Assembly (NCBI RefSeq): GCF_025061645.1
Contig: NZ_JANYMP010000009.1
Location: 15,434 to 79,433 of the forward strand
Direction: 5' to 3'
Origin: Umezawaea endophytica
GTDB taxonomy: Bacteria > Actinomycetota > Actinomycetes > Mycobacteriales > Pseudonocardiaceae
DNA: 64,000 nt
Shown here: positions 1-64,000 of the stretch, piece by piece
Numbering within the stretch: position 1 is the stretch's first letter
How the letters are laid out: every line of letters starts with the position of its first letter
Notes under the pieces: generated by a model
Databases searched by the model: none
The model's input: only the letters and a program-made list of their open reading frames with translations
Told to the model about the DNA's origin: nothing
Translations under genes and position numbers: made by a program

Positions 1-828
1 TCCGCTGCCTGCCGGAAACGACCGAAGCCGCGGAAGTTGGAAGCGAACAGGGCACTTCATGACGCCGTGAACGAAGGCCTCGGCAAGAAGTGGTCCCCGC
101 AGCAGATCAGCGGTAGTCTCACCGATCTTTTCCCCGGCGATATGAGTATGCGCGTGTCCCATGAAACGATCTATCAGGCGCTGTTCCTCCAGGCGAAAGG
201 CGAGTTGCGCACTCAGCTGAGCCTGGCGTTGCGGACCGGCCGGACGCGGCGGATCGTCCCGCCGCGTCCGGTGGCGGCCAGGGGGCGGATCGCCGGGATG
301 GTCAGCATCAGCGAACGGCCGAAGGAGGCCGATGATCGCGCCGTTCCCGGTTTCTGGGAGGGCGACCTGATTCTGGGCAAGGGGTGTAAATCCCAGATCG
401 CGACGCTGGTCGAACGGCAGACCCGGTTCGTCATGTTGGTCCGGATCCCGTACGACCGGTCCGCGGAACGAGTGGCGTATTTGTTGGCGGCCAAGATGGA
501 GACGCTGCCCCGGTTTCTGCGCGACAGTCTCACCTGGGATCAGGGGAAGGAGTTGTCCTCGCATGAGAAGTTCACGGTGAGGTCCGGGATGCCGGTCTAT
601 TTTTGTGATCCCCGGTCGCCGTGGCAGCGGGGGGCCAATGAGAACACCAATGGTCTTCTTCGCCAGTATTTTCCGAAGGAAACCGATCTGTCGGGGTATT
701 CCCAGGCCGAGTTGGACGCGGTGGCGGCGGAGCTCAACGACCGTCCGCGGCAGACACTCGGCTGGAAGTCGCCACGCTACAAGTTGGACGAATTGCTGCT
801 CGGAGCCAGTGACGCGTCCACCACTTGA
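1..828 (+). CDS. IS30-family transposase, 5' end outside window
   Basis: The frame is open from the first base, so the N-terminus lies to the left of the window. The visible part carries the DDE catalytic core. Counting from the first start-like codon at 37, the acidic residues are D110 (in FWEGDLILG), D168 (in TWDQGKE) and E202 (in NENTNG). The last two are separated by 33 residues, the D-33-E spacing of IS30 enzymes. The upstream part (KWSPQQISGSL, SHETIYQALF) matches the IS30 region just after the helix-turn-helix. The visible C-terminus is uninterrupted, so the copy could be functional if the missing N-terminus is intact. It lies 242 bp left of the tRNA-Pro fragment. I could not identify the terminal inverted repeat. 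Confidence 0.93.
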   Translation, partial: SAACRKRPKPRKLEANRALHDAVNEGLGKKWSPQQISGSLTDLFPGDMSMRVSHETIYQALFLQAKGELRTQLSLALRTGRTRRIVPPRPVAARGRIAGMVSISERPKEADDRAVPGFWEGDLILGKGCKSQIATLVERQTRFVMLVRIPYDRSAERVAYLLAAKMETLPRFLRDSLTWDQGKELSSHEKFTVRSGMPVYFCDPRSPWQRGANENTNGLLRQYFPKETDLSGYSQAELDAVAAELNDRPRQTLGWKSPRYKLDELLLGASDASTT

Positions 829-1070
829 GACCAAGCCCCGTTTAAGGGCTTTGAGTGTGTTGACGATGGTGGTGGCACCTGTCATCGATGTGGTGATGCT
901 CGACGAGCATGGTGCCTGTGGGTAATCGCCGGTTTTATACGGGAGTGGGAGTCAAATGGGAGAATTCAAGGCGCGGCAACGGCACGGAACTGTACTCAAC
1001 AGCTTCCAACGGCACCGCCGCGACCTGCGGGTCCAGTGTTTTCGCAGGTCGCGCACTTAATCGGGCGGCA

Positions 1071-1113
1071 CTGGGGGTCAAGGGGTCGCAGGTTCGAATC
1101 CTGTCGTCCCGAC
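1071..1113 (+). repeat. tRNA-Pro(GGG) 3' half, att-like core, left copy
   Basis: These 43 nt run from the anticodon loop (CTGGGGG, anticodon GGG) through the 3' anticodon stem, the T-arm (GGTTCGAATCC) and the acceptor strand CGTCCCG plus the discriminator A. No matching 5' half precedes it, so it is not a functional tRNA. It is identical to 58995-59037. A tRNA 3' half repeated in direct orientation is the usual att core left by tyrosine-recombinase integration. The motif TTTTCGCAGGTC ends 20 bp upstream, and a near-identical motif lies 21 bp upstream of the right copy. Confidence 0.85.
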
Positions 1114-1123
1114 GGTCTGAATC

Positions 1124-1166
1124 AGCCCGCTGATTCTGGGTAATAGCCCAGGTCAGCGGGCTTTTT
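1124..1166 (+). terminator. Rho-independent terminator after tRNA-Pro half
   Basis: Ten-base arms AGCCCGCTGA and TCAGCGGGCT pair perfectly and are followed by a short T run. A smaller TGGG/CCCA stem sits in the loop. It would originally have ended tRNA-Pro transcription. The right-hand copy at about 59048-59090 has lost several pairs. Confidence 0.75.
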
Positions 1167-1294
1167 CGTGCGCTAATAACGATCTTCGCATGATCGCTTG
1201 CAGGCCCTGTTTTCAACATCAACAGGGCCGCAGAAGGAGCGAAGAAGGAGCGAGCCGCTCCAGAATTTTGCCAGCGGGCAAATGTGGTCACCCC

Positions 1295-1369
1295 GAACGG
1301 GTGATCCGCCGCAACAGCGCCGAAAATGTCACCCGTTGGCGTGAACCGACGTGAACGAACCTCATCTGC
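1295..1369. repeat. Repeat block B, left copy
   Basis: This block matches 60585-60658 with one single-base gap. The best 45-nt part (1325-1369 against 60614-60658) agrees at 39 positions. On the left it lies 25 bp after repeat A. On the right it lies 1.39 kb after repeat A, so the right copy of the A+B unit is interrupted. Confidence 0.7.
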
Positions 1370-1496
1370 GCCAACGTTCTGGCCACCTAACGGGTGCGCA
1401 GGTTCGAATCCCAGCGGGGTGAGCAGGGCGGCGACAGCTTGGCGAAGGGTGTCCGGGTTGGTTGGCATCGCAGTGCGACGTCAACGATGTTCGAGT

Positions 1497-2347
1497 TCAG
1501 TGAAACGGAGAATATCGACGGTGTTCGAGTAGCCGGAAGGCGTTGGCGGTGAGCTTGGTGGCGATCATGGACGCGCTGACCATGAGGCCGACCTCAATCG
1601 ATGTGCGAACGAGCTTGATGCCTGGTGCGGACTGCTCGACGACGTCTTTGGAGAGGAGGCCGGTCGTGGCGCTCGAATCGCCGTGGGCGAAGGCGCTGCA
1701 CATGCGCCACGTGGTTTCGCTCAGGTCTGCCCCGACACCGGGGGTCAAGTCACCTGCTCTCTTCACCATGGTCACGTAGTCGAAGCCTCGCAGGGCTTTG
1801 GTCGCAGCCCGCGCGTCGACAGCGATGCGTTGGTCGACATCGCTGGCGTGCTCTTGCTCGGCTGCCAGCAGCAACTCGATCAGTTGTTGTTGGCGTTGCT
1901 CGATGGTTCGTGGAGGAGAGTTCCCCGTCAGTTCGCGAAGCCGGTAGGCCGGTTTCAGTTCTTGCCATTCGAGCGCCAGCCGGTTGAGCACTCGTTCTCG
2001 TCGGGGAGGGCCGAGCAGCAAGCGTTCTCCACGGCGCCACGGATCAGACCCATCTGTGCGTAGGAGTGCAGTCGGACGTCGACGCGGTTGTCGAATTCCT
2101 GAGCCAGGCTGCGTTGCAGGCAGTGAAGGAAGTCGACTGCGGTCGACATCGCCATCCAAGCCCGGTGGCTCACTCGGTACGGATGTGTGCGCCTGTCATC
2201 GGTGGCCAGGGGACTGTGGGGGCGGACCTCCCACGCGCGCGACGGCTCTTCGGACGTTATTGCCTTCAGCCACGGCTTGATCTCGTCCAGTGTGGTGAGC
2301 AGGGCGCGGACGTCACGTGCCTCCGACTCGTCAACGTCTTTGAGCAT
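1497..2347 (-). pseudogene. Frameshifted hypothetical protein
   Basis: Two minus-strand frames together make one protein. The N-terminal part (2347 down to about 2010) ends near GLIRGAVENA. The C-terminal part (about 2020 down to 1497) resumes at LLLGPPRRERVLNRL in another frame and ends at TGA. The join near 2010-2025 needs a frameshift and probably a small deletion, because nothing links ENA to the following LLGPP smoothly. The product would be soluble and helical, with a CSAFAHG motif resembling the conserved His region of HEPN-like hypothetical proteins. I do not recognise the family by name. It lies just inside the left repeat. Confidence 0.6.
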
Positions 2348-2661
2348 CGGCCGAGACTAATCGCTGGAGCAAGTTGCGAGTGACTGTATTTCGCGGCCTT
2401 CAGCGTTGCCTGTTCAAGCAGTGATGTCACCGTGAGAGAACATGAAGGTGTCTCTTGAGAGAACGGGCCCTTCGCCAGTGACAAGAGGGGGTCTCGCTGC
2501 TTCGGCGCGGACCGCTGAGCTAAGCCTTCAGTCATGCAGTTACAAGACGCCTGCCTTGACCCGATCGGGTGCAACCACTGGCCTCCTTCGCGTGTGGAGT
2601 AACGCGTTGGCGCCAATCGGCGCTAATCAAGCACAGGCAGCGCGGAGCGAGGGAGGCATGG
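2348..2661. other. Intergenic, no gene seen
   Basis: The divergent spacer between the frameshifted gene and the DUF3644 gene contains only short overlapping frames without coding character. A GGGAGG ribosome-binding site at 2651-2656 serves the downstream start at 2662. Confidence 0.5.
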
Positions 2662-3759
2662 ATGCCTCGACCGAAGAAGTTCTGGGCCATGATCGACGCC
2701 TCAAGATCCGAGGCATTCTTGGCCGCCAGGCTCTACAACGACCCTGCTGAGGCCCGTGCCTTCGAAGGTTTCGTCGTGCACATGCACCTTGCCTACCTTT
2801 ACCTACTGCACGCCGTCTTCGCCCGCGACGACATCGACTTCCGCTACTGGAGACGCGATCTACCAAGGCGTCTGGAGAAAGTGGACGGTGAACCGAAATG
2901 CTGGGAGTTGGCTCGGTGCGCTGCGGAACGCTGGCCACGAACCGATCCGGTGCGAAGCAACGTCGAATTCTTCATCGCGCTGCGCAACAAGATCGAGCAC
3001 CGGTATGCCTCACGGTCGCAACTGAGCCTGCAGGCTGCTCTCGGCGGGTTCGCTCAAGCGCACCTGCTCAACTACGAGGAAGAGCTCGTGGCGCAGTTCG
3101 GACCGCAGGCGACCTTAGCGACCAGCTTGCGGTTCCCGGTGTTCATCGGCAGCTTCACTGACCCCGGCGAGGCGACGCTTCTCCGGCTGAGAGCCGCACT
3201 GCCGGCACAGCTGAAGACGTTCATGGCCGAGTACCACTCGGGCCTGGCGGACGAGATCGTCAACGACCGGCGCTACGAGCTGCGACTCCGGCTCGTGAAC
3301 GAGCTGGTACCTCGTGACCCGGAAGCCTTGGCGGTGCAGTTCACCAGGTACGACGACATGACCGAAGATCAAAAAAGTGCAGTGGAGACGCTCGGCAGAA
3401 AGGGCTTGGTCGTTGTTCGTGAGCAGCGCCGCGGCGTGGTCAACCTGGAACTCATGAAGCCCAACCGCGTGGTCCAGGAGGTCGCTGCCGAACTTCCTTT
3501 CATCTTCCACCGCGCTCACTTCATCAAGGCCTGGCAAAAACTCGAAGTGAGGCCGTGCGTTGGTTCGGAGCACCCTGAGCGCACAGATGAGCGTTACTGT
3601 TTGTACGACGAGATGCATAAGGACTACGGGTACACGAAGGCGTTCGTGAACAAGCTGGTCCGGCGCTTGAAGACGGCGAAGGGCTGGCGAGAGTTCTTCG
3701 GCGAGGAGCCGCGTTATAAGGAGTCCGGGGATGGATCCGGAGGTCTTGCCGCGGTCTAG
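2662..3759 (+). CDS. DUF3644 domain protein, HEPN-like
   Basis: A 365-aa soluble protein resembling the DUF3644 family. The start at ATG 2662 is chosen because GGGAGG lies 5 bp upstream and the family-like sequence begins there (MPRPKKFWAMI); the frame extends further upstream without conserved features. Residues 104-113 (FIALRNKIEH) contain R108-N-K-I-E-H113, the R-X4-H arrangement seen in HEPN ribonuclease folds. The C-terminal third (about 250-350) looks like a winged-helix region. HEPN proteins often act as toxins or abortive-infection RNases, but no antitoxin is adjacent, so that role is only inferred. The upstream neighbour is a pseudogene and the downstream neighbour is a decayed ATPase. 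Confidence 0.7.
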   Translation: MPRPKKFWAMIDASRSEAFLAARLYNDPAEARAFEGFVVHMHLAYLYLLHAVFARDDIDFRYWRRDLPRRLEKVDGEPKCWELARCAAERWPRTDPVRSNVEFFIALRNKIEHRYASRSQLSLQAALGGFAQAHLLNYEEELVAQFGPQATLATSLRFPVFIGSFTDPGEATLLRLRAALPAQLKTFMAEYHSGLADEIVNDRRYELRLRLVNELVPRDPEALAVQFTRYDDMTEDQKSAVETLGRKGLVVVREQRRGVVNLELMKPNRVVQEVAAELPFIFHRAHFIKAWQKLEVRPCVGSEHPERTDERYCLYDEMHKDYGYTKAFVNKLVRRLKTAKGWREFFGEEPRYKESGDGSGGLAAV

Positions 3760-3814
3760 CTGGAGATCGGCCTTGCGTGCAGCCGCAGAGACCCGCGACC
3801 GGACTGTCTGCGCC

Positions 3815-5346
3815 GTGCTGATTGGGAGTGTCCACGCATTGGTTGCGGCACGACATCGTGCTGGTCCGGCCGGGTTCTCGGCTACCCACCGATGGCACCG
3901 TGACCGACGCGACTTCATGGGTCGATGCCTCCGCCATCACCGGCGAGTCGATGCCCGTGGAAGCCGCTCGCGGCGAGACCGTCTACGGCGGCACCCTCAG
4001 GCCACGCCGCCTTGCGCGTCCGGGTGGAGAAGGCGTTCGAGGACACCGTGCTCGCACGGGTGATCCGCGAGGTCGAGGAAGCACAGCAGAACAGGGGAGC
4101 GGCTCAGTGCTTAGCCGACAAGTTCGCGGGCTGCTACACACCGTTCATGATCGCCGTAGCCATACTGATGACCGTGCTCGGACCGTTGACGTTCGGACTC
4201 ACCTTCGCTGAGGCGTTCTACCGCGTGTTGGTCGTGCTGATCGTGTCCTGCTCCTGCGCACTGGTCTTTGTCCGTCCCGGTGAGCGTCGTGTCCGCGGTG
4301 ACCCGCTCCGCCCGTGACGGAGTGCTGATCAAGGGCGGCACCTACCTGGAAAGCCTGGCACGGCTGAAAGCCGTCGCGTTCGACAAGACCGGCACTCTCA
4401 CCCTCGGACGTCCAGTTCTCGTCGAGGTCCACCCGCTGCACGGAACCGACGCGAACGAACTCCTGCGGCTCACCGCCGCGGTCGAGGCCGCGGCAACCCA
4501 TCCCATCGCTGAAGCGATCGCGAGAGCCGCCCGAGCCCGCGATCTCGCCGTCCGCCCCGCAGCGGACGTCCAGGTGATCGCAGGCCTAGGAGCACAAGCC
4601 ACTGCGGAGGTCGTGTCATCGCCGTCGGAAGGGCGAGCGACCTAGGCGACGACCAAGAGGCGGTCGACGCGTTGGCCGCGATCGAGTCTGCTAGAGCCAC
4701 CCCGGTCGTGGTCACCGCCGATCGTCAGAAGATCGGCCTGCTCGGAGTCGCCGACGAACTCTGCCCTGACGCAACGATCGCGATCCAATGACTGCGCGAC
4801 CTCGGCATCACCCACACCACGATGCTCACTGGTGACCGCCAGAAGATCGCCGATGCCATCGCGGGACGACTCGGCATCACCAACGTGCGAACCCAACTCA
4901 TGCCGGAGGAGAAGAGCGCCGCTATCAAGTCGATCCGCGACCAAGCAGGCACGGTCGCGATGGTTGGCGACGGTGTCAACGGCGCGCCCGCCCTGGCTAC
5001 GGCCGATGTCGCGGTGGTCATGGGCGCGGTGGGCACGGATGTCGCACTGGAGACCGCGGACATCGCGCTGATGGCCGATGATCTGACCAAACTCCCCTAC
5101 GCGGTAGCACTTGCGCGACGATCCCGCCGGATCATCAACCAGAACATTGTGCTGTCACTGACGGCGATCGTCGTCATGGTGGCAGCCGCACTGACCGGTG
5201 CGTTCACCCTCACCCAAGGCGTTTTCGTCAACGAGGTGTATGCGTTGATGATCATCGCTAACGGTCTGAGATTGTTGCGCGCCAACAAGATTGTGCGGAC
5301 CGTTCCGACTTCAGCGGCAGCGGGTCCGGTCGCAGTCACTTCCTGA
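3815..5346 (+). pseudogene. Heavy-metal P1B-type ATPase, multiply frameshifted
   Basis: Fragments in three frames add up to the actuator-to-C-terminus part of a heavy-metal transporting P-type ATPase. Recognisable pieces in order are TGES (about 3940), a membrane segment with CSC where metal pumps have CPC (about 4250), DKTGTLT (about 4383), THPIAEA (about 4497), the GDGVN hinge (about 4970) and two C-terminal membrane helices. Frames change near 4010, 4262 and 4610, and an in-frame TGA lies at 4790. The hinge reads GDGVNG, so the conserved Asp of GDGxND is lost. The N-terminal metal-binding and first membrane regions are missing. It cannot make a working pump. Confidence 0.88.
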
Positions 5347-6199
5347 CAGGAGACCAGGCGATGACGGAGTTTGCCGGGCAGCCTGACCTGTTGGTCGACG
5401 TGAGCACCCAGGACGAAGTGGTGAGCCACCCGGTTCCGGTGGACATCACCGCTCGTTCCGCGACCTGCGGACCTAGCGTCCTAACATGGTGTTGTGACCA
5501 GGCGTGATTCTGACCTGCGGCGACTCGTGACATCAGGCCGCTGACCTGCTGGTTCAGTCCGGTCGCATCCGGCTGGAACCGGTCGTTTTGGACCTGTGAC
5601 GGCCTGTGGACGGCCTGATCTTGGTCCGTTGTAGGTGTGTTCTACCGAAAAGTTCACATGTTGGCGCACTGAATCCGGATGCCGCCGCTTGGTAGTGCGT
5701 TGTCTGGTCGTGCTGGTCGAGATCACGCCGAGAGCGTCAAGGCCGCATCGGGAACGGTGTGAGCGGCGATTCCTGCCTCAACCCTGTGGTGGTACCGGCA
5801 GCCTTTGACGCGGATGACCGCTTGACCACCCGCACCACATCACACTTGTCAGCGTCAGCTCTTCGTGCTGTACGGGCGCGTCGCATACCGCTGATGCCGA
5901 GCTGTGCGAGCCGCGAGTCGATCTGGCCGAATACCGTCATCGGGTCGGCATCACGGGGTCGGTCCGTCTCGTGCTTCGACTCAGCGGCGTGAATCGGGCT
6001 GGCTCCGCTCGATCTCCGAGGACACATGAGGACGTCAACGACGATCCAGGGGCGAACCTGAGATGGCTTCGTGCCGCAGACTTCGGCGCGCCGATGGTTG
6101 CCCGACCCGGTAATTTGGGCCTGCCGGGCCGATGCGCGGCCGGAGCTGAACGACTACAACTTTCTGCACCGATGTAGTAGACCAAGGAGGTCGGTGCCC
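5347..6199. other. Long intergenic region without recognised gene
   Basis: About 850 bp with no convincing coding frame. GACCTGCGG occurs at 5463 and 5513, the complement of the CCGCAGGTC motif found just upstream of both tRNA-Pro halves. This could be debris of an attachment region, but no tRNA fragment is present. The AAGGAGG box at 6184-6190 belongs to the MEDS gene. Confidence 0.4.
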
Positions 6200-6886
6200 G
6201 TGGCATCCGGTCACGACAGGTCCACTGTCGAGCAATCCGCCACCATCGGTGGCTTGCCGGTGCGCACACATGATCACATGTGTCTCCTGTACCGAGGTGA
6301 CGAACAGCGGGACGAGCTGATGGTGGCCTTCCTCGCCGAAGGCGTCCGCGCCGGTGACCGGTGCTACTGCATGATCGCGCCTGACAACGCCCGAAGGATC
6401 GCGACGGCGGTGTCCGATCGCACCGAGCAGGCCGCAGCGGGTGTGACATTCGAAGGCCTGGGTCGGCTCGAGTTCATCGGTCCGGATGGAAGCCATGTGC
6501 GCGGCGGAGAGTTCGTGTCCGACCGGATGCTGGAGTTCTGGGAAGACTGGGGAACAACGACCTACGAGCGCGACGGCGTGGCCTATGCGCGAATCATCGC
6601 GGACATGAGCTGGGCCAAGCCGCTCGTCGATGCTCCCGGCTTTGTCATGGACCTGGCCCGCTACGAAACCCGGTTCACCCTTTGGGCCCGCCGCCACCCC
6701 CAGGTGACCGGGTGCATGTACGACCTGGACAGGTTCGACGGCGACGTGATCGTCCCGATCGTGCGAGCGCACCCGAGGGTGTGGATGAACGGTGTGGTCC
6801 TGACCAACCCGTACTTCATGGAGAGTGAGCACTTCTCGGCTGCCGAAGCGAACGAGCTGATCGGCGATGCCGCCGCGCCCCGTTGA
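6200..6886 (+). CDS. MEDS domain sensory protein
   Basis: A 228-aa protein with the MEDS domain (methanogen/methylotroph DcmR sensory domain). It shows the N-terminal HDHMCLLY motif at residues 24-31 and the C-terminal YDLDRFDGDVIV-type segment. MEDS domains are thought to bind small molecules or cofactors in signalling proteins; the ligand is unknown. GTG 6200 is preferred because AAGGAGG at 6184-6190 lies 9 bp upstream; GTG 6194 would be too close. No DNA-binding or kinase domain is fused, so output probably needs a partner. The next gene overlaps by 20 bp and a PucR regulator follows. A degraded MEDS/PucR pair lies at 25.5 kb. Confidence 0.85.
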   Translation: MASGHDRSTVEQSATIGGLPVRTHDHMCLLYRGDEQRDELMVAFLAEGVRAGDRCYCMIAPDNARRIATAVSDRTEQAAAGVTFEGLGRLEFIGPDGSHVRGGEFVSDRMLEFWEDWGTTTYERDGVAYARIIADMSWAKPLVDAPGFVMDLARYETRFTLWARRHPQVTGCMYDLDRFDGDVIVPIVRAHPRVWMNGVVLTNPYFMESEHFSAAEANELIGDAAAPR

Positions 6887-7286
6887 TGATTCCCTCGGCG
6901 ACGACACGAGCCACCAGCCGTTCTGGGCCCATGCCCGGATCGACGGGACCGCGCTCGATGTCCTCATCACGCTGGCCCGTGCGCTGGCCACCCGCTGGGT
7001 GGCGCAGGACGTGGCCGAACGGTTCGGCCACAGCGTGGCGCTGGAGGCTGCGACCGTCGTGATGGGCAGCGACGGCACGTTCGACCTCTGGGAGGAGCCG
7101 GGACGGTTGATGTGCCACATCGCCCGCAGCGGAGCGCCCGGCGGGACCGCCCCGCAGCCGAACCCGCAGCGGCTGCGGCTGGCGAGCCGGACCGCGAGGA
7201 CGAACACGCACGAGGCCCGGTCCGCCATCGTGGTCGAGCGCAGCCCTGGCCGGGTCACGCTGTCGCTTTCGGTACCGTTCGAGTGA
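6867..7286 (+). CDS. Hypothetical protein coupled to MEDS gene
   Basis: A 139-aa protein overlapping the MEDS gene by 20 bp, so the two are probably translationally coupled. I recognise no named family with certainty. The segment LWEEPGRLMCHIARSG resembles the strand-and-loop region of HATPase_c_2 domains that are often fused to MEDS domains in actinobacteria. The N and G box residues of a kinase-like ATPase are not evident. It could be a degenerate ATPase partner of the MEDS sensor. No signal peptide or membrane segment is visible. Confidence 0.6.
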   Translation: MPPRPVDDSLGDDTSHQPFWAHARIDGTALDVLITLARALATRWVAQDVAERFGHSVALEAATVVMGSDGTFDLWEEPGRLMCHIARSGAPGGTAPQPNPQRLRLASRTARTNTHEARSAIVVERSPGRVTLSLSVPFE

Positions 7287-7484
7287 CCGGACCGCCCCGG
7301 ACGGCGGACCCGAGCACAATGACGGATCACCGCTCCGGACGGGACATGCGGCCATGCTGATGGAACCCGGTTATTCGTACCAGCGAGCCGCTGAAGACAT
7401 TCCAATCGACCGCAGCCGAGTAGTGTGCCGCACATGGCCGCTGGCCAGCCGGGGCCGCGTCAGCCGTTCGGTTGGGGAGCCGTG

Positions 7485-9167
7485 ATGGACGATCGAGAGC
7501 ATCTGGTCGCGCTTCGCTCCCAGATGTCGAACGTCTCCAGCATGTTCGCGCTTGCGATGGTCATGTTCGATCGAACCGAGGAGCAGGACATCCTGCGGCT
7601 GGCGGTCAGCTCGGTCGGCGCTCTGGGTCCATTCCGCGCGCAGGGCTCGTACCGGGTGGATGAGGCCGGGATGCACAGTTCGGACGGTGACAGCCGCCTC
7701 ATCACCCCGCTGATCGAGCTCGCCGGCGCGGACGGCACCGTCGAGATACCCGGAGTCGCCTGGTCTTGCGCCTTTCCGATGCGGGCGCTTGGCGGGCACA
7801 CCGGCTACCTGGTCGTCTCGGCCGATCAGGAGCCCTCGCCCGACCGGCGATTCCTGTTGACGACGCTGGCCCAGCTGACCGGAGCGGCCCTGGTCAGCGC
7901 GGGCCTGCACCGCAGGGAGCGGGCCAGCGCCATGGAGTTGGGTGAGCTCAACACACGGCTCGAGTCGACCAACGAGCAGCTTCAGGGCGCCGTGGCGGAC
8001 CTGCAGCAGCGTCAGCGGATCCACGAGGTCCTCACCCGCGTGGCGGCCCACAGAGGCGGTACGGCCGGGATCGCCGACGCGGTGCACGACCTCACCGGGT
8101 TGGCCGTCGTGGTCGAGGACCGCTTCGGCAATCTTCTCGCCTGGGCCGGGCCGGGTCGCCCGCATACCTACCCGGGGCCGCAACCGCGGATCAGAGCCGA
8201 CCTGCTGACCAGGGTCGGGCGCAGCGGGCGGGCCGTGCGGCACCGCGATCGGATCGTGGCGGTCGCCCAGCCACGTGACGAGGTGCTGGGCGTGCTCAGT
8301 GTGGTCGATCCCGGTAACCAGGCCCAGGAGCGGGACATCTTCGCCCTTGAGCACGGCGCGGTCGTGCTGGCCGTGGAGCTGGCCCATCAGCGGGCAATGG
8401 CCGACGCCGAGGTGCGGTTGCGCCGGGATCTCGTCGACGACCTGCTCAACGGGGTCGACAACGAGAGCGCTTGGGCACGCGCGGCGGCCATCGGGCACGA
8501 CCTGCATCAACCGCACCAGGTGGTGGTCGCGCGGTGGGGCCCGGTGGATGACGAGGAGGTGGTCACCGCTCTGAGCCGGGCCGCGACCCAGGTGCTGGGA
8601 GCGGCCATGCTGACCACCCGCCAGCGAGGCGCGGCGGTGCTGCTGGTGCCGCGACCGGATCCGGTCGGTGGGCATCCGCCGTGGACGGAACTGCACCACG
8701 CCGTGGCGTTGCTGGTGCGGTCGCCTAACGGGTCGATCGGTGTGGGCCGGCCGTGCGCGGAACCGGCGGAGCTTCCGCGGTCCTACTCCGAGGCCGTGCG
8801 CGCACTCGAGGTCAGGAGGGCGGCCGTAGGGGCCGGTGGTGCGACCACCTTCGACGAACTGGGGATCTACCGGCTGCTCGTGGCAGGCGCGGGCGACGGG
8901 GAGGTACGGGAGTTCGTCAGGGAATGGCTCGGGCCGCTCATCGACTACGACTCAGCGAACCGGTCCGAACTCGTCGCCACGTTGTGGCAGTACTACGAGT
9001 GCGGCGGCAACTACGACGCCACCGCGGGCGCACTGACCATCCACCGCAGCACCCTGCGCTACCGGCTGGGCCGCATCCGCGAGCTGACCGGGCACGACCT
9101 GGGCGCTGTCGAGAGCCGGTTGAACCTGCACGTGGCGTCCCGTGCCTGGCGGATCCTGAACGGATAG
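7485..9167 (+). CDS. PucR-type transcriptional regulator with GAF-like sensor
   Basis: A 560-aa one-component regulator. The N-terminal 130 residues resemble a GAF-type sensor, followed by a helical linker rich in E, Q and R (about 145-185). A central CdaR/PucR region follows. The C-terminal PucR helix-turn-helix is in the last 60 residues, with LIDYDSANRSELVATLWQYY and the signature IHRSTLRYRLGRIRELTG. ATG 7485 is preferred because GGGGAG lies 5 bp upstream; an in-frame ATG at 7425 would add 20 unremarkable residues. Such proteins activate adjacent catabolic genes. The downstream dehydrogenase and aldo/keto reductase are plausible targets. A truncated paralogue is at 25495-25756. Confidence 0.88.
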   Translation: MDDREHLVALRSQMSNVSSMFALAMVMFDRTEEQDILRLAVSSVGALGPFRAQGSYRVDEAGMHSSDGDSRLITPLIELAGADGTVEIPGVAWSCAFPMRALGGHTGYLVVSADQEPSPDRRFLLTTLAQLTGAALVSAGLHRRERASAMELGELNTRLESTNEQLQGAVADLQQRQRIHEVLTRVAAHRGGTAGIADAVHDLTGLAVVVEDRFGNLLAWAGPGRPHTYPGPQPRIRADLLTRVGRSGRAVRHRDRIVAVAQPRDEVLGVLSVVDPGNQAQERDIFALEHGAVVLAVELAHQRAMADAEVRLRRDLVDDLLNGVDNESAWARAAAIGHDLHQPHQVVVARWGPVDDEEVVTALSRAATQVLGAAMLTTRQRGAAVLLVPRPDPVGGHPPWTELHHAVALLVRSPNGSIGVGRPCAEPAELPRSYSEAVRALEVRRAAVGAGGATTFDELGIYRLLVAGAGDGEVREFVREWLGPLIDYDSANRSELVATLWQYYECGGNYDATAGALTIHRSTLRYRLGRIRELTGHDLGAVESRLNLHVASRAWRILNG

Positions 9168-9196
9168 GGCGCCCGCCCACCACCGCCCTTCCCTGC

Positions 9197-9499
9197 TCAC
9201 GGCAGCTTCGACGCGACGACGTCGAGCTGCGCGATGTCGGGCGCCTTCGCGAAGAGCTCGTCGGCCCTTGCTCCGAGCGCCTGTCCGACCTTGCCTTGCA
9301 GGTGGGCCGTGCGGCCGGCGTCGTCGGGGAAGAAGTCGACGATCGCGAACGTCGTCGGTCCGAGCTTGAGGGCGAACCAGGCCACGGTGGCCGGTTCGTC
9401 CGCGACCAGTGAGCGACCGGCCGTGAGGAACTCCTCGACGTTTGTCTCCTTGCCCGGCAGCGCCTCCAGCATTACCAGCAGTCCCACGGTTACCGACAT
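9197..9499 (-). CDS. Antibiotic biosynthesis monooxygenase-type protein (ABM)
   Basis: A 100-aa single-domain protein of the ABM / putative quinol monooxygenase superfamily, a dimeric ferredoxin-like fold. It has the typical start VTVGLLVMLEALPGKE, a central segment about TVAWFALKLGPTTFAIVDFF and the length normal for the family. Members oxidise quinols or polyketides without cofactor, or serve as stress-related small proteins; the substrate here is unknown. It is convergent with the PucR gene, 29 bp away, and the gap contains a short G/C-rich inverted repeat that may terminate both. Confidence 0.82.
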   Translation of the reverse strand: MSVTVGLLVMLEALPGKETNVEEFLTAGRSLVADEPATVAWFALKLGPTTFAIVDFFPDDAGRTAHLQGKVGQALGARADELFAKAPDIAQLDVVASKLP

Positions 9500-9633
9500 G
9501 TCGCTCTCCTCGGGTTCCTTCGATCTCTGGTTCTCGATCTCTGTGGGGACCGAGCATGGGGGATGCGGGCGGGTACACGCATCGGCCCGTCAGGCCGGAT
9601 CCGGAGGGTGTCGTTGGGCGTGCCGGGCCAGGA

Positions 9634-9801
9634 TCACCCCGCGCCCTGCTCAGCGCTCCCGGCCCGGCCCCGGCGGAGCTCGCGGCGTTCGTGCACGTCG
9701 AGCCCTCCCCAGACCCCGTCGTTCGACGCGTGGAACTGGGCCGAGTGCAGGCACTCCGGCCGGACCGGACAGCGCTGGCGGACCGCCTTCGCCCAGGTCA
9801 C
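9634..9801 (-). pseudogene. WhiB-family regulator remnant
   Basis: This minus-strand stretch encodes the C-terminal half of a WhiB-like iron-sulfur regulator: a CPVRPEC cluster motif, then GVWGGLDVHERRELRR, the diagnostic WhiB GVWGG turn. A TAG lies directly before the GTG at 9801 and no N-terminal half with the first cluster Cys is visible upstream. The Cys that normally precedes the CPVR motif (V-C-x-x-C) is Arg. Two of four cluster ligands are therefore missing and the remnant cannot assemble a normal [4Fe-4S] cluster. It is the only recognisable content of the 9.5-10.06 kb gap. Confidence 0.78.
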
Positions 9802-10064
9802 CTACCGCTCCGATCACGACGGTCCTGGCGAGTTCGCCAGGCAGTGCAGATGCGCATCGAGCCGTTCGATCTCGGCTCCGGCCGCCTGTTCGAGGAGAAG
9901 GAGGACAGGTGCGTCCGCGGTGTTCCGGTGCCAGGCGCCTCCTGGACCGGCTCGCGGCCCCAGACTTCGCCCTGCCGGGCTGAAGCGGTGTCGCTGATCC
10001 CACCCGCAGCATGGAACGCGGACCGGGACGTGCAACACCACCGACCGCACCGGAAAGGATCGCC

Positions 10065-11219
10065 ATGAAGGCAGTCGTGTACCAGGGCCCGGAGGACATC
10101 GCCGTCACCGATGTGCCGGACGCCCGGATCGAGGACCCGAACGACATCCTCGTCCGCATCACCACCACCAACATCTGCGGATCCGACCTGCACATGTACG
10201 AGGGCCGGACGAGTTTCGAGACCGGGCGGACCTTCGGCCACGAGAACATGGGCGAGGTCGTCGAGGTCGGGGACGCCGTGCGCAAGGTGAAGGTCGGCGA
10301 GTACGTCGTGTTGCCGTTCAACGTCTCCTGCGGGTTCTGCAAGAACTGCGAACGCGGCCTCACCAACTACTGCCTCACCATGCAGCCCGAACCGTCCTTC
10401 GCCGGGGCGGCCTTCGGGTTCGCCGACATGGGTCCCTACCAGGGCGGGCAGGCCGAACTGCTGCGTGTGCCGTACGGCGACTTCATGGCCCTGCGCCTGG
10501 GCGAGGACGCCGCCGAGCGCCAAACCGACTACGTGATGCTGGCGGACATCTTCCCCACCGGTTACCACGCCACCGAGATGGCGGGGGTCAAGCCCGGTGA
10601 TCAGACGGTGATCATGGGTGGCGGCCCGGTCGGGCTGATGGCCGCCTACTCCGCGATCCTCAAGGGCGCTGGCCGGGTATGGGTCGTGGACCGGCACCCG
10701 GACCGGTTGGCGCTCGCGGAGAAGATCGGCGCCATCCCGATTGACGACTCCGCGCAGGACCCGGTCGAGGTCATCAAGGACGCCACGCTCGGACTCGGTG
10801 CCGACAACGGCTGCGAGTGCGTCGGGTACCAGGCCCACGACCCGCAGGGCAACGAGGACGGCGCCCTGACCCTCAACACACTGATCGACGCTGTTCGGTT
10901 CACCGGGAAGATCGGTTGCGTCGGGGTGTTCGTCCCGAGCGACCCCGGAGGCCGGGAGAAGCAGCGGGCAGGCGAGCTCGAGGCCGAGGGCAAGCTGGCG
11001 TTGGACTTCGGGATGATGTGGTTCAAGGGGCAGACGATCGGCACCGGGCAGTGTCCGGTGAAGAAGTACAACCGCGCACTGCGGGATCTGATCGCGGGCG
11101 GAAGGGCACACCCGGGCTTCATCGTCTCCCACGAACTACCACTCGACAGGGCACCCGAGGCATACCGCAACTTCGACCGACGGGAAAAGGGGTGGACCAA
11201 GGTCGTGCTGCACCCCTGA
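10065..11219 (+). CDS. Zinc-dependent alcohol dehydrogenase, formaldehyde dehydrogenase-like
   Basis: A 384-aa medium-chain dehydrogenase most like the glutathione-independent formaldehyde dehydrogenase group. C38 (in NICGSDLH) and H59-E60 (FGHEN) are catalytic-zinc ligands. C89, C92, C95 and C103 form the structural zinc site. The Rossmann motif GGGPVG (about 186-191) binds NAD. It would oxidise formaldehyde or another small aldehyde or alcohol in the cytoplasm. ATG 10065 is preceded by GGAAAGGA at a good distance. A 14-bp perfect hairpin follows the stop codon. It lies between the PucR regulator and an aldo/keto reductase, consistent with an aldehyde-detoxification group. Confidence 0.9.
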   Translation: MKAVVYQGPEDIAVTDVPDARIEDPNDILVRITTTNICGSDLHMYEGRTSFETGRTFGHENMGEVVEVGDAVRKVKVGEYVVLPFNVSCGFCKNCERGLTNYCLTMQPEPSFAGAAFGFADMGPYQGGQAELLRVPYGDFMALRLGEDAAERQTDYVMLADIFPTGYHATEMAGVKPGDQTVIMGGGPVGLMAAYSAILKGAGRVWVVDRHPDRLALAEKIGAIPIDDSAQDPVEVIKDATLGLGADNGCECVGYQAHDPQGNEDGALTLNTLIDAVRFTGKIGCVGVFVPSDPGGREKQRAGELEAEGKLALDFGMMWFKGQTIGTGQCPVKKYNRALRDLIAGGRAHPGFIVSHELPLDRAPEAYRNFDRREKGWTKVVLHP

Positions 11220-11232
11220 GGGCCGGTCCGTT

Positions 11233-11264
11233 GCCGTCGGTCGGGCCCGTGCCCGACCGACGGC
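11233..11264 (+). terminator. Strong stem-loop after the dehydrogenase gene
   Basis: The arms GCCGTCGGTCGGGC and GCCCGACCGACGGC form 14 perfect pairs around a 4-nt CCGT loop, 13 bp after the stop codon. There is no long T run, which is normal for actinomycete terminators. Confidence 0.8.
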
Positions 11265-11780
11265 CCACCTTTGCTTCAGCACCACCGGGAGCCATGTCGT
11301 GGAGCAGGATTGGGCTGGTCACCTTTTCGTCGCACTGAGCACCGCAGCCTGCGACCTACGTCTGGCGTGGCGAACATTCGGTCAGGCTCAGGCGGGCCAA
11401 CCACGACTTACAAGATCAACCAAGCCTGCGCCGGTCGCTCATTCCGGTATCCGGGGCGCAGGAGGCGGGGGAAGTGCGGCCACCGCGCCGCCGAGTCCGC
11501 CGTGCGGGCCGGGAGCGGATCGCTGGGCGCTCTGGTTCGGATCTTCCTACCGCCGGTCTCATCACCGACACCGATCGACTCGGTCGACTTCAGGAAGCGG
11601 ACGAACCGCTACCCGATAGCCTGCTCGGAGAACTCCTCTAGTGACGTGCCACAAAACGTTGACCCGATAATCGATCGGTTCGGGTGATCGGCCAGGCTGG
11701 TCTCGCACGTCGAGTGCGGCAGCAGCAGTAAGCCGCGCCCCGACTTGCTTTTGACTGCGCCATCAACCGGAGGCGATGAC
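11265..11780. other. Intergenic region, no gene recognised
   Basis: About 500 bp between the dehydrogenase terminator and the aldo/keto reductase. Short frames exist on both strands but none shows a recognisable domain. GGAGG at 11769-11773 is the ribosome-binding site for GTG 11781. Confidence 0.4.
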
Positions 11781-12749
11781 GTGGAGTACGCACGGTTGGG
11801 CGACACCGGTCTGAAGGTGAGCCGGATCGGGCTGGGCTGCATGAGCTACGGCGACCCGGCCGCCGGACTGCACCGGTGGACCTTGGACGAGGACGGCGCG
11901 GCCCCGTTCTTCCGGCAGGCCGTCGAACTGGGCGTCACGTTCTGGGACACCGCGAACGTCTACCAGGGCGGCACCTCGGAGGAACTGGTCGGGCGGGCGA
12001 TCACCACGTTCTCCCGCCGCGAGGATGTCGTGCTCGCCACCAAGGTCAGCGGGCGGATGCACGACGGCCCCGGCGGCAGCGGCCTGTCCCGCAAGGCGAT
12101 CCTCGAACAGGTCGACGCCTCGCTGCGGCGGCTGGGCACCGACCACGTCGACGTCTACTACGTCCACCGCTTCGACCCCGAGACGCCCGTCGCGGAAACC
12201 ATGGCCACCCTGGACGGCCTGGTCAGGGCGGGCAAGGTCCGCTACCTCGGCGCGTCGTCGATGTGGGCCTGGCAGTTCGCCAAGATGCAGCACGTCGCCG
12301 TGGTGAACGGGTGGACGGCGTTCTCCGCGATGCAAGACCAGTACAACGTGCTCAAGCGGGAAGAGGAGCGGGACATGATCCCGATGTGCCTCGACCAGGG
12401 CGTCGGCCTGACCCCGTACTCACCGCTGGCCAAGGGCAGGGCGGCGCGACCGTGGGGCGAACAGACCGCGCGGTCGTCGTCGGACACCGTGGCCAAGGCC
12501 TTCGACCGGGCCGCCGACCAGCCGGTCGTGGACGCCGTCCAGCAGGTCGCCGAAGCCCGCGGGGTCCCGATGGCGCAGGTCGCGCTGGCGTGGCTGCTGT
12601 CCAAGCCGGTCGTGTCCTGCCCGATCGTGGGCGCGACGAAGCCGAACCACCTGTCGGACGCCGTCGCGGCCCTGGACCTCGCGCTCACCGCCGAGGAGAT
12701 CAGCGCGCTGGAGGAGTCCTACACACCCCAGGACAACTACTGGTGGTGA
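11781..12749 (+). CDS. Aldo/keto reductase
   Basis: A 322-aa NADPH-dependent aldo/keto reductase with a TIM-barrel fold, reducing aldehydes or ketones to alcohols in the cytosol. The catalytic tetrad is present: D56 and Y61 (in FWDTANVY), K88 (in LATKVS) and H129 (in VYYVHR). The C-terminal cofactor loop (CPIVGATKPNHLSDA) is also clear. GTG 11781 is preferred because GGAGG lies 7 bp upstream and the family-typical sequence EYARLGDTGLKVSRIGLG starts there. The stop codon is convergent with an AraC regulator that may control it. Length is normal for the tas/AKR11-like subgroup. Confidence 0.92.
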   Translation: MEYARLGDTGLKVSRIGLGCMSYGDPAAGLHRWTLDEDGAAPFFRQAVELGVTFWDTANVYQGGTSEELVGRAITTFSRREDVVLATKVSGRMHDGPGGSGLSRKAILEQVDASLRRLGTDHVDVYYVHRFDPETPVAETMATLDGLVRAGKVRYLGASSMWAWQFAKMQHVAVVNGWTAFSAMQDQYNVLKREEERDMIPMCLDQGVGLTPYSPLAKGRAARPWGEQTARSSSDTVAKAFDRAADQPVVDAVQQVAEARGVPMAQVALAWLLSKPVVSCPIVGATKPNHLSDAVAALDLALTAEEISALEESYTPQDNYWW

Positions 12750-12857
12750 TGTCCTCCGGCTGCCCCCTGCGGACAACAGTCGGGCGAACACCGTTGGATG
12801 ACGGATGCACAGCTACGAAACCGTGCGTCGGGGACCTCCGAGGCGGATGAAGACGAT

Positions 12858-12915
12858 TCGTCAGGCGGATAGTGCCAGGCAGGCAGAGGCGCTTCACTGG
12901 ATGTGTGGATCTTGA
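12858..12915. repeat. 58-bp dispersed repeat, copy 1
   Basis: This segment is matched without gaps by 26040-26097. The first 21 nt are identical, and by eye about 48 of 58 agree overall. It lies in the spacer between the aldo/keto reductase and the AraC gene. The other copy follows the degraded PucR/MEDS pair. It could be the end of an extinct mobile element or a duplicated intergenic segment. No inverted partner was seen nearby. Confidence 0.65.
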
Positions 12916-13009
12916 ATCGTGCGAGGGCGGACTCGATACGCGGGACATCCGGTCGGCGGTCGCCCGCGACGTTGACGTGTTCGTCACCGGGAGCAGTGCC
13001 CCCTTGGGG

Positions 13010-13963
13010 TCACTGGTGTTTGCGGCTTCTTCTGAGCGTCTCGGACGGAGCCTCCCCGAACCGCTGTCGGTACGCGCCCGCGAACCGTCCCAAATGGACG
13101 AATCCCCAGGAGGTGGCGGCGTCGGTGACGGTCAGGCCCGGCGTCGCCGCTGTGAGGTCGTTGTGCACCCGGCCCAGTCTCACATCACGCAGATACCCTG
13201 TCGGCGACGCCCCGGTGTGCAACTGGAACCCGGCCTGCAGTGCTCGCGCCGACACCGCGACCGCCGCCGCCAGGGAGGTAGTGGTCGACGGCTCATGCGG
13301 TCGTTCCTCCAGCAGCTCCACGGCTTGGCGTACTGGCCCCCGTGGAATGCGGCGCGATGTCGCCAGGTCCTGGTGGTGATCGTGCCGCAGGGTGAGCAGG
13401 AGGCCGTCCAACACGAGTTGTTCCAGCGTGCGTGCCGCTAGGGGGTGGCGGCGCAGCAGTTCCGGCCCCTCGAACTCCCGCAGGAACGGGGCGAGCACGT
13501 CCAGTACGCCCCGCTGCGGTGCCGTCGCGAACCCGATCCGGTTCACCTGGTGCCCGAGCATGGCCGAGAGCCGTTGTTCCAGCGCCACCCGCTCCACCAT
13601 GAGGCACAGTTGCGCGCAGTCGGCGCTCCACTTGATCGACGCGGGCCGACCCGGTGGGTACGCGACAGTCTCGGCGGTACCGGCATCCACTGACTTGCGT
13701 CCGAACGACGACTGCGCACATCCCTCCACCGGCATGTCGAAGTGGTAGGCGACCGCGTCGGTCGTGCGCATGTCGACCTCTTGGCCGTACGCGAGGTAGG
13801 CGGCTGTGAGCGAGCCGAGCCGGACCGCGTTCAGCCGCATGTCGAGCCGTGTTTCGCGGCTTGTGGGCGAGATCTGGTGCGGCAGGAACACTCGGGTGAC
13901 CGAGTCCTCCGCCTCGTCGATCCGAGTCGCACGGGTCACCGGATGGTTGAGCAGTCTTTCCAC
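13010..13963 (-). CDS. AraC-family transcriptional regulator
   Basis: A 317-aa regulator with an AraC-binding-like N-terminal domain (residues about 20-190, with PVEGCAQSSFGRK) and a C-terminal double helix-turn-helix (about 215-315). The second helix-turn-helix ends in the hallmark GFVHLGRFAGAYRQRFGEAPSETLRR. The N-terminal half is typical of regulators of aromatic or xenobiotic catabolism. It is convergent with the aldo/keto reductase and divergent from the small gene at 14064. The inducer and targets cannot be read from the sequence. Confidence 0.9.
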   Translation of the reverse strand: MERLLNHPVTRATRIDEAEDSVTRVFLPHQISPTSRETRLDMRLNAVRLGSLTAAYLAYGQEVDMRTTDAVAYHFDMPVEGCAQSSFGRKSVDAGTAETVAYPPGRPASIKWSADCAQLCLMVERVALEQRLSAMLGHQVNRIGFATAPQRGVLDVLAPFLREFEGPELLRRHPLAARTLEQLVLDGLLLTLRHDHHQDLATSRRIPRGPVRQAVELLEERPHEPSTTTSLAAAVAVSARALQAGFQLHTGASPTGYLRDVRLGRVHNDLTAATPGLTVTDAATSWGFVHLGRFAGAYRQRFGEAPSETLRRSRKHQ

Positions 13964-14063
13964 GACTCACAGGATGCCTGAAGGGGGACGCTTGCGACGT
14001 AACCCAGAAGTTTGACGTGTTCTGCTGTTGGTGTCGACGAGGGATCATCACGGAGGGTGCTGA

Positions 14064-14393
14064 ATGGACGCACTGAGCGCTGCGGAGGCTTCGGACAGGT
14101 ATGGCAGGTTCCTCGAGGACCGTGGGTTCGTCATGCTGCGCGAGCACGGCGGCCTCGATTTCACGGCCGAGTCGGCCGGCGGTGTGCACACGGTCGTTGT
14201 CGTACCCCACTGCCTCACCGGTGTCGAAGTGAGCGAACTCCACAAGCCCGGCACGACCGTTGTCTTCTCCGGGCCGGTGGACCCGGAGCTCGTGGACCGT
14301 CTCACCATGTCCAACATTCCGGTCGTCTGGTGGAACGGCTCGATCTGGAACGGGTCGGGCTCGGCCTACGCGGCGGGCATGACGTCGATGTGA
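14064..14393 (+). CDS. Small hypothetical protein
   Basis: A 109-aa protein with a good ribosome-binding site (CGGAGGG) before the ATG. The composition is that of a soluble alpha/beta protein: LREHGGLDFTAESAGG early, and WWNGSIWNGSGSAYAAGM near the C-terminus. I recognise no family. It is divergent from the AraC gene and convergent with the end of the stress operon, with 34 bp between the stop codons. Confidence 0.6.
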   Translation: MDALSAAEASDRYGRFLEDRGFVMLREHGGLDFTAESAGGVHTVVVVPHCLTGVEVSELHKPGTTVVFSGPVDPELVDRLTMSNIPVVWWNGSIWNGSGSAYAAGMTSM

Positions 14394-14427
14394 CGGGAGT
14401 CGGCGCTCGAACTACGCGCGAAGTCGC

Positions 14428-15333
14428 TCAGATCGAGCCGACGAGCGGGCCTGTTCGGACGCGGTAGACGCGTGACGGCGTGCGTGTCTCGCGGTGCGAT
14501 CGGCGGACCAACGACCAAAGCCACAGCAGGCCGACGACGGAGATCAGCGCCAGACCCAGCCAGGTGGCCGCGGTGTAGGCGGTGACCTGGGTCGGCGTCG
14601 GCTCGGGAACGGCGCCGCGCAGCAGGACCTCGTACTGCCACGGCTCGCCCGTCAGCGCCAAGGTGACGAGTACCGCGATCATCGACATCGAGTCCCACAG
14701 AGCGTGCAGCAGGGACACCCCGAGGAAGGCGAACACCAGCCGCCACGTCAGCACGAAGTGGCGCCGGGTGCTCCACGCGAAGAGCGTGCCGCCGAGTATC
14801 GCCGTCCACAGGCCGTGCCCGACCGGTGCCAGCAGTCCGCGCAGCAGCTCGGTCGTCACCAGGTTCGACAGGGACAGCCCGGAGGCGGTGAACAACGAGG
14901 TGAGCGCGTACCCGGCGGACTCGAAGGCGGAGAAACCGAATCCGACCGACGCGCCGAGGATCATCCCGTCCCGCACGGATTTCACCGCGAGGTGCCTGGT
15001 CAGCAGCGCCAGCGCGCCGAGTTTCACGGCTTCCTCGATCAGGCCCACACCGACGTACATCCACACCGACGGGTTCAGCAGGTAGGCCTCGAGCGCGGAC
15101 GCGCCCAGCACTCCGAGCACACCGCCGACCACGAACGTGCGCAACACCAGCTCCGCGGTGATCTCGCCGGAGTCTCGGCGCTCGAACGCCCACGTCACGA
15201 AAGTCACCGGTACGAGGAAGCTGCCCAGCAGCACCAGCGTGGGGATCAGGATGGGGTTGCTGGTCAGGTAGGTGACACCCGCGGTGAGCATCCACAGCGC
15301 CAGGCCTGCCAGGAACAGTCGCCGCCAGGTCAT
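14428..15333 (-). CDS. PrsW-family intramembrane metalloprotease
   Basis: A 301-aa polytopic membrane protein with about eight hydrophobic segments. It carries all three PrsW-type motifs: EEAVK at 100-104 (EExxK), FSAFE at 134-138 (FxxxE) and HALWD later (HxxxD). PrsW peptidases of the CPBP/ABI group cleave membrane-bound anti-sigma factors; the substrate here is unknown. ATG 15333 gives a 4-bp ATGA overlap with the upstream oxidoreductase, so it is the last gene of the stress operon. A longer frame upstream of this ATG is only the shadow of the previous gene. Confidence 0.87.
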   Translation of the reverse strand: MTWRRLFLAGLALWMLTAGVTYLTSNPILIPTLVLLGSFLVPVTFVTWAFERRDSGEITAELVLRTFVVGGVLGVLGASALEAYLLNPSVWMYVGVGLIEEAVKLGALALLTRHLAVKSVRDGMILGASVGFGFSAFESAGYALTSLFTASGLSLSNLVTTELLRGLLAPVGHGLWTAILGGTLFAWSTRRHFVLTWRLVFAFLGVSLLHALWDSMSMIAVLVTLALTGEPWQYEVLLRGAVPEPTPTQVTAYTAATWLGLALISVVGLLWLWSLVRRSHRETRTPSRVYRVRTGPLVGSI

Positions 15334-17009
15334 GTCCTCGCTCCGAACGAGAGGTGTTCGTGGACGAGCCGGACCACCATCGCGCCCTCGCCGACCGCGG
15401 AGCCGACTCGTTTGATCGAACCGCTGCGCACGTCGCCGATCGCGAACACGCCCGGCCGGTTCGTCTCCAGCGGGAACGGTCTCCTTCCCCTGTGCCACCA
15501 GACGTCGTTGGTCGTGACGTGCTCACCGGTCCGGACGAAACCGTCCTCGTCGAGCGCGATCAGCGAGGAGAGCCAGGCGGTGCACGGGGTCGCGCCGATG
15601 AACACGAACAACGCCCGCACCGGCAGCGTGCGCCGGTGGCGGGTCTGGTTGTTCTCGACGACCAAGCCCTCGATCTCCTTGTCGCCCAGCAACTCCACGA
15701 TCTCGGTGCACAGCAGCACCTCGATCCGCGGATGCCGCATCACGCGGTCGACCAGGTAGCGGGACATGTTCTTGTTCAGGTCGGCGTCGCGCACCACCAG
15801 GTGGACGCCGGGCACCCGGTCGGCGAGGAACACGGCCGCCTGGCCCGCCGAGTTGCCCCCACCCACGATCGCGACCGGGTTCGCCTGGCACGTACGGGCT
15901 TCGTGGATCGTGGCGGCGTAGTGCACGCTGGTCGCCTCGAAGTCGGCGAGCCGGGGCAGGGCGAGCCTGCGGTAGCGCGCGCCCGTCGCGATCACCAGCG
16001 ATCGCGTCCGGACCTGTGACGAGTTGTCGAAGCCCACCACGTAGTGCCCGTCGCGCGGGGAGAACGTGACCGCCTCCACCGACACGTTCACCGGCACGCC
16101 GAACTTCTCCGCCTGCAGCACCGCGCGTTCGGCGAGTTCCGGGCCGGAGATGCCTGCCGGGAAACCCAGGTAGTTCTCGATCCGCGACGTCGTGCCGGCC
16201 TGGCCGCCTGCCGCGATCGAGTCGACGGCCACCACGTCGAGCCCGTCCGCCGCGCCGTACACGACGGCCGCGAGGCCGCCGGGGCCCGCGCCGACCACGA
16301 GCAGGTCGGTCATGTCGTTCGGGGGAGACGACGCGTGCAGACCCAGCACCTGAGCCAGTTCCCGGTTGCTCGGGTTGCGCAGCGCCTCACCGCCGGGAAC
16401 CACCACCACGGGGGTCTCGTCGATGGTGACGCCGAACCGGCGCAGCAGTTCCTCGGCGTCGGTGTCCGTGTCCGTGTCGACCAACCGGTGCGGGATCCGG
16501 TTGCGCGCGGCGAACTCCAGCAGCCGTTTGGTGTCCGGTGAGAAGCACGAGCCGACGATCTGCAGTCCGCTACCCCTGCCGATCAGCACCGCCCGGCGCA
16601 TCAGGTACGCGCGCAGGACCAGGTCGCCCAGCACGGAGTCGCCGCGCACCAGTTCGCTCAGCCGGTCCGCGGACAGCTGGACGACCTCGCCCGGCTGTGC
16701 GACGACGGTCGTCACGAACGACGGCTGCCCTTCCAGCAGACCGAGTTCGCCGAGGAACCGGCCAGGCCCGTGCACCCGCACGACCTCGCCGTGCTCCAGC
16801 GCCTGCACAACACCGCTGACGATCACGAAGAAGTCGTGGCCGCGGTCGCCCTCGGCGTACAGCACCTCTGCCTCTCGTGTCGGACGCCGTGTCCCGTACC
16901 GCGCTACCTGGTCGATCTGGTAGCCGTCGAGGCGGGGGAAAGCACCGTGCTCGTCTGGTGTTTCCCGCAGCCCTGGTGAAAGCTCGTCAGACGAAAGCTT
17001 GATGGACAT
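15330..17009 (-). CDS. cNMP-binding / glutaredoxin-like / FAD oxidoreductase fusion
   Basis: A 559-aa three-part protein. Residues about 25-140 form a cyclic-nucleotide-binding beta-roll (GRFLGELGLLEGQPSF). Residues about 148-228 resemble a glutaredoxin-like fold with a single Cys in IVGSCFSPD. Residues 233-559 form a thioredoxin-reductase-like FAD/NAD(P)H oxidoreductase with VVGAGPGGLAA and VAIVGGGNSAGQAAVF. The CxxC of true thioredoxin reductases is replaced by VHYAATIHEARTC, which seems usual for this subfamily. It may pass electrons to a thiol partner under cNMP control. It overlaps its neighbours by 4 bp and 23 bp. A thioredoxin is three genes upstream. Confidence 0.88.
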   Translation of the reverse strand: MSIKLSSDELSPGLRETPDEHGAFPRLDGYQIDQVARYGTRRPTREAEVLYAEGDRGHDFFVIVSGVVQALEHGEVVRVHGPGRFLGELGLLEGQPSFVTTVVAQPGEVVQLSADRLSELVRGDSVLGDLVLRAYLMRRAVLIGRGSGLQIVGSCFSPDTKRLLEFAARNRIPHRLVDTDTDTDAEELLRRFGVTIDETPVVVVPGGEALRNPSNRELAQVLGLHASSPPNDMTDLLVVGAGPGGLAAVVYGAADGLDVVAVDSIAAGGQAGTTSRIENYLGFPAGISGPELAERAVLQAEKFGVPVNVSVEAVTFSPRDGHYVVGFDNSSQVRTRSLVIATGARYRRLALPRLADFEATSVHYAATIHEARTCQANPVAIVGGGNSAGQAAVFLADRVPGVHLVVRDADLNKNMSRYLVDRVMRHPRIEVLLCTEIVELLGDKEIEGLVVENNQTRHRRTLPVRALFVFIGATPCTAWLSSLIALDEDGFVRTGEHVTTNDVWWHRGRRPFPLETNRPGVFAIGDVRSGSIKRVGSAVGEGAMVVRLVHEHLSFGART

Positions 17010-17250
17010 AGCACCACCGCCAGTTCTCGCCGGGTTCCATGGAACGCACGATCGGGTGGCCGATGTCGAAAGCGTGCCTGCGCGCGTGCTTCATCGGCGA
17101 GGAGTCGCAGCAGCCGACGTGCCCACAGGTGAGGCACAGTCGCAGATGGACCCAGGGGGTGCCCGCGATGAGGCACTCCCGGCAGCCTTGAGGGGTCTGC
17201 GGCACGACGTTGCTCACGAGTGCGAGGTGTTCATCCACGACCGTGGTCAT
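16987..17250 (-). CDS. UBP-type zinc finger protein
   Basis: An 87-aa protein that is almost entirely a ZnF-UBP domain. The ligands are C23, C26, C39, C42, C47/C48 and H44, H55, H59, H65, in the order GCRECL, LCLTCGHVGCCDSS, HARRHAFDIGHP. In eukaryotes this fold binds the free C-terminus of ubiquitin. Bacterial stand-alone copies are common in actinobacteria but lack a known ligand. ATG 17250 gives an ATGA overlap with doxX; an upstream ATG at 17307 lies inside the previous gene and adds a non-conserved extension. It overlaps the oxidoreductase gene by 23 bp. Confidence 0.88.
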   Translation of the reverse strand: MTTVVDEHLALVSNVVPQTPQGCRECLIAGTPWVHLRLCLTCGHVGCCDSSPMKHARRHAFDIGHPIVRSMEPGENWRWCYVHQAFV

Positions 17251-17672
17251 CGGTCCTCCCGCGTCACGTCGTCGAGCACCAGCGACAGACCGATCCCCAG
17301 CAACCACACGTCCTTCGCCAGCGAGATGCCCTGTTCGGTCGGTCGCAGGCTGCGTTCCCGTCGCATCCCCGGTGTCTTCAGGTAGAGCCCCAGCAACCCG
17401 CCGGCGAACCCGGCGAGCGCGGCACCGGCGATGACCGCGGGCACCAGTGGAACGAGCAGCGCCACGCCGGTCGCGATCTCCCCGGCCGCGAGCAGCCTCG
17501 TGAACCGCTGGGCGTCCAGCTTGCCCAGCACCGGGTACGTGGTCGCGGCGAAGCCTTGCAACGACTCGGCGGTCTGCCGATCGGCGTGCAGCTTGCCGAG
17601 TCCCGAGTTGAGCACGTACGCGCCCGTGGTGACGCGCGCGGGCAGTTGTCGCAGCAGAGATCGGCTGATCAT
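17247..17672 (-). CDS. DoxX-family membrane protein
   Basis: A 141-aa inner-membrane protein with about four hydrophobic helices and the DoxX-type pattern (VLNSGLGKL near residue 21, TRLLAAGEIATGVALL near 58). Actinobacterial DoxX proteins have been linked to oxidative-stress complexes with thiol and superoxide enzymes. That fits its position between thioredoxin and the FAD oxidoreductase. It overlaps the neighbouring genes by 4 bp on each side, so translation is probably coupled. Confidence 0.85.
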   Translation of the reverse strand: MISRSLLRQLPARVTTGAYVLNSGLGKLHADRQTAESLQGFAATTYPVLGKLDAQRFTRLLAAGEIATGVALLVPLVPAVIAGAALAGFAGGLLGLYLKTPGMRRERSLRPTEQGISLAKDVWLLGIGLSLVLDDVTREDR

Positions 17673-18109
17673 GTCCTCACCTCCGGAACGAGAGCCTCGT
17701 CAAGCCAGGCGCGCAGCTGGGGTGCCGGCACCGCGCCGGGTTGCCGCGCGACAACCTCACCGTCGCGCAGGATCATCAGCGTGGGTATCGAACGCACGTC
17801 GAACCGCTCCGACAGGCGAGGTGCGCGGTCCACGTCCACCCGCACGAGCTTGAGGTCGCCCGCCCGCTCGTGCGCGAGCAGGTCCAGCACCGGGCTGACC
17901 ATCCGGCACGGCCCGCACCACGTCGCCCACATGTCCACCAGCACGGGAACACCCGCCTGCTCGGCCACCTCGGCGAAATCGTCGTCGAGCGCGTCGACGA
18001 TCCACGGCAGTGGCCTGCCGCAGTTGCCGCACTTCGGCTTGCCCTGTGCGGCCACGGGTACGCGGTTGGTCTTGCCGCAGTTCGAGCACTCGATGCTGGT
18101 CGTCCTCAT
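17669..18109 (-). CDS. trxC: Thioredoxin 2-type, zinc-containing
   Basis: A 146-aa thioredoxin with an N-terminal zinc ribbon. C8, C11, C27 and C30 are the two CxxC pairs (CSNC, CGNC), and W64-C65-G-P-C68 is the active site. The cis-proline loop reads RSIPTLM. This is the TrxC (thioredoxin 2) architecture, a disulfide reductase associated with oxidative stress whose zinc site is redox-sensitive. It overlaps clpB by 4 bp and doxX by 4 bp. The oxidoreductase in the same operon lacks the usual CxxC, so the electron donor is uncertain. Confidence 0.93.
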
Positions 18110-20733
18110 GCGGCGGCCCTGCTCTCACCGGACGTGATCACGGACAGCTCGCCGTCGACCACGTCCACCCGGATCGTCGCGCCCTCCGGCACCTCACCCG
18201 CGATCAGCGCCCGTGCCACGCGCGTTTCGACCTCGTGCGCGATGTAGCGGCGCAGCGGTCGCGCACCGTAGACGGGGTCGAAGCCACGCCTGGCGATGAA
18301 CTCGCAGGCCGGCGCGGTGAGCTCGACGCCGATCCGGCGTTCGGCCAGACGGGCGCGCAGCTCGGCGAACTGCAGGTCCACGATGCGTTCGATCTGCTCC
18401 AGCCGCAGTGGCGTGAACAGCACGATGTCATCGACTCGGTTGAGGAACTCGGGCCGGAAGTGGTCGCGCAGTGACGCCAGCACTGCCCCGCGCGCGTCCG
18501 GTTTGATCTCCCCGTCGGGGGTGACGCCGTCCAGCAGGTACTCCGAGCCGATGTTGGACGTCATGATGATCACGGTGTTGCGGAAGTCGACCGTGCGGCC
18601 TTGCGCGTCGGTGATCCGGCCGTCGTCGAGCACCTGGAGGAACGTGTTGAACACGTCCGGGTGCGCCTTCTCCATCTCGTCCAGCAGCACGACGGAGTAG
18701 GGCTTGCGCCGCACCGCTTCCGTGAGCTGGCCGCCCTCGTCGTAGCCGACGTAGCCGGGAGGCGCGCCGACGAGACGTGAGACCGTGTGCTTCTCCTGGT
18801 ACTCGCTCATGTCGAGGCGCACCATGTTGTCCTCGCTGTCGAACAGTGCCGCCGCCAGCGTCTTCGCCAGCTCGGTCTTGCCGACCCCGGTGGGGCCCAT
18901 GAAGATGAACGACCCGATCGGCCTGCGGGGGTCCTTCACGCCGGCTCGCGCTCGGATGATCGCGTCGGCGACCAGTTGCACCGCGTCGTTCTGGCCGATC
19001 ACCCGCTCGTGCAGGATCTGGTCCAGCTTCAGCAACTTCTCCCGCTCGCCCTCCTGGAGCCTCGACACCGGGATACCGGTCCACGCCGCGACTATCTCCG
19101 CGATCTCGTCCTCGGTGACCACTTCCTTGAGCAGCCGGTGTGCACCCTGTTTACCGGCGAGGCGCTCCTCCTCGGACGCGAGCTGGCCTCCCAGTGCGGC
19201 GAGCGTGCCGTAGCGCAGCTCCGCGGCCCGGTTGAGGTCGTAGGCGCGTTCGGCCTCTTCCGCTTCGCGGCGCACGCGTTCCAGCTCACCGCGCAGGTCC
19301 TGGACGCGCCGGATGGCCTGCCGCTCCGCCTCCCACTGCGCGGTCATGGCGTCGAGTTCGGTGCGGAGGTCGGCGAGCTCCTTGCGCAGTGCGGCCAGTC
19401 GCTGTTCGCTGGCCTGATCGGTTTCCTTGGCCAGCGCGGCCTCCTCGATCTCCAGCCGGGTCACGCGCCGCGACGTCTCGTCCAGTTCGGCGGGCATCGA
19501 GTCGATCTCGGTGCGCAGCCGCGCGCACGCCTCGTCCACCAGGTCGATCGCCTTGTCCGGCAGGAACCGGTCGGTGATGTAGCGCTGGGACAGCACCACG
19601 GCGGACACGATCGCGGCGTCCTGGATCTTGACACCGTGGTAGACCTCGAGGCGTTCCCGCAGGCCGCGCAGGATCGAGATCGCGTCCTCCGGCGACGGCT
19701 CGGCCACGACCACGGTCTGGAACCGCCGCTCCAGCGCGGCGTCGGACTCGATGTGCTTGCGGTACTCGTCGAGCGTGGTGGCACCGATCATGTGCAACTC
19801 ACCGCGCGCGAGCATCGGCTTGAGCATGTTGCCCGCGTCCATCGACCCTTCGGCTGCACCCGCGCCCACGACGGTGTGCAGCTCGTCCACGAACAGCAGG
19901 ACCCGGCCCTCGGCGGCCTTCACCTCGGCGAGCACGGCCTTGAGCCGCTCCTCGAACTCGCCGCGGTACTTGGCGCCCGCCACCAGGGAGCCCATGTCGA
20001 GGGAGAAGACCGTCTTGTCCTTGAGACCTTCCGGCACGTCGCCGCGCACGATCCGCTGCGCGAGCCCCTCGACGATCGCGGTCTTGCCGACGCCGGGCTC
20101 GCCGATCAGCACCGGGTTGTTCTTCGTCTTGCGGGAGAGGATCTGGACCACCCGGCGGATCTCCGCGTCCCGGCCGATCACCGGGTCGAGGTCGCCGGTC
20201 CGAGCGTCGTCCACGAGGTCGCGGCCGTACTTCTCCAGGGCCTCGTAGGTCCCCTCGGGCGTTGCGCTCCGCACGCGTTGGTTGCCGCGGATCCTGGTCA
20301 GGCTCTCCAGGAACCGGTCCCGCGTGATGCCGTGCCGCGCCAGGACTTGGCCCGTTTTCGTGGTGTTGCCCTCCTCCGCCAGCGCGAGCAGCAGGTGCTC
20401 GACGCTGACGTACTCGTCCTTGAGCCGCTTGGCTTCCCGTTCCGCGGCGTCGAGGAGGCCGAGCAGGCGGCGGGTGACGCTGATCTGCCCTGGTTGGACA
20501 CCCGGTCCGGTCACCTTGGGACGGCGGGAGAGTGCGGTCCGCACGTCTTCCGCCAGCGCCCGCACGTTCACGTCCGCCTGGGTGAGCAGGCGCGGCACCA
20601 AGCCATCGGGCTGCTCGACCAGTGCCAGCAGGAGGTGTTCGCCGTCGGTCTCGGTGTGCCCGAGCCGCTGGGCGACCTCCTGGGCGGACTGCAGCGCCTC
20701 CTGGGACTTCTGCGTCAGCCGGTTCATGTCCAT
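18106..20733 (-). CDS. clpB: ATP-dependent disaggregase ClpB
   Basis: An 875-aa Hsp100 chaperone of normal length. The two Clp_N repeats cover residues 1-145. The first AAA+ domain has Walker A GEPGVGKT at 211-218. The middle coiled coil spans about 410-530, which distinguishes ClpB from ClpA/C. The second AAA+ domain has GPTGVGKT at 613-620, followed by the C-terminal D2-small domain. No ClpP-binding loop is evident, consistent with disaggregation and not proteolysis. It works with DnaK, DnaJ and GrpE, all encoded just upstream. It overlaps cbpM by 10 bp and trxC by 4 bp. Actinomycetes usually carry another clpB near hspR, so this may be a second copy. Confidence 0.96.
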
Positions 20734-21020
20734 GGTCGATCACTCCCGCGCAGTTGTGCTTCCAGGACTCGGATCCGGTCGAGCAGGTCCAGCACGAGCC
20801 CGACCGCGTTGTAGTTGAGCGAGAGCCCGCCGCGCAGTCGCTGGATCCGCGCGACGCGGGCCACGGTGCCCGGCGGGAACCACAGCCGCCCGCCATCGTC
20901 CACCGCGCACTCGACCAGCCCGAGCGCCGCGAACCGGCGCACCATGTCCGGGTGGAGTCCGGTGTGGATGGACACGCGGTCGACGCTGAGTTCGGCCGGT
21001 TTCGTCAGGACGTACATCAC
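20724..21020 (-). CDS. cbpM: Chaperone modulator CbpM-like
   Basis: A 98-aa protein of the CbpM / MerR-like group. A short winged-helix-like N-terminal half ([21 protein letters not shown]) is followed by a C-terminal helix ([20 protein letters not shown]). CbpM binds the J-domain of CbpA and blocks its action on DnaK. It overlaps the dnaJ/cbpA gene by 4 bp and clpB by 10 bp. A MerR-type HspR repressor is the main alternative, but the protein is short, lacks a clear HspR tail and is preceded by a zinc-less DnaJ, which favours CbpM. Confidence 0.8.
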
Positions 21021-21898
21021 GTGCCTCTCGGGTTGAAGTCGGAGACCGCGGCGAGTTCCTCGAAGAGCTCCCGTTCCCGCTTGCCGGGAGATTTCGGCAC
21101 CATGACCTTCACGACCGCGTAGAGGTCACCGGCCTTGCCGCGCGGGTTCGGCATGCCTTCACCGCGCAGCCGCAGCCGTCGTCCGCTCGACGAGCCCGCC
21201 ACCACGCGGACCTTCGCCTCACCGCCCGGCGTCATGATCGGCACGGTGGCGCCGAGTGCCGCCTCCCACGGCGCGACCGGCAGGTCCACGATGATGTCGC
21301 GGCCTTCCAGCCGGTACCGGGGGTGCGACGCGATCCGGACCACCAGGAACAGGTCACCGGACGCGCCGCCGACGGATCCGTGCCCACCCTGGCCGGACAA
21401 GCGGATGCGCTGACCGTCCACCACGCCGGGCGGAACCGTCACGTCCAGCGTGCGGTCGCCGATCGTGAGCCTGCGGTGGCCGCCCCGGTAGGCGTCCTCG
21501 ACCGAGAGCGCCAGCTCGGCCTCCTGGTCGGCACCCGGAATCGGACCGCCGCGGCCACCGCGCCGGAAGACCCCGCCGAACAGGTCCTCGAAGTCGAAGT
21601 CCTCGAACCCGCCGTAGCTCGGCCCGCTCGTGTACACCGTGCGCCCCCGAGGAGCGCCTTCGTCGTAGTCCTCCGGGACGCGGCGGAAGTCCGCGCCGAA
21701 CTGGTCGTACCGCTTGCGTCGCTCCGTGTCCGACAGGACCTCGTAGGCCTCGCTGATCTCCTTGAACCGGTCCTCGGCGTCGGGGTCGCGGTTGACGTCC
21801 GGGTGGTACTGCCGCGCGAGCTTGCGGTAGACGCGCTGGATCTCCTCGGTGCTCGCTCCGCGTGGCACGCCGAGCGCCTCGTAGAAGTCTGTGGCCAC
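21017..21898 (-). CDS. DnaJ/CbpA-type J-domain co-chaperone without zinc finger
   Basis: A 293-aa type-B J-protein. The J domain covers residues 4-70 with the HPD tripeptide at 32-34. A Gly/Phe-rich linker (about 85-120) contains FEDFDFEDLFGG. Two beta-rich C-terminal substrate domains follow (about 125-285). The four CxxCxGxG zinc repeats of classical DnaJ are absent, as in CbpA. It stimulates DnaK ATPase and delivers clients. With cbpM next to it, CbpA-like regulation is likely. It is 6 bp from grpE. Confidence 0.93.
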   Translation of the reverse strand: MATDFYEALGVPRGASTEEIQRVYRKLARQYHPDVNRDPDAEDRFKEISEAYEVLSDTERRKRYDQFGADFRRVPEDYDEGAPRGRTVYTSGPSYGGFEDFDFEDLFGGVFRRGGRGGPIPGADQEAELALSVEDAYRGGHRRLTIGDRTLDVTVPPGVVDGQRIRLSGQGGHGSVGGASGDLFLVVRIASHPRYRLEGRDIIVDLPVAPWEAALGATVPIMTPGGEAKVRVVAGSSSGRRLRLRGEGMPNPRGKAGDLYAVVKVMVPKSPGKRERELFEELAAVSDFNPRGT

Positions 21899-21904
21899 GT
21901 CGTC

Positions 21905-22393
21905 TCACTCCCGTGCGCGCGCCACCGCGACGGCGGCGGGACGCAGATCGCCATAGCCGGGCCGCAGCACGCGCACGACTGTGTTCGGTGGCGCTTCCGG
22001 GTCGTCCAGCACCGTCACGACCTCGTGCACAGCCGGGTCGAACGGCACGCCGGTGGCGTCCTGGCGCGGATAGCCGAGCCGGGCGAGCACCTCGACGGCC
22101 TGGTCGAGGGTCGCCCGCACGCCTTCGGCGAACGCGTCGTCGGAGGCGTGCCCGAGCGCGAGCTCCAGGTTGTCGAGCACCGGCAGCCAGGCCGACGCCA
22201 CCCGCGCGCGCTCGGTCGTGAGCTGACGTTCCAGCTCGCGGTTGTGCCGTTTGCGCACGTTGTCGAGCTCGGCCATGGCGCGCAGCCAGCGGTCCTCCAG
22301 CTCGGCGACGTCCCGGTCCGGGGCCGGCGCAGGAGGGGGTGCGCCGGCCCCGGTCTCGGCCGCGGAGTTCGCGGCGTTCCCCTGGGTGGTCAT
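21905..22393 (-). CDS. grpE: Nucleotide exchange factor GrpE
   Basis: A 162-aa GrpE. It has a charged N-terminal region and a shortened coiled coil (about 28-70, ELEDRWLRAMAELDNVRKRH). The beta-domain carries the conserved GVPFDPAVHEVV motif near residue 120. It exchanges ADP on DnaK as a dimer. The shortened N-terminal helix differs from housekeeping GrpE proteins of about 200 aa. The stop and start codons to dnaK are 5 bp apart. Confidence 0.94.
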   Translation of the reverse strand: MTTQGNAANSAAETGAGAPPPAPAPDRDVAELEDRWLRAMAELDNVRKRHNRELERQLTTERARVASAWLPVLDNLELALGHASDDAFAEGVRATLDQAVEVLARLGYPRQDATGVPFDPAVHEVVTVLDDPEAPPNTVVRVLRPGYGDLRPAAVAVARARE

Positions 22394-22398
22394 CGCGA

Positions 22399-24276
22399 TC
22401 AGACCCGGTCGAAGTCCGCGTCGATGACGTCGTCGTCCGAAGCCGCGGCCGAGCTCCCGCCGGAGGAGGGCGGTGGCGCGGACGACCGTGCCGCCATCAG
22501 GCCGTTCAGCACCTGGGTGAGCTCGTCGGTCAGCTCCCGCACGCGCTCCACCGGCACCTCGTTCCGCAACGCCTCGCGGGTCTCGGAGACCAGCATCTCG
22601 GCGCGGGCCTTCTCGTGCGCCGGCGCGTTGTCGGCGAGGTCGGACAGGGCCTTCTCGACCTGGTAGGCGATCGAGTCGAGGGTGTTGCGGGAGTCCACGG
22701 CCTCGCGCAGCCGCTGGTCCTCCGCCTGGTTCGCCTCGGCGTCGGTCACCATCCGCTCGATCTCGGATGTGTCCAGGTTCGAGCTCTCGCTGATGGTGAT
22801 GCCCTGCTCCGCGCCCGTGTCCTTGTCACGGGCGGTCACTTCGAGGATGCCGTTGGCGTCGATGTCGAAGATGACCTCGACCTGCGGTTCACCACGCGGA
22901 GCGGGCCTGATCCCGCTGAGCTGGAACCGGCCCAGCACCCGGTTGTCGGCCGCGCGTTCCCGTTCGCCCTGCAGCACCACGACGTCCACCGCGGGCTGGT
23001 TGTCCTCGGCGGTGGAGAACACCTCGGAGCGGCGGGCCGGGATCGTCGTGTTCCGCTCGATGATCCTGGTCATCACCCCGCCGCGGGTCTCCACGCCCAA
23101 GGACAGCGGGGTCACGTCGAGCAGCAGCACGTCCTTGACCTCGCCCTTGAGCACACCGGCCTGGACGGCGGCACCGAGTGCCACGACCTCGTCCGGGTTG
23201 ACGCTCATGTTCGGGTCCTTGCCGCCGGTCAGGCGGCGGACGAGCTTCTGCACGGCCGGGATCCTGGTCGATCCACCGACGAGGATGACCTCGTCGATGT
23301 CGTTCGCGGACACCTTGCCGTCGGCCATGGCCTGCTCGACCGGGCCGAGGCAGCGCTCCACCAGGTCGGCCGTGATCTGCTCGAACGTCGACCGCGTGAC
23401 GGTCTCGGTCAGGTGCTTGGGGCCGCCGGAGTCGGCGGTGATGAACGGCAGGCTCACCTGGGTCTGCGTGACCGAGCTGAGCTCGACCTTCGCCTTCTCC
23501 GCCGCCTCGGACAGCCGCTGCAGCGCCTGGGCGTCGTTCCGCAGGTCGATTCCCGTGTCGTTCTCGAACTTGTCGGCCAGGTGGTCGACGAGCCTGCGGT
23601 CGAAGTCGTCGCCACCGAGGTGGGTGTCACCGGAGGTGGATCGCACCTCGACCACGCCGTCGCCGACGTCCAGCAAGGACACGTCGAACGTGCCGCCGCC
23701 CAGGTCGAACACGAGCACCGTCTCGTGTCCCTTCCTGTCCAAGCCGTACGCCAGTGCGGCCGCCGTCGGTTCGTTGATGATCCGCAGGACCTCGAGTCCC
23801 GCGATCTTGCCCGCGTCCTTGGTCGCCTGACGCTGCGAGTCGTTGAAGTACGCGGGTACGGTGATCACCGCCTCGCGCACCTTCTCACCGAGGTACTTGC
23901 TCGCGTCGTCGACCAGCTTGCGCAGTACCTGTGCGCTGATCTCCTCCGGCGCGTGGAGCTTGTCGCGCACCTTGAAGCGCACCGAATCGTTCGGTCCGGG
24001 AACGACGTCGAACGTGACCGACCTCGTCTCCTCGCCTACCTCCTCGAACCGACGGCCGATGAAGCGCTTGGCCGAGTAGATCGTGCCGTGCGGGTTCAGC
24101 ACGGCCTGGCGCCTCGCCAGCTGGCCTACCAGGCGTTCGCCGCTCTCGGTGAACGCCACGACGGACGGCGTGGTCCTGGATCCCTCAGCGCTCGCGATTA
24201 CAGTGGGCTGGCCGCCCTCCACGACCGCGATCGCGGAGTTCGTCGTGCCCAGGTCGATTCCCACCGCTGTGGCCAT
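22399..24276 (-). CDS. dnaK: Chaperone protein DnaK (Hsp70)
   Basis: A 625-aa Hsp70 beginning [20 protein letters not shown], with phosphate loops IDLGTTNS and [14 protein letters not shown], the adenosine site [13 protein letters not shown] and a substrate domain starting near residue 380 ([13 protein letters not shown]). The lid ends in a short Ser/Ala-rich linker and DADFDRV, without the long Gly-rich tail of many actinobacterial DnaK proteins. It refolds proteins with the GrpE and J-protein encoded next to it. The start codon overlaps the preceding stop codon by one base. It may be an additional copy besides a chromosomal dnaK-grpE-dnaJ-hspR operon. Confidence 0.97.
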
Positions 24277-24806
24277 TACGACGCACCCCCCGCGGGGGTC
24301 ATGCCTGCGAGCAGCCGCTGCGCCTCGTCGGCGATCTCCTCGTCCACGACGAGGTCGTACCGGCTCGGCACCATCATGGTCACGGAGCTGAAGTCGCGCC
24401 TGCCACGCTGCATCGCGTAGAAGATCACGCCGATGACCGCGCCGATGACCGCGCCGAACAGCAGGCCGTACAAAGCGAGCGCGACCGCGGCGACGAGCGG
24501 GTTGAGAAGGTCGAACAGTCCGAAGACCCAGCCGAACAGCAGGCCGGGAACGGCGCCTGCGGTGGCACCGTTCAGCAGTGCGCGGCCCCAGTTCATCCGG
24601 CCGACGACCTGCTCGACCATGCGGACGTCGACGCCGATGATCGCGGTCCGGTCGACTGGGAACTCGTTGTCCGCGAGGTGGTCGACGGCGCGTTCGGCGT
24701 CGCGGTAGGCGGTGAACGACGCGATCGTGCGCCGCTGCGACGCACTCGGCGCGATGTCACCTTCGGTGTCACCGCGCGCATGCGCACTCGAGTGATATGT
24801 GGTCAT
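24276..24806 (-). CDS. General-stress-type membrane protein
   Basis: A 176-aa protein with an N-terminal soluble domain like the general stress protein 17M/YflT domain (about 26-65, [20 protein letters not shown]). Two glycine-rich membrane helices follow at about 79-131, with GAVIGAVIG glycine-zipper spacing. A C-terminal soluble tail ([19 protein letters not shown]) completes it. The function is unknown; such proteins are common in stress regulons. It sits between hsp20 and dnaK, 9 bp after hsp20, and overlaps dnaK by one base. Confidence 0.8.
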
Positions 24807-24815
24807 GGCTGCCCC

Positions 24816-25223
24816 TCAGGCCTTGACGGCCGTTTGCTCGGAAATTTTGATCATGCGAGGCTTGCTCGACTCGGCGATCGGAATGGTCAGCACGAGCACG
24901 CCGCGGTCGAACTCGGCGGTCACATCACCGGCGGCGAGCATGTCGCCGAGGAAGAGCTGCCGGATGAACTCCCCGTGCGGCCGTTCGTCGATCAGCACCT
25001 CGTCGTCCTCCTGCCGCAGCGAGGCGCGCCTGACCTTGACCATGACCACGTTGCGTTCCACGGTCACGTCGACGTCATTGCTGTCCACACCCGGTAGGTC
25101 GAGTGCGACGATGCACCGGTCACCGCGGCGGAACGCCTCCATCGGCACTGCGCGTGACGTGAGGACTGCGTGCTCGGAGAGTCGGTCGAGTTCGCGGTAC
25201 GGGTCGAAACGCATCAATGTCAT
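24816..25223 (-). CDS. Hsp20/alpha-crystallin small heat shock protein
   Basis: A 135-aa small heat shock protein with the alpha-crystallin domain over about residues 30-120. It has the typical VALDLPGVDSNDVDVTVERN strand pattern and the C-terminal FDRGVLVLTIPIAE. ATG 25223 is preferred because GGGGAAGAG precedes it closely and the sequence MTLMRFDPYRELDRL is the usual family start; an in-frame ATG at 25277 adds 18 atypical residues. It holds unfolded proteins for DnaK and ClpB. It is the first gene of the twelve-gene operon, so the promoter should lie just upstream. Confidence 0.93.
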   Translation of the reverse strand: MTLMRFDPYRELDRLSEHAVLTSRAVPMEAFRRGDRCIVALDLPGVDSNDVDVTVERNVVMVKVRRASLRQEDDEVLIDERPHGEFIRQLFLGDMLAAGDVTAEFDRGVLVLTIPIAESSKPRMIKISEQTAVKA

Positions 25224-25494
25224 CTGAGCTCTTCCCCTTCTGGATCTTGTGTTCCGGGGGACGTGCATTGCATTCACCCTGACGAAGACACGCGGGTGTC
25301 GCGTCGCCCTGCGAGGACGAAACCCGCCCTCCGCATTGGACCCGGCAGTACGACGCCATCGGCACCAGGCTGCGTGACGGACCAGCGATTACGCGGGGGA
25401 GGCGTGGCTGTCGGAGCCGGAGACCTGATCAGCTGGGCTCGCGCCCAGCTGTCCAATCTCCACGTCCTCCTGGTGCTCCCGGCGTGCCAGTCTC
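25224..25494. other. Upstream region of the stress operon
   Basis: This 270-bp region should hold the operon promoter, reading leftwards. I looked for an HspR-type HAIR element, a CIRCE element and alternative-sigma motifs and found no convincing match. No gene is seen. Confidence 0.35.
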
Positions 25495-25756
25495 GTGGCC
25501 ATGCGCGTCCGCGTCCGCCCGGCCGGGGAGGCGCTGTTCCGAGCGGTGGTGCACGAACTGAGCACTGACACGGGCGTGGTCGCCATCGGTGGGATCCTCG
25601 ACACGGGCGAGAGCCGCGCCGAAGTCATGTCGTTCGTGTCGGAGTGGCTGGGCGGCCTGATCGATTACCACAACACTCGAGACGCGGACATGGGTGGAAA
25701 CTCGATTGAACCTCCACGTCGCGACTCGCGCGTGGCAGGTGCTGCAGGGGTGGTGA
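25495..25756 (+). pseudogene. PucR regulator remnant
   Basis: A fragment of a PucR-type regulator related to the intact gene at 7485. The first part reads EVMSFVSEWLGGLIDYHNTR, matching EFVREWLGPLIDYDSANR. The helix-turn-helix is then deleted. The last part, in another frame, reads TRLNLHVATRAWQVLQGW and stops at 25754, matching SRLNLHVASRAWRILNG. At least one internal deletion and one frame change are required, so it is non-functional. Confidence 0.8.
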
Positions 25757-25930
25757 TGAGTGCGACGTTCGACGGCGTGAAGTTCGAGATGAACGCACGC
25801 TCTTCGGGCACGATTGAACGCTGGTCTGGGGTGAACAGGCGTTCGGCGCACGCACTGCGCTCCTACGACCTGGACGTATTCGATGGCGACGTGATCATCT
25901 CGATGCCGCATCCTCTGGGCAGTGCGCCAA
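25757..25930 (+). pseudogene. MEDS domain remnant
   Basis: Immediately after the PucR fragment, the segment YDLDVFDGDVIISMPHPLG (about 25864-25920) matches the C-terminal MEDS segment YDLDRFDGDVIVPI of the intact gene at 6200. The sequence before it is not recognisable. The order here, PucR then MEDS, is the reverse of the intact locus. Confidence 0.65.
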
Positions 25931-26039
25931 GCCGCACACGGTTACCGCCGGCAGGAGTGCCGGGAGAAGCTCCGGAAGTGACACCTCAGGTCCACAGCCT
26001 GCCGGGGACTTGAAAGCGTCGCACGCGGATAGCGACGAG

Positions 26040-26097
26040 TCGTCAGGCGGATAGTGCCAGACAGACAGCGACGGTTCACTGAAATCGTGGATCTTGA
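26040..26097. repeat. 58-bp dispersed repeat, copy 2
   Basis: The partner of 12858-12915, in the same orientation and of the same length. It follows the PucR/MEDS remnants and precedes the PPOX gene. Confidence 0.65.
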
Positions 26098-26169
26098 CCC
26101 GCCTGGCATGCAAGGGACCATTCGCCGACCTCGGCGTCCACCAAAATCAGACAAGTGGAAGCGTGATAC

Positions 26170-26568
26170 GTGGTGATGGCTGTGCACGAGCTCACCAAGA
26201 CTGAGTGTTGGAACTTGCTGGACCGCGTCAGCCTGGTGCGGCTGTTGTACACCTCAGCTGGTTTGCCAGTGGCTCAGCCCGTGCGGTTTGTGGTGCGCAA
26301 CAAAGTGATCATGATCAGTCTTGACCAGAGCACCGCGACCAGGCTTTTGCCGGCCGGATTCGACTTCGTCGCGTTGCAGGCCGATGACCTTGTCGATGGC
26401 GCGCAGAGCGGGCACTCGGTGACTGTGTACGGCAGGGCGCAGGTGATCTCTGATCAACGTCGCAGTAGCGCCGAAGCAGCCGGGCTGCCCGGCTACGAGG
26501 GGAAGGCCGCCTACGTCTGTGTCGCGCCGACACAGCTTTCTGGCAGCCAACTGGATCTGCGTGGCTGA
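26170..26568 (+). CDS. Pyridoxamine 5'-phosphate oxidase-like (PPOX) family protein
   Basis: A 132-aa split-barrel flavin/F420-type protein of the PPOX superfamily. It begins with ELTKTECWNLLDRVSLVRLLYT, then GLPVAQPVRFVVRNKVIMIS, then the central FVALQADDLVDGAQSGHSVTVYGRAQVI. These are the canonical strands of the single-domain actinobacterial type found in dormancy and stress loci. The cofactor is not readable. GTG 26170 is taken as start; GTG 26173 and ATG 26176 are equally possible. Length is normal. Confidence 0.85.
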   Translation: MVMAVHELTKTECWNLLDRVSLVRLLYTSAGLPVAQPVRFVVRNKVIMISLDQSTATRLLPAGFDFVALQADDLVDGAQSGHSVTVYGRAQVISDQRRSSAEAAGLPGYEGKAAYVCVAPTQLSGSQLDLRG

Positions 26569-26711
26569 CCGGCCAATTCTGTGGCGTCGAAGGCGGCCAC
26601 ACGTTTCAGATCGAGTCGTTGACGACCGGTGTCGTGGACGAGTTCGGATGGAGTATACGGGGAACTGCCGATGGCGCTTCACCACACCCGCTTGAGGCAC
26701 GGTCCGGTCGC

Positions 26712-27710
26712 TTAGGTCCGGTCGTGTGCGAGGCGGTCACGGCGTTCCTCTTCGCGCTTCGAGTACGCGGCCGCGCGGATCGCTTCGTCGGATTCCAGGC
26801 CGGTGCCGAGAGCGCCGCCGACGGTCGCCGCCGACGCGACGAACCAGGCCAGCACGAACAGGTCGCCGTAGTCGAGCGATGTGTGGAGGTAGTTGCCCAT
26901 CACGGCGGGGTCGAGGACGAACAGCGCCCAGAGCAGGTTCACGGCGTAGAGCGCGAGATAGCAGATGATCACGCCGGTGGCCAGGGTCAGCAACGTCGAG
27001 GTGTTGTAGAGACGGGATCTCTCCTTGGCCTCGGTGGAGTCGTCGTCGGGGCGATCCCACAGTTGGCCGTCGATCACGAGCCAGGCGACGACGAGTGCGA
27101 TGGAGGCGATCGACGCGACCATGAGGCGCCACCCCGACATCGAGCCTGCCAATAGCCACACCGTGGAGTTGATCGTGGCGATGGCTCCGGTCGTCAGTGC
27201 CGCGACGAGCGCGGATTTCAGTCCTGGCACGAGGAGCCACGGACGGTTGGCGAGGACCATGCCCAGGAGCAACCGCTGGCGGCCACCGCGGTGGGAGAGT
27301 GGTACGCGGTGCTGGTGCTGCGAGGTGGAGTCGGCCATGCCGCTGATGAGTGTGCGCACCGCGTTACGGGCACGGGCGTGCATGCGGAGTCCGCCGAGCG
27401 CGGGGAGCGACAGCATGGCCGTGCGTCGCTGCGGGTCGGTCTCGACCAGCAGGTATCGGCCGTCGTCGTCGCGAAGTGGAAGCTCGGTCAAGCCGATGAC
27501 GAGGTCCCACTCCTGCTGGTGACCCCGGTCCCGCAGCCGTGCCATCGCGGTGTCGACGTCCTCGGAACCGGTGGTGAACGGTTCGCTCACGATGTCGACG
27601 TCCCAGGCGTCGTGGTCCTGGCCTGTCGGCGGGTCCAGGCCGCTGAGCCGGCGCGCGATCTCGGTGGGTGAGGCCGGGTCGGCCACGAGGCCGACGTTGA
27701 TCCGTTTCAT
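26712..27710 (-). CDS. Conserved integral membrane protein
   Basis: A 332-aa protein. The N-terminal 140 residues are soluble, starting MKRINVGLVADPASPTEIA, and include DLVIGLTELPLRDDDGRYLL. The rest has about five hydrophobic segments (about 155-180, 186-205, 238-262, 264-275 and 285-310) and a charged tail. I recognise it only as a conserved actinobacterial membrane protein of unknown role. The soluble part could be a substrate- or nucleotide-binding domain. It is transcribed away from the PPOX gene's end and is followed by about 140 bp without genes. Confidence 0.7.
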   Translation of the reverse strand: MKRINVGLVADPASPTEIARRLSGLDPPTGQDHDAWDVDIVSEPFTTGSEDVDTAMARLRDRGHQQEWDLVIGLTELPLRDDDGRYLLVETDPQRRTAMLSLPALGGLRMHARARNAVRTLISGMADSTSQHQHRVPLSHRGGRQRLLLGMVLANRPWLLVPGLKSALVAALTTGAIATINSTVWLLAGSMSGWRLMVASIASIALVVAWLVIDGQLWDRPDDDSTEAKERSRLYNTSTLLTLATGVIICYLALYAVNLLWALFVLDPAVMGNYLHTSLDYGDLFVLAWFVASAATVGGALGTGLESDEAIRAAAYSKREEERRDRLAHDRT

Positions 27711-28092
27711 CCCGGCGGGTTACCCGCAGCGCCGCACCGGAAACGACGAGTGACGAGCGATTGGGGCGCGCTATCGACTTGCCGGCCGCGAACGGACCGG
27801 CGGCCGCTGCGTCGTCGGGAGCGACACCACGAACGAACCTGGGCGTGGTGTCGAGTCGATGTCACGCTGGGGCTTACCGGGCTCGGCCACAGGTTTTCCA
27901 CTTCCGGAGGTGGCCCATTACTGTCGTTCGCGACGACTTCTTGACCTTCGCGCCACGCAGGATGAAGGTCATCCCTTGCCAGGGCCCTTCTCCGCCGACA
28001 CCGGACGAACCGACGGCTGCGGAGTCCCAGCGGCACACGCAGGCTGGACTTCCACAACCACACCGCCGCCGTCCACGTCGCCTGCGCACGCG
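27711..28092. other. Intergenic region, no gene recognised
   Basis: About 380 bp between two minus-strand genes. Short frames are present on both strands but none has a recognisable domain or a good ribosome-binding site. Confidence 0.4.
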
Positions 28093-28127
28093 GCCATGCC
28101 CACCCACTGCCGCCGGGTGGGCATGGC
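28093..28127 (-). terminator. Strong stem-loop after the histidine kinase gene
   Basis: The arms GCCATGCCCACCC and GGGTGGGCATGGC form 13 perfect pairs around a 9-nt loop, 24 bp beyond the kinase stop codon. It has no T run, as in many actinomycete terminators. Confidence 0.75.
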
Positions 28128-28150
28128 GTCGGTCCAGGAGCAGCAGTGGA

Positions 28151-29308
28151 TCACCGGGGTACCTGGTGTTCCTGCCAGGTGGCCAGTGGGATGGTGAGGA
28201 AGACCGCGTACAGATCGTGGTCGGCCGGGCCTGCGGACACCCATCCGCCGACTGCGTGCGCGCGTTCTCGCATGCCGATCAACCCGTATCCCGCCGATCC
28301 CGCCGAGACGGGGCGGGCACCGGTGTTCACCATGCGGGCGAAGAAGGCGTCCTCGGCGTAGGTCAGGGTGATCGTGACGACGGGGCCGACCGCGTGCTTG
28401 GTGACGTTGGTCAGGGCTTCCTGGACGATGCGGAACGCGGTCAGCTCGACCAGTGGAGGCAGCGGCCGGGGTGGGCCGGCGACGCGCACGGCGACGTCGA
28501 TCCCGGCTGACCGGCAGGCCTCGACCAACTCGGGGAGCTGGTCGAGGCTCGGCGCAGGTGTGGTGCACGCGGGAGGATCGTCGTCGGAGTCGCGGAGCAG
28601 CCCGACGGTCGCCTTGAGTTCCCGCAGCGCCGCCGCCGTGGAGCTGTTCAGCCTGGTGAGCAATTGGCGGGCCTGCTCGGGACGCTCGGCCATCAGGTGG
28701 GCCGCGGTCCCGACCTGCGCGTTGGCGACGGTGAGGTGGTGCGCGACGACGTCGTGCAGCTCACGGGCGATGCGCAGGCGTTCCTCGCTGATCCGGTGGC
28801 GGATCTCGTCGTCGCGGCCGCGCTCGGCGTCCTCGGCACGGGCCTGGACCATCCGCAGGTACGCCCGTTGGGCATGGGTCATCCGTCCGGCGAACACCGC
28901 GGGCAGCAGCCACAGGGCGACACCGACGGTCCGCAGGATCAACGACCCGCCCGTGGGTGTGGTGTCGCTCGCCATTCCGCCCAGGATGACCGCGCCGACG
29001 GCGAACCCGGTCCACCAGGCGGTCGCCCTTGGACCGGCTGACACCGTCAGCCGGTACAGGCACCCGATCAGCGGGGCCAGCAGCAACGGCGTCGGCAGGT
29101 AGTCGGCCGCACAGGCGACGGTCTCGCAGCCGACGGCGATCACGGTCGCCACGCGCGGATGTCGGGCGGCGGCGAACAGGGCGACGCTCGCGGCCAGGCT
29201 GAGCATCGCGCCGGGCAGGACCTCTGTCGGCCGGAAGATGCCCTCGGTGCCGAGGCTGGCACCGAGGGCGGCGAACAGGAACGCGACCAACGCGATCACC
29301 ACGTTCAT
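28151..29308 (-). CDS. Sensor histidine kinase, NarL/DesK type
   Basis: A 385-aa membrane kinase. About five or six hydrophobic segments fill residues 1-145. The HisKA_3 dimerisation region has phospho-acceptor H185 in ARELHDVVAHHLT. The HATPase domain carries the N-box QEALTNVTKHA and the G-box GYGLIGMRERA. It normally pairs with a LuxR-type response regulator, yet none is adjacent. The only candidate in the window is at 37147, 8 kb away. It lies 22 bp downstream of an MMPL exporter gene on the same strand, so the two are probably co-transcribed. Confidence 0.92.
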   Translation of the reverse strand: MNVVIALVAFLFAALGASLGTEGIFRPTEVLPGAMLSLAASVALFAAARHPRVATVIAVGCETVACAADYLPTPLLLAPLIGCLYRLTVSAGPRATAWWTGFAVGAVILGGMASDTTPTGGSLILRTVGVALWLLPAVFAGRMTHAQRAYLRMVQARAEDAERGRDDEIRHRISEERLRIARELHDVVAHHLTVANAQVGTAAHLMAERPEQARQLLTRLNSSTAAALRELKATVGLLRDSDDDPPACTTPAPSLDQLPELVEACRSAGIDVAVRVAGPPRPLPPLVELTAFRIVQEALTNVTKHAVGPVVTITLTYAEDAFFARMVNTGARPVSAGSAGYGLIGMRERAHAVGGWVSAGPADHDLYAVFLTIPLATWQEHQVPR

Positions 29309-29330
29309 CGGTTCGACTCCACTCGGATGG

Positions 29331-31532
29331 TCAACGCCCGCTCAGCGCGTGGACGGGCGTTCGGTCGGGCTCGGGTCCCGGCCGTTCGTGGTTCAGCGCC
29401 TCGCCCTCGACGTCGACGTGGGGCAGCACCCGGTCGAGCCATCGGGGCAGCCACCAGGCCCGCTCGCCCAACAGTCGCAGCACGGCGGGGACCAGCGTGA
29501 GCCGGACCACGAAGGCGTCGAAGAAGACCGCGGTCGCGAGCCCGAGGCCGACCATCTTGATCAGTGGTTCGTGGGCGGCCGCGAACCCGCCGAAGACCGC
29601 GACCATGATCACCGCGGCGGCCACCACGACCTTGGAGCTCTGCCGGAAGCCGGTGACGATCGCCTCGTGGGCGGGCTTGCCGTGCGTGTGCGCCTCGCGC
29701 ATCCGCGAGACCAGGAAGACCTCGTAGTCCATGGCCAGCCCGAACACGATGCCCACCAGCAGGATCGGCATCAGGCTCATGACCGGTCCGACCTGCTCGA
29801 CGCCGAGCAGGTCGGCCGCCCATCCCCACTGGAACACCGCGACGATCACCCCGAGCGAGGCGAACAGCGACAGCAGGAAGCCGAGTGCGGCCTTGACCGG
29901 GACCCAGACCGACCGGAACACGACGAGCAGGAGCAGCAGGGCCAGGCCGACCACGATCGCGATGTACGGCAGCAGCGCCGCCTGCGTCTTCTGCGCCATG
30001 TCGATGTCCAGCGCGGTGGTGCCGGTGATCTCGTAGGTCACCAGGTTGTCCGCCTCCACGAGGGGGCGATCGGCGCGCAGCGACTCGACCAGGTCCTTGG
30101 TGCGCTCGTCGGTCGGGCCGGTCGACGGCACGGCGCTGAAGATGGCCGTGTCACCCGCCTGGTTGAAGTTCGGCTTCGACACCGACACCACGCCGCTGGT
30201 CGCCTTGACGCTCTCCGCGACGAGCGCCACCGCGGTCTTCGGGTCAGCGGCGCCGCGAGCGTCGACCACGACCGTCAGCGGGCCGTTGAACCCGGCCCCG
30301 AACGCGGCGGCCCGCAGGTCGTACGCCTGCCGTTGGGTGGCCGTGGTGGGCAGCGCCGCGTCCCCCGGCGTGCCGAGCTGCAGGGACAGTGCGGGAACCG
30401 CGATCACGGCCAGCAGGCCGACACCGGCCAGGGTGATGAGGAGCGGCCTGCGCAGGACTAGGCCCATCCACGCCTGGGCGGGCGACCAGCGCTTGGGAGT
30501 GGGCACGCCGACGTGGTGCCGCGCCCGTCCCAGGACCCGGTCCGGGGCGAAACCCAGCAGGGCGGGCACCAGGGTGAGCGCCACCAGCACGGCCACCAGC
30601 ACAGCGCCCGCGGCGGCCATGCCCATCTTCGCCAGCATCGGGATGCCCACGACCGACAGACCGGCCAGCGCGATCACCACGGTCATCCCGGCGAACACCA
30701 CCGCCGAGCCCGCCGTTCCGACCGCGCGACCGGCCGCCCGCTCGGCGTCGTCCGGGCCGTGGCGTTCCTCCCGGTAGCGCGAGACGACGAACATCGCGTA
30801 GTCGATGCCGACCGCCAGCCCCAGCATCAGCGCGAGCATCCCGCTGGTGATCATCATCCCCATCGGCCCGGCTGCCGCCCAGACGCACAGGAACGAGATG
30901 GCCACCCCGATGATCGCCGTCATCAGCGACAGGCCTGCCGCCACCAGCGAACCGAACGTCATCAGCAGCACCAGCGCCGCGATCGCGACCCCGATGAGTT
31001 CCATGGCGCTCATCTTGGTACCGGTCTTGAGCGCCGAGCCGGACATCTCCGCGGTCAGCCCCCCGGCTCGGGCCAGGTCCACCGCCTTGCCCAGCGCGGC
31101 ACGCGACTCATCGGTCACGTCGGGCGACGGCACCGCATAGGTCACCGACGCGAAACCGGTGGAACCGTCCGCGCTGATGCTCCCGCCCGCGGACGGCGGC
31201 GTGACCCGTGACACCTGAGGACCGCCGGAGACCGACGCCAGCGCCGCCTCGATGGTCCGCTGGCTCTCCGCGTCCGTCACCGACCTCCACGGCGGGGCGA
31301 CGAACACGATGGTGGCCGACGCACCGTCCGCGGCCACACCGGGGAACCGCTCCTCGATGAGGTCGAACGCCTGCTGGGACTCGATTCCCGGCATTGTCGG
31401 CCTGGTGTTGACGGGCCCCTCCGACTTGACGGCCAGCAGCACGGAACCACTCAGCGCCAACAACCACACGACGACGACCAGCCACCGATGGCGAAACGAG
31501 AACCGGCCAAGACGACTCAGCAATCCAGCCAT
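29331..31532 (-). CDS. MMPL-family RND-type transporter
   Basis: A 733-aa membrane protein of the MMPL family. The first helix (about 15-35) is followed by a large extracytoplasmic domain. A block of helices with GLAVGIDYAMFVVSRYREE is followed by a second loop and a second helix block containing GLAMDYEVFLVSRMREA. The paired Asp-Tyr motifs in the two blocks are the proton-relay residues. MMPL proteins export lipids or drugs. ATG 31532 is preferred because GGAAGTGGAG lies upstream and the MAGLLSRLGRFSFRHRW start is typical. It is divergent from a MarR gene, a common regulator/exporter arrangement. Confidence 0.93.
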   Translation of the reverse strand: MAGLLSRLGRFSFRHRWLVVVVWLLALSGSVLLAVKSEGPVNTRPTMPGIESQQAFDLIEERFPGVAADGASATIVFVAPPWRSVTDAESQRTIEAALASVSGGPQVSRVTPPSAGGSISADGSTGFASVTYAVPSPDVTDESRAALGKAVDLARAGGLTAEMSGSALKTGTKMSAMELIGVAIAALVLLMTFGSLVAAGLSLMTAIIGVAISFLCVWAAAGPMGMMITSGMLALMLGLAVGIDYAMFVVSRYREERHGPDDAERAAGRAVGTAGSAVVFAGMTVVIALAGLSVVGIPMLAKMGMAAAGAVLVAVLVALTLVPALLGFAPDRVLGRARHHVGVPTPKRWSPAQAWMGLVLRRPLLITLAGVGLLAVIAVPALSLQLGTPGDAALPTTATQRQAYDLRAAAFGAGFNGPLTVVVDARGAADPKTAVALVAESVKATSGVVSVSKPNFNQAGDTAIFSAVPSTGPTDERTKDLVESLRADRPLVEADNLVTYEITGTTALDIDMAQKTQAALLPYIAIVVGLALLLLLVVFRSVWVPVKAALGFLLSLFASLGVIVAVFQWGWAADLLGVEQVGPVMSLMPILLVGIVFGLAMDYEVFLVSRMREAHTHGKPAHEAIVTGFRQSSKVVVAAAVIMVAVFGGFAAAHEPLIKMVGLGLATAVFFDAFVVRLTLVPAVLRLLGERAWWLPRWLDRVLPHVDVEGEALNHERPGPEPDRTPVHALSGR

Positions 31533-31693
31533 GACAAGACACTCCACTTCCTTCGAACGTGGCTCGAAGCTTCCCGGCCGGACCCCGCTCCCGTCGTCGT
31601 TCGGATGCAGGCACCGCATACGGAGATCGCAGTAGGGACGGCAGTAGACTCACGCCGAGCCCGATGCGGGCGCGGCGAGTCCAGGATGGAGCG

Positions 31694-32146
31694 ATGGCGC
31701 AACGACAACGGCTGGAAGACCGGGTCATCGAGGCGATCACCTTGCTGACGCGCGCCTCGAACACCTACTTCGAGGACCTGGCCGCCAGCTTCTCCGAGCA
31801 CCTGGGCCGGGGCACGATCCAGCCGCTGATGGTGTTGCACCGCGACGGGCCGCAGCGGGTTTCGGCTCTCGCGGTCTCCTTGGGCTTGGACCGCACGACC
31901 GTGACGCGCCACCTCGACGAGCTGGCGCAGCGCGGTCTGATCGACCGTCAGCCGGATGAGCGTGACCGTCGCGCGCTCGTGGTGAGCCTCACGCCGATGG
32001 CCGCGGATCACCTCAACGCCATGCGCACCAAAAACCGGCAACGGATCCGGCGGGTCTTCGCCGACTGGACTCCGCAGGAGCGGGAGATGTTCGGGGAGAT
32101 GCTGATCAGGTTCGCCCGCCGTGGCGCCGAGGAGTTCCGCGACTAG
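31694..32146 (+). CDS. MarR-family transcriptional regulator
   Basis: A 150-aa winged-helix protein of normal MarR length. The recognition region RVSALAVSLGLDRTTVTRHLDELAQRGLI is followed by the wing DERDRRALVVSLT. ATG 31694 is preceded by GGATGGAG. MarR proteins are small-molecule-responsive repressors. It diverges from the MMPL exporter and converges on the MFS pump, 8 bp from its stop codon, and probably controls one or both. Confidence 0.92.
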   Translation: MAQRQRLEDRVIEAITLLTRASNTYFEDLAASFSEHLGRGTIQPLMVLHRDGPQRVSALAVSLGLDRTTVTRHLDELAQRGLIDRQPDERDRRALVVSLTPMAADHLNAMRTKNRQRIRRVFADWTPQEREMFGEMLIRFARRGAEEFRD

Positions 32147-32154
32147 CCCGTCCA

Positions 32155-33585
32155 TCAGGTCGACGTCGTGGCGGGCGTCGTCGCGGCCACCGCGGGGCTC
32201 TGTTCGACGGCGTGCCTCGGGATGAAGGCGGAGATCAGCAGCGCGATCAGGGCGGCGCCCGCGCCGAGCAGGAGGATGGCGACGATCGCGGTCTCCGACG
32301 GGACGGTCAGGGTGCCCACGGACGTGGTCGAGGCGACCAGCAGCAGACCGGTGACCGCGCTCGCGGTGGAGGTGCCCAGCGCGCGGCAGAGGTTGTTGAG
32401 GCCGTTGGCAGCCGCGGTCTGCGCAACGGGGACGGCCGCCATGATCAGCGAGGGCACGGCGCCGTACCCCAGACCGATCCCGGCGCCGACCACCATGGTG
32501 CAGAGCAGCACCTGCCAGAGGTGCGAGTGGGCCAGTGCGGCGAAGCCGTAACCGGCGGCGACGACGAGGGTGCCGACCATCAGCGTGCGCCGGGGGCCCG
32601 CGGTCCGGGTGATGCGCGCCGACAGCGGGGACATCGCCATCATGCACAACCCACCCGGCGCTTGGAGGAGGCCCGCGATGATGATCGTCTGCCCGAGTCC
32701 GTAACCGGTGTCCACCGGCATCTGCAACAGCTGGGTGAAGGCCAACGGGCTCATGAGCATCGAGCCGGCGAAGACCGCAGAGGACGCGTTGGTGAGCGCC
32801 ACCTGCCGGGCCCGGTTGGCGCGCAGGTCGATCAGGGGCTGACGGGCGTGCAACTCCCTGGTGCCGAACGCCACCAGCAGGACGACCGCCGACCCGGTCA
32901 GCAGGACGACGGTGAGGCTCGTCCAACCCCAGAGGCCGCCCTTCGAGATCGTCAGGAGCAGGCACACCAGTGCCGCCGCGAGCAGTGCCGCTCCCAGGGC
33001 GTCGAACCGCCCGCCGGTCCGCTGTCGCGACTCCGCGACGAGGGTCGACACGAGCAGCGCGGCCAGTGCCGCCAAACCCGCGGAAACCCAGAACAGCAAG
33101 CGCCAGTTCGCGTACTGCACGAGCAGTGCCGACAGAGGCAACCCCAGGGACGCTCCGACGCCCAGCGACGCGCTCATCATGGCGGTGGCCGACGCGAGGC
33201 GCGGCTTGGGCAGGTGGTCCCGCATGAGGCTGATGCCCAGCGGCACGACGCCGGTGGCCAGTCCTTGCAGTGCGCGTCCGACCAGCAGTGGCGCCAACGA
33301 GCTGCTCAGCGCCGTGACCGCCGAACCGGCGACGAGCGCCGCCAGGCAGATGAGGAGCAGGCGCCGCTTGCCCCACATGTCGGCGAGCCGCCCGACGACC
33401 GGTGCCGCCACCGCGCCGGCCAGGAGCGTGGCCGTGACCGCCCACGAGGCGTCGGCCGCCGAGGTGTCGAGCAACCGCGGCAGAGCGGGTAGGAGAGGGA
33501 TGACGACGGTCTGCTGCAACGACACGGTGATTCCGGTAAGCGCGAGCACGGCTACCAGCAACTTCGGTGAAGAGGTCGGTCCCAC
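32155..33585 (-). CDS. MFS drug transporter, DHA2 type
   Basis: A 476-aa major facilitator with 14 predicted helices. Motif A is ADMWGKRRLLLICL after helix 2 and motif C is SLGVGASLGLPL. It likely exports hydrophobic compounds by proton antiport. GTG 33585 is preferred because AGGGAG lies 7 bp upstream; an in-frame ATG at 33645 would place the start inside the inverted repeat at 33606-33624. It is divergent from the P450 gene, suggesting shared control and possible export of a P450 product or substrate. Confidence 0.9.
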   Translation of the reverse strand: MGPTSSPKLLVAVLALTGITVSLQQTVVIPLLPALPRLLDTSAADASWAVTATLLAGAVAAPVVGRLADMWGKRRLLLICLAALVAGSAVTALSSSLAPLLVGRALQGLATGVVPLGISLMRDHLPKPRLASATAMMSASLGVGASLGLPLSALLVQYANWRLLFWVSAGLAALAALLVSTLVAESRQRTGGRFDALGAALLAAALVCLLLTISKGGLWGWTSLTVVLLTGSAVVLLVAFGTRELHARQPLIDLRANRARQVALTNASSAVFAGSMLMSPLAFTQLLQMPVDTGYGLGQTIIIAGLLQAPGGLCMMAMSPLSARITRTAGPRRTLMVGTLVVAAGYGFAALAHSHLWQVLLCTMVVGAGIGLGYGAVPSLIMAAVPVAQTAAANGLNNLCRALGTSTASAVTGLLLVASTTSVGTLTVPSETAIVAILLLGAGAALIALLISAFIPRHAVEQSPAVAATTPATTST

Positions 33586-33605
33586 AGCGGCACTCCCTGT
33601 GACGA

Positions 33606-33624
33606 CCGCGATCCAGTATCGCGG
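33606..33624. promoter_or_regulatory. Inverted repeat, likely operator between MFS and P450 genes
   Basis: CCGCGAT and ATCGCGG form a perfect 7-bp inverted repeat around CCAGT, 21 bp upstream of the MFS start. Two copies of GTGTAG (33632 and 33654) follow in the same spacer. The MarR protein encoded at 31694 is the nearest candidate ligand. Confidence 0.55.
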
Positions 33625-33707
33625 ATTAGGTGTAGATCGTCGCATAAATTACGTGTAGTCTGCTGCATATTGGGCCGCCGGGAGGGGGCCTCACGGAGGG
33701 AGCGGAC

Positions 33708-34901
33708 ATGGATTACGACCTGGGATCACCCGAGTTCTACCTGGGGGATCCGGCGCCCGCTTACCGGGCGCTGCGCCACCGGTCCCCGGTGCACTGGAAC
33801 AACGCCAACGGCGGTTCCTGGGCGATCACGCGCTACGAGGACATCAAGTGGATCGGCGCGCGGCCACACTTGTTCTCCTCCGCCCAGGGTGTGAACATGC
33901 AAGACCCGAACCGTCCGTCCGGCGGCGTGAGCAAGATGCTCATCACCACCGACCCGCCGCGGCACGGCGCCCTGCGCAGGCTGGTGTCCAAGGGTTTCAC
34001 GCCGCGCCAGATCACCCTGCTGGAGCCCGGCATCCGCGACATCGTCCGAGGTGCGCTCGATCGCGTCGAGGCGGGCGTCAGCCTCGAATTCGCCGAGGGG
34101 ATCGTCGCGCCGGTGCCGACCAGGATCATCGCCGAGATGATCGGCGCGCCGCACCAGGACTGGGAGGACTTCCGCACCTGGTCCGACGCGGTGATCGGCG
34201 CGGCCGACCCGGACATCGCCATGACGACCCAAGAGGCGTTCGGCGCGGTCAGCCACTACTTCCAGCACCTGATCGAACTCCGCGAGTCGAGCCGCACCAA
34301 CGACCTCGTCTCGATCCTGCTGGACGCCGAAGTGGACGGTGAGAAGCTCGCCGACGACGAGATCGTCAACTTCCTCCGCCTGCTGCTGCTCGCCGGGAAC
34401 GAGACCACCCGCAACCTGATCGCCCTGGGCACGCTGGCGCTGATCAACCACCCCGATCAGCGGCAGAAGCTCGTGGACGATCCCGCCCTGATCCCCAGCG
34501 CGGTGGAGGAGATGCTGCGCTGGATCACCCCGGTCACCCACATGACCCGCATCGCGACCGAGGACGTCCCCTTCCGGGACAAGCTCATCAAGAAGGGGCA
34601 GACGGTCGTCCTGCTCTACGGCGCCGCGAACCGCGACGAGGACGTCTTCGGCGCTGATGCCGAGGAGTTCATCGTCACCCGCAATCCCAACCCGCACCTC
34701 GCGTTCGGCACGGGCGAGCACGCCTGCCTGGGCCTGTCGCTGGCCAGGTTGGAGGCGCGGGTGTTCTTCGAGGAGTTGCTGTCCCGGTTCTCCGGCATGG
34801 AACTTGACGGCGAGGTGGTCCGCATGCGGTCGAACATGGTGCCCGGCGTCAAGCGGATGCACGTCCGCCTCAGCCCGGCGGTGCAGGAGGCGGCGCTGTG
34901 A
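33708..34901 (+). CDS. Cytochrome P450
   Basis: A 397-aa soluble bacterial P450. The I-helix motif AGNETTR is at 229-235 with Glu/Thr for oxygen activation. The ExxR motif is E268-R271. The haem loop FGTGEHACLG is at 333-342 with Cys340 as the axial ligand. It resembles the CYP groups that oxidise terpenoids, steroids or fatty acids, but the substrate cannot be assigned. Genes for a [3Fe-4S] ferredoxin and a ferredoxin reductase follow with overlapping ends, giving a complete class I system. The start ATG has a GGAGGG box upstream. Confidence 0.95.
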   Translation: MDYDLGSPEFYLGDPAPAYRALRHRSPVHWNNANGGSWAITRYEDIKWIGARPHLFSSAQGVNMQDPNRPSGGVSKMLITTDPPRHGALRRLVSKGFTPRQITLLEPGIRDIVRGALDRVEAGVSLEFAEGIVAPVPTRIIAEMIGAPHQDWEDFRTWSDAVIGAADPDIAMTTQEAFGAVSHYFQHLIELRESSRTNDLVSILLDAEVDGEKLADDEIVNFLRLLLLAGNETTRNLIALGTLALINHPDQRQKLVDDPALIPSAVEEMLRWITPVTHMTRIATEDVPFRDKLIKKGQTVVLLYGAANRDEDVFGADAEEFIVTRNPNPHLAFGTGEHACLGLSLARLEARVFFEELLSRFSGMELDGEVVRMRSNMVPGVKRMHVRLSPAVQEAAL

Positions 34902-35092
34902 TGAGGATCGTGCTCGACCGGGCCAAGTGCACCGGAATCGGGATCTGCGAGTCCCTCGCGCCCGACGTGTTCGAAGTGGACGACAACGGCGACCTGGTCG
35001 TCTTGCACGCCGAGGTGCCGTCCTCCGCCGAGGCCGACGTGGCCGCGGCTGTCGAGGGCTGCCCGACCCAGGCACTGCAGTTCGAGGCGTGA
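34898..35092 (+). CDS. [3Fe-4S] ferredoxin
   Basis: A 64-aa acidic ferredoxin with C11, C17 and C55 (KCTGIGICES and EGCPTQAL). This is the three-Cys pattern of the [3Fe-4S] ferredoxins that feed actinomycete P450 enzymes; the position of a fourth Cys is Gly. The start overlaps the P450 stop codon (ATGA). A second ATG at 34901 is also possible. It transfers electrons from the reductase encoded next to it. Confidence 0.95.
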   Translation: MMRIVLDRAKCTGIGICESLAPDVFEVDDNGDLVVLHAEVPSSAEADVAAAVEGCPTQALQFEA

Positions 35093-36348
35093 CCGGGGTG
35101 TCGTCACAAATGGACAGTCCCGGCCGCGGCGCGCTCGTCGTGGTCGGTGCCTCGCTCGCGGGCCTCCGGGCGGTTGAGTCCGCCCGCAAGGCCGGGTTCG
35201 ACGGCCGGATCACCCTGGTCGGAGAGGAAGTCCACCTTCCCTACGACCGGCCTCCGCTGAGCAAGGAGTTCCTGTCCGCGGGGGCGCCGATCGACCACGT
35301 CCCGCTCTGCGGCCGTTCCGAGTTCGCCGACGACTACGGCGTCGACGTGCTGCTCGGCGAGCCCGCGACAGGTCTCGATCTCGATGCCCGTGTCGTGCAC
35401 ACGCGCGAACGGCAGATCTCCTATAGCGCACTGATCATCGCGACCGGTGTGCGCGCTCGTGAGCTGCGGGGCACGAGCGGTCTGGCGGGCGTGCACGTCC
35501 TGCGCACCCTCGACGACGCCCGTTCGGTGCGCCGCGCCCTGGACGACGGCGCTCGGACGGTCGTCATCGGAGCGGGCTTCATCGGCTCGGAGGTCGCGTC
35601 GGCGGCGCGCGAGCGCGGCCTGCGCACCACGATCGTCGAGGCGCTGCCCGCGCCCATGGTCCGATCCGTCGGACCGGACCTCGGACCGGCACTGGCCTCT
35701 CTGCACGAGCGGAACGGCACCACGCTGATCTGCGGGCAGGAGGTCACCGCGATCGAGGGGACCGGACGTGTCGAGCGCGTCCGCCTGGCGGACGGCACAT
35801 CGATCGAGGCCGACCTCGTCGTAGCGGGGATCGGGGCGACCCCAGCCACCGAGTGGCTTGCCGGCAGCGGATTGCCCATCGATGACGGGGTCGTCTGCGA
35901 CGAACACCTGCGAGCCGGCGGCGCCGACGTCTACGCGGCGGGCGACGTCGCCCGGTGGCACAACCCCCGCTTCGGCACGTCGATGCGGGTCGAGCACTGG
36001 TCCAACGCCGCCGAGCAGGGAGCACGGGCAGCGCGGAACGCCCTGTTCCCAGCCGTGGTCGAGCCGTACCGGACCGTCCCCTACTTCTGGTCCGACTGGT
36101 ACGGCTCGCGCATCCAGTTCGCCGGTATCGCGGACGGCGACGAACACGTCGTGGTGTCCGGGGACCTGACGGGCGAGCGATTCGTGGCCCTCTACCGCCG
36201 CGGCGACGAGCTGAGCGGGGCACTCACCCTCAACGGACAGCGCCACATCATGAGGTACCGGCGGCTGATCGCCCGAGGAGCGAACTTCGACGAAGCGCTC
36301 GCACTCGCCGAAACGATGGCCTACCGCCATCCAACTACGAGGTCGTGA
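35089..36348 (+). CDS. FAD-dependent ferredoxin reductase
   Basis: A 419-aa NAD(P)H:ferredoxin reductase of the rhodocoxin/putidaredoxin reductase type. The FAD motif is VVVGASLAGLRAVE near residue 17, the NAD motif VVIGAGFIGSEVAS near 160, and the FAD-binding VYAAGDVARW near 282. A C-terminal reductase domain follows. GTG 35089 overlaps the ferredoxin stop (GTGA); GTG 35098 and ATG 35110 are alternatives. It completes the three-gene P450 electron chain. Confidence 0.93.
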   Translation: MTGVSSQMDSPGRGALVVVGASLAGLRAVESARKAGFDGRITLVGEEVHLPYDRPPLSKEFLSAGAPIDHVPLCGRSEFADDYGVDVLLGEPATGLDLDARVVHTRERQISYSALIIATGVRARELRGTSGLAGVHVLRTLDDARSVRRALDDGARTVVIGAGFIGSEVASAARERGLRTTIVEALPAPMVRSVGPDLGPALASLHERNGTTLICGQEVTAIEGTGRVERVRLADGTSIEADLVVAGIGATPATEWLAGSGLPIDDGVVCDEHLRAGGADVYAAGDVARWHNPRFGTSMRVEHWSNAAEQGARAARNALFPAVVEPYRTVPYFWSDWYGSRIQFAGIADGDEHVVVSGDLTGERFVALYRRGDELSGALTLNGQRHIMRYRRLIARGANFDEALALAETMAYRHPTTRS

Positions 36349-36397
36349 CACGAGCAGTGCTCTTGGCGCACCGCCCTGATCGCAGGAGGAAGTGATC

Positions 36398-37117
36398 GTG
36401 ACAGAGCCCATCAACGACCAGCTCAAGCGAAGGGAAGCCATATCCGGTGCTTCTCCGTCCCACGGCGATCCGGTCGTGCCCGAGGAGGCGACCGGCCGGT
36501 TCGGCAAAACAAAGGGAAAGGGGTTCCTCTACGCGACGATCCCGGTCGTCGTCTTCGTCACGGCCAACGCGCTCCTTCCGCTGACCGCGACGATCGTCAT
36601 CTCCGTCGTGGTCGGGCTCGGGCTCGTGGTGTTCCGGCTGCTGAAAGGCGAGCGTCCCCTGGCGGCGCTGGGAAGCCTGGTCGGCATCGCGTTCGCCGCG
36701 GGACTCGTCGCCGTGACCGGCTCGGCGAAGAACTACTTCGTCGTTGGGATCTGGGCCTATTTCGTCGGGTTCCTGATCGCCGCGCTCTCACTCCTGATCC
36801 GTCGTCCTGTCACCGGGGTGATCTGGAACTTCACCCACGGCCGGAACAACCCCTGGAGGGAGGACCGCGGCGTCCTGCGGGCGCATTTCGTCGCCACGCT
36901 GGCAGCGGCCGTGGTGCTCGGCGCGCGGTTCGGCGTCCAGCAGTGGCTCTACCTCGCCGACAGCACCAACGGCCTGGGCTTCGCCCGCATCGCCATGGGC
37001 ACACCGATGTCGATGACGGTAGCCGTGGTCGTCGTGTGGGCGTTCCGGCGCAGCAGCAAGCTCCTCATCGGGAAACCGGGGCAGGGGACGACTTCGCCCG
37101 ACAAGCGCGCGCCGTGA
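36398..37117 (+). CDS. DUF3159 family membrane protein
   Basis: A 239-aa actinobacterial membrane protein with about six hydrophobic segments (from about residue 45 on) and the DUF3159-like segment GVIWNFTHGRNNPWRED between the helix blocks. Function is unknown. GTG 36398 is chosen because AGGAGGA lies 7 bp upstream; GTG 36392 would be too close. It follows the P450 cassette by 49 bp and ends in a GTGA overlap with a possible upstream start of the response regulator. Confidence 0.87.
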   Translation: MTEPINDQLKRREAISGASPSHGDPVVPEEATGRFGKTKGKGFLYATIPVVVFVTANALLPLTATIVISVVVGLGLVVFRLLKGERPLAALGSLVGIAFAAGLVAVTGSAKNYFVVGIWAYFVGFLIAALSLLIRRPVTGVIWNFTHGRNNPWREDRGVLRAHFVATLAAAVVLGARFGVQQWLYLADSTNGLGFARIAMGTPMSMTVAVVVVWAFRRSSKLLIGKPGQGTTSPDKRAP

Positions 37118-37146
37118 GCTGCGACGCGGGAACACCAGGTGCCCCG

Positions 37147-37860
37147 ATGATCCGCATCCTCCTCGCCGACGACCAGGCGCTGCTCCGCTCGACGTTCCGC
37201 ATGCTGATCGACTCCTGCGACGACATGACGGTCGTCGCCGAGGCTTCGAACGGCGAGGAAGCGATCGATCTCGCTCGGCGCCACCGTCCGGACGTGGTCC
37301 TGATGGACATCCGAATGCCAGTCCTCGACGGCTTGGCCGCGACACAGCAGATTTGCTCCGCCAATGACCTCGTGGGTATCCGCGTGCTGATTCTGACCAC
37401 CTTCGAAACCGACGAACACGTGGCCCGTGCGCTCAAGGCCGGGGCGAGCGGATTCCTCGGCAAGGACGTCACACCGGAGGGTCTGCTGGACGGGATTCGA
37501 ACCGTCGTGGCAGGGGAAGCGCTGCTCTCGCCCGCCGCCACCCGCGCGCTGATCGACCGCTTCCTGTCCGGTGACGGCGACATCAGCGACGTGCCCCAGG
37601 GGTTGCTCGCGGCCCTGACCGACCGCGAGCGCGAGATGACCGCGTTGGCCGCGCACGGCCTGTCGAACCAGGAGATCGGTGAGCGGTTGTTCGTGAGCCC
37701 TTTGACCGTGCGCACGCACATCCACCGGGCGATGTCGAAGGTCGGGGCACGCGATCGCGCGCAACTCGTTGTCATCGCCTACCAACAGGGGCTGGTCCGA
37801 GCCCTGTGCTTGCCGAAAACTACGTCCGTGCTGGTCAGGCTGCGTGGTGACACTCGTTGA
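37147..37860 (+). CDS. LuxR/NarL-type response regulator with IS-derived tail
   Basis: A 237-aa response regulator. The receiver domain (1-120) has D8/D9, phospho-acceptor D54 (VVLMDIRMP) and K104 (GKDV). The LuxR helix-turn-helix (about 155-215) contains LTDREREMTALAAHGLSNQE. ATG 37147 is used; GTG 37114, overlapping the previous stop codon, is possible. The last 18 residues or so, after GLVRA, lie beyond the inferred insertion-sequence boundary at 37805, so the native C-terminus has been replaced. No kinase gene is adjacent; the nearest is at 28151. Confidence 0.88.
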   Translation: MIRILLADDQALLRSTFRMLIDSCDDMTVVAEASNGEEAIDLARRHRPDVVLMDIRMPVLDGLAATQQICSANDLVGIRVLILTTFETDEHVARALKAGASGFLGKDVTPEGLLDGIRTVVAGEALLSPAATRALIDRFLSGDGDISDVPQGLLAALTDREREMTALAAHGLSNQEIGERLFVSPLTVRTHIHRAMSKVGARDRAQLVVIAYQQGLVRALCLPKTTSVLVRLRGDTR

Positions 37861-38995
37861 CGATGCCACCCAACCGTTGTCGGCGGCGGACATCCATGTT
37901 GATGATCCGGGCTTGATCAGTGATCGCTAGTGGCAGCGGGTGCAGTGGTCGTGCGTTGGTGATGCCTTGGTGAAGCCGGTGCGCGTTGTAGAACTGTTCA
38001 TACTTCCGCAGCGCATGAAGCAGGTGTCGTTGGTTCCAGAAGAGGGTGCGATCGAGGAGTTCGTTGCGGCGGCTCTGGATCCAGCGTTCCATGATCGAGT
38101 TCATCCGCGGTATTCGGATACCGCTGAGGGCGATCTGGCTGCCCGCGTCGGCGAGAACTGCATCGAACAGGGCGGGGAACTTTCCGTCGCGGTCGCGGAT
38201 CAGGAACCGCACGGAGCTGCCTGCGTCGTCGAGGTCCATGACGAGGTTCTTCGCTGCTTGGGCGACCCACGCTGCGGTCGGGTGCGCGGTGGCGCCTTGG
38301 TCGCGGATTTGGCGGCTGCTGTGTTCGATGACGCGAGCACGTACAGGCGGGTGCCGCTCAAGGTCGGGACTTCGAAGAAGTCGCAGGCCAGCAGGGCTTC
38401 GGCCTGGGAGTGGAGGAAGTCGGCCCAGGGTGGACGTGCGGTCGGGCGCCGGGTCGACCCCGGCGTCCTTGAGGGTCTGCGACACCGTGGACGCGGCGAT
38501 CTTGATGCCGAGCACGAGCAGTTCGCCGTGGATGCGGCGGTAGCCCCAGGTGGGGTTTCCCGTGCCAGGCGCAATACCAGGACACCGATCGAGCGTATGG
38601 TCCGTGGTCGGCAGGGACGCTTGGGGCGAGATCTGGCGGCGTGGCGGCGCGCGAGCAGGTCTCGATGCCAGCGCAGTACCGTTTCCGGGCGTACCGGCAA
38701 CTGGAACTGTCGAAGTACTGTCGTCGGGAGTCGGTGCAGCAGTGCCGCGAGGAACGCCCGATCGGTGGGGAAGAACTGCGGCCGGGTCTTGTCCAGTCGA
38801 CGTCCTTGTTCCGGTCGCTCGTGGGTAGTAGGCGCAGTAGGGCGAACGCGTTGGTCACGCTGAGATAGGCCAGCCGAAGCAGCATGGCTGGTCATCATGC
38901 CGTGCTCATCGGCAGCAGCGTGATCACGACTGCAACGGCGCATGGTCTCGGCGGCCCGTCTGTCACCTGCGCGGATGAGGTTTTCGGCAGGCGCA
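37805..38995. mobile_element. Insertion sequence with integrase-core transposase
   Basis: The ends are set by a 16-bp inverted repeat. The left end (37805-37820) reads TGTGCTTGCCGAAAAC. The right end (38980-38995) reads GTTTTCGGCAGGCGCA, pairing at 14 of 16 positions. The 1.19-kb length and one minus-strand transposase gene fit. No clear target duplication was found. The left end lies inside the response-regulator gene. Confidence 0.7.
37835..38885 (-). pseudogene. Integrase-core transposase, frameshifted
   Basis: The transposase is readable only by joining three frames. The N-terminal part is FPTDRAFLAALLHRLP and VLRWHRDLLARR. The middle part is LACDFFEVPTLSGTRLYVLA, with the first catalytic Asp. 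The C-terminal part, from about 38270, is VRFLIRDRDGKFPALFD (second Asp) and NSIMERWIQSRRNELLD (Glu). This is the actinobacterial IS3/IS481-like integrase-core group. A related truncated copy is at 48750-49391. The frameshifts make it inactive. Confidence 0.82.
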
Positions 38996-39050
38996 AGGTC
39001 GCCAGCCGAGCGGGCTTGCTGTACGCGTCGTCGCCGGCATTCCGTGTCTG

Positions 39051-39914
39051 TCAGTTCATTCGATACCGCACCCATCGGCGGGCGGCTTCGGTAGCCGCGG
39101 TGTGGGCGAACCGTCGCTCCCACAGGCGAACAGCGGAAGCGGCGAACGCGGTGATCGCGTCAGGAGGGGCCGCTGCGAACGCGTCGAACTGTTGCGCCCA
39201 GTTCTCCGCGGACTCCGGGGTGAGGCCTTCGGCCGTGAGTCGGATGACCAGGTAGGCCGGGTCGAACCATGCTGCTCCGGTCTGCCACCACGCCCAGTCG
39301 ACGACCCGCGCGCGATCGGAGACGACGAAGTTGGTGGGGTTGAGGTCGGAGTGGATGAGCGTGGAACCCTCCATGTAGGACGGTGCACGGTCTGCCAACT
39401 CATCCAGGAGTGGGGCGTGCGCAGCGATCCAGGGGTCGCTGCTGGCCGATGTGTCGAACTCGCTCTCCCGCTTCAGTGCCCGAGACCACTGATCAGACAT
39501 CCGCCGCGCGCCTGCGGCAGGGGATGGCGGGGTGGCGCTGTTGATCTGTCGCACCGCCTCCGCCACCAGCGGCAGATGTGACGAGTCCGGCGCCAGGTCG
39601 GCGTGCTGTCCGGCTACGTGCTCGAATCCGAGTAGCAGCCAACTGTCCGTCTCGAAGTGCCACAGCAGGCGCGGGGCAAGTTCGGCAGGAAGGTGTGGAC
39701 TTACGGTGATCTCGTTGCGGTGCATGTAGGAGATCGGCGAGTCTGTCGATATTCCTTTGCAGAAGACGGGCCCGTTGTCGGTCCACAGCGTCTCCGACAG
39801 CTCGGAGTTGCGGCCGCCGGGCGTCGAGACCGCCTTCACCACCTTTCCGATGGCGCACTGCACCGCGTGTTTGGCGCCCTCGGGTAGTTCGTTCCAGTCA
39901 CGACGGACCGTCAT
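39051..39914 (-). CDS. APH-fold phosphotransferase
   Basis: A 287-aa aminoglycoside-phosphotransferase/choline-kinase-like protein. The catalytic loop is H188-S-D190-L-N with N195 (LIHSDLNPTNF), and the metal-binding Asp is D206 in VVDWAWW. The N-lobe Lys may be K53 (FCKG). Such proteins phosphorylate small molecules, often antibiotics or sugars; the substrate is unknown. The 3' end lies only 56 bp from the IS end. It is followed upstream by the glycine-rich-domain gene at 18 bp, so the two are probably one operon. Confidence 0.82.
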   Translation of the reverse strand: MTVRRDWNELPEGAKHAVQCAIGKVVKAVSTPGGRNSELSETLWTDNGPVFCKGISTDSPISYMHRNEITVSPHLPAELAPRLLWHFETDSWLLLGFEHVAGQHADLAPDSSHLPLVAEAVRQINSATPPSPAAGARRMSDQWSRALKRESEFDTSASSDPWIAAHAPLLDELADRAPSYMEGSTLIHSDLNPTNFVVSDRARVVDWAWWQTGAAWFDPAYLVIRLTAEGLTPESAENWAQQFDAFAAAPPDAITAFAASAVRLWERRFAHTAATEAARRWVRYRMN

Positions 39915-39932
39915 CTGTCTCCTCGTTCCGAG

Positions 39933-40403
39933 CTACTGGCCACCGTCGCCCTGGCCGCAGTTGGTGCACCCGTTGTGGCACTGGGTGCACTGGCCCGACG
40001 CCGCCCGCCACAGCTCGGCGTCGACCTCGAACCCGGAGGCCCTCATCGCCTCCACCGTAGGGGCCAAGGCCCTCGTCGTCTCGGCGGACCCGCCGCGCGG
40101 AGAGGTGGACTCGTCCGGTACGTGGTGGATGAAGTAACCGGCTTCGCGCCGGCAGAACTCGGCGTAGTCGACGGTGTTCAGGATGAACTGGTGCCATCCG
40201 AGGTCGACCTTCCTGCTCGGCCGCAGGTGTTTGCCGGGGTTGTCGATGCACGTCTTCAGGAATGCCACGGCCTGGTCGACGATCCGAGTGGCCTCGTCGC
40301 CGGTCATGCCGTCGTGCTCGGTGATCAACTGCCTGGTCAGGCGGCTGTGGAGGTCCGTCGAGATCAGCGTCTCGGCGGCAGGGCTCGTCAGCGTGGACGT
40401 CAT
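39933..40403 (-). CDS. Glycine-rich-domain-like protein with Cys-rich tail
   Basis: A 156-aa protein. Its centre, DLGWHQFILNTVDYAEFCRR then GYFIHHVPDE (residues about 68-96), matches the bacterial relatives of the plant glycine-rich domain protein family. The last 20 residues form a separate tail, QCTQCHNGCTNCGQGDGGQ, with two CxxC pairs. That tail could bind metal, or be modified like a small peptide. ATG 40403 is chosen because the homologous sequence begins there (MTSTLTSPAAE). It is divergent from the helix-turn-helix regulator at 40682 and shares an operon with the APH-fold kinase. Confidence 0.78.
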   Translation of the reverse strand: MTSTLTSPAAETLISTDLHSRLTRQLITEHDGMTGDEATRIVDQAVAFLKTCIDNPGKHLRPSRKVDLGWHQFILNTVDYAEFCRREAGYFIHHVPDESTSPRGGSAETTRALAPTVEAMRASGFEVDAELWRAASGQCTQCHNGCTNCGQGDGGQ

Positions 40404-40681
40404 GTCGCTCCTCGGTTCTGATGCGATCCCGAAGGACCGCGAGGGCAGATGGCATGTGGAACGGGCCGGTGGATCCCTCGGGGGAGTGGAAGGTGGTGGT
40501 GCCGGGCGATCTGGTTCTCGTCCGGCACCACCACCGGCTTCGTGGCCCGCAATCGGCCGGTGTTCGTGTTCATCAGCCTGGTGGGTGGGCCGCGAGCCGG
40601 GAATGAACCGGTGTCGCACTTGCGTGGTACTTGCGTCGCACTCCGCTGACCACCCGTGATTGCATGAGCACGGGAGGAAGG

Positions 40682-41762
40682 ATGTGGGCGTTGGGTCAGT
40701 GGACGGGGCGTGAAGCCCTGCTGCTGCGACGTGCGCTGCGGATGAGCGTGCGGGACTTCGCCGACTACCTCGGCGTATCGGCCCGAACGGTCTCCAAGTG
40801 GGCGGCGCTGACCGACAGCACCTCACCGCTACCGCGAACCCAAGCCATCCTCGACACCGCACTCACCCGCGCCGAACCCGACGCGCGGCACCGATTCCAG
40901 CGCTTGGTCGACGAACACGTCGCCACCACCGGGATCGCCATCCACGATCCGGCCGACGAGTGGGACCGCGACACCTGGACCGACGACCTTACCCGCGCGG
41001 CCGCCTGCGTCGCGCAGCAGAAGTTCGAGTTCGCCGCCCGCCTCGCCCAACGCTGGCTGCTCCGCTATAGCCCATCCGACCTCGACCGGCACGGGTTGCA
41101 GCTCTACGCCCGCACACTGGTCGTTCTCGGCGACATCCACCGAGACCAGGGCAAACTCCACGGGGCGCACTCCGCCGGGACGAGCTATCGCGAGGCCCAC
41201 CGGCTGTTTCTGACCTTGGGCAGCCCACGTCGCGTGGCCCAAGGTCGAACTCGCCCAAGTCGTCGTCGAGGAGATGTCCGGGCACCTGGACCACGCGGCC
41301 CAGCGCTACGACCTCCTGGCGTCTGACCAGCGGCTGGGCGATCGAGACCGCACCCGAGCCCGACTGTGGGTGGGCACAGCACTGAGCAAGAAGAACAACG
41401 GCGATACCCACGCGGTGACCGCGATGACCACCGCGGCTCGTGGGTTCGACGACCTCGACGAACCCGAGGACTGGGCGGTGGCCCAGCAGAAGCTCGCCCT
41501 GGCCCACCGCGGCATCGGCGATCTCGGCGCCGCGCTGCGCCACATCGACACGGCCCGCAACGCCGCCCTGGTCGACACGCCGATGCAGCTGGTCCGGCTG
41601 GACACCGCCCATGCCCACATCCTGCTGTCCGACCGCCATACCGCTGACCTTGGCCTGGCCATGCTGTCCGAGGCTTCGCACAGGGCCGCTCGCTACGGTT
41701 TGTCCCACCAACTCGCCAGCATCACCACCATCCAGGGCGCCTTCCAGCGCCAATCCCGATGA
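40682..41762 (+). pseudogene. HTH/TPR transcriptional regulator, single frameshift
   Basis: The N-terminal part (40682 to about 41225) has a helix-turn-helix (REALLLRRALRMSVRDFADYLGVS) and the start of a helical repeat region. The protein then continues in another frame from VAWPKVELAQVVVEEMSGHL (about 41229) to 41762, with TPR-like repeats (QQKLALAHRGIGDLGAALRH). One frameshift at about 41225 joins them; both halves otherwise look healthy. It could be a recent mutation, a sequencing error or programmed. ATG 40682 has GGGAGG 4 bp upstream. It probably controls the divergent genes and ydcF. Confidence 0.75.
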
Positions 41763-41781
41763 ACACAGGAGCGACCCGCTA

Positions 41782-42447
41782 GTGACGACCGCGAACACCG
41801 CGATCACCGATCAGAACCGCGCCGATGCCCACCTGATCTGGAACTACCACCAGATGGGCCACGAACTCAACGCTTGCGATGTTGCCATCGGGTTGGGCAG
41901 CCATGACCTCGGCGTCGCCGAGCACGCCGCGAAGCTCTACCACGACGGCCTGTTCCCGCTGCTGGTGTTCACCGGCGCGACCAGTCCCACCAGCGCGGCC
42001 CGCTTCCCCCGTGGCGAGGCCGTGCACTACCGGGAACGCGCACTCCAACTCGGCGTACCCGACGACGCCATCCTGGTCGAGCCGGACGCGGCCAACACCG
42101 GCGACAACATCCGCCTGTCCTGCCTACTACTGGACAAGCACGGCATCGTGCCCACCACGGTGCTTGTGGTGAGCAAGCCGTACATGCAGCGACGCGCGTT
42201 CGCCACGTGCGGCGCGGTGTGGCCCGAGGTCGACGTCGTGTGCGCTTCCGAGGAACTGGCGCTGGCCGACTACGTGCGCAGCATCGGCGACGAGAAGCTC
42301 GTCATCGACATGCTCGTCGGTGACCTACAGCGCGTCGTGGAGTATCCGAAGCTCGGCTTCGCCACCGACCAGCACGTCCCCGTCGGAGTCACCGAGGCCT
42401 ATGACCGGTTGCTGGAAGGCGGCTTTGACAGCCGCTTGCTGCGATAG
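41782..42447 (+). CDS. YdcF/SanA (DUF218) family protein
   Basis: A 221-aa DUF218 protein lacking a membrane anchor. The conserved elements are CDVAIGLGSHDLGVAEHAA at the N-terminus, PLLVFTGATSP, EPDAANTGDNIRLS and VVSKPYMQRRAFAT. YdcF-type proteins bind S-adenosylmethionine or act in envelope functions; the role here is unknown. GTG 41782 follows a GGAG box by 10 bp and lies 20 bp after the regulator's stop codon, so co-transcription is likely. Confidence 0.87.
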   Translation: MTTANTAITDQNRADAHLIWNYHQMGHELNACDVAIGLGSHDLGVAEHAAKLYHDGLFPLLVFTGATSPTSAARFPRGEAVHYRERALQLGVPDDAILVEPDAANTGDNIRLSCLLLDKHGIVPTTVLVVSKPYMQRRAFATCGAVWPEVDVVCASEELALADYVRSIGDEKLVIDMLVGDLQRVVEYPKLGFATDQHVPVGVTEAYDRLLEGGFDSRLLR

Positions 42448-42454
42448 CCACGCG

Positions 42455-42944
42455 ATGGTCGTGAACGGCACGGTCTGCGCGATCCACCAGCCCAACTTCT
42501 TTCCCCGGCTCGGCACGATCGCCCGGCGCGGAGGCGTTCAACGCGTTCCTCGACGAGGGCTTCGCCCGAGCGGTCCGCGACACCGGGCGGAAGCGGCTGA
42601 TCATCGGCGGTATCGCCACCGACGGGTGCGTCCTGCAGACCTCGCTCGCCGCGCTGCGTGCCGGCTACGAGGTCTACGTGGTGGCCGACGCCACCGCCAC
42701 AACCAGTGTGCAGGCACACGAGACGGCGATCCAGCGCATGGTCATGTCGGGCATCGTGCCCGTCACCTGGTGGTCGCTGGCGGCCGAGTTCCAGCTCGAC
42801 CCCGAGTTCCGGGACTTCCCGGCGCGCAGCCGTCTGATGGCCGCGCACCAACCTCTCATGATGATGAGCGGGCGCACCTTCTTCGCTGGCGCCGCCGCTC
42901 ACAAGGCCGACGAGGCGAAGGCGGCCGCGGGCCATGCCGGGTAG
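42455..42944 (+). pseudogene. WbqC N-terminus joined to isochorismatase-family C-terminus
   Basis: The first 24 codons read CAIHQPNFFPRLGTIA, the signature start of WbqC-family proteins. Near 42527 the frame shifts and the sequence becomes the C-terminal two thirds of an isochorismatase-like cysteine hydrolase: EAFNAFLDEGFARAVRDTGR, LIIGGIATDGCVLQTSLAAL (catalytic Cys), then AIQRMVMSGIVPVTWWS. The catalytic Asp of the missing N-terminus is absent. A deletion has apparently fused the remains of two genes. Confidence 0.75.
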
Positions 42945-43156
42945 CCGGCCGCTGCCCGGTGAGCCGGACAGGCGGGTCCCGCTGCTCACTGTCCGGTGTG
43001 GATCAATCCGCGACAGGAGGCGTTACGAGGCCTCCATCGTCATCGAGTGCACGAAGTCGACCGACGTCCGGCCCGTCCTCGTCGGTGTCACGTCTGCCGG
43101 CGATCCGATCAGGACAGTCGGCAGGCGTAGCACCGTCATCAAGCCATACGCCCGCA

Positions 43157-43302
43157 ACGACGGGAATCGGCCGCGGTATCTCCTCATCGCTCGCTGCCGC
43201 AGGTGCTGCGGTCGCCGTCAGCCAAGCCACGGACCGGTCGGCTGCCGGACGGACCGTCGATGAGATCGTCGGCAGGGCTGTCGTGGTGGCCGGTGACGTC
43301 GG
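43157..43302 (+). pseudogene. Short-chain dehydrogenase N-terminal fragment
   Basis: In one frame the sequence reads TTGIGRGISSSLAAAGAAVA, and then DRSAAGRTVDEIVGRAVVVA. This is the GxGxxG cofactor loop and following helix and strand of an SDR. The protein neither starts nor continues properly on either side. The rest of 42945-43420 shows no recognisable gene. Confidence 0.65.
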
Positions 43303-43420
43303 GACCTCGCCTGCGCCCGGAGTCGCAGGGACGTGGGGCGGCGGTGGTCGAGGGCCTCGGGAACTGCCGCCGGTGGAGGATCGGCGTTCGAGCTGCGTGA
43401 AGCTGCCGCGGATGCGAACC

Positions 43421-43464
43421 TTGACGCGTTCCGAACATGGTGTTGATAATCTGACGACTTAGTC
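43421..43464 (+). promoter_or_regulatory. Promoter and operator-like site for the metallo-hydrolase operon
   Basis: TTGACG (43421-43426) and GATAAT (43445-43450) are separated by 18 bp, a good sigma-70-type promoter. CGACTTAGTC (43455-43464) directly follows. A related CGACTCAGTC occurs at 44482-44491, before the NTF2 gene. The TetR encoded at the end of the operon is the obvious candidate ligand. Confidence 0.55.
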
Positions 43465-43490
43465 AAAGATGACTGGATCGAGGTGCGGTC

Positions 43491-44495
43491 GTGCGTACGT
43501 GGCACATTGGGAACTTCAAGATCACCGAGGTCCACGAGCTGCCGATCCAAGTCGGCCTCCTCGACGGGCTGATCGCCGAGGCGACGCCCGAGGTCGTCCG
43601 CGGGTTCGACTGGATGTACCCGGACTACGCCAACGAAGCGGGTCAGACGCTGTGGGACATCCACTCGTACGTGGTCGACACCGGTGAGCAGGTCGTCCTC
43701 GTCGACGCTGGCTGTGGCAACGGCAAGAGCTACCCCATGCAACCGTCGTTCGGCGGGTTGGACACCCGGTTCCTCGAGAGGCTCGAGGAGGCGGGGTACG
43801 GGCGCGAGGACATCGACGCCGTCCTGTGCACCCACCTGCACCTCGACCACGTCGGGTGGTGCTCGATGCGGAACGGGGAAGGCCGCTGGATCCCCACCTT
43901 CCCGAACGCGCGGCTGGTGCTGGTGCGGGACGAGTACGAGCGCCACACCGGCTTGATGACCGCTTCGGAGGATGACGGCTCTGGTGTCGCCGTGGATGTC
44001 GGCGAGGACCGCATCGCGCGGGCGTTCCTGGCCGATGCCACGAGCCTGTCGGAACAGACGAAGCTGATCCAGGAGGAGACGTTCCAGCCGGTGATCGACG
44101 CCGGTCTGCTCGAGCTCGTCCCGGCGAACGCCGAGGTCGCGACGGGAGTGCGGTACGTGTCGACGCCGGGTCACACGTCGGCTCACCACAGCGTGCGGCT
44201 CGACTCGGGCGGGCAGTCGGCGTTCATCACCGGTGACTTCATCCACCACCCGATCCAGATCGCGCGCCCCGGCTGGAGCTCGCAGGGTGACTGGGACGCC
44301 GAGGCGTCGGCCGGGAACCGGCGGGCCTTCCTCGAGTCGTGCGCGGGAACCGATCTGCTCGTGCTGGGCACTCACTTCACCGGCGCCGGCGCCGGCTACG
44401 TGGTCGCGGACGGCGACGGCTACCGGTTGACGCAGGTGAAGCCGGAGGCGGCAGGCGCGCGCACTCCGCGAGCCGTGTTTTCGACTCAGTCGTAG
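43491..44495 (+). CDS. MBL-fold metallo-hydrolase
   Basis: A 334-aa metallo-beta-lactamase-fold hydrolase with the metal motif HLHLDH at 115-120, a later His in STPGHTSAHHS and an Asp in FITGDFIHHPIQ. It resembles lactonase and N-acyl-homoserine-lactonase-type enzymes; the substrate is unknown. GTG 43491 lies 26 bp after the operator-like site. It is the first gene of an operon with an NTF2-like protein, an ABC ATPase fragment and a TetR regulator. Confidence 0.9.
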   Translation: MRTWHIGNFKITEVHELPIQVGLLDGLIAEATPEVVRGFDWMYPDYANEAGQTLWDIHSYVVDTGEQVVLVDAGCGNGKSYPMQPSFGGLDTRFLERLEEAGYGREDIDAVLCTHLHLDHVGWCSMRNGEGRWIPTFPNARLVLVRDEYERHTGLMTASEDDGSGVAVDVGEDRIARAFLADATSLSEQTKLIQEETFQPVIDAGLLELVPANAEVATGVRYVSTPGHTSAHHSVRLDSGGQSAFITGDFIHHPIQIARPGWSSQGDWDAEASAGNRRAFLESCAGTDLLVLGTHFTGAGAGYVVADGDGYRLTQVKPEAAGARTPRAVFSTQS

Positions 44496-44632
44496 AGTTA
44501 TTGACTCACCTGTGTGCCCAACCTAACATTCGTCTCGACTGGACGACGACGTGGAACTGGGACACCAGGCTCAGGGCCGCGGCCGTGCCCGGCTCGCGGA
44601 GGACCCGACAGTCGGCGACGGAGGTGTGGAAC

Positions 44633-45100
44633 GTGTCGGAGAAGTCCCTTCAACAGCGGCTCACCGCGATCGAGGACCGGTTCGCGATCGTGGACGTGCT
44701 CTGCAAGTACGCCGTGAGCATCGATCGGCACCGGTGGGACGACTTCGCGTCCTGCTTCGCCGACGAGGTCGAGTGCGACCTCATCAGGACCGATGGGTGG
44801 GTCGTGTTCACAAGAGCCGACCTGGTGTGCATGGTACGGCGGGTTTTCGAGTCCTACAGCGCCACCCAGCACCTCAGTGCCAACCACCAGATCTCCGTCG
44901 ACGGGGGGAATGCGGTGGCGTGGTCGAGTCTCAACGCGACCCACTACCTCAAGGACTCGGCCGACGGGGAGTTCCACCAGCAGGTGGGCTACTACGAGTA
45001 CCACCTCCGGCTCGACGAGGGCTGGCAGATCACCAAGATCCGCCAGGTCGAGCACTGGCAGCGGGGAAACCAGCAGATCTTCGACAGGACGGTCCGATGA
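44633..45100 (+). CDS. SnoaL/NTF2-like protein
   Basis: A 155-aa protein of the NTF2/SnoaL-like superfamily, a cone-shaped fold. It begins with a helix LQQRLTAIEDRFAIVDVLCKY and the typical segment DRHRWDDFASCFADEVECDL. Members are hydratases, cyclases, dioxygenase small subunits or ligand-binding proteins. GTG 44633 follows GGAGG by 8 bp. The stop codon overlaps the ABC gene start (ATGA). Confidence 0.87.
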   Translation: MSEKSLQQRLTAIEDRFAIVDVLCKYAVSIDRHRWDDFASCFADEVECDLIRTDGWVVFTRADLVCMVRRVFESYSATQHLSANHQISVDGGNAVAWSSLNATHYLKDSADGEFHQQVGYYEYHLRLDEGWQITKIRQVEHWQRGNQQIFDRTVR

Positions 45101-46032
45101 GAGCGGGCGAGCGACCGGCCCTGAGGTTTACGGAGCTGACGAAGAGCTTCGGGCACAGCGAGGTCCTGCGCGGCGTCTCCTTCGACGTCGAGCAGGGGGA
45201 GATCCACGCTCTGCTCGGGGTGAACGGGGCGGGCAAGTCGACGCTCATCAAGATTCTTGCCGGAGTCCACCGCCTGGACTCGGGGGTCATCGAGGTGCGC
45301 GGGCGGCGGCTCCCTCCCGGGCACGACCCCGAGGCGGCCCGGACGGCCGGCATCGCCTTCGTGCACCAGGACCTCGGGCTGGTCGAGGACCTCAGCGTCG
45401 CGGACAACGTCGCTCTGCACCTCGGTTTCGAGCAGCGGTTCGGGCTGGTTCGCCGGCGTGCGACGGCGGAACGGGTCGCTCGTGTGCTCGGCGCGGTGGG
45501 CGCGGACTTCTCCCCGGAGCGGCTGGTCGGGTCGCTGTCCAAAGACGAGCAGGTGTTGTGTGCCGTGGCTCGCGCCCTGGCCTTGGAGCCCGGCATCGTC
45601 GTCTTGGACGAGGTCAGCGCCAGTCTTCCCAAACCGGACGTGGAGCGGCTCGCGACGTCGCTGCGCGGCATGCGTCGCAGCGGGGTGGCGTTCATCTACG
45701 TCACGCACCGGCTGGACGAGCTGACCGGGCTGGTCGACCGGGTCACCGTGCTGCGCAACGGGAAGAAGGTGCTCACGGCTCCGATGGCGGAGCTGTCCCA
45801 CGAGGCGCTGGTCAAGAACATCGTCGGTGCCGAGACCATGGCGACCGGGCAGCGTCCCGGGGCGGAGGACCGGTTCCGGCGCGGGGGAGGCGACCCGCAC
45901 CTCGTCGTCCGCGACCTGATCACCCACGAGCTGACCACGCCGATCTCGTTCGACGTCCGCGCCGGGGAGGTGCTGGGCATCTGCAGACTCGTGGGCAGCG
46001 GAACCAGGGAGCTCGCGCAGGTTCGACGATGA
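45097..46032 (+). CDS. Sugar-type ABC transporter ATPase, truncated
   Basis: A 311-aa protein starting as a two-domain carbohydrate ABC ATPase (RbsA/MglA type, normally about 500 aa). The first ATPase domain is complete: Walker A GVNGAGKST (41-49), Walker B VVLDEV (168-173) and a switch His (YVTHRLDEL). The signature reads LSKDEQ (147-152), where LSGGEQ or LSxAEQ is usual. The second domain breaks off after VLGICRLVGSGTRELAQ, and the frame ends overlapping the TetR gene. Permease and binding-protein genes are absent, so import is probably lost. Confidence 0.82.
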   Translation: MRAGERPALRFTELTKSFGHSEVLRGVSFDVEQGEIHALLGVNGAGKSTLIKILAGVHRLDSGVIEVRGRRLPPGHDPEAARTAGIAFVHQDLGLVEDLSVADNVALHLGFEQRFGLVRRRATAERVARVLGAVGADFSPERLVGSLSKDEQVLCAVARALALEPGIVVLDEVSASLPKPDVERLATSLRGMRRSGVAFIYVTHRLDELTGLVDRVTVLRNGKKVLTAPMAELSHEALVKNIVGAETMATGQRPGAEDRFRRGGGDPHLVVRDLITHELTTPISFDVRAGEVLGICRLVGSGTRELAQVRR

Positions 46033-46622
46033 CGAAGACCGCGAAGGGCGCGGCCACCCGTCAGCGGATCGTCGAGGCCGCCGCTGCCGAGATCCGGGAG
46101 CGCGGCACGGTCGTCACCACGCTCGACGACGTGTGCCGCCGGAGTGGGACCGGCAAGAGCCAGATGTTCCACTACTTCCCCCGCGGGCGGGAACAGCTCC
46201 TGCTCGCGGTCACGGAGCTCGAGGCCCGCAACGTCTTCGACGACCAGGAGCCGTATCTCAGTCAGCTCACCTCGCGACAGGCGTGGCGGCAGTGGCGCGA
46301 CGTCGTCGTCGAGACCTGTCGCACTCAGGGCCTGCATTGCCCGCTGGGGGTGCTGATCGCCGACGTGGGCCGGTACAGCCCGGCGGCCCAGGCCGTCGCA
46401 CGACAGCTGATCCGACGATGGCAGGACGCTGTCCGAGCCGGTGTCGAGGCGACGCAGGCGGCCGGTGAGGCCGACCCGCGCATCGATGCCGACCGCTTGG
46501 CCGCCGCGGTGGTCACGGTCATCCAGGGTGGTGTCAGTGTCCTGCTCTCCACTGGTTCCGCGGATCACCTCGAAATCGCCCTGGACATGGTTCTCGGTCC
46601 AATCCTGCGCCCTTTTTCCTGA
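46029..46622 (+). CDS. TetR/AcrR-family regulator
   Basis: A 197-aa TetR-type repressor. The N-terminal helix-turn-helix (about 8-55) contains TRQRIVEAAAAEIRERG and VCRRSGTGKSQMFHYFPRG. The C-terminal ligand domain resembles TetR_C_33-type proteins (CPLGVLIADVG). It overlaps the truncated ABC gene by 4 bp. It may bind CGACTnAGTC before the operon or TGTAC-N6-GTACA before the downstream quinone reductase. Confidence 0.9.
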   Translation: MTKTAKGAATRQRIVEAAAAEIRERGTVVTTLDDVCRRSGTGKSQMFHYFPRGREQLLLAVTELEARNVFDDQEPYLSQLTSRQAWRQWRDVVVETCRTQGLHCPLGVLIADVGRYSPAAQAVARQLIRRWQDAVRAGVEATQAAGEADPRIDADRLAAAVVTVIQGGVSVLLSTGSADHLEIALDMVLGPILRPFS

Positions 46623-46691
46623 ACTCCGGCCTGCCTGATCCGTTGAGACCGGCAATCTTCGCGAGGACTCCGCGAGTCCTCCATCAGGCAT

Positions 46692-46718
46692 GCTCCGAAA
46701 ATCGGAGCGCCGAATTTT
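46692..46718 (+). terminator. Terminator after the TetR gene
   Basis: GCTCCGA and TCGGAGC form a perfect 7-bp stem with an AAA loop, followed by GCCGAA and a T run at 46715-46720. It separates the TetR operon from the quinone reductase gene. Confidence 0.6.
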
Positions 46719-46719
46719 T

Positions 46720-46735
46720 TGTACTTGCTGGTACA
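46720..46735. promoter_or_regulatory. TGTAC-N6-GTACA operator
   Basis: A perfect 5-bp inverted repeat, TGTAC-TTGCTG-GTACA, lies 26 bp upstream of the quinone reductase start. This layout is typical of TetR- or HxlR-type operators. Confidence 0.55.
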
Positions 46736-46760
46736 TTTTGTCTTGCTTACGGTGATTCGC

Positions 46761-47717
46761 ATGAAGGAAATGCTGATCAGTGAAGCTGGCGGTCCCGAGG
46801 TGCTGAAGCTGCGGGAGCGGCCCACTCCCAGTCCGGCGCCGGGAGAAGTTCTCGTCGATGTCCGCGCGGTGGGTGTCAACTTCTTCGACATCGGTATCCG
46901 CCGTGGCGCCTTGGCCGAGGTTCCCGGAATGGAAGCCTCTGGTGTCGTGTCGGAATTGGGTGAGGGCGTCAGCGAGTTCGCGGTGGGCGACCGTGTCGCG
47001 TTCTTGACGATCGACGCCCACGGCAGTTATGCGGAGCAGGTCGCCGTCCCAGTCGATCTCGTCGTGCCGGTCCCGGACGCCATCGACGACGAGACGGCCG
47101 CCGCTCTGCTGCTGCAAGGCCTGACCGCCCACCACCACGCCACCGTGTGCCACCCGGTGCAGCCCGGCGACATCGCGGTCGTGCACGCCGCCGCGGGTGG
47201 CGTCGGTCTGATGCTCATCCAGCTCATCAAGGCACGCGGTGGCACCGTGATCGGTGTGGTGTCCCGACCCGAAAAGGTCGAGATCGCCACCGCGGCCGGT
47301 GCCGACCACGTCGTGGTCTCCACGGGCGACGCCTTCGTCGGTCCGGTCCGGGAACTCACCGATGGCGCAGGAGTGCACGTTGTTTTCGACGGCGCGGGCG
47401 GCCCCACCTTCCAGGCATCGCTGGACGTGCTGCGCACGCACGGCACCATGGTCTTCTACGGCCCTCTCATCGGGGACGTTCCGACCATTGCCATGAACGA
47501 GATCCCGCGCAGCACTCGTCTCACCTACGGCACTCTTCCCGACCACATCAACACACCGGAGAAGCTGCGGAAGTACTCGGCCGAGTTGTTCGCACTTGTC
47601 GAGAAGGGTGAGCTGACCGTCCGGATCGGCGGCCGGTATCCGCTGACCGCGGCTTCCCAGGCGCACCGCGACCTCGAGTCGCGCGCGACCACGGGAAAGC
47701 TGTTGCTGCTGCCCTAG
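46761..47717 (+). CDS. NADPH:quinone reductase-like zinc-less MDR protein
   Basis: A 318-aa medium-chain reductase of the quinone oxidoreductase (QOR) group. It has no zinc ligands. It shows the QOR pattern VGVNFFDIGIRRG, the activation loop LLLQGLTAHHH and the NADPH motif HAAAGGVGLMLIQLIKA. It reduces quinones or enones with NADPH. ATG 46761 directly follows the operator-like site. The SDR gene lies 109 bp downstream, possibly in the same transcript. Confidence 0.92.
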   Translation: MKEMLISEAGGPEVLKLRERPTPSPAPGEVLVDVRAVGVNFFDIGIRRGALAEVPGMEASGVVSELGEGVSEFAVGDRVAFLTIDAHGSYAEQVAVPVDLVVPVPDAIDDETAAALLLQGLTAHHHATVCHPVQPGDIAVVHAAAGGVGLMLIQLIKARGGTVIGVVSRPEKVEIATAAGADHVVVSTGDAFVGPVRELTDGAGVHVVFDGAGGPTFQASLDVLRTHGTMVFYGPLIGDVPTIAMNEIPRSTRLTYGTLPDHINTPEKLRKYSAELFALVEKGELTVRIGGRYPLTAASQAHRDLESRATTGKLLLLP

Positions 47718-47826
47718 CCGGGGATTCGGCAGGTTCATTTCGGTGGTTTCCGCCGGCGATGCGGACCATCGGACACAAGGCCGCCCGTTGACCGTGCGCC
47801 ACGGGCGGCTCGAAGGTAGGAGAACA

Positions 47827-49394
<1,568 letters not shown>

Positions 49395-49474
49395 TCACGA
49401 TCATGCCCTGGAGGTCCAGCGTGCGCGATCGTCACAGCTCAGCATGCCAGTGCAGAGTTCTGACATCCCACAGG

Positions 49475-49815
49475 GTGATCGACTTCGGCATCGCACACGC
49501 GTGGGACGGCACACAGCTCACGCACGCAGGAGCAAGCCTGGGCACGCCCGGCTTCATCGACCCTGAACAGGTGCGCGGGCTGCCGGCCAGGTCACCCGCA
49601 GACGTTTTCGCGCTCGGTGGGGTGGTCGCCTTCGCTTCCACCGGGCAGCCGCCGTTCGGTGAAGGCCCGCCGAGTCGGTGCAGTACCGCGTGGTGCACGA
49701 ACCGCCCGACCTGGCCGGTGTGCCGGAGCAGTTGCGCGATCTCGTGCAGGCGTGCCTGGCCAAGCAACCGGAGCGCAGACCCACCCCAGCGGAGATCATC
49801 GAACGGTGTTTTGTA
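49475..49815 (+). pseudogene. Ser/Thr protein kinase fragment
   Basis: A kinase C-lobe fragment. VIDFGIAHAWDGTQLTHAG contains the DFG motif, then GTPGFIDPEQVRG (activation segment) and SPADVFALGGVVAFASTG. After a frameshift near 49668 it continues as QYRVVHEPPDLAGVPEQL and CLAKQPERRPTPAEIIERC. The N-lobe with the P-loop, the catalytic Lys and HRD is missing. It resembles PknB-type kinases. Confidence 0.8.
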
Positions 49816-50084
49816 CTTGACTCCCTCTGGTGTCCTGTGTGGTCGGCTATAGACAGCGGCTATCGAGCGCGACGGTGATTGGTCTTGGACACCCCGAGAC
49901 CGGCGGATCGACACTGGCACTCGTCACGACGGGAATCGAGGGGTGCCAATGGCCGTGATCGCCGATGTGATGAGGGCGGCGGTGCTGGCCGAGCCGGGCC
50001 GAATTCGCACCGGAGCTCGTCACCGAGCGACTCGCACAGCTCGGCGAGGTGCCACAGCGTGCCGCAGAGCAGGAAGGCGACGTC

Positions 50085-50372
50085 GAAGTTCCTGTGGCAC
50101 CAGCAGATGGCCGCGCTGGCTGACGGGTACCGAAGCTCCGCCCGTCGACCTCAAGAGCTGCGGCCCAGCTCGTGGCGTTGTTCGACGAGCTGGGGCTTGA
50201 GACGTTCACGCTCGGCACCCATGACCGAGGTGCGGTGCCGAGAGACCACATCGTTACCGGCCATCCTGAACGATCCGGCACTACGTGCGCGGCGAGCAGC
50301 ACCTCACCCACTTCCACCCCGACCTCGCCCCGCAGGACACTGACGACGTTCGATCCCCTTCGTCAGGTGGGA
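50085..50372 (+). pseudogene. Alpha/beta hydrolase remnant, paralogue of 52239-53240
   Basis: Short pieces in changing frames match the intact hydrolase. FLWHQQMAALADGYR matches FLWHHQMAALAGSHR. LFDELGLETFTLGTHDRG matches LLDALGIDRFALVTHDRG, with the nucleophile Asp. HYVRGEQHLTHFHPDLAPQD matches HYVRGEQHLHHFHPALSPHD. Several deletions and frameshifts are present. Confidence 0.75.
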
Positions 50373-50451
50373 TGGCCCTGAATCGAGCGGACTCGGAACG
50401 TCGAGTGGTTCAGGCGCACCGCGTACGTGAGCAGTCCGAGGGCTGGAACCC

Positions 50452-51601
50452 TTACGCAGAACCTGGGACTGCCTCGCCGACGCCGAGCAGAAGGCGTCCG
50501 TAGTTTTGTGCCACGACGTAGGAGGTGAACTGAACGTGACGCGAGCCCACGGCGAAGTCCCACCAGAGCCGCTGCAACGGGTTCGTCGTGGTGAAGCCGG
50601 TCACGCCGTGCAGGTCGAGCAGATCGTCGAAGGCGTGACGGCATTCTCGCGTGGCGGAGAGCAGGTCCATCCGCAGGCGCGAGTGGTCGGCTGGGGCAAG
50701 TGGCTCACCAGGCCGCAGTCGGGTGACCGTCTCGGCGATCCGAAGCATGCGGTGTTCGGCGGAGTCACCCGATGGGCGGACTCGGCGAAGTACTGCTGAG
50801 CACCGGGGAACTCCGCCAGGCTGCCGTAGCCGGGTCCCGGAGGCCGACGTCGCTCCAGTACCTCGGCCACCACGTCGAGCGCACCACGCGCCGCTCCGAG
50901 CAGTGTGGCGAACAGGTTCACGGCGATCGCGATGCCCGATGATCCTGCCGCCATGCGGGCCATGTCGAGCACGTGGGAATCCGGGACCATGACATCCGCG
51001 CCGACCAGGTTGTGGCTGCCCGTAGCGCAGATACCGGCTACCTGCCAATCGCGCTCGATCGACAAGCGGTCCGTCGGCACGACCACCACCGCGGGCCGCA
51101 CGGGACGGTCGCCATCGTGCACTTGGACGACGAGCAACGCCCATGTGGCGTGCTCACATCCCGAGGCGTAGCTCCAGCGCCCGCTGACTCGCAGGCCGCC
51201 GGGCACCACAGCGGCCCGGCCCGGCCGCGCACATCACCGCGTCCGGGTCGTCGAAGACCTCCGAGCGCACCCGGCCCGAGAGTACGGTCTGGAGCGCGAT
51301 CTTCGTCTCGGCGGTCGTCGCGACGACCCAGGCCGTGGACGGACATGTCCGGCCGAGCTCGGCCAACACCCGGACCCTCGTCGTGAGGTCCGCGTCCACA
51401 CCGCCGCAATCACGCGGAGCGCTCAGTGCGAAGGCACCCGACGCGCGGACTGCGGTCAAGCCCGTCTCGGTGAGCCGCCTGTCCCGCTCGGCTTGGGCGG
51501 CTTCGGCAGTGAGAGTGCGCGCGGCCGCGATGAGCAATTCGGCGGTTTCGATGACAGCTTCCTCCCAACGTTCGGACAAGATCGTAGACGAGAGCTTCAC
51601 T
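50452..51601 (-). pseudogene. Acyl-CoA dehydrogenase-type flavoprotein, frameshifted
   Basis: Three frames together give a flavoprotein of the acyl-CoA dehydrogenase superfamily, near the HsaA/DszC-like monooxygenases. The N-terminal part (from about 51601) reads LTETGLTAVRASGAFALSAP and then DCGGVDADLTTRVRVLAELG. The middle part (from about 51209) reads SGRWSYASGCEHATWALLVV. The C-terminal part (to 50452) reads LQRLWWDFAVGSRHVQFTSY. Frame breaks lie near 51200 and 50790. The FAD-interacting elements are otherwise preserved. Confidence 0.78.
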
Positions 51602-51955
51602 GGCGATATTGGGCCGATAGCAACGGATGTCAGTGGCCGGTGAGGGTAGCGCGCAGGGTGCCGTCGGTCAGATTCCTCACCCGCACCGGTGTGGGTGAGT
51701 TCGCGAGGCGGGCCACCGGAACCACGTGGCAGAGCCACACGAACGGTTCCGTAGAAGTGCGACGCGCTGCACCAGCAACCACCTGGTGTCGGAAAGGGCG
51801 AACCGCCTGAGGCTCACCACGCCGTGCCGTCAAAAACCGACACCGTAACCAAGGCGGGCTTCGTGTTCCGCCCAACCAGCGCCGTAACAACGGCTAACGA
51901 GACGCCGTTCCGAAAAGGTCCAGTGTGCGACCTCGCCGGAAAGTGCGACGAATTC

Positions 51956-52052
51956 ATGCGATGTGAGTGGGCGATCGCGCGGGCCCCAGGACGAGCCTGA
52001 CGGCGAGCGACGCGACCACCCAGATCGTCGCCGCGGTGGTCACGGCCGACAC
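51956..52052 (-). pseudogene. Possible MgtC/SapB-family fragment
   Basis: The minus strand reads VSAVTTAATIWVVASLAVRL, which resembles the GLTTAATLWV helix of MgtC-type membrane proteins. Only about 30 codons are recognisable. The assignment rests on this one motif. The remaining sequence between 51602 and 52110 shows no recognisable gene. Confidence 0.35.
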
Positions 52053-52110
52053 CTCTGGCAGGTGGTGCTGCCGCAGGCGCTGACAGTTTGTCGATAGCCA
52101 CGGCGGTCCG

Positions 52111-52221
52111 GTGTGGAACGTGCAGCTGGCCGCGGCCAGGATGACGGCGGTGCCGGTCCTGGTGGTGTTCGTGCTGGCGCAGCGGCAGGTCATCGAGGGG
52201 CTGGTGCACATACCGGTGTGA
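52111..52221 (+). pseudogene. Sugar ABC permease C-terminal fragment
   Basis: 37 codons ending at TGA 52221. WNVQLAAARMTAVPVLVVFV followed by LAQRQVIEGL is the last membrane helix and tail of MalG/YcjP-type carbohydrate ABC permeases. Nothing upstream belongs to the same gene. It may be a relic of the same lost importer as the truncated ATPase at 45097, though that ATPase is of the RbsA type. Confidence 0.6.
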
Positions 52222-52238
52222 AGGGATGACGCCCTGGG

Positions 52239-53240
52239 CTACCGGCCCAGCACCTCGCGCAGTACGCCGGTCGTCTCGTCCGGGCTTTCCAGCGGCCAGA
52301 AGTGCCCGCCGGTCACGTAGCGCACGTCGACGCCGGCCGCGTGCGGGATGTGCACGGCGGCGTCGGCGAAGAACTCGCGGGGCTGCGTGCGCGAGTCCCA
52401 GCCCTGGAGCAGGGTGATCGGGCTCCGCCAGCGCGGGATCAGTTCCCGGCGCCGCTCGAGCCACTCCTTGCGGAAGGTGGACGCCATGGCGTAGCGCGGG
52501 ACGGCACGGTCGATCCCAGGGTAGGAGAACTCCTGGATGACGCGGCGCAGGTCCGCTTCGGTGACCGGCAGGCCGCCGACCATGGCATGGGCGCGGATCA
52601 CGAACTGACCGGGATCCGCCAGCATCCCGGTCCACGGGGCTTCCGCGACGAGGTCGTCGTGCGGGGAGAGCGCCGGGTGGAAGTGGTGCAGGTGCTGCTC
52701 GCCGCGGACGTAGTGGCGGACCCGCGTCGGCTGGGCGGCCGCCACGTGGTCGCCCACCACGGTGCCGCGGTCGTGGGTGACCAGCGCGAACCGGTCGATG
52801 CCGAGCGCGTCGAGCAGGTCGACCAGCTGCCGGGCCACGCCCGCCTGCCGGTAGTCGCCCCTGCCCTTCTCCGACTGCCCGTAGCCTTTGAGGTCCACGG
52901 CGATGCAGCGGTGGGAGCCGGCCAGCGCCGCCATCTGGTGGTGCCACAGGAACCACGAGTCGGGCATGCCGTGCAGGAACACCACCGGGTCGCCGGTCCC
53001 GGTCTCGACGTAGTGCCAGCGGACCGTTTCCTGGTCGCCGGGGACCTCGGCGAAGTGGTGGTGGAACGCGACCCCGTCGAGCACCTCGGTGTCGCCTTCG
53101 TGGTCCGCGGGGCGGGGCTGCACGTCGGCGTAGCGCTGCAGGTGCTCGGCCACGAGGGCGTCGGGCGGCAGAAAGTCTTCGATCGCCTGCCGCGCGCGGG
53201 CAGGGAGTTCCGTGTACTGCGGGGTGTCGTTGTCACGCAT
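52239..53240 (-). CDS. Alpha/beta-fold hydrolase, epoxide hydrolase/dehalogenase-like
   Basis: A 333-aa alpha/beta hydrolase. The oxyanion motif HGMPDS is at 90-95. The nucleophile D157 lies in LVTHDRGT, and a C-terminal His lies in GGHFWPLESPD. An Asp nucleophile points to an epoxide hydrolase or haloalkane/haloacetate dehalogenase-like activity. ATG 53240 begins MRDNDTPQYTELP; a longer frame upstream is only the complement of the LysR gene. It is divergent from LysR across a 6+6-bp palindrome that probably controls both. A wrecked paralogue lies 2 kb away. Confidence 0.9.
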   Translation of the reverse strand: MRDNDTPQYTELPARARQAIEDFLPPDALVAEHLQRYADVQPRPADHEGDTEVLDGVAFHHHFAEVPGDQETVRWHYVETGTGDPVVFLHGMPDSWFLWHHQMAALAGSHRCIAVDLKGYGQSEKGRGDYRQAGVARQLVDLLDALGIDRFALVTHDRGTVVGDHVAAAQPTRVRHYVRGEQHLHHFHPALSPHDDLVAEAPWTGMLADPGQFVIRAHAMVGGLPVTEADLRRVIQEFSYPGIDRAVPRYAMASTFRKEWLERRRELIPRWRSPITLLQGWDSRTQPREFFADAAVHIPHAAGVDVRYVTGGHFWPLESPDETTGVLREVLGR

Positions 53241-53283
53241 GAGTCCAGTGCACCGGAGTTCGGTCAGCACGTCCAACGATGTC

Positions 53284-53301
53284 TGCTGATGATCGTCAGC
53301 A
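53284..53301. promoter_or_regulatory. LysR-type operator between divergent genes
   Basis: TGCTGA-N6-TCAGCA is a perfect inverted repeat in the 81-bp gap between the hydrolase and LysR starts. It contains the T-N11-A core typical of LysR-box sequences. It overlaps a possible ATG at 53301, which argues for the GTG at 53322 as the LysR start. Confidence 0.65.
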
Positions 53302-53321
53302 TGGTGAGTGATAATCGCCCC

Positions 53322-54227
53322 GTGGAACTGCGTCACCTCGAACACTTCCTCGCGGTCGCCGACACCGGGAGCTTCACCAGGGCGGCGGCGCGGCTGCACG
53401 TCGTCCAGTCCGGGGTGTCCGCGACAGTCCGGGCCCTGGAACGGGAGCTGGGATCGGAGCTGTTCGACCGCAGCGGCCGGCACGTCACGCTCACGGCGGC
53501 CGGGAAGGCGTTCCAGCCGCGGGCCCAGGACACCCTCGACGCCGCGCGGGCCGCCAAGGACGCGGTCCACCAGGTCCAGGGGGCCCTGCACGGCACCGTG
53601 ACGGTCGGCACGCTGACCGCGATCGACGTCGTCGACCTGCCTGGGCTCCTGGCGGAGCTGCACGCGGAGCACCCCGGCGTCACGGTTCGCCTGCGGGCCG
53701 CCATGACGGGCTCGGCCGGCCTGGCCCAGCACCTGCGCGAGGGTGGGCTAGACGTCGCGTTCCTGGCCCTGCCCGGCCCGCGGCCCTCCGACCTCGACAC
53801 CCGGCTGCTGGCCACCGCGGAGCTGGCCGTCTACGTGCCCGGTTCCCACCCCCTCGCGGGCGAGCACCGGGCGACGCTCGCCCGGCTGGCCGAGTTCCCG
53901 TTCGTGGACACCCCCGTCGGGTTCGGCAGCCGCACCGTCGTAGATCAGGCGTTCGCTGCCGCGGGCGTCGAGCGCGAGGTCACGGTGGAGGTCGCCAACG
54001 TGGCGACGGCGGTCGACTTCGTCCGGGCCGGCCTGGGCATCGCGTTCCTCGCCGACCGCCTGGTGCCCGACTCGAGCGGCCTGCACGTCGTCCAAGTCGC
54101 CGACGCGGACCTGTGCTGGCGGTTGACGGTCGCCACCGTCGCGGCACGCCACCCCAGCGCCGCCACACGGGCGTTCCTCGACCTGCTCCACGAACGGCAC
54201 CCCACGCCGGTGACGCCGCAGGGCTGA
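53322..54227 (+). CDS. LysR-family transcriptional regulator
   Basis: A 301-aa LysR regulator. The winged helix (1-60) contains VELRHLEHFLAVADTGSFTRAAARLHVVQ in normal spacing, and the periplasmic-binding-like effector domain spans about 90-295. GTG 53322 is preferred, since the family usually starts at this position and ATG 53301 lies in the operator. It most likely controls the divergent hydrolase gene and itself. The effector is unknown. Confidence 0.93.
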   Translation: MELRHLEHFLAVADTGSFTRAAARLHVVQSGVSATVRALERELGSELFDRSGRHVTLTAAGKAFQPRAQDTLDAARAAKDAVHQVQGALHGTVTVGTLTAIDVVDLPGLLAELHAEHPGVTVRLRAAMTGSAGLAQHLREGGLDVAFLALPGPRPSDLDTRLLATAELAVYVPGSHPLAGEHRATLARLAEFPFVDTPVGFGSRTVVDQAFAAAGVEREVTVEVANVATAVDFVRAGLGIAFLADRLVPDSSGLHVVQVADADLCWRLTVATVAARHPSAATRAFLDLLHERHPTPVTPQG

Positions 54228-54881
54228 GGGAGGTCGTATCCTCCTCGGCGAGTTCCCCGCTATCGGCGTCAACCCTGGTGAAGCCCCGATTAGGAGGGCA
54301 TACGGCGCGGAGCCAGACGAATGGGTCGTCCTCAGATGGGGAGTTCGCCGGCGTGGTCACCGCGCACGGCCCCGCGGCCACCGTTTTTGCGGTCGGCGAC
54401 CGCGTCCTGGGCGCTGGCGACGTCATTCGCGCCGGCGGCTGGGCGGAACGGGTTGTGGTGGATCACCACCGCGGTGATCTCGCGGCCCCAGCTTTGCGCC
54501 GTCGGCAGCCAGCGACGAATCCCCGGCCGTGGGGCGCGGGCCGCCTGCGCCCGAGTGCCACGATGACACTGCACGGGCTGACGCTGGAAAACCACGAGGA
54601 CGGTCCGCGGCTCGCCGAAAGCGGCAACTCGGGCCGTTTTCGCGATCCACCACAGGACACTCGGCGGCTTCGCCCAGGGCGTCGCGTTGCTGTTCCCGCT
54701 CGCAGTCACCTCGTCGCAACCATCCCGGCGATCACGCTGGCGAAGCCCGCATTCGTCGAGGACGAGCTCGTCCGGTAGCGCCGACTCGCAAACCAAGAGC
54801 GCGACGTCCCCACCTTGCGGGCCGACGCGAGGGGGTCGGCGGAGGCGTGGACGGTGCGGTAACCGGGCCCGCAGACCGGCG
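54228..54881. other. Region holding a quinone reductase relic
   Basis: Between 54262 and about 54430, frames on the plus strand read IGVNPGEAPIRRAYG, then GEFAGVVTAHGPAATVFAVG and DRVLGAG. These are N-terminal pieces of a zinc-less quinone reductase with a deletion and frameshift. From 54430 to 54881 no gene is recognised. Confidence 0.6.
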
Positions 54882-55043
54882 TCAGCTGTAGCCGAACAGG
54901 TTCTGCTGGACGTCCGCCGCGCGGAACAGGTGATCGCGTGACCGCTCGAGCTCACCGCGCAGGCGGACGAGGTCGGCGTCGAGCAGGGATCCTCGCCACT
55001 TGCGGATCTTGCCGGCGATGATGACGGTCTCGACGTTGCACGT
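54882..55043 (-). pseudogene. Amidohydrolase C-terminal fragment
   Basis: The last 50 codons of an amidohydrolase read VETVIIAGKIRKWRGSLLDA, then SRDHLFRAADVQQNLFGYS and stop. The VETVIIAGKxxKxxG motif is the usual C-terminal beta-sandwich strand of cytosine-deaminase/imidazolonepropionase-like enzymes. The catalytic barrel is missing. Confidence 0.7.
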
Positions 55044-55179
55044 TCTGCTGCACCACGGCGTTGAGCCCACTACCCGTGGGCGGTTCGAAGCGGAAGTCGA
55101 AGACCGTCGTCGTAGCGCTGGCGTTCAGCTCCGAGGAGCTCCGCTCCAGGGGTAGGGCATGGGCTACCGGCTGTCCGTA

Positions 55180-55266
55180 GCGACTTCTCTGCGAACGACC
55201 GGCGTACCAGTGGACCAGGATCTCGGTCACATCCGTCACGTCGAACGTTCTCCTCGTCAACCCCAC
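55180..55266 (-). pseudogene. IS21-type transposase N-terminal fragment
   Basis: VTDVTEILVHWYAGRSQR matches the first helix of IS21 IstA-like helix-turn-helix regions. Homology stops after about 20 codons. It sits against the amidohydrolase fragment, suggesting that an IS21 event cut the gene. Confidence 0.5.
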
Positions 55267-55482
55267 TCCCCGGCCATCTGGTGTGAACCCGTGAAGCGTG
55301 CTCCTTCGCGACGACCCGACCCGACCGACACGCCCACCCTCCCGGTGGGGAATTACGCGAGCGTCTCCCTGCGGACCGACATGAGTGAAAACCGCTCCTA
55401 CCTGCGGAAATTCGTGAGCGCTGATCGTGCCAAGCGTCAGGTAGTCGGCCGCGGCAGTTCATGCCGCGCGTACCTGGTGTGT

Positions 55483-55527
55483 TTGACACCGAGGGGGATA
55501 ACGGTTAGATGTTGGGGCTAACGGTTA
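55483..55527 (+). promoter_or_regulatory. PadR promoter with twin direct repeats
   Basis: TTGACA (55483-55488) and TAGATG (55506-55511) have a 17-bp spacer. TAACGGTTA occurs twice (55499-55507 and 55519-55527), exactly 20 bp apart, so both lie on the same DNA face. The first overlaps the -10 region. Binding by PadR would block its own promoter. Confidence 0.65.
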
Positions 55528-55540
55528 TATGGAGGAGCCG

Positions 55541-56068
55541 ATGAGGCAGGAAGTGGTCCTGGCGATGCTGGCCAAGGAGCCGTCGCACGGCTATCAACTG
55601 CGCGCGCGGCTACGCGAAGCGCTCGGCCCGCTCGGAGACGCGATGAACGCCGGGCACATCTACGTCACGCTGACCCGGCTGGAAAAGGCTGGTCTGGTGG
55701 CGGTGGAGGTGCCCGCCGATGGCGCCGACCGGTCGGATCGCAAGGCGTACGGGCTCACCCCCGATGGTCAACAGCGAGTCGCCGAGTGGATCGCCGAGGT
55801 GAGCTGGCCGAAACCCGACCTCGCGGAGTTCCATCTCAAGCTGGTCGCCGCCGCATCAGCCGGACTGGCCGACCCGCTCACGGTCGTCGACACGCAGCGC
55901 CGCGAGTTGCTGCGGCGACTGCGGGACGCCCAACGCGCCGCCATGGCCGAGTCGGCCCGCTCGAACGCGGCGTTGTTGCTGGAGGGCATCGTGCTTCGTC
56001 TCCAAGCGGACCTGCGATGGCTCGAGGCATGTGAGCAGAACTGGACCCACCGAAGGAGTGGTTCGTGA
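55541..56068 (+). CDS. PadR-family transcriptional regulator
   Basis: A 175-aa PadR regulator. The winged helix (1-80) contains EVVLAMLAKEPSHGYQLRAR and GHIYVTLTRLEKAGLV. The C-terminal PadR_C-like coiled coil (about 95-165) carries repeated RRELLRRLRDAQRAA. ATG 55541 follows GGAGGAG. It is the first gene of a PadR/ATPase/permease operon (GTGA overlap with the ATPase). This is a common layout in which the transporter exports the inducing drug or peptide. Confidence 0.93.
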   Translation: MRQEVVLAMLAKEPSHGYQLRARLREALGPLGDAMNAGHIYVTLTRLEKAGLVAVEVPADGADRSDRKAYGLTPDGQQRVAEWIAEVSWPKPDLAEFHLKLVAAASAGLADPLTVVDTQRRELLRRLRDAQRAAMAESARSNAALLLEGIVLRLQADLRWLEACEQNWTHRRSGS

Positions 56069-56811
56069 GCGAGACCGCCGACCCGCCCGTGCTTCACGCC
56101 CGCGCGTTGCGGAAGGAATACGGCAAGGGGGAAGGGCTGGTGCGCGCCGTCGACGGGGTCGACCTCGACATCCGCGCGGGAGAGACCGTGGCGATCATGG
56201 GGCCCAGCGGCTGCGGGAAGTCGACGCTGCTGCACCTGCTCGGCGGGCTGGATCGCCCCTCGGGCGGCGAGGTGCTGCTGAACGGCCGGCGCATCGACAA
56301 CCTCAGCGAGAAGGCCCTGGCTCGGATGCGGCGCACCGACGTCAGCTATGTCTTCCAGTCCTTCCACTTGATGGAGGAGCTCACCGCGGTGGAGAACGTC
56401 GAACTGTCGGCGCTGCTGGCCGGATGCTCGCCGCGGACCGCTCGGCGACGTGCGGAGGAACTGCTGGATCAACTCGGACTCGCCGGTCGATCCAAGTTCC
56501 TGCCCTCCGCGCTCTCCGGCGGTCAGCGGCAACGGGTAGCGGTCGCCAGGGCGTTGAGCAACGAACCGCTGGTCGTCCTCGCCGATGAACCGACCGGAAA
56601 CCTGGACAGCGCCGCCACCCTGGACGTTCTCCAGCTCTTCGACGAGCTGCACGAGTACGGGCAGACGCTGGTCATCGTCACCCACGACGCACGGATCGCG
56701 GCTACCGCGGACCGGATGTTCTCCATGCGTGACGGCGTGCTCATCGATGAGACCCGACTGACCGGAGGCACCAACGGAAAGCTGGGCGCGCTCGTCGGAC
56801 TGGAGGACTGA
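56065..56811 (+). CDS. ABC transporter ATPase, MacB/LolD type
   Basis: A 248-aa ATPase. Walker A is GPSGCGKST (46-54), with the Q-loop YVFQSFHLM, the signature LSGGQRQR, Walker B VVLADEPTGNLD and the switch THD. This is the MacB/LolD/FtsE subgroup that drives FtsX-type permeases. The start GTG overlaps the PadR stop codon. The permease follows 5 bp after the stop. Confidence 0.95.
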   Translation: MSETADPPVLHARALRKEYGKGEGLVRAVDGVDLDIRAGETVAIMGPSGCGKSTLLHLLGGLDRPSGGEVLLNGRRIDNLSEKALARMRRTDVSYVFQSFHLMEELTAVENVELSALLAGCSPRTARRRAEELLDQLGLAGRSKFLPSALSGGQRQRVAVARALSNEPLVVLADEPTGNLDSAATLDVLQLFDELHEYGQTLVIVTHDARIAATADRMFSMRDGVLIDETRLTGGTNGKLGALVGLED

Positions 56812-56816
56812 CCGGA

Positions 56817-58643
56817 ATGGGACGAATCCTCCTCGTGGTCCGCTTGGCCCTGCGGGACCTCCGGCAGCGCCGCACCGAGGCCGCGCTCCTGATGATCGCC
56901 ATCCTGGCGGCCACCACGACGCTGACCCTGGGACTGGTTCTCCGTGAGGCGGCCAGCGACCCGTACGAGAGCACCAGGGCGGCGACCAACGGACCCGACG
57001 TGGTCGCCCACGTCGCTCGGCCCACCGATCTCGCCCTGCTGGAAGAACTGGCCACGGCGTCCGGCGTCACCGCGCACAGCGGACCGTATCCCGTGATCGC
57101 CGGGCGGCTCCAGGCAGCAGGTCGGACGTCGGACGTGCAGGTCGAAGGGCGCGACGCCACCATCGCGGCGGTCGATCAGCCCGAGGTGACGCAAGGCAGC
57201 TGGGTCAGCGGCGGCCAAGTGGTGCTCGAAGCCGCCTTCGCGGACGCGCTCGATGTGAACGTCGGTGATCCGGTCACCCTGGGCGGCAAGTCGTTCACGG
57301 TCGCCGGCGTCGCGGTCACCGCCGCCATGCCGCCCCATCCGGCGGCGTCGTGCATCGTCACGACCGGATGCGTCAACGGCGCCATCCCGCAGGGCCGAAA
57401 CCTTCCCGCGCGGTTGTTGCACAACCCCGGACTGGTCTGGCTCACTCAGGCAGAAGTGCGAAGCCTTGCCCTGACACAGGGCCCGATGTCGTACGTGACG
57501 AACCTGAAGCTGGCCGACCCCGGCGACACCCAGGCATTCGTCGCCGCGAACAGCGGCGCCCTGATCATGCAGACCTGGCAGGACATCCTCGCCGAGGCCA
57601 CGGACCTGGCCAAGGATTCCCAGATCCTGCTGCTGATAGGCGCGTGGCTGCTCGGCCTGCTCGCCATCGCCAGTCTCTCGGTGCTGGTCGGCGGACGGAT
57701 GGCTGATCAGACCCGACGCGTCGGACTCCTCAAAGCAGTCGGAGGCACACCGGGCCTGGTCGCTGCCGTGCTGCTCGCGGAATACCTCCTCGTGGCCCTC
57801 ATCGCGGCAGCGGCCGGGTTGGTGATCGGTGCGCTGACCGCCCCACTGCTCACCGAGTCGAGCGCGGGCCTCGTCGGCAGTGCGGGAACACCGTCGTTGA
57901 CGTGGTCCACCATCGGTCTCGTGACCGCCGTCGCCCTCGGAGTCGCCGTGGTGGCGACCGCGGTTCCCGCTGTGCGCGGCGCCCGCTCCAGTACCGTCAG
58001 CGCACTGGCCAACGCGGCACGCCCACCCCGCCGCACCGGTTGGCTGATCGCCGTCTCGACGCGACTGCCCGTCCCGCTGCTGCTCACCCTGCGGCTGACC
58101 GCCCGCCAGCCACGACGCGTCGTACTGGGCGTGGTCAGCATCGGGGTCACGGTCAGCGGGATCTACGTCCTCCTGGCGCTCAACACCTTCCTCGGCGACC
58201 AGCCGGGCACCGGCGCGTACAGCGAGGCTCAGGTGATCGTGCTGCGGCACGTGCTCGGCGTCTGGATGGGCGTCCTGCTCGCCCTGGCGGCGGTCAACGC
58301 CATCGTCATCACCTGGGCGACCGTGCTCGACAACCGGCACTCCTCGGCACTTACGCGCGCGCTCGGCGCGACCCCCGGTGAAATGAGCACGGCACTGGCG
58401 GTCGCGCAGGTGCTGCCCGCGTTCGCCGGCGCCGTCCTGGGTCTCCCAGGGGGCTTCGCGTTGTTCGCTGCCATCAACGCGATCACCGGCGGCGACGGCG
58501 ACCGGGCTGTGCTGCCATCGCTCTGGCAACTGCTCACCTTGGTGGTGGGGACCGTGTTCGCGGTGGCGGTGCTCACCACCGTTCCCGCCTGCATCGGCGG
58601 CCGCCGTCCCGTGACCGAAACCCTCCAAGCCGAGCCCGCATGA
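56817..58643 (+). CDS. FtsX-type ABC permease
   Basis: A 608-aa membrane protein with an N-terminal helix (about 19-40), an extracytoplasmic MacB-PCD-like domain (about 45-275) and a first block of three helices (about 280-390, FtsX domain). A second FtsX block spans about 430-600. Two Cys (in ASCIVTTGC near 180) may form a disulfide. It is a mechanotransmission-type transporter with the ATPase, exporting or acting on envelope substrates such as antimicrobial peptides. It ends about 50 bp before the integrase relic. Confidence 0.92.
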   Translation: MGRILLVVRLALRDLRQRRTEAALLMIAILAATTTLTLGLVLREAASDPYESTRAATNGPDVVAHVARPTDLALLEELATASGVTAHSGPYPVIAGRLQAAGRTSDVQVEGRDATIAAVDQPEVTQGSWVSGGQVVLEAAFADALDVNVGDPVTLGGKSFTVAGVAVTAAMPPHPAASCIVTTGCVNGAIPQGRNLPARLLHNPGLVWLTQAEVRSLALTQGPMSYVTNLKLADPGDTQAFVAANSGALIMQTWQDILAEATDLAKDSQILLLIGAWLLGLLAIASLSVLVGGRMADQTRRVGLLKAVGGTPGLVAAVLLAEYLLVALIAAAAGLVIGALTAPLLTESSAGLVGSAGTPSLTWSTIGLVTAVALGVAVVATAVPAVRGARSSTVSALANAARPPRRTGWLIAVSTRLPVPLLLTLRLTARQPRRVVLGVVSIGVTVSGIYVLLALNTFLGDQPGTGAYSEAQVIVLRHVLGVWMGVLLALAAVNAIVITWATVLDNRHSSALTRALGATPGEMSTALAVAQVLPAFAGAVLGLPGGFALFAAINAITGGDGDRAVLPSLWQLLTLVVGTVFAVAVLTTVPACIGGRRPVTETLQAEPA

Positions 58644-58691
58644 CACTCCGTCTACCCGAACGCCATTCGGCATGACCGCGTGGTGATGGTT

Positions 58692-58824
58692 CAGGTGGCG
58701 GTGAGGATGTAGTCGGGGTGGCGGTTGAGGTTTTGCGGGCTCGGTCGTAGCGCGGGGTGGTTCTGGGGTCGGCGTGGCGCGCGGCGATCTGAATGTCGTG
58801 GAGGTCGACCCCGGTATCGAGCAT
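58692..58824 (-). pseudogene. Tyrosine integrase C-terminal relic
   Basis: The sequence reads LDTGVDLHDIQIAARHADPR, then TTPRYDRARK, and after a one-base frameshift near 58745 NLNRHPDYILTAT and stop. This is the C-terminal box II of tyrosine recombinases: H-A-D-P-R-T-T-x-R-Y-D, with a His where XerD-type enzymes have H/W and the catalytic Tyr in RYDRAR. The N-terminal part, with the first catalytic Arg, is missing. It lies 170 bp from the right tRNA-Pro half, where an integrase gene should be. Confidence 0.78.
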
Positions 58825-58994
58825 GGTGGATCGTCACGTGTGGTCGTCGACTTGGATGCACGGGTGGTGGCAGAAGGAGAAGGAGCGGATTCGGAGCGCC
58901 GATCGTTCCCGAGTGGAGTCGTACAACGTTGAGCTGACGTCTACTGCGCTGCAGCATCAACGTTTCCGCAGGTCAGCGAGCTTTGAGGTCGACG

Positions 58995-59037
58995 CTGGGG
59001 GTCAAGGGGTCGCAGGTTCGAATCCTGTCGTCCCGAC
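58995..59037 (+). repeat. tRNA-Pro(GGG) 3' half, att-like core, right copy
   Basis: Identical over 43 nt to 1071-1113 and in the same orientation. No 5' half precedes it. TTTCCGCAGGTC ends 21 bp upstream, as on the left. Confidence 0.85.
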
Positions 59038-59194
59038 GGTCTGAATCAACCCGCTGATTCTGGGTAAAAGCCCAGTTCGGCGGGCCTCTTCGTGCATGAA
59101 TAACGATCTTTGCATGATCACTCCCAGGGCTTGTTTTCAACATCAACAGAGCCGCAGGAGGAGTGAAGAAGGAGTGAGCTGCCCCAGAGTTTTG
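58995..59194 (+). repeat. 200-bp direct repeat A, right copy
   Basis: The partner of 1071-1270 (about 178 of 200 positions agree by eye). The terminator stem within it is degraded by several substitutions, so this looks like the older copy. Confidence 0.85.
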
Positions 59195-59274
59195 CGTCGA
59201 TGCCGCACCAGCGTGGCTCAATTCCGTAGCTACATCCCAAGCGCGAATACGCGCCCAGTCAACGATTACGCATT

Positions 59275-59430
59275 GAGATCATCGGTCTGCACGAGTACTA
59301 CCGTTCCACTAGGTCCGACGGCACCCGTACCCATCTCGACGACCAACTGCCCGAAATACTCCGCGACCCCGAATCCACCCTCGAAGCCCTCGCCCCTGTC
59401 CTGCCCCGCGTAGACCACTACCTGCGTTGA
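59275..59430 (+). pseudogene. C-terminal remnant of an unidentified protein
   Basis: The 52-codon frame ends with SDGTRTHLDDQLPEILRDPE and then LPRVDHYLR before a TGA. Its amino-acid composition looks like real coding sequence, but no start or family is recognisable. Confidence 0.35.
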
Positions 59431-59573
59431 AGCGCTCGCACGCCGGTAGTGACACCAAAGGAGCCGAGGCGCGTCACCGCCTCTTCAGTGCGCTGGCATT
59501 CGTTGCGCCAGCGCACCTGCCAGGTGCGAGCGTCAATGGGCCGTTGCTGTTGGGGGCGTGCCGCTTGAAGAGA

Positions 59574-60248
59574 TCAGCAGGTGACGTTGACGGTCGCGGT
59601 CGGCTGGAACGACACGTGTACGTGGTCCATGTGGTTGGCCGTGGGACTGCCTCGGTCCTCCATCGGTGACCAGCCGCTGCCGTCGTTGTAGCGCTGGCGC
59701 CAGATCACGTAGGTGACGCCGAACGCCTGGCGGTTGGCGAGCACGTAGTCGGCCAAGGTGTTGCCGGTGGTGGTGTCGACCATGAAGTCCAGTGCTAGGC
59801 CGAGGGGGTGTTCGCCGGAGCCGCCGCGGCCGGTGGCGCCGCCGATGTCGTCGACGCCGAACTTGCCTGCTAGGTGGTGACCTACCTGCGCCGCATGTGG
59901 TTTGACTCCGTCCAGGGTGGTCGGACAGGGCGGTGCGGGGGGCGGTGTGGTGGTTTCGGGTGCTGTCGTGGTCTCTGGCGGCGGGGTCGTGGTTACCGGA
60001 GGCGCTGTGGTGGTCAGCGGAGGTTGCGAGGATGGCGGCGCGGAGGTTGTTGTGGTGGCGGGTCGCAGGTCCTGGCTGACGGAGGTCGACGGGGCGGCCA
60101 GGTGGGCGGCTGCTCCGGCTGGATCGACCGGCTGGTTTAGAACGCGGACGGTCCAGAAGGTGGCGGCCAAGCCCACAGTGAGGGTGGCGGCGACTGCGAT
60201 AGGCAGCTTCCGGCTGGCTGTCTGCGTCGTTCTATGTCGGCCCGACAT
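59574..60248 (-). CDS. Membrane-anchored LAS-type (VanY/ARB_07466-like) protein
   Basis: A 224-aa cell-surface protein. An N-terminal anchor (about 15-36) is followed by a Pro/Thr-rich wall-spanning linker (50-105). The domain at 108-224 belongs to the ARB_07466-like (VldE-type) group. It keeps the LAS metallopeptidase pattern: H147 and D154 in GEHPLGLALDF, and H209/H211 in MDHVHVS. C108 and C224 flank the domain and may form a disulfide. It may cleave or bind peptidoglycan peptides. It lies inside the 1.4-kb insertion between repeats A and B. Confidence 0.82.
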   Translation of the reverse strand: MSGRHRTTQTASRKLPIAVAATLTVGLAATFWTVRVLNQPVDPAGAAAHLAAPSTSVSQDLRPATTTTSAPPSSQPPLTTTAPPVTTTPPPETTTAPETTTPPPAPPCPTTLDGVKPHAAQVGHHLAGKFGVDDIGGATGRGGSGEHPLGLALDFMVDTTTGNTLADYVLANRQAFGVTYVIWRQRYNDGSGWSPMEDRGSPTANHMDHVHVSFQPTATVNVTC

Positions 60249-60330
60249 TCGGGAACACCTTGCGTTGGGGACAGGGCATGCTCACACAGCGCGCCACGTT
60301 ACGAAATGAACACGGTAGAGTCACGGGGGA

Positions 60331-60594
60331 GTGTTGATGCTCACATTCCTGCTGGTGAGGGCGCTGCTACGGAAAGTGACAGTCCTGTGGGGCGTGGACG
60401 GTCGCGTCGTGCTGTTTGTCGAGGTCACCAGTCGTGGGATCGGCAAAGTTGATCAGGAACGGATCTTCGAACGGTTCGTGCGCGCGGTCGACGGCAGCGG
60501 GGTGGGCACTGGAATCGATTCGCCTATCGTGCGGCCGTCGGCGGATGTTGAGCTCGGTGAGCTGGATTGGTGGTCGGTTACCTCGAACGAGTGA
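60331..60594 (+). pseudogene. Histidine kinase ATPase-domain fragment
   Basis: The sequence reads VEVTSRGIGKVDQERIFERF, then VRAVDGSGVGTGI. This matches the G1-to-G2 box stretch of sensor kinases (GIGIPxxxQxRIFERFxR, GTGLGL). It lacks the N-box and everything upstream. The G2 box is altered to GTGIDS. Confidence 0.65.
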
Positions 60595-60658
60595 TTCGCC
60601 GGAGCGGCGCAGGAATGTCACCCATTGGCGTGAACCGGCTTGGGCGAACCTCACCTGC
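60585..60658. repeat. Repeat block B, right copy
   Basis: The partner of 1295-1369. Here it follows the kinase relic, 1.39 kb from repeat A. Confidence 0.7.
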
Positions 60659-61022
60659 TCGGCCCTCCGCGCGGAGCGACCACGTTGGTCGGGTGTTCGA
60701 GCCTGCTGTGGACGTCTTGAGGAGAGAGAAGGTCCAGACCCGGACATGAACCTTCCCGTGACTGCGGGTGGGTCATGGCGGGTGTTGTCGGGGTGCTCTG
60801 TAGGTTCGCCCACTTGATCGACTCCGTTGCGTACGTGATCGATTTCCACGAGGTCTGGTTGTGCGTGGCCCGCTACGGCGTGATGGCCGCCCACATCGTG
60901 CCCATACGCTTGTTGTCGTGGTGCTCGATCTGCCACGAGGGGGGACCCAGGGTCAATTGACCTGTGAAAGAGCCCGTAGTTGGGGACTGGCGCTGTGCGC
61001 TTCTCGTCTGCATTCTGGCGGC
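60659..61022. other. Intergenic region, no gene recognised
   Basis: About 360 bp without a recognisable coding frame on either strand. Confidence 0.4.
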
Positions 61023-61229
61023 ATGAACGACAGCCGGCGCCTGGAAGTTCGGCTGCCCGCTGACCTGTCCAACGCGCGCTACGCGGCGGTGGTGCAGGCG
61101 GTGTGGAGTGTGCTCAACGTTGCGGGGCTCGGGGAGACGAGTTCGCTGCGGCCCGATGATCGGGTTACCGATACGGAGTTGAACGACGCGTTCGACGAGG
61201 ACACAGCGAGCTACCCGTGGGCTCCGTGA
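61023..61229 (+). CDS. Small hypothetical protein
   Basis: A 68-aa acidic protein starting MNDSRRLEVRLPADLSNARY. The composition is of a soluble protein with one helix (YAAVVQAVWSVLNVAGL) and an acidic C-terminal half (DDRVTDTELNDAFDED). No family is recognised and the ribosome-binding site is weak. It may be a real small gene or the remnant of a larger one. Confidence 0.45.
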   Translation: MNDSRRLEVRLPADLSNARYAAVVQAVWSVLNVAGLGETSSLRPDDRVTDTELNDAFDEDTASYPWAP

Positions 61230-61391
61230 ACAGGGCGGCGACGGTGGTCGTGTCTGGTTGCGTAGAACAGGAGGTCGGTGTCTGCGGGAGGTACTCGTAG
61301 CTGTCGTGTGGCCACCGCCCACGTCATGCCATCCAGCTCCAGAACTCCGCGCCCGTAGCGCGTGCGAGGTGCCGCGGCGCCAGGCGTGCGT

Positions 61392-62858
61392 TCATGTCAG
61401 TCGTGTGGTGGCGATGTTGGTGAGGGTGCGTAGGCAGACCTTGCCGGTGTGGGACAAGGGGAGTTGAGGGAGGACGAGTAGGTGTTCTGGGAGTTTGTGT
61501 GGGGTGAAGTCGTGGGTGGTCAGTAGGAATGTGGTCAGTGCGGTCAGGTTGGGGGGTGGGTGGTTTGGGTGGAGGGTGATGCAGGCGCACAGGCGTTGGC
61601 CCAGGTCGTGGTCTGGTAGGGGGACGCAGGCCGCGTCGGCGATGGCGGGGTGGGTGGTCAGGGCGGATTCGACTTCTGCTGGGCTGATGGTTTGGCCGCC
61701 GCGGATGATTACTCGTTTGATGCGGCGCAGGACGTGCAGGGTGCCGTTGTCGTCCATGCGGCCTTGGTCGCCGGTGCGGATCCAGCCGCCGGGGAGTCGT
61801 GGTGGGCCGCCGCCGATGTGGTCCAGCGGGGTCATGGGGCCCAGGGCGCAGATTTCGTCGTCGACGATGCGGATGTCGGTCACGGCCGGGTCCGGGTGGC
61901 CTGCGCCGTGTTCTGGTGTGGTGGTGTGGCAGTTGACGCCGTCGGAGGAGCCGTAGACGTTGATTACGTCCACGCCGAATCGGTCTCGGCATTGGTGCAG
62001 GGTGTGTTCCGGTAGTACGTCGCCGCTGGACACTACGGCTCGTAATGACGAGGTGTCGAAGTCGGGGGCGTGGTCGGCCAGGCGGCGCAGCATGGTGGGT
62101 ACGCCGAACACGTGGGTGGGGCGGTGTTCGGTGATGGTCCTGAGGGCGTCGATGGTGTCGAACCTGTTGTGCAGCAACAGTGTTCCGCCGAAGCGGCACA
62201 GGGTGATGGTGGCGCCGAACGAGCCGTAGGCCGAGGCCAGTGGTACGAGTACCAGGTCGCGCCACACCGGGGTGTCTTGGTGGACGGCTCGCAGGTAGTT
62301 GCCGCGGCCGCCGGCGAAAGCGTTGTGGGAGTAGGCGACCAGCTTCGGTTCGGCTTCCGAGCCGGAGGAGACCAGCAGCCTTGCGGGGGACTCCGGGTCG
62401 ACGGTGACCGGGTGCCAGCCCTCGGCGCGGGCTCGGGGTGGCACGGTTGGCCACGGCAGGTCGTCGTCGGTGATCACCGACGCGGCTCGGGCGCGGGTGA
62501 GCAGGTTCAGGGCGTCGGCCCGACCGCCGGTGAACGGCAGGGCGACCGCGCCGCACGCGGCGACGGCGAGTTCGGCGACCACGGCGTCGCGGCCGTTGGG
62601 CACGCGCACGCCGACGACGTCGCCGGGCCGGGCGGCCAGCGCGCCCGCCAGGCCACGCACCCGCGCGTCCAGTTCGGCGTACGTAATGGTTCCGCGGTCG
62701 TCGACGACGGCGGGACGGTCGGGATGGTCGCGCACCCGGTCGCGGAACAGCGAGTGCAGGTCGCGGTCAGGGCAGTGGCCGGCGCGGACCCAGGCGCGCC
62801 TCGCCTCCTGCGGCACCCGGTCGGTGATCACGATCCCGTTGCGCGAGATCCACGTCAT
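61392..62858 (-). CDS. Acyl-CoA synthetase/AMP-dependent ligase
   Basis: A 488-aa adenylating enzyme of the ANL superfamily. The phosphate loop is VSSGSEAEPK (A3-like), VYGSSDG is the A5 motif, WIRTGDQG the A7 motif, and LSHTGKV near the C-terminus includes the catalytic Lys. It activates a carboxylic acid as adenylate and loads it to CoA or a carrier. The A3 loop deviates (SSGSEAEPK where SGTTGxPK is usual). ATG 62858 overlaps the upstream CoA-transferase stop codon (ATGA), so the two form an operon. The C-terminal 80 residues are unusually Pro/Leu/Thr-rich. Confidence 0.88.
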   Translation of the reverse strand: MTWISRNGIVITDRVPQEARRAWVRAGHCPDRDLHSLFRDRVRDHPDRPAVVDDRGTITYAELDARVRGLAGALAARPGDVVGVRVPNGRDAVVAELAVAACGAVALPFTGGRADALNLLTRARAASVITDDDLPWPTVPPRARAEGWHPVTVDPESPARLLVSSGSEAEPKLVAYSHNAFAGGRGNYLRAVHQDTPVWRDLVLVPLASAYGSFGATITLCRFGGTLLLHNRFDTIDALRTITEHRPTHVFGVPTMLRRLADHAPDFDTSSLRAVVSSGDVLPEHTLHQCRDRFGVDVINVYGSSDGVNCHTTTPEHGAGHPDPAVTDIRIVDDEICALGPMTPLDHIGGGPPRLPGGWIRTGDQGRMDDNGTLHVLRRIKRVIIRGGQTISPAEVESALTTHPAIADAACVPLPDHDLGQRLCACITLHPNHPPPNLTALTTFLLTTHDFTPHKLPEHLLVLPQLPLSHTGKVCLRTLTNIATTRLT

Positions 62859-64000
62859 CGGAAGAACTCCCAGGGAGAGGCGGGCAGCGCGCACCGGTCG
62901 CGGATCAGGGCTCGCGCGAACCGCGGGTCGCGCGCCAGCGCCGCGAGGTCGGTGCACACCGGCACGGTGGGCGCGGACGTGTCGTGGTGCCGGGTGAGTG
63001 CGTTGAGCCGGGAGGCCGCGGACAGCAGCGACGACGCCACGGACTGCCCGCGTCCGCTCCGTTCACGGCGCAGCAGCGCGTCCACCACGGCATGCGTGGC
63101 GACCACGCCGCCGAACACATCTACGACGGTCATCAACGAGGCGGGCACGCCCGCGTGGGCCTGCACGACGAAGTCGGTGCCCAGCGGCGGTTCCGGACCG
63201 AGTTCGTCGCCCCACCCGGAGGCGTGCGCGTACACCAGACCGGACGGGAAGTCCTCGGCCCGCAGGCCCCAGCGGACGGCTTTGCCCGGCGCCCAGTTGT
63301 GCACGAAGACGTCCGCCGCCGCGGCGAGGTCGAGCACCTCGTCCCGGCCGGTGCGCAGGTCGATCTCGACCACGGACTTGCCCCGGTTCAGGGCGAGGAA
63401 CCGGGCGGACGTGTCGCCCGCCATCGGCGGTACCCACCGCAGCGGGTCGCCGCCGGGCGGCTCGATGCGCACGACGGTCGCGCCTAGCAGGCCCAACAGG
63501 TGCCCCACGAGCGGCCCCTGCACGCGCCTGCACGACTCCAGCACGACGATCCCGGACAGCGGTAACTCCCCGTCCGGTGCGACCTCGGCGCTGGTGCTCC
63601 AGTCCGGTCCACGGGGTGAGATCCGGTAGGCGGGCAGGCTGTCCAGCACCCGCCCCGACCGGACGACCACCGTCATGCCCGCCTGTCGGGCGGTGGTTTC
63701 CAGGGCGGAGAACGGGGTTCGGGCCGCGGCGTCGGCGAAATCGTTTGGCAGCGGGCAGGTTGCCGTGGCGAAGCGGTGCAGGAAGGGGCGCCAGCCCCGT
63801 TCCACGGCCCGCGCCGGGACGTCCAGCGCGGCCCAGAACCGTGACCACGGGCCGGGATCGAGGGCTTCCACCTCGAACACCGCGCCGTCGGATGACCGGA
63901 ACGGCGGTCCCGCGCCTGGCAGCCACTCGTCGGGTTCGTCTGCGGTCGCGGCGGCGAGGTACTGCGAGATCGAGAGCAGGGCGGCCTGCGCGACGGACGT
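62855..64000 (-). CDS. CaiB/BaiF-family CoA-transferase, N-terminus outside window
   Basis: The frame is open to the right edge. It begins with VAQAALLSISQYLAAATADE and PPFRSSDGAVFEVEALDPGP, the C-terminal half of a family III CoA-transferase. A second unit follows: LSGIVVLESCRRVQGPLVGH and VVRIEPPGGDPLRWVPP, then ALNRGKSVVEIDLRTGRDEV, the N-terminal half with the CoA-binding loop. This arrangement is a tandem, two-unit CaiB/BaiF protein. It transfers CoA between organic acids. The overlap with the ligase gene suggests a joint acid-activation pathway. Confidence 0.88.
   Translation of the reverse strand, partial: TSVAQAALLSISQYLAAATADEPDEWLPGAGPPFRSSDGAVFEVEALDPGPWSRFWAALDVPARAVERGWRPFLHRFATATCPLPNDFADAAARTPFSALETTARQAGMTVVVRSGRVLDSLPAYRISPRGPDWSTSAEVAPDGELPLSGIVVLESCRRVQGPLVGHLLGLLGATVVRIEPPGGDPLRWVPPMAGDTSARFLALNRGKSVVEIDLRTGRDEVLDLAAAADVFVHNWAPGKAVRWGLRAEDFPSGLVYAHASGWGDELGPEPPLGTDFVVQAHAGVPASLMTVVDVFGGVVATHAVVDALLRRERSGRGQSVASSLLSAASRLNALTRHHDTSAPTVPVCTDLAALARDPRFARALIRDRCALPASPWEFFR

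Follow-up and report, generated by a model that had tools for sequence, protein, structure and literature searches.

Why should an actinobacterium that already has a housekeeping set of chaperones carry a second one, and by what route does such a set arrive? The question is raised by a twelve-gene operon on the minus strand (14428-25277) of a 64,000-nucleotide stretch of the Umezawaea endophytica genome (the whole of this stretch is called the window below). The housekeeping dnaK/dnaJ/clpB locus sits elsewhere in the genome and the operon is an additional set: its DnaK belongs to a single clade of its own in the tree, apart from the housekeeping DnaK, to which it is 59% identical. The chaperone families of the actinobacterial housekeeping set, dnaK-grpE-dnaJ-hspR together with clpB, are common to both, but the operon specifies a class B J protein, and a CbpM-type protein takes the place of HspR. 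(The housekeeping genes belong to the HspR regulon, according to PMC2687793.) The answer that we consider likely is that the operon is a horizontally mobile, self-contained actinobacterial proteostasis cassette, which would work in the manner proposed below.

The operon and its products

The twelve genes lie in the order given by the initial annotation, all with open reading frames, and are separated, from hsp20 to prsW, by +9, -1, +5, +6, -4, -10, -4, -4, -61, -23 and -169 bp (the two large overlaps, -61 and -169 bp, come from the long start codons taken for the ORFs). The domain assignments also hold up, with Pfam scores above cut-off for all but the doxX and prsW ORFs. Gene 1, hsp20, encodes a small heat-shock protein (24816-25277; Pfam HSP20, 61.2 bits; likely start, by inspection, the ATG at 25223) and is followed by the gene of a general stress protein with a YflT domain (24276-24806; 59.6 bits); each of these two clusters is present at 20 of 67 operon loci. 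The full DnaK system that had been read from the sequence is recognizable in all its parts: dnaK2 (22399-24276; Pfam HSP70, 817 bits, and above cut-off for NCBIfam TIGR02350), grpE2 (21905-22393; Pfam GrpE, 101 bits) and the gene of the class B J protein (21017-21898; Pfam DnaJ and DnaJ_C), which has its HPD motif and, as annotated, no zinc repeats. A CbpM/DafA-type J-protein modulator (20724-21020; Pfam MerR_2, 44 bits, cut-off 29) comes next, and then clpB2 (18106-20733), whose product, a disaggregase with two Walker A and two pore-loop motifs, scores 1321 bits with TIGR03346 (cut-off 1232).

The remaining genes are more varied. The trxC product is a thioredoxin that carries a zinc-ribbon-like CxxC pair at its N terminus (17669-18109; Pfam thioredoxin); the active-site cysteines are found in 42/42 homologues and the N-terminal ones in 41-42 of the 42. 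The small protein at 17247-17672 (ORF cluster at 4/67 loci) matches nothing in Pfam or NCBIfam; doxX is the label given to it in the initial annotation. A UBP-type zinc-finger protein (16987-17307; Pfam zf-UBP, 45.6 bits) precedes what is modelled as a cNMP-binding, Trx-like and TrxR-like flavoprotein (15330-17009; Pfam cNMP_binding and Pyr_redox_2). The CxxC that would identify a thioredoxin reductase (TrxB) is absent from the TR domain in all of its 39 homologues, while Cys374 is present in 37 of these, and the score with TIGR01292 is 196 bits, under the cut-off of 343; reduction of thioredoxin has, though, been reported for an enzyme described as having these two domains. Of the thiol repair proposed in the annotation, then, the thioredoxin is intact but its reductase-like partner lacks the TrxR CxxC. 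The last gene encodes an accessory, PrsW-like membrane protein (14428-15498) that scores 32 bits with NF033739, below the threshold of 225, and gives no match in a Pfam search; E155, E156, H228 and H265 are conserved in 4/4 homologues. Its description as a site-2-like protease does not stand: PrsW is named as a glutamic-type intramembrane protease, that is, as a member of another class, and the prsW cluster occurs at just 4/67 loci.

Resemblance to the Thermus operon and to CbpA-CbpM

The Thermus thermophilus operon has the order dnaK-grpE-dnaJ-dafA-clpB, and DafA assembles a stable DnaK-DnaJ complex. The gene order of the Umezawaea operon is the same, and the two systems share a class B DnaJ, a small DafA/CbpM-type protein and ClpB; the difference is that the operon considered here is an extra, mobile, actinobacterial set to which thioredoxin, UBP and cNMP/TrxR genes have been joined. 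Among solved structures (the only ones among which closeness to the Thermus type was judged, and whose source organisms are in part presumed), all three of the operon's DnaK, DnaJ and ClpB have their best scores with chains of the Thermus type, namely those of 9dvi (DnaK, DnaJ 2 and DafA) and the ClpB of 1qvr: the operon DnaK scores 755 bits with 9dvi and 674 with 6w6e, ClpB scores 1026 with 1qvr and 994 with 6dju, and the J protein scores 210 with 6psi/9dvi, its best relatives being the "DnaJ 2" chains of 6psi/9dvi and 4j80. The host's housekeeping DnaK, on the other hand, is best matched by the DnaK of 6w6e.

The small protein is slightly nearer to CbpM than to Thermus DafA: in profile comparisons it matches CbpM (3ucs) at 1.3e-10 and DafA (9dvi) at 1.3e-7. 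Homology to the CbpM family is established through 3ucs and Pfam MerR_2; the NCBIfam scores (HspR, 28.0 bits; CbpM, 27.2 bits) are both far under cut-off (138 for CbpM). In the E. coli CbpA-CbpM pair, as described in PMC4063869 and PMC8215388, a zinc-less J protein is likewise followed by a modulator of the CbpM family, but the pair in this operon is embedded with dnaK, grpE and clpB. Glu62 of CbpM contacts the histidine of the J-domain HPD (PMC4063869); this contact is not conserved, the equivalent residue of the window protein being Gly in an alignment read by eye.

Spread across the Actinobacteria

Is the operon transmissible, as had been suggested? A search for the conserved order across genomes finds that the core, dnaK-grpE-dnaJ(no zinc)-cbpM-clpB, mostly accompanied by trx, UBP and cNMP/TrxR genes, has a patchy distribution across the Actinobacteria. 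An Actinokineospora has a counterpart with 92.3% identity over a block of 10.1 kb, between flanks without homology; for the same pair of genomes rpoB is 88.5% and the housekeeping dnaK 87% identical. Both genus mates of U. endophytica (rpoB identity 97.7-97.8%) are without the operon's DnaJ marker. Operon blocks of 7.6-12.9 kb are common to different genera and, in one case, to different orders, with little or no homology of flanks; the block shared by Nocardioides and Dietzia is 93.7% identical. Ten plasmid records carry the DnaJ marker: the core is present in all 8 of the 8 that were read, and transposase or recombinase genes lie within the stretch in 5 of these. Operon identity across genera reaches 94-95% (rpoB, 88.5%), and AU tests reject vertical placement in both directions. 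Composition gives no signal of foreignness (GC 0.692 in the operon, 0.679 in the window and 0.692 in the housekeeping locus). The operon core moves horizontally among Actinobacteria; plasmid copies, inter-genus blocks, tree conflict and patchy presence all bear out the suggestion of transmissibility.

The island

The operon had also been placed between tRNA repeats, and this proves right in substance. The 3' end of a tRNA-Pro(GGG) gene (tRNA nt 32-75) lies at 1070-1113 on the plus strand, agrees in all 44 nt (100%) with the intact tRNA in genomes G022 and G060, and is a candidate attachment-site copy; a second such end (nt 33-75; 100% over 43 nt) lies in direct repeat at 58995-59037, also on the plus strand. 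Both are contained in a 209-bp direct repeat with the operon between its copies (a 32-bp piece of this repeat occurs twice in the window and, on average, 0 times in 100 shuffles), and no complete tRNA gene was found in the window. (A 73-bp repeat at 12843 and 26025 has no Rfam match and was rejected as the tRNA repeat.)

The proposed link to tRNA genes survives in part: 5 of 23 genomes have tRNA-Pro(GGG), whole or as a 3' end, in the vicinity of the operon, these five making up one family, and the other 18 are without it; no general excess of tRNA genes is seen by eye among the 19 ARAGORN calls near the operon in the 23 genomes, tRNA-Pro(GGG) alone standing out. (The binomial probability of 5/23 is 7e-6 at 1.2% per genome and 0.001 at 3.5%, but these rates are assumed and the genomes related, which makes it a guide value only. 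Weaker matches, at 77%, in G042, G097 and G526 are to other tRNAs and were left out of the count.) Judged from its sequence, the operon here resides in a tRNA-linked island. No tyrosine or serine integrase was recognized near the tRNA fragments by Pfam on chosen ORFs or by a scan for tyrosine-recombinase motifs, so that this chromosomal island may now be immobile; of mobile genes, the one closest to them is the DDE-type (rve) ORF at 37-828. Flank matches in the genus mates are scattered and define no single empty site.

Regulation and neighbours

A PucR-type protein (GGDEF_2 and HTH_30) is the probable regulator: its cluster is present at 25/67 loci and lies divergently upstream of the operon at 21/67. 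In the window the gene (7425-9167, plus strand) is intact and is found away from that usual place, 5 kb past the far end of the operon. The region directly upstream (25301-26013) holds decayed, internally deleted remnants, recognizable by short matches that run colinearly with Lentzea L044 from 6677 to 3213, a region that carries the PucR gene of that locus. Since the upstream region is decayed here, expression of the operon in U. endophytica is uncertain. Other recurring neighbours are a MEDS-domain protein (6071-6886, plus strand; 8/67 loci) and, beside the operon, a protein family with predicted hydrophobic stretches (26712-27710, minus strand; 15/67 loci), of which the window copy has no Pfam match.

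Two HspR-type operators (at most 2 mismatches) are found at the housekeeping dnaK. None occurs in 65 operon upstreams at the same stringency, although, against a shuffle mean of 0.35/65, this carries limited weight alone; at up to 3 mismatches the whole window contains none (1.16 expected). SigR/H-type sites (0/65; shuffle mean 0.60) and strict SigB-type sites (0/65; shuffle mean 0.12), scanned with patterns that we take to be representative, are likewise absent from these upstreams, and sites of all three types were rejected on those counts. A looser SigB pattern occurs in 2/65 upstreams (shuffle mean 0.69). Three weak CIRCE-like sites in the window are fewer than the 6.3 expected, with none upstream of hsp20, and over-represented upstream words are GC-rich ones only.

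Weighing the alternatives

That the operon might be the sole dnaK/clpB locus, vertically inherited, is rejected by the separate housekeeping set, the genus mates without the marker, the excess of operon over rpoB identity and the AU tests. A subtler version would make it a second chaperone operon of old, vertical descent that many lineages have lost and some have occasionally exchanged, and that serves niche-specific folding rather than transmissible tolerance. Phylum-wide spread, the single DnaK clade and the clustering of some same-genus copies (e.g., G125, G057 and G019, of one genus) speak for it; recent transfers, including the Nocardioides-Dietzia block and the ten plasmid records, strain it, and so do the inter-genus identities, the close genus mates and the AU rejections. 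We regard it as unlikely, and it could hold for the deeper branches only. In U. endophytica itself the operon might be a decaying passenger, acquired and then silenced through degeneration of the divergent regulator region; the upstream remnants and the scarcity of coding-like ORFs in some of the adjoining stretches lend this some color, but twelve open frames that keep 75-94% protein identity to Actinokineospora, together with the intact PucR gene, make it quite unlikely.

Residence on plasmids and islands, and the action of DnaK-type systems on plasmid initiators (described in PMC8215388), would also suit an operon that folds an element's own replication or transfer proteins rather than one that serves the host's tolerance of stress; thioredoxin, TrxR-like, UBP and Hsp20 cargo fits this poorly, and we think it improbable. 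The analogy to the proteobacterial locus of heat resistance (tLST), drawn in the annotation, is fair as logic: a small Hsp20, an Hsp100, thioredoxin, a membrane protein and a mobile plasmid or chromosomal-island setting recur in both, and the tLST, too, is cargo that adds redox or envelope genes to the housekeeping complement. It fails on the defining Hsp100. The operon protein scores 770 bits for ClpK and 751 for ClpG against cut-offs of 1900, missing by more than 1100 bits; it is a plain ClpB accompanied by its own full DnaK system, in another host phylum. Modules of the tLST include FtsH, YfdX, KefB and DegP, with HdeD and PsiE as further ones; Pfam and NCBIfam find none of these modules, FtsH, YfdX and KefB included, among the twelve proteins. 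Operon neighbourhoods do contain DUF308 (presumably linked to HdeD) at 8/67 loci, trypsin-like proteins at 5/67 and PsiE in one plasmid. Without ClpG/ClpK the operon is not a tLST, and its being an actinobacterial branch of that island is very hard to credit. By analogy, nevertheless, it would act as a transmissible locus for stress tolerance.

How the cassette might work

The reading that we favor, a mobile and self-contained proteostasis cassette, suggests the following sequence. Protein-damaging stress (heat, solvent, oxidant, drying) would activate the operon through its dedicated PucR-type regulator, not HspR. Hsp20 would keep hold of proteins as they unfold; DnaK2, GrpE2 and the class B J protein would pass aggregates to ClpB2, which would thread them out; the CbpM/DafA-type protein would gate or assemble the DnaK-J protein pair; and thioredoxin with the cNMP/TrxR-like flavoprotein would re-reduce oxidized thiols of the recovered proteins. 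Standing outside the host's HspR circuit, the operon could function at once on arrival in a new host. To judge by its genes, it probably aids survival of protein-damaging stress. A single published result hints at this indirectly: in Rhodococcus opacus, a region with DnaK, CbpA, GrpE and thioredoxin genes is 2.3-3.7-fold up on o-xylene by RNA-seq (PMC7434839), although that region may not be this operon.

Among the titles and abstracts searched (subscription papers lay largely beyond that search), none describes the operon as a mobile module. The broader proposal, to which we give even chances, is that of an undescribed class of mobile actinobacterial proteostasis islands: a Thermus-type DnaK-GrpE-J-DafA/CbpM-ClpB system to which a thioredoxin and a flavoprotein reductase of its own and, in many cases, a PucR-type regulator are joined, spread on plasmids (including those of Rhodococcus from polluted sites) and on tRNA-Pro(GGG) islands, independent in origin of the proteobacterial tLST, and conferring instant tolerance of heat, solvent or oxidant. 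If this is true, transferable stress tolerance has at least two evolutionary origins that differ in their disaggregase, and a whole folding and redox repair system can be acquired in a single step across many actinobacterial families. The operon would also be a natural test of what a cell gains from having, besides its own DnaK system, a second one that is insulated from it.

A second chaperone set and its genes

The operon, twelve tightly packed ORFs on the minus strand that run from 25277 down to 14428 of the window (G000:C9:15434-79433 in an 11-Mb genome), is the second chaperone set of its genome: the other full-length dnaK frame of the host lies at C15:82281-84005, a clpB-type protein is encoded at C15:94982-95224, and two more DnaJ_C proteins are found on C15 and C2. 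Ten of the gene labels proposed in the initial annotation were confirmed by Pfam; of the other two, doxX matches no family and PrsW stays below threshold; the "zinc-less" DnaJ is indeed a J protein with HPD and without zinc repeats. In the operon ClpB, both the Walker A and the pore-loop motif occur twice.

The two chaperone sets do not share an HspR operator. The housekeeping locus (L122) contains four HspR-operator-like sites against 0.34 expected, among them sites at 3177 and 3216 ahead of the dnaK match and at 13598 ahead of the clpB match (operator consensus from an excerpt of PMC2687793). With at most two mismatches, such operators occur in none of 65 operon upstreams vs two in the housekeeping dnaK upstream; shuffled operon upstreams are also poor in them (mean 0.35 of 65), so that the zero speaks only for an unshared operator.

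Distribution and gene content

A scan of GTDB genomes yielded 83 relatives of the operon DnaJ; in the best 80, which were retained, tblastn finds all five core genes (dnaK-grpE-dnaJ-cbpM-clpB) at 35 loci, some of the remainder ending at contig borders. Carriers include Actinokineospora, Lentzea and Kutzneria (by their matching loci, members of the host's family), Kibdelosporangium, Pseudonocardia, Streptomyces, Frankia, Nocardioides, Paenarthrobacter, Dietzia, Planosporangium and some MAGs. Host counted, this DnaJ marks 1/3 genomes of the genus, 24/150 of the family at E 1e-30 (21/150 at 1e-60) and, roughly because six candidates were scored per genome, 40/397 of the order (24 of 86 genera) and 9/396 of the phylum. 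The marker overcounts the operon, since the core is absent from four (G088, G292, G443 and G478, G443 being contig-cut) of 29 marker-positive genomes, all of whose loci were read: the 21 family genomes at 1e-60 and eight more.

ORFs were clustered for 67 loci picked for operon-type DnaJ (leaving out L079-L081, L085, L086, L088-L121, L176, L183-L185 and the Lentzea stretches L182, L188 and L189, which L044 represents). DnaK is found at 65 of these loci, ClpB and GrpE at 61 each, DnaJ at 57, thioredoxin at 42, the cNMP/TrxR flavoprotein at 40, a PucR-type regulator at 25, CbpM at 22 (an undercount, as ORF calling misses short genes, cbpM and UBP among them), a general stress protein and Hsp20 at 20 each, DUF1931 at 17, an unnamed family at 15, MEDS and DUF308 at eight each, a trypsin-like protein at five, and PrsW and DoxX at four each. 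The core is thus conserved; hsp20 varies between loci, as do the accessory doxX and prsW. The PucR gene is upstream and divergent in 21 of its 25 loci; the window has one at 7425-9167, and the stretch ahead of its hsp20 (25301-26013) contains decayed remnants colinear with the Lentzea upstream region. At the 17 loci with a DUF1931 gene (L127 22311-22751, for example) it lies near the operon, and in several it directly follows the flavoprotein gene; in the 67-locus clustering no ORF of the window falls in that cluster.

Transfer between genomes

Sequence comparison shows that the operon moves between genomes. The window and a 20.9-kb locus of Actinokineospora sp. NBRC 105648 share a single alignment of 10,119 bp at 92.3% (window 15248-25345), with no other match of at least 60 bp at E 1e-8; between these genomes dnaK2 and clpB2, the operon copies, are 94.7% and 94.0% identical at the nucleotide level, whereas rpoB reaches 88.5% and the housekeeping dnaK 87%. 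The DnaJ marker was not found in either genus mate (rpoB 97.8 and 97.7% identical), and a dnaK DNA search gives one dnaK in each mate vs two in each of three carriers. Within the Actinokineospora genus group, G078 and G118 have 94.8% identical rpoB, yet their dnaK2 and clpB2 differ by 17-19%. Operon and rpoB trees for 26 genomes (quick, with a simple model; G101 and G126 dropped as incomplete) conflict: the operon data reject a G078+G118 clade (p-AU 4e-5) and rpoB rejects grouping the window with G078 (p-AU 3e-30). Long shared stretches recur elsewhere: 7.6 kb at 93.7% in Nocardioides allogilvus and Dietzia cinnamea, with no further match of at least 300 bp; 9.8 kb at 93.7% in Rhodococcus plasmid pDK4 and a Nocardia farcinica plasmid, along with some smaller segments; and 12.9 kb at 94.5% in G105 and G044, two genomes of different genera that also share two short segments.

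Ten of 72,556 plasmid records carry the DnaJ marker (E 1e-50; seven Rhodococcus, two Streptomyces, one Nocardia). Eight were read; the remaining two, H4 and H5, equal pDK4 in length (109,875 bp). Each plasmid read carries dnaK-grpE-dnaJ-cbpM-clpB-trx, and UBP and the flavoprotein are each annotated in seven; three are typed mobilizable. Five (pDK4, Nocardia, GD02, P23 and NBC_01001) have recombinase, Tni/TnsA-type or IS transposase genes annotated in the stretch read, and three have none there. On pDK4 the operon is flanked by two 1.14-kb direct copies (87%) of the gene of the unnamed family counted above (L127 9323-10462 and 22949-24085), which might recombine it out.

The tRNA link and other repeats

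Is the operon tied to tRNA genes? The "tRNA repeats" reported on either side of it are a 209-bp direct repeat (1063-1271 and 58987-59195), each copy having an exact tRNA-Pro(GGG) 3' end (nt 32-75 and 33-75). Such repeated 3' ends are the usual sign of elements stacked at a tRNA. Both genus mates have an intact copy; in one, G022 (L230-L232), which lacks the operon marker, more 3' copies follow at distances of 15.8 and 66 kb, which points to an integration hotspot of the genus. With 55-151 kb around the operon read in 23 genomes, tRNA-Pro(GGG) or its 3' end (at least 40 nt, at least 87%) is present in five (the host, G019, G057, G078 and G106), but in none of the other 18. In G019, Kutzneria viridogrisea, the match is ~0.9 kb upstream of the hsp20 match; in G106 the tRNA is intact and 42 kb from the operon; copies on both sides are confined to the host. 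Among 111 other loci (997 kb) only three give strong matches, and these had been fetched through matches to the tRNA-repeat part of the window. The nearest mobile gene to the left copy, at a distance of 0.2 kb, is a DDE-type rve ORF (37-828). Near the fragments no integrase of the tyrosine or serine type was recognised, so that the chromosomal copy is at most putatively mobile today.

A 73-bp direct repeat (82%; 12843-12915 and 26025-26097) closely flanks the operon, with just these two copies in the host genome, one in Lentzea (G007) ~16 kb upstream of the operon, and none in eight other genomes searched. A DUF3644 protein (2569-3759) lies within the tRNA-bounded stretch, close to its left end. 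An aldo/keto reductase gene (11745-12749) is 91% identical in DNA to G022 over 981 bp, with no adjoining match of the window query listed there. Some 10 kb ahead of the left tRNA repeat, L228 (4210-6846) encodes a NACHT/STAND-type protein that includes an FGE-sulfatase domain, a putative defence or signalling gene by its look.

Parentage of the chaperones and the redox partners

In a quick tree of 32 of the 65 operon DnaKs, these occupy one side of a branch and 20 housekeeping or other DnaKs the opposite side (SH-aLRT 100, with long-branch warnings among the non-operon DnaKs). The best solved structure for DnaK2 is the DnaK of 9dvi (755 bits; 6w6e 674), an entry that also contains DafA and DnaJ 2; for the operon DnaJ it is DnaJ 2 (6psi/9dvi), and for ClpB 1qvr (1026 bits; 6dju 994). 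Entries 9dvi and 1qvr are from Thermus thermophilus, 6w6e and 6dju are mycobacterial. For the host housekeeping DnaK the order is reversed (6w6e 1049 bits vs 9dvi 662). The class B DnaJ of 4j80 is also from Thermus, according to an excerpt of PMC8215388. The small CbpM-type protein matches CbpM (1.3e-10) and DafA (1.3e-7); as read by eye from the alignment, it has Gly at the position of CbpM Glu62 and is without the Tyr/Arg of DNA-binding MerR proteins, and so would be a J-protein modulator of either sign.

The operon thioredoxin has WCGPC and two more CxxC pairs, its cysteines being kept in 41-42 of 42 homologues. The flavoprotein joins a cNMP domain, a Trx-like strand-helix middle (149-221) and a TrxR-like domain; its AlphaFold2 model (pLDDT 77, pTM 0.61) retrieves TrxRs with Foldseek, the longest among the 50 matches listed being to AhpF, over 431-436 columns. 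In the TrxR domain, CxxC is absent from all 39 homologues compared (one of 40 left out for length), 37 of which retain Cys 374. PMC6544261 reports that a cNMP + TrxR enzyme of Red Sea brine reduces thioredoxin, and it is plausible that the operon flavoprotein may do the same.

Function and comparison with the heat-resistance locus

The best published functional hint comes from Rhodococcus opacus R7, in which a region likened to the operon by its gene list (DnaK, CbpA, GrpE and thioredoxin) is up 2.3-3.7-fold on o-xylene; a ClpB is raised too (PMC7434839). The source fields of the plasmid records, suggestive only as to function, name soil, oil-polluted soil, wastewater, compost or sediment in seven of ten and Homo sapiens in one; two are blank.

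The likeness to the transmissible heat-resistance locus of proteobacteria, proposed at the outset, extends to the logic, a mobile combination of Hsp20, Hsp100 and redox genes, but not to ClpG/ClpK, which that locus has and for which the operon's Hsp100 fails the test. The operon would disaggregate the opposite way, supplying its full DnaK partner system. The mobile proteostasis island is a known kind; the composition, phylum and regulator of this one are, within the literature searched, new.
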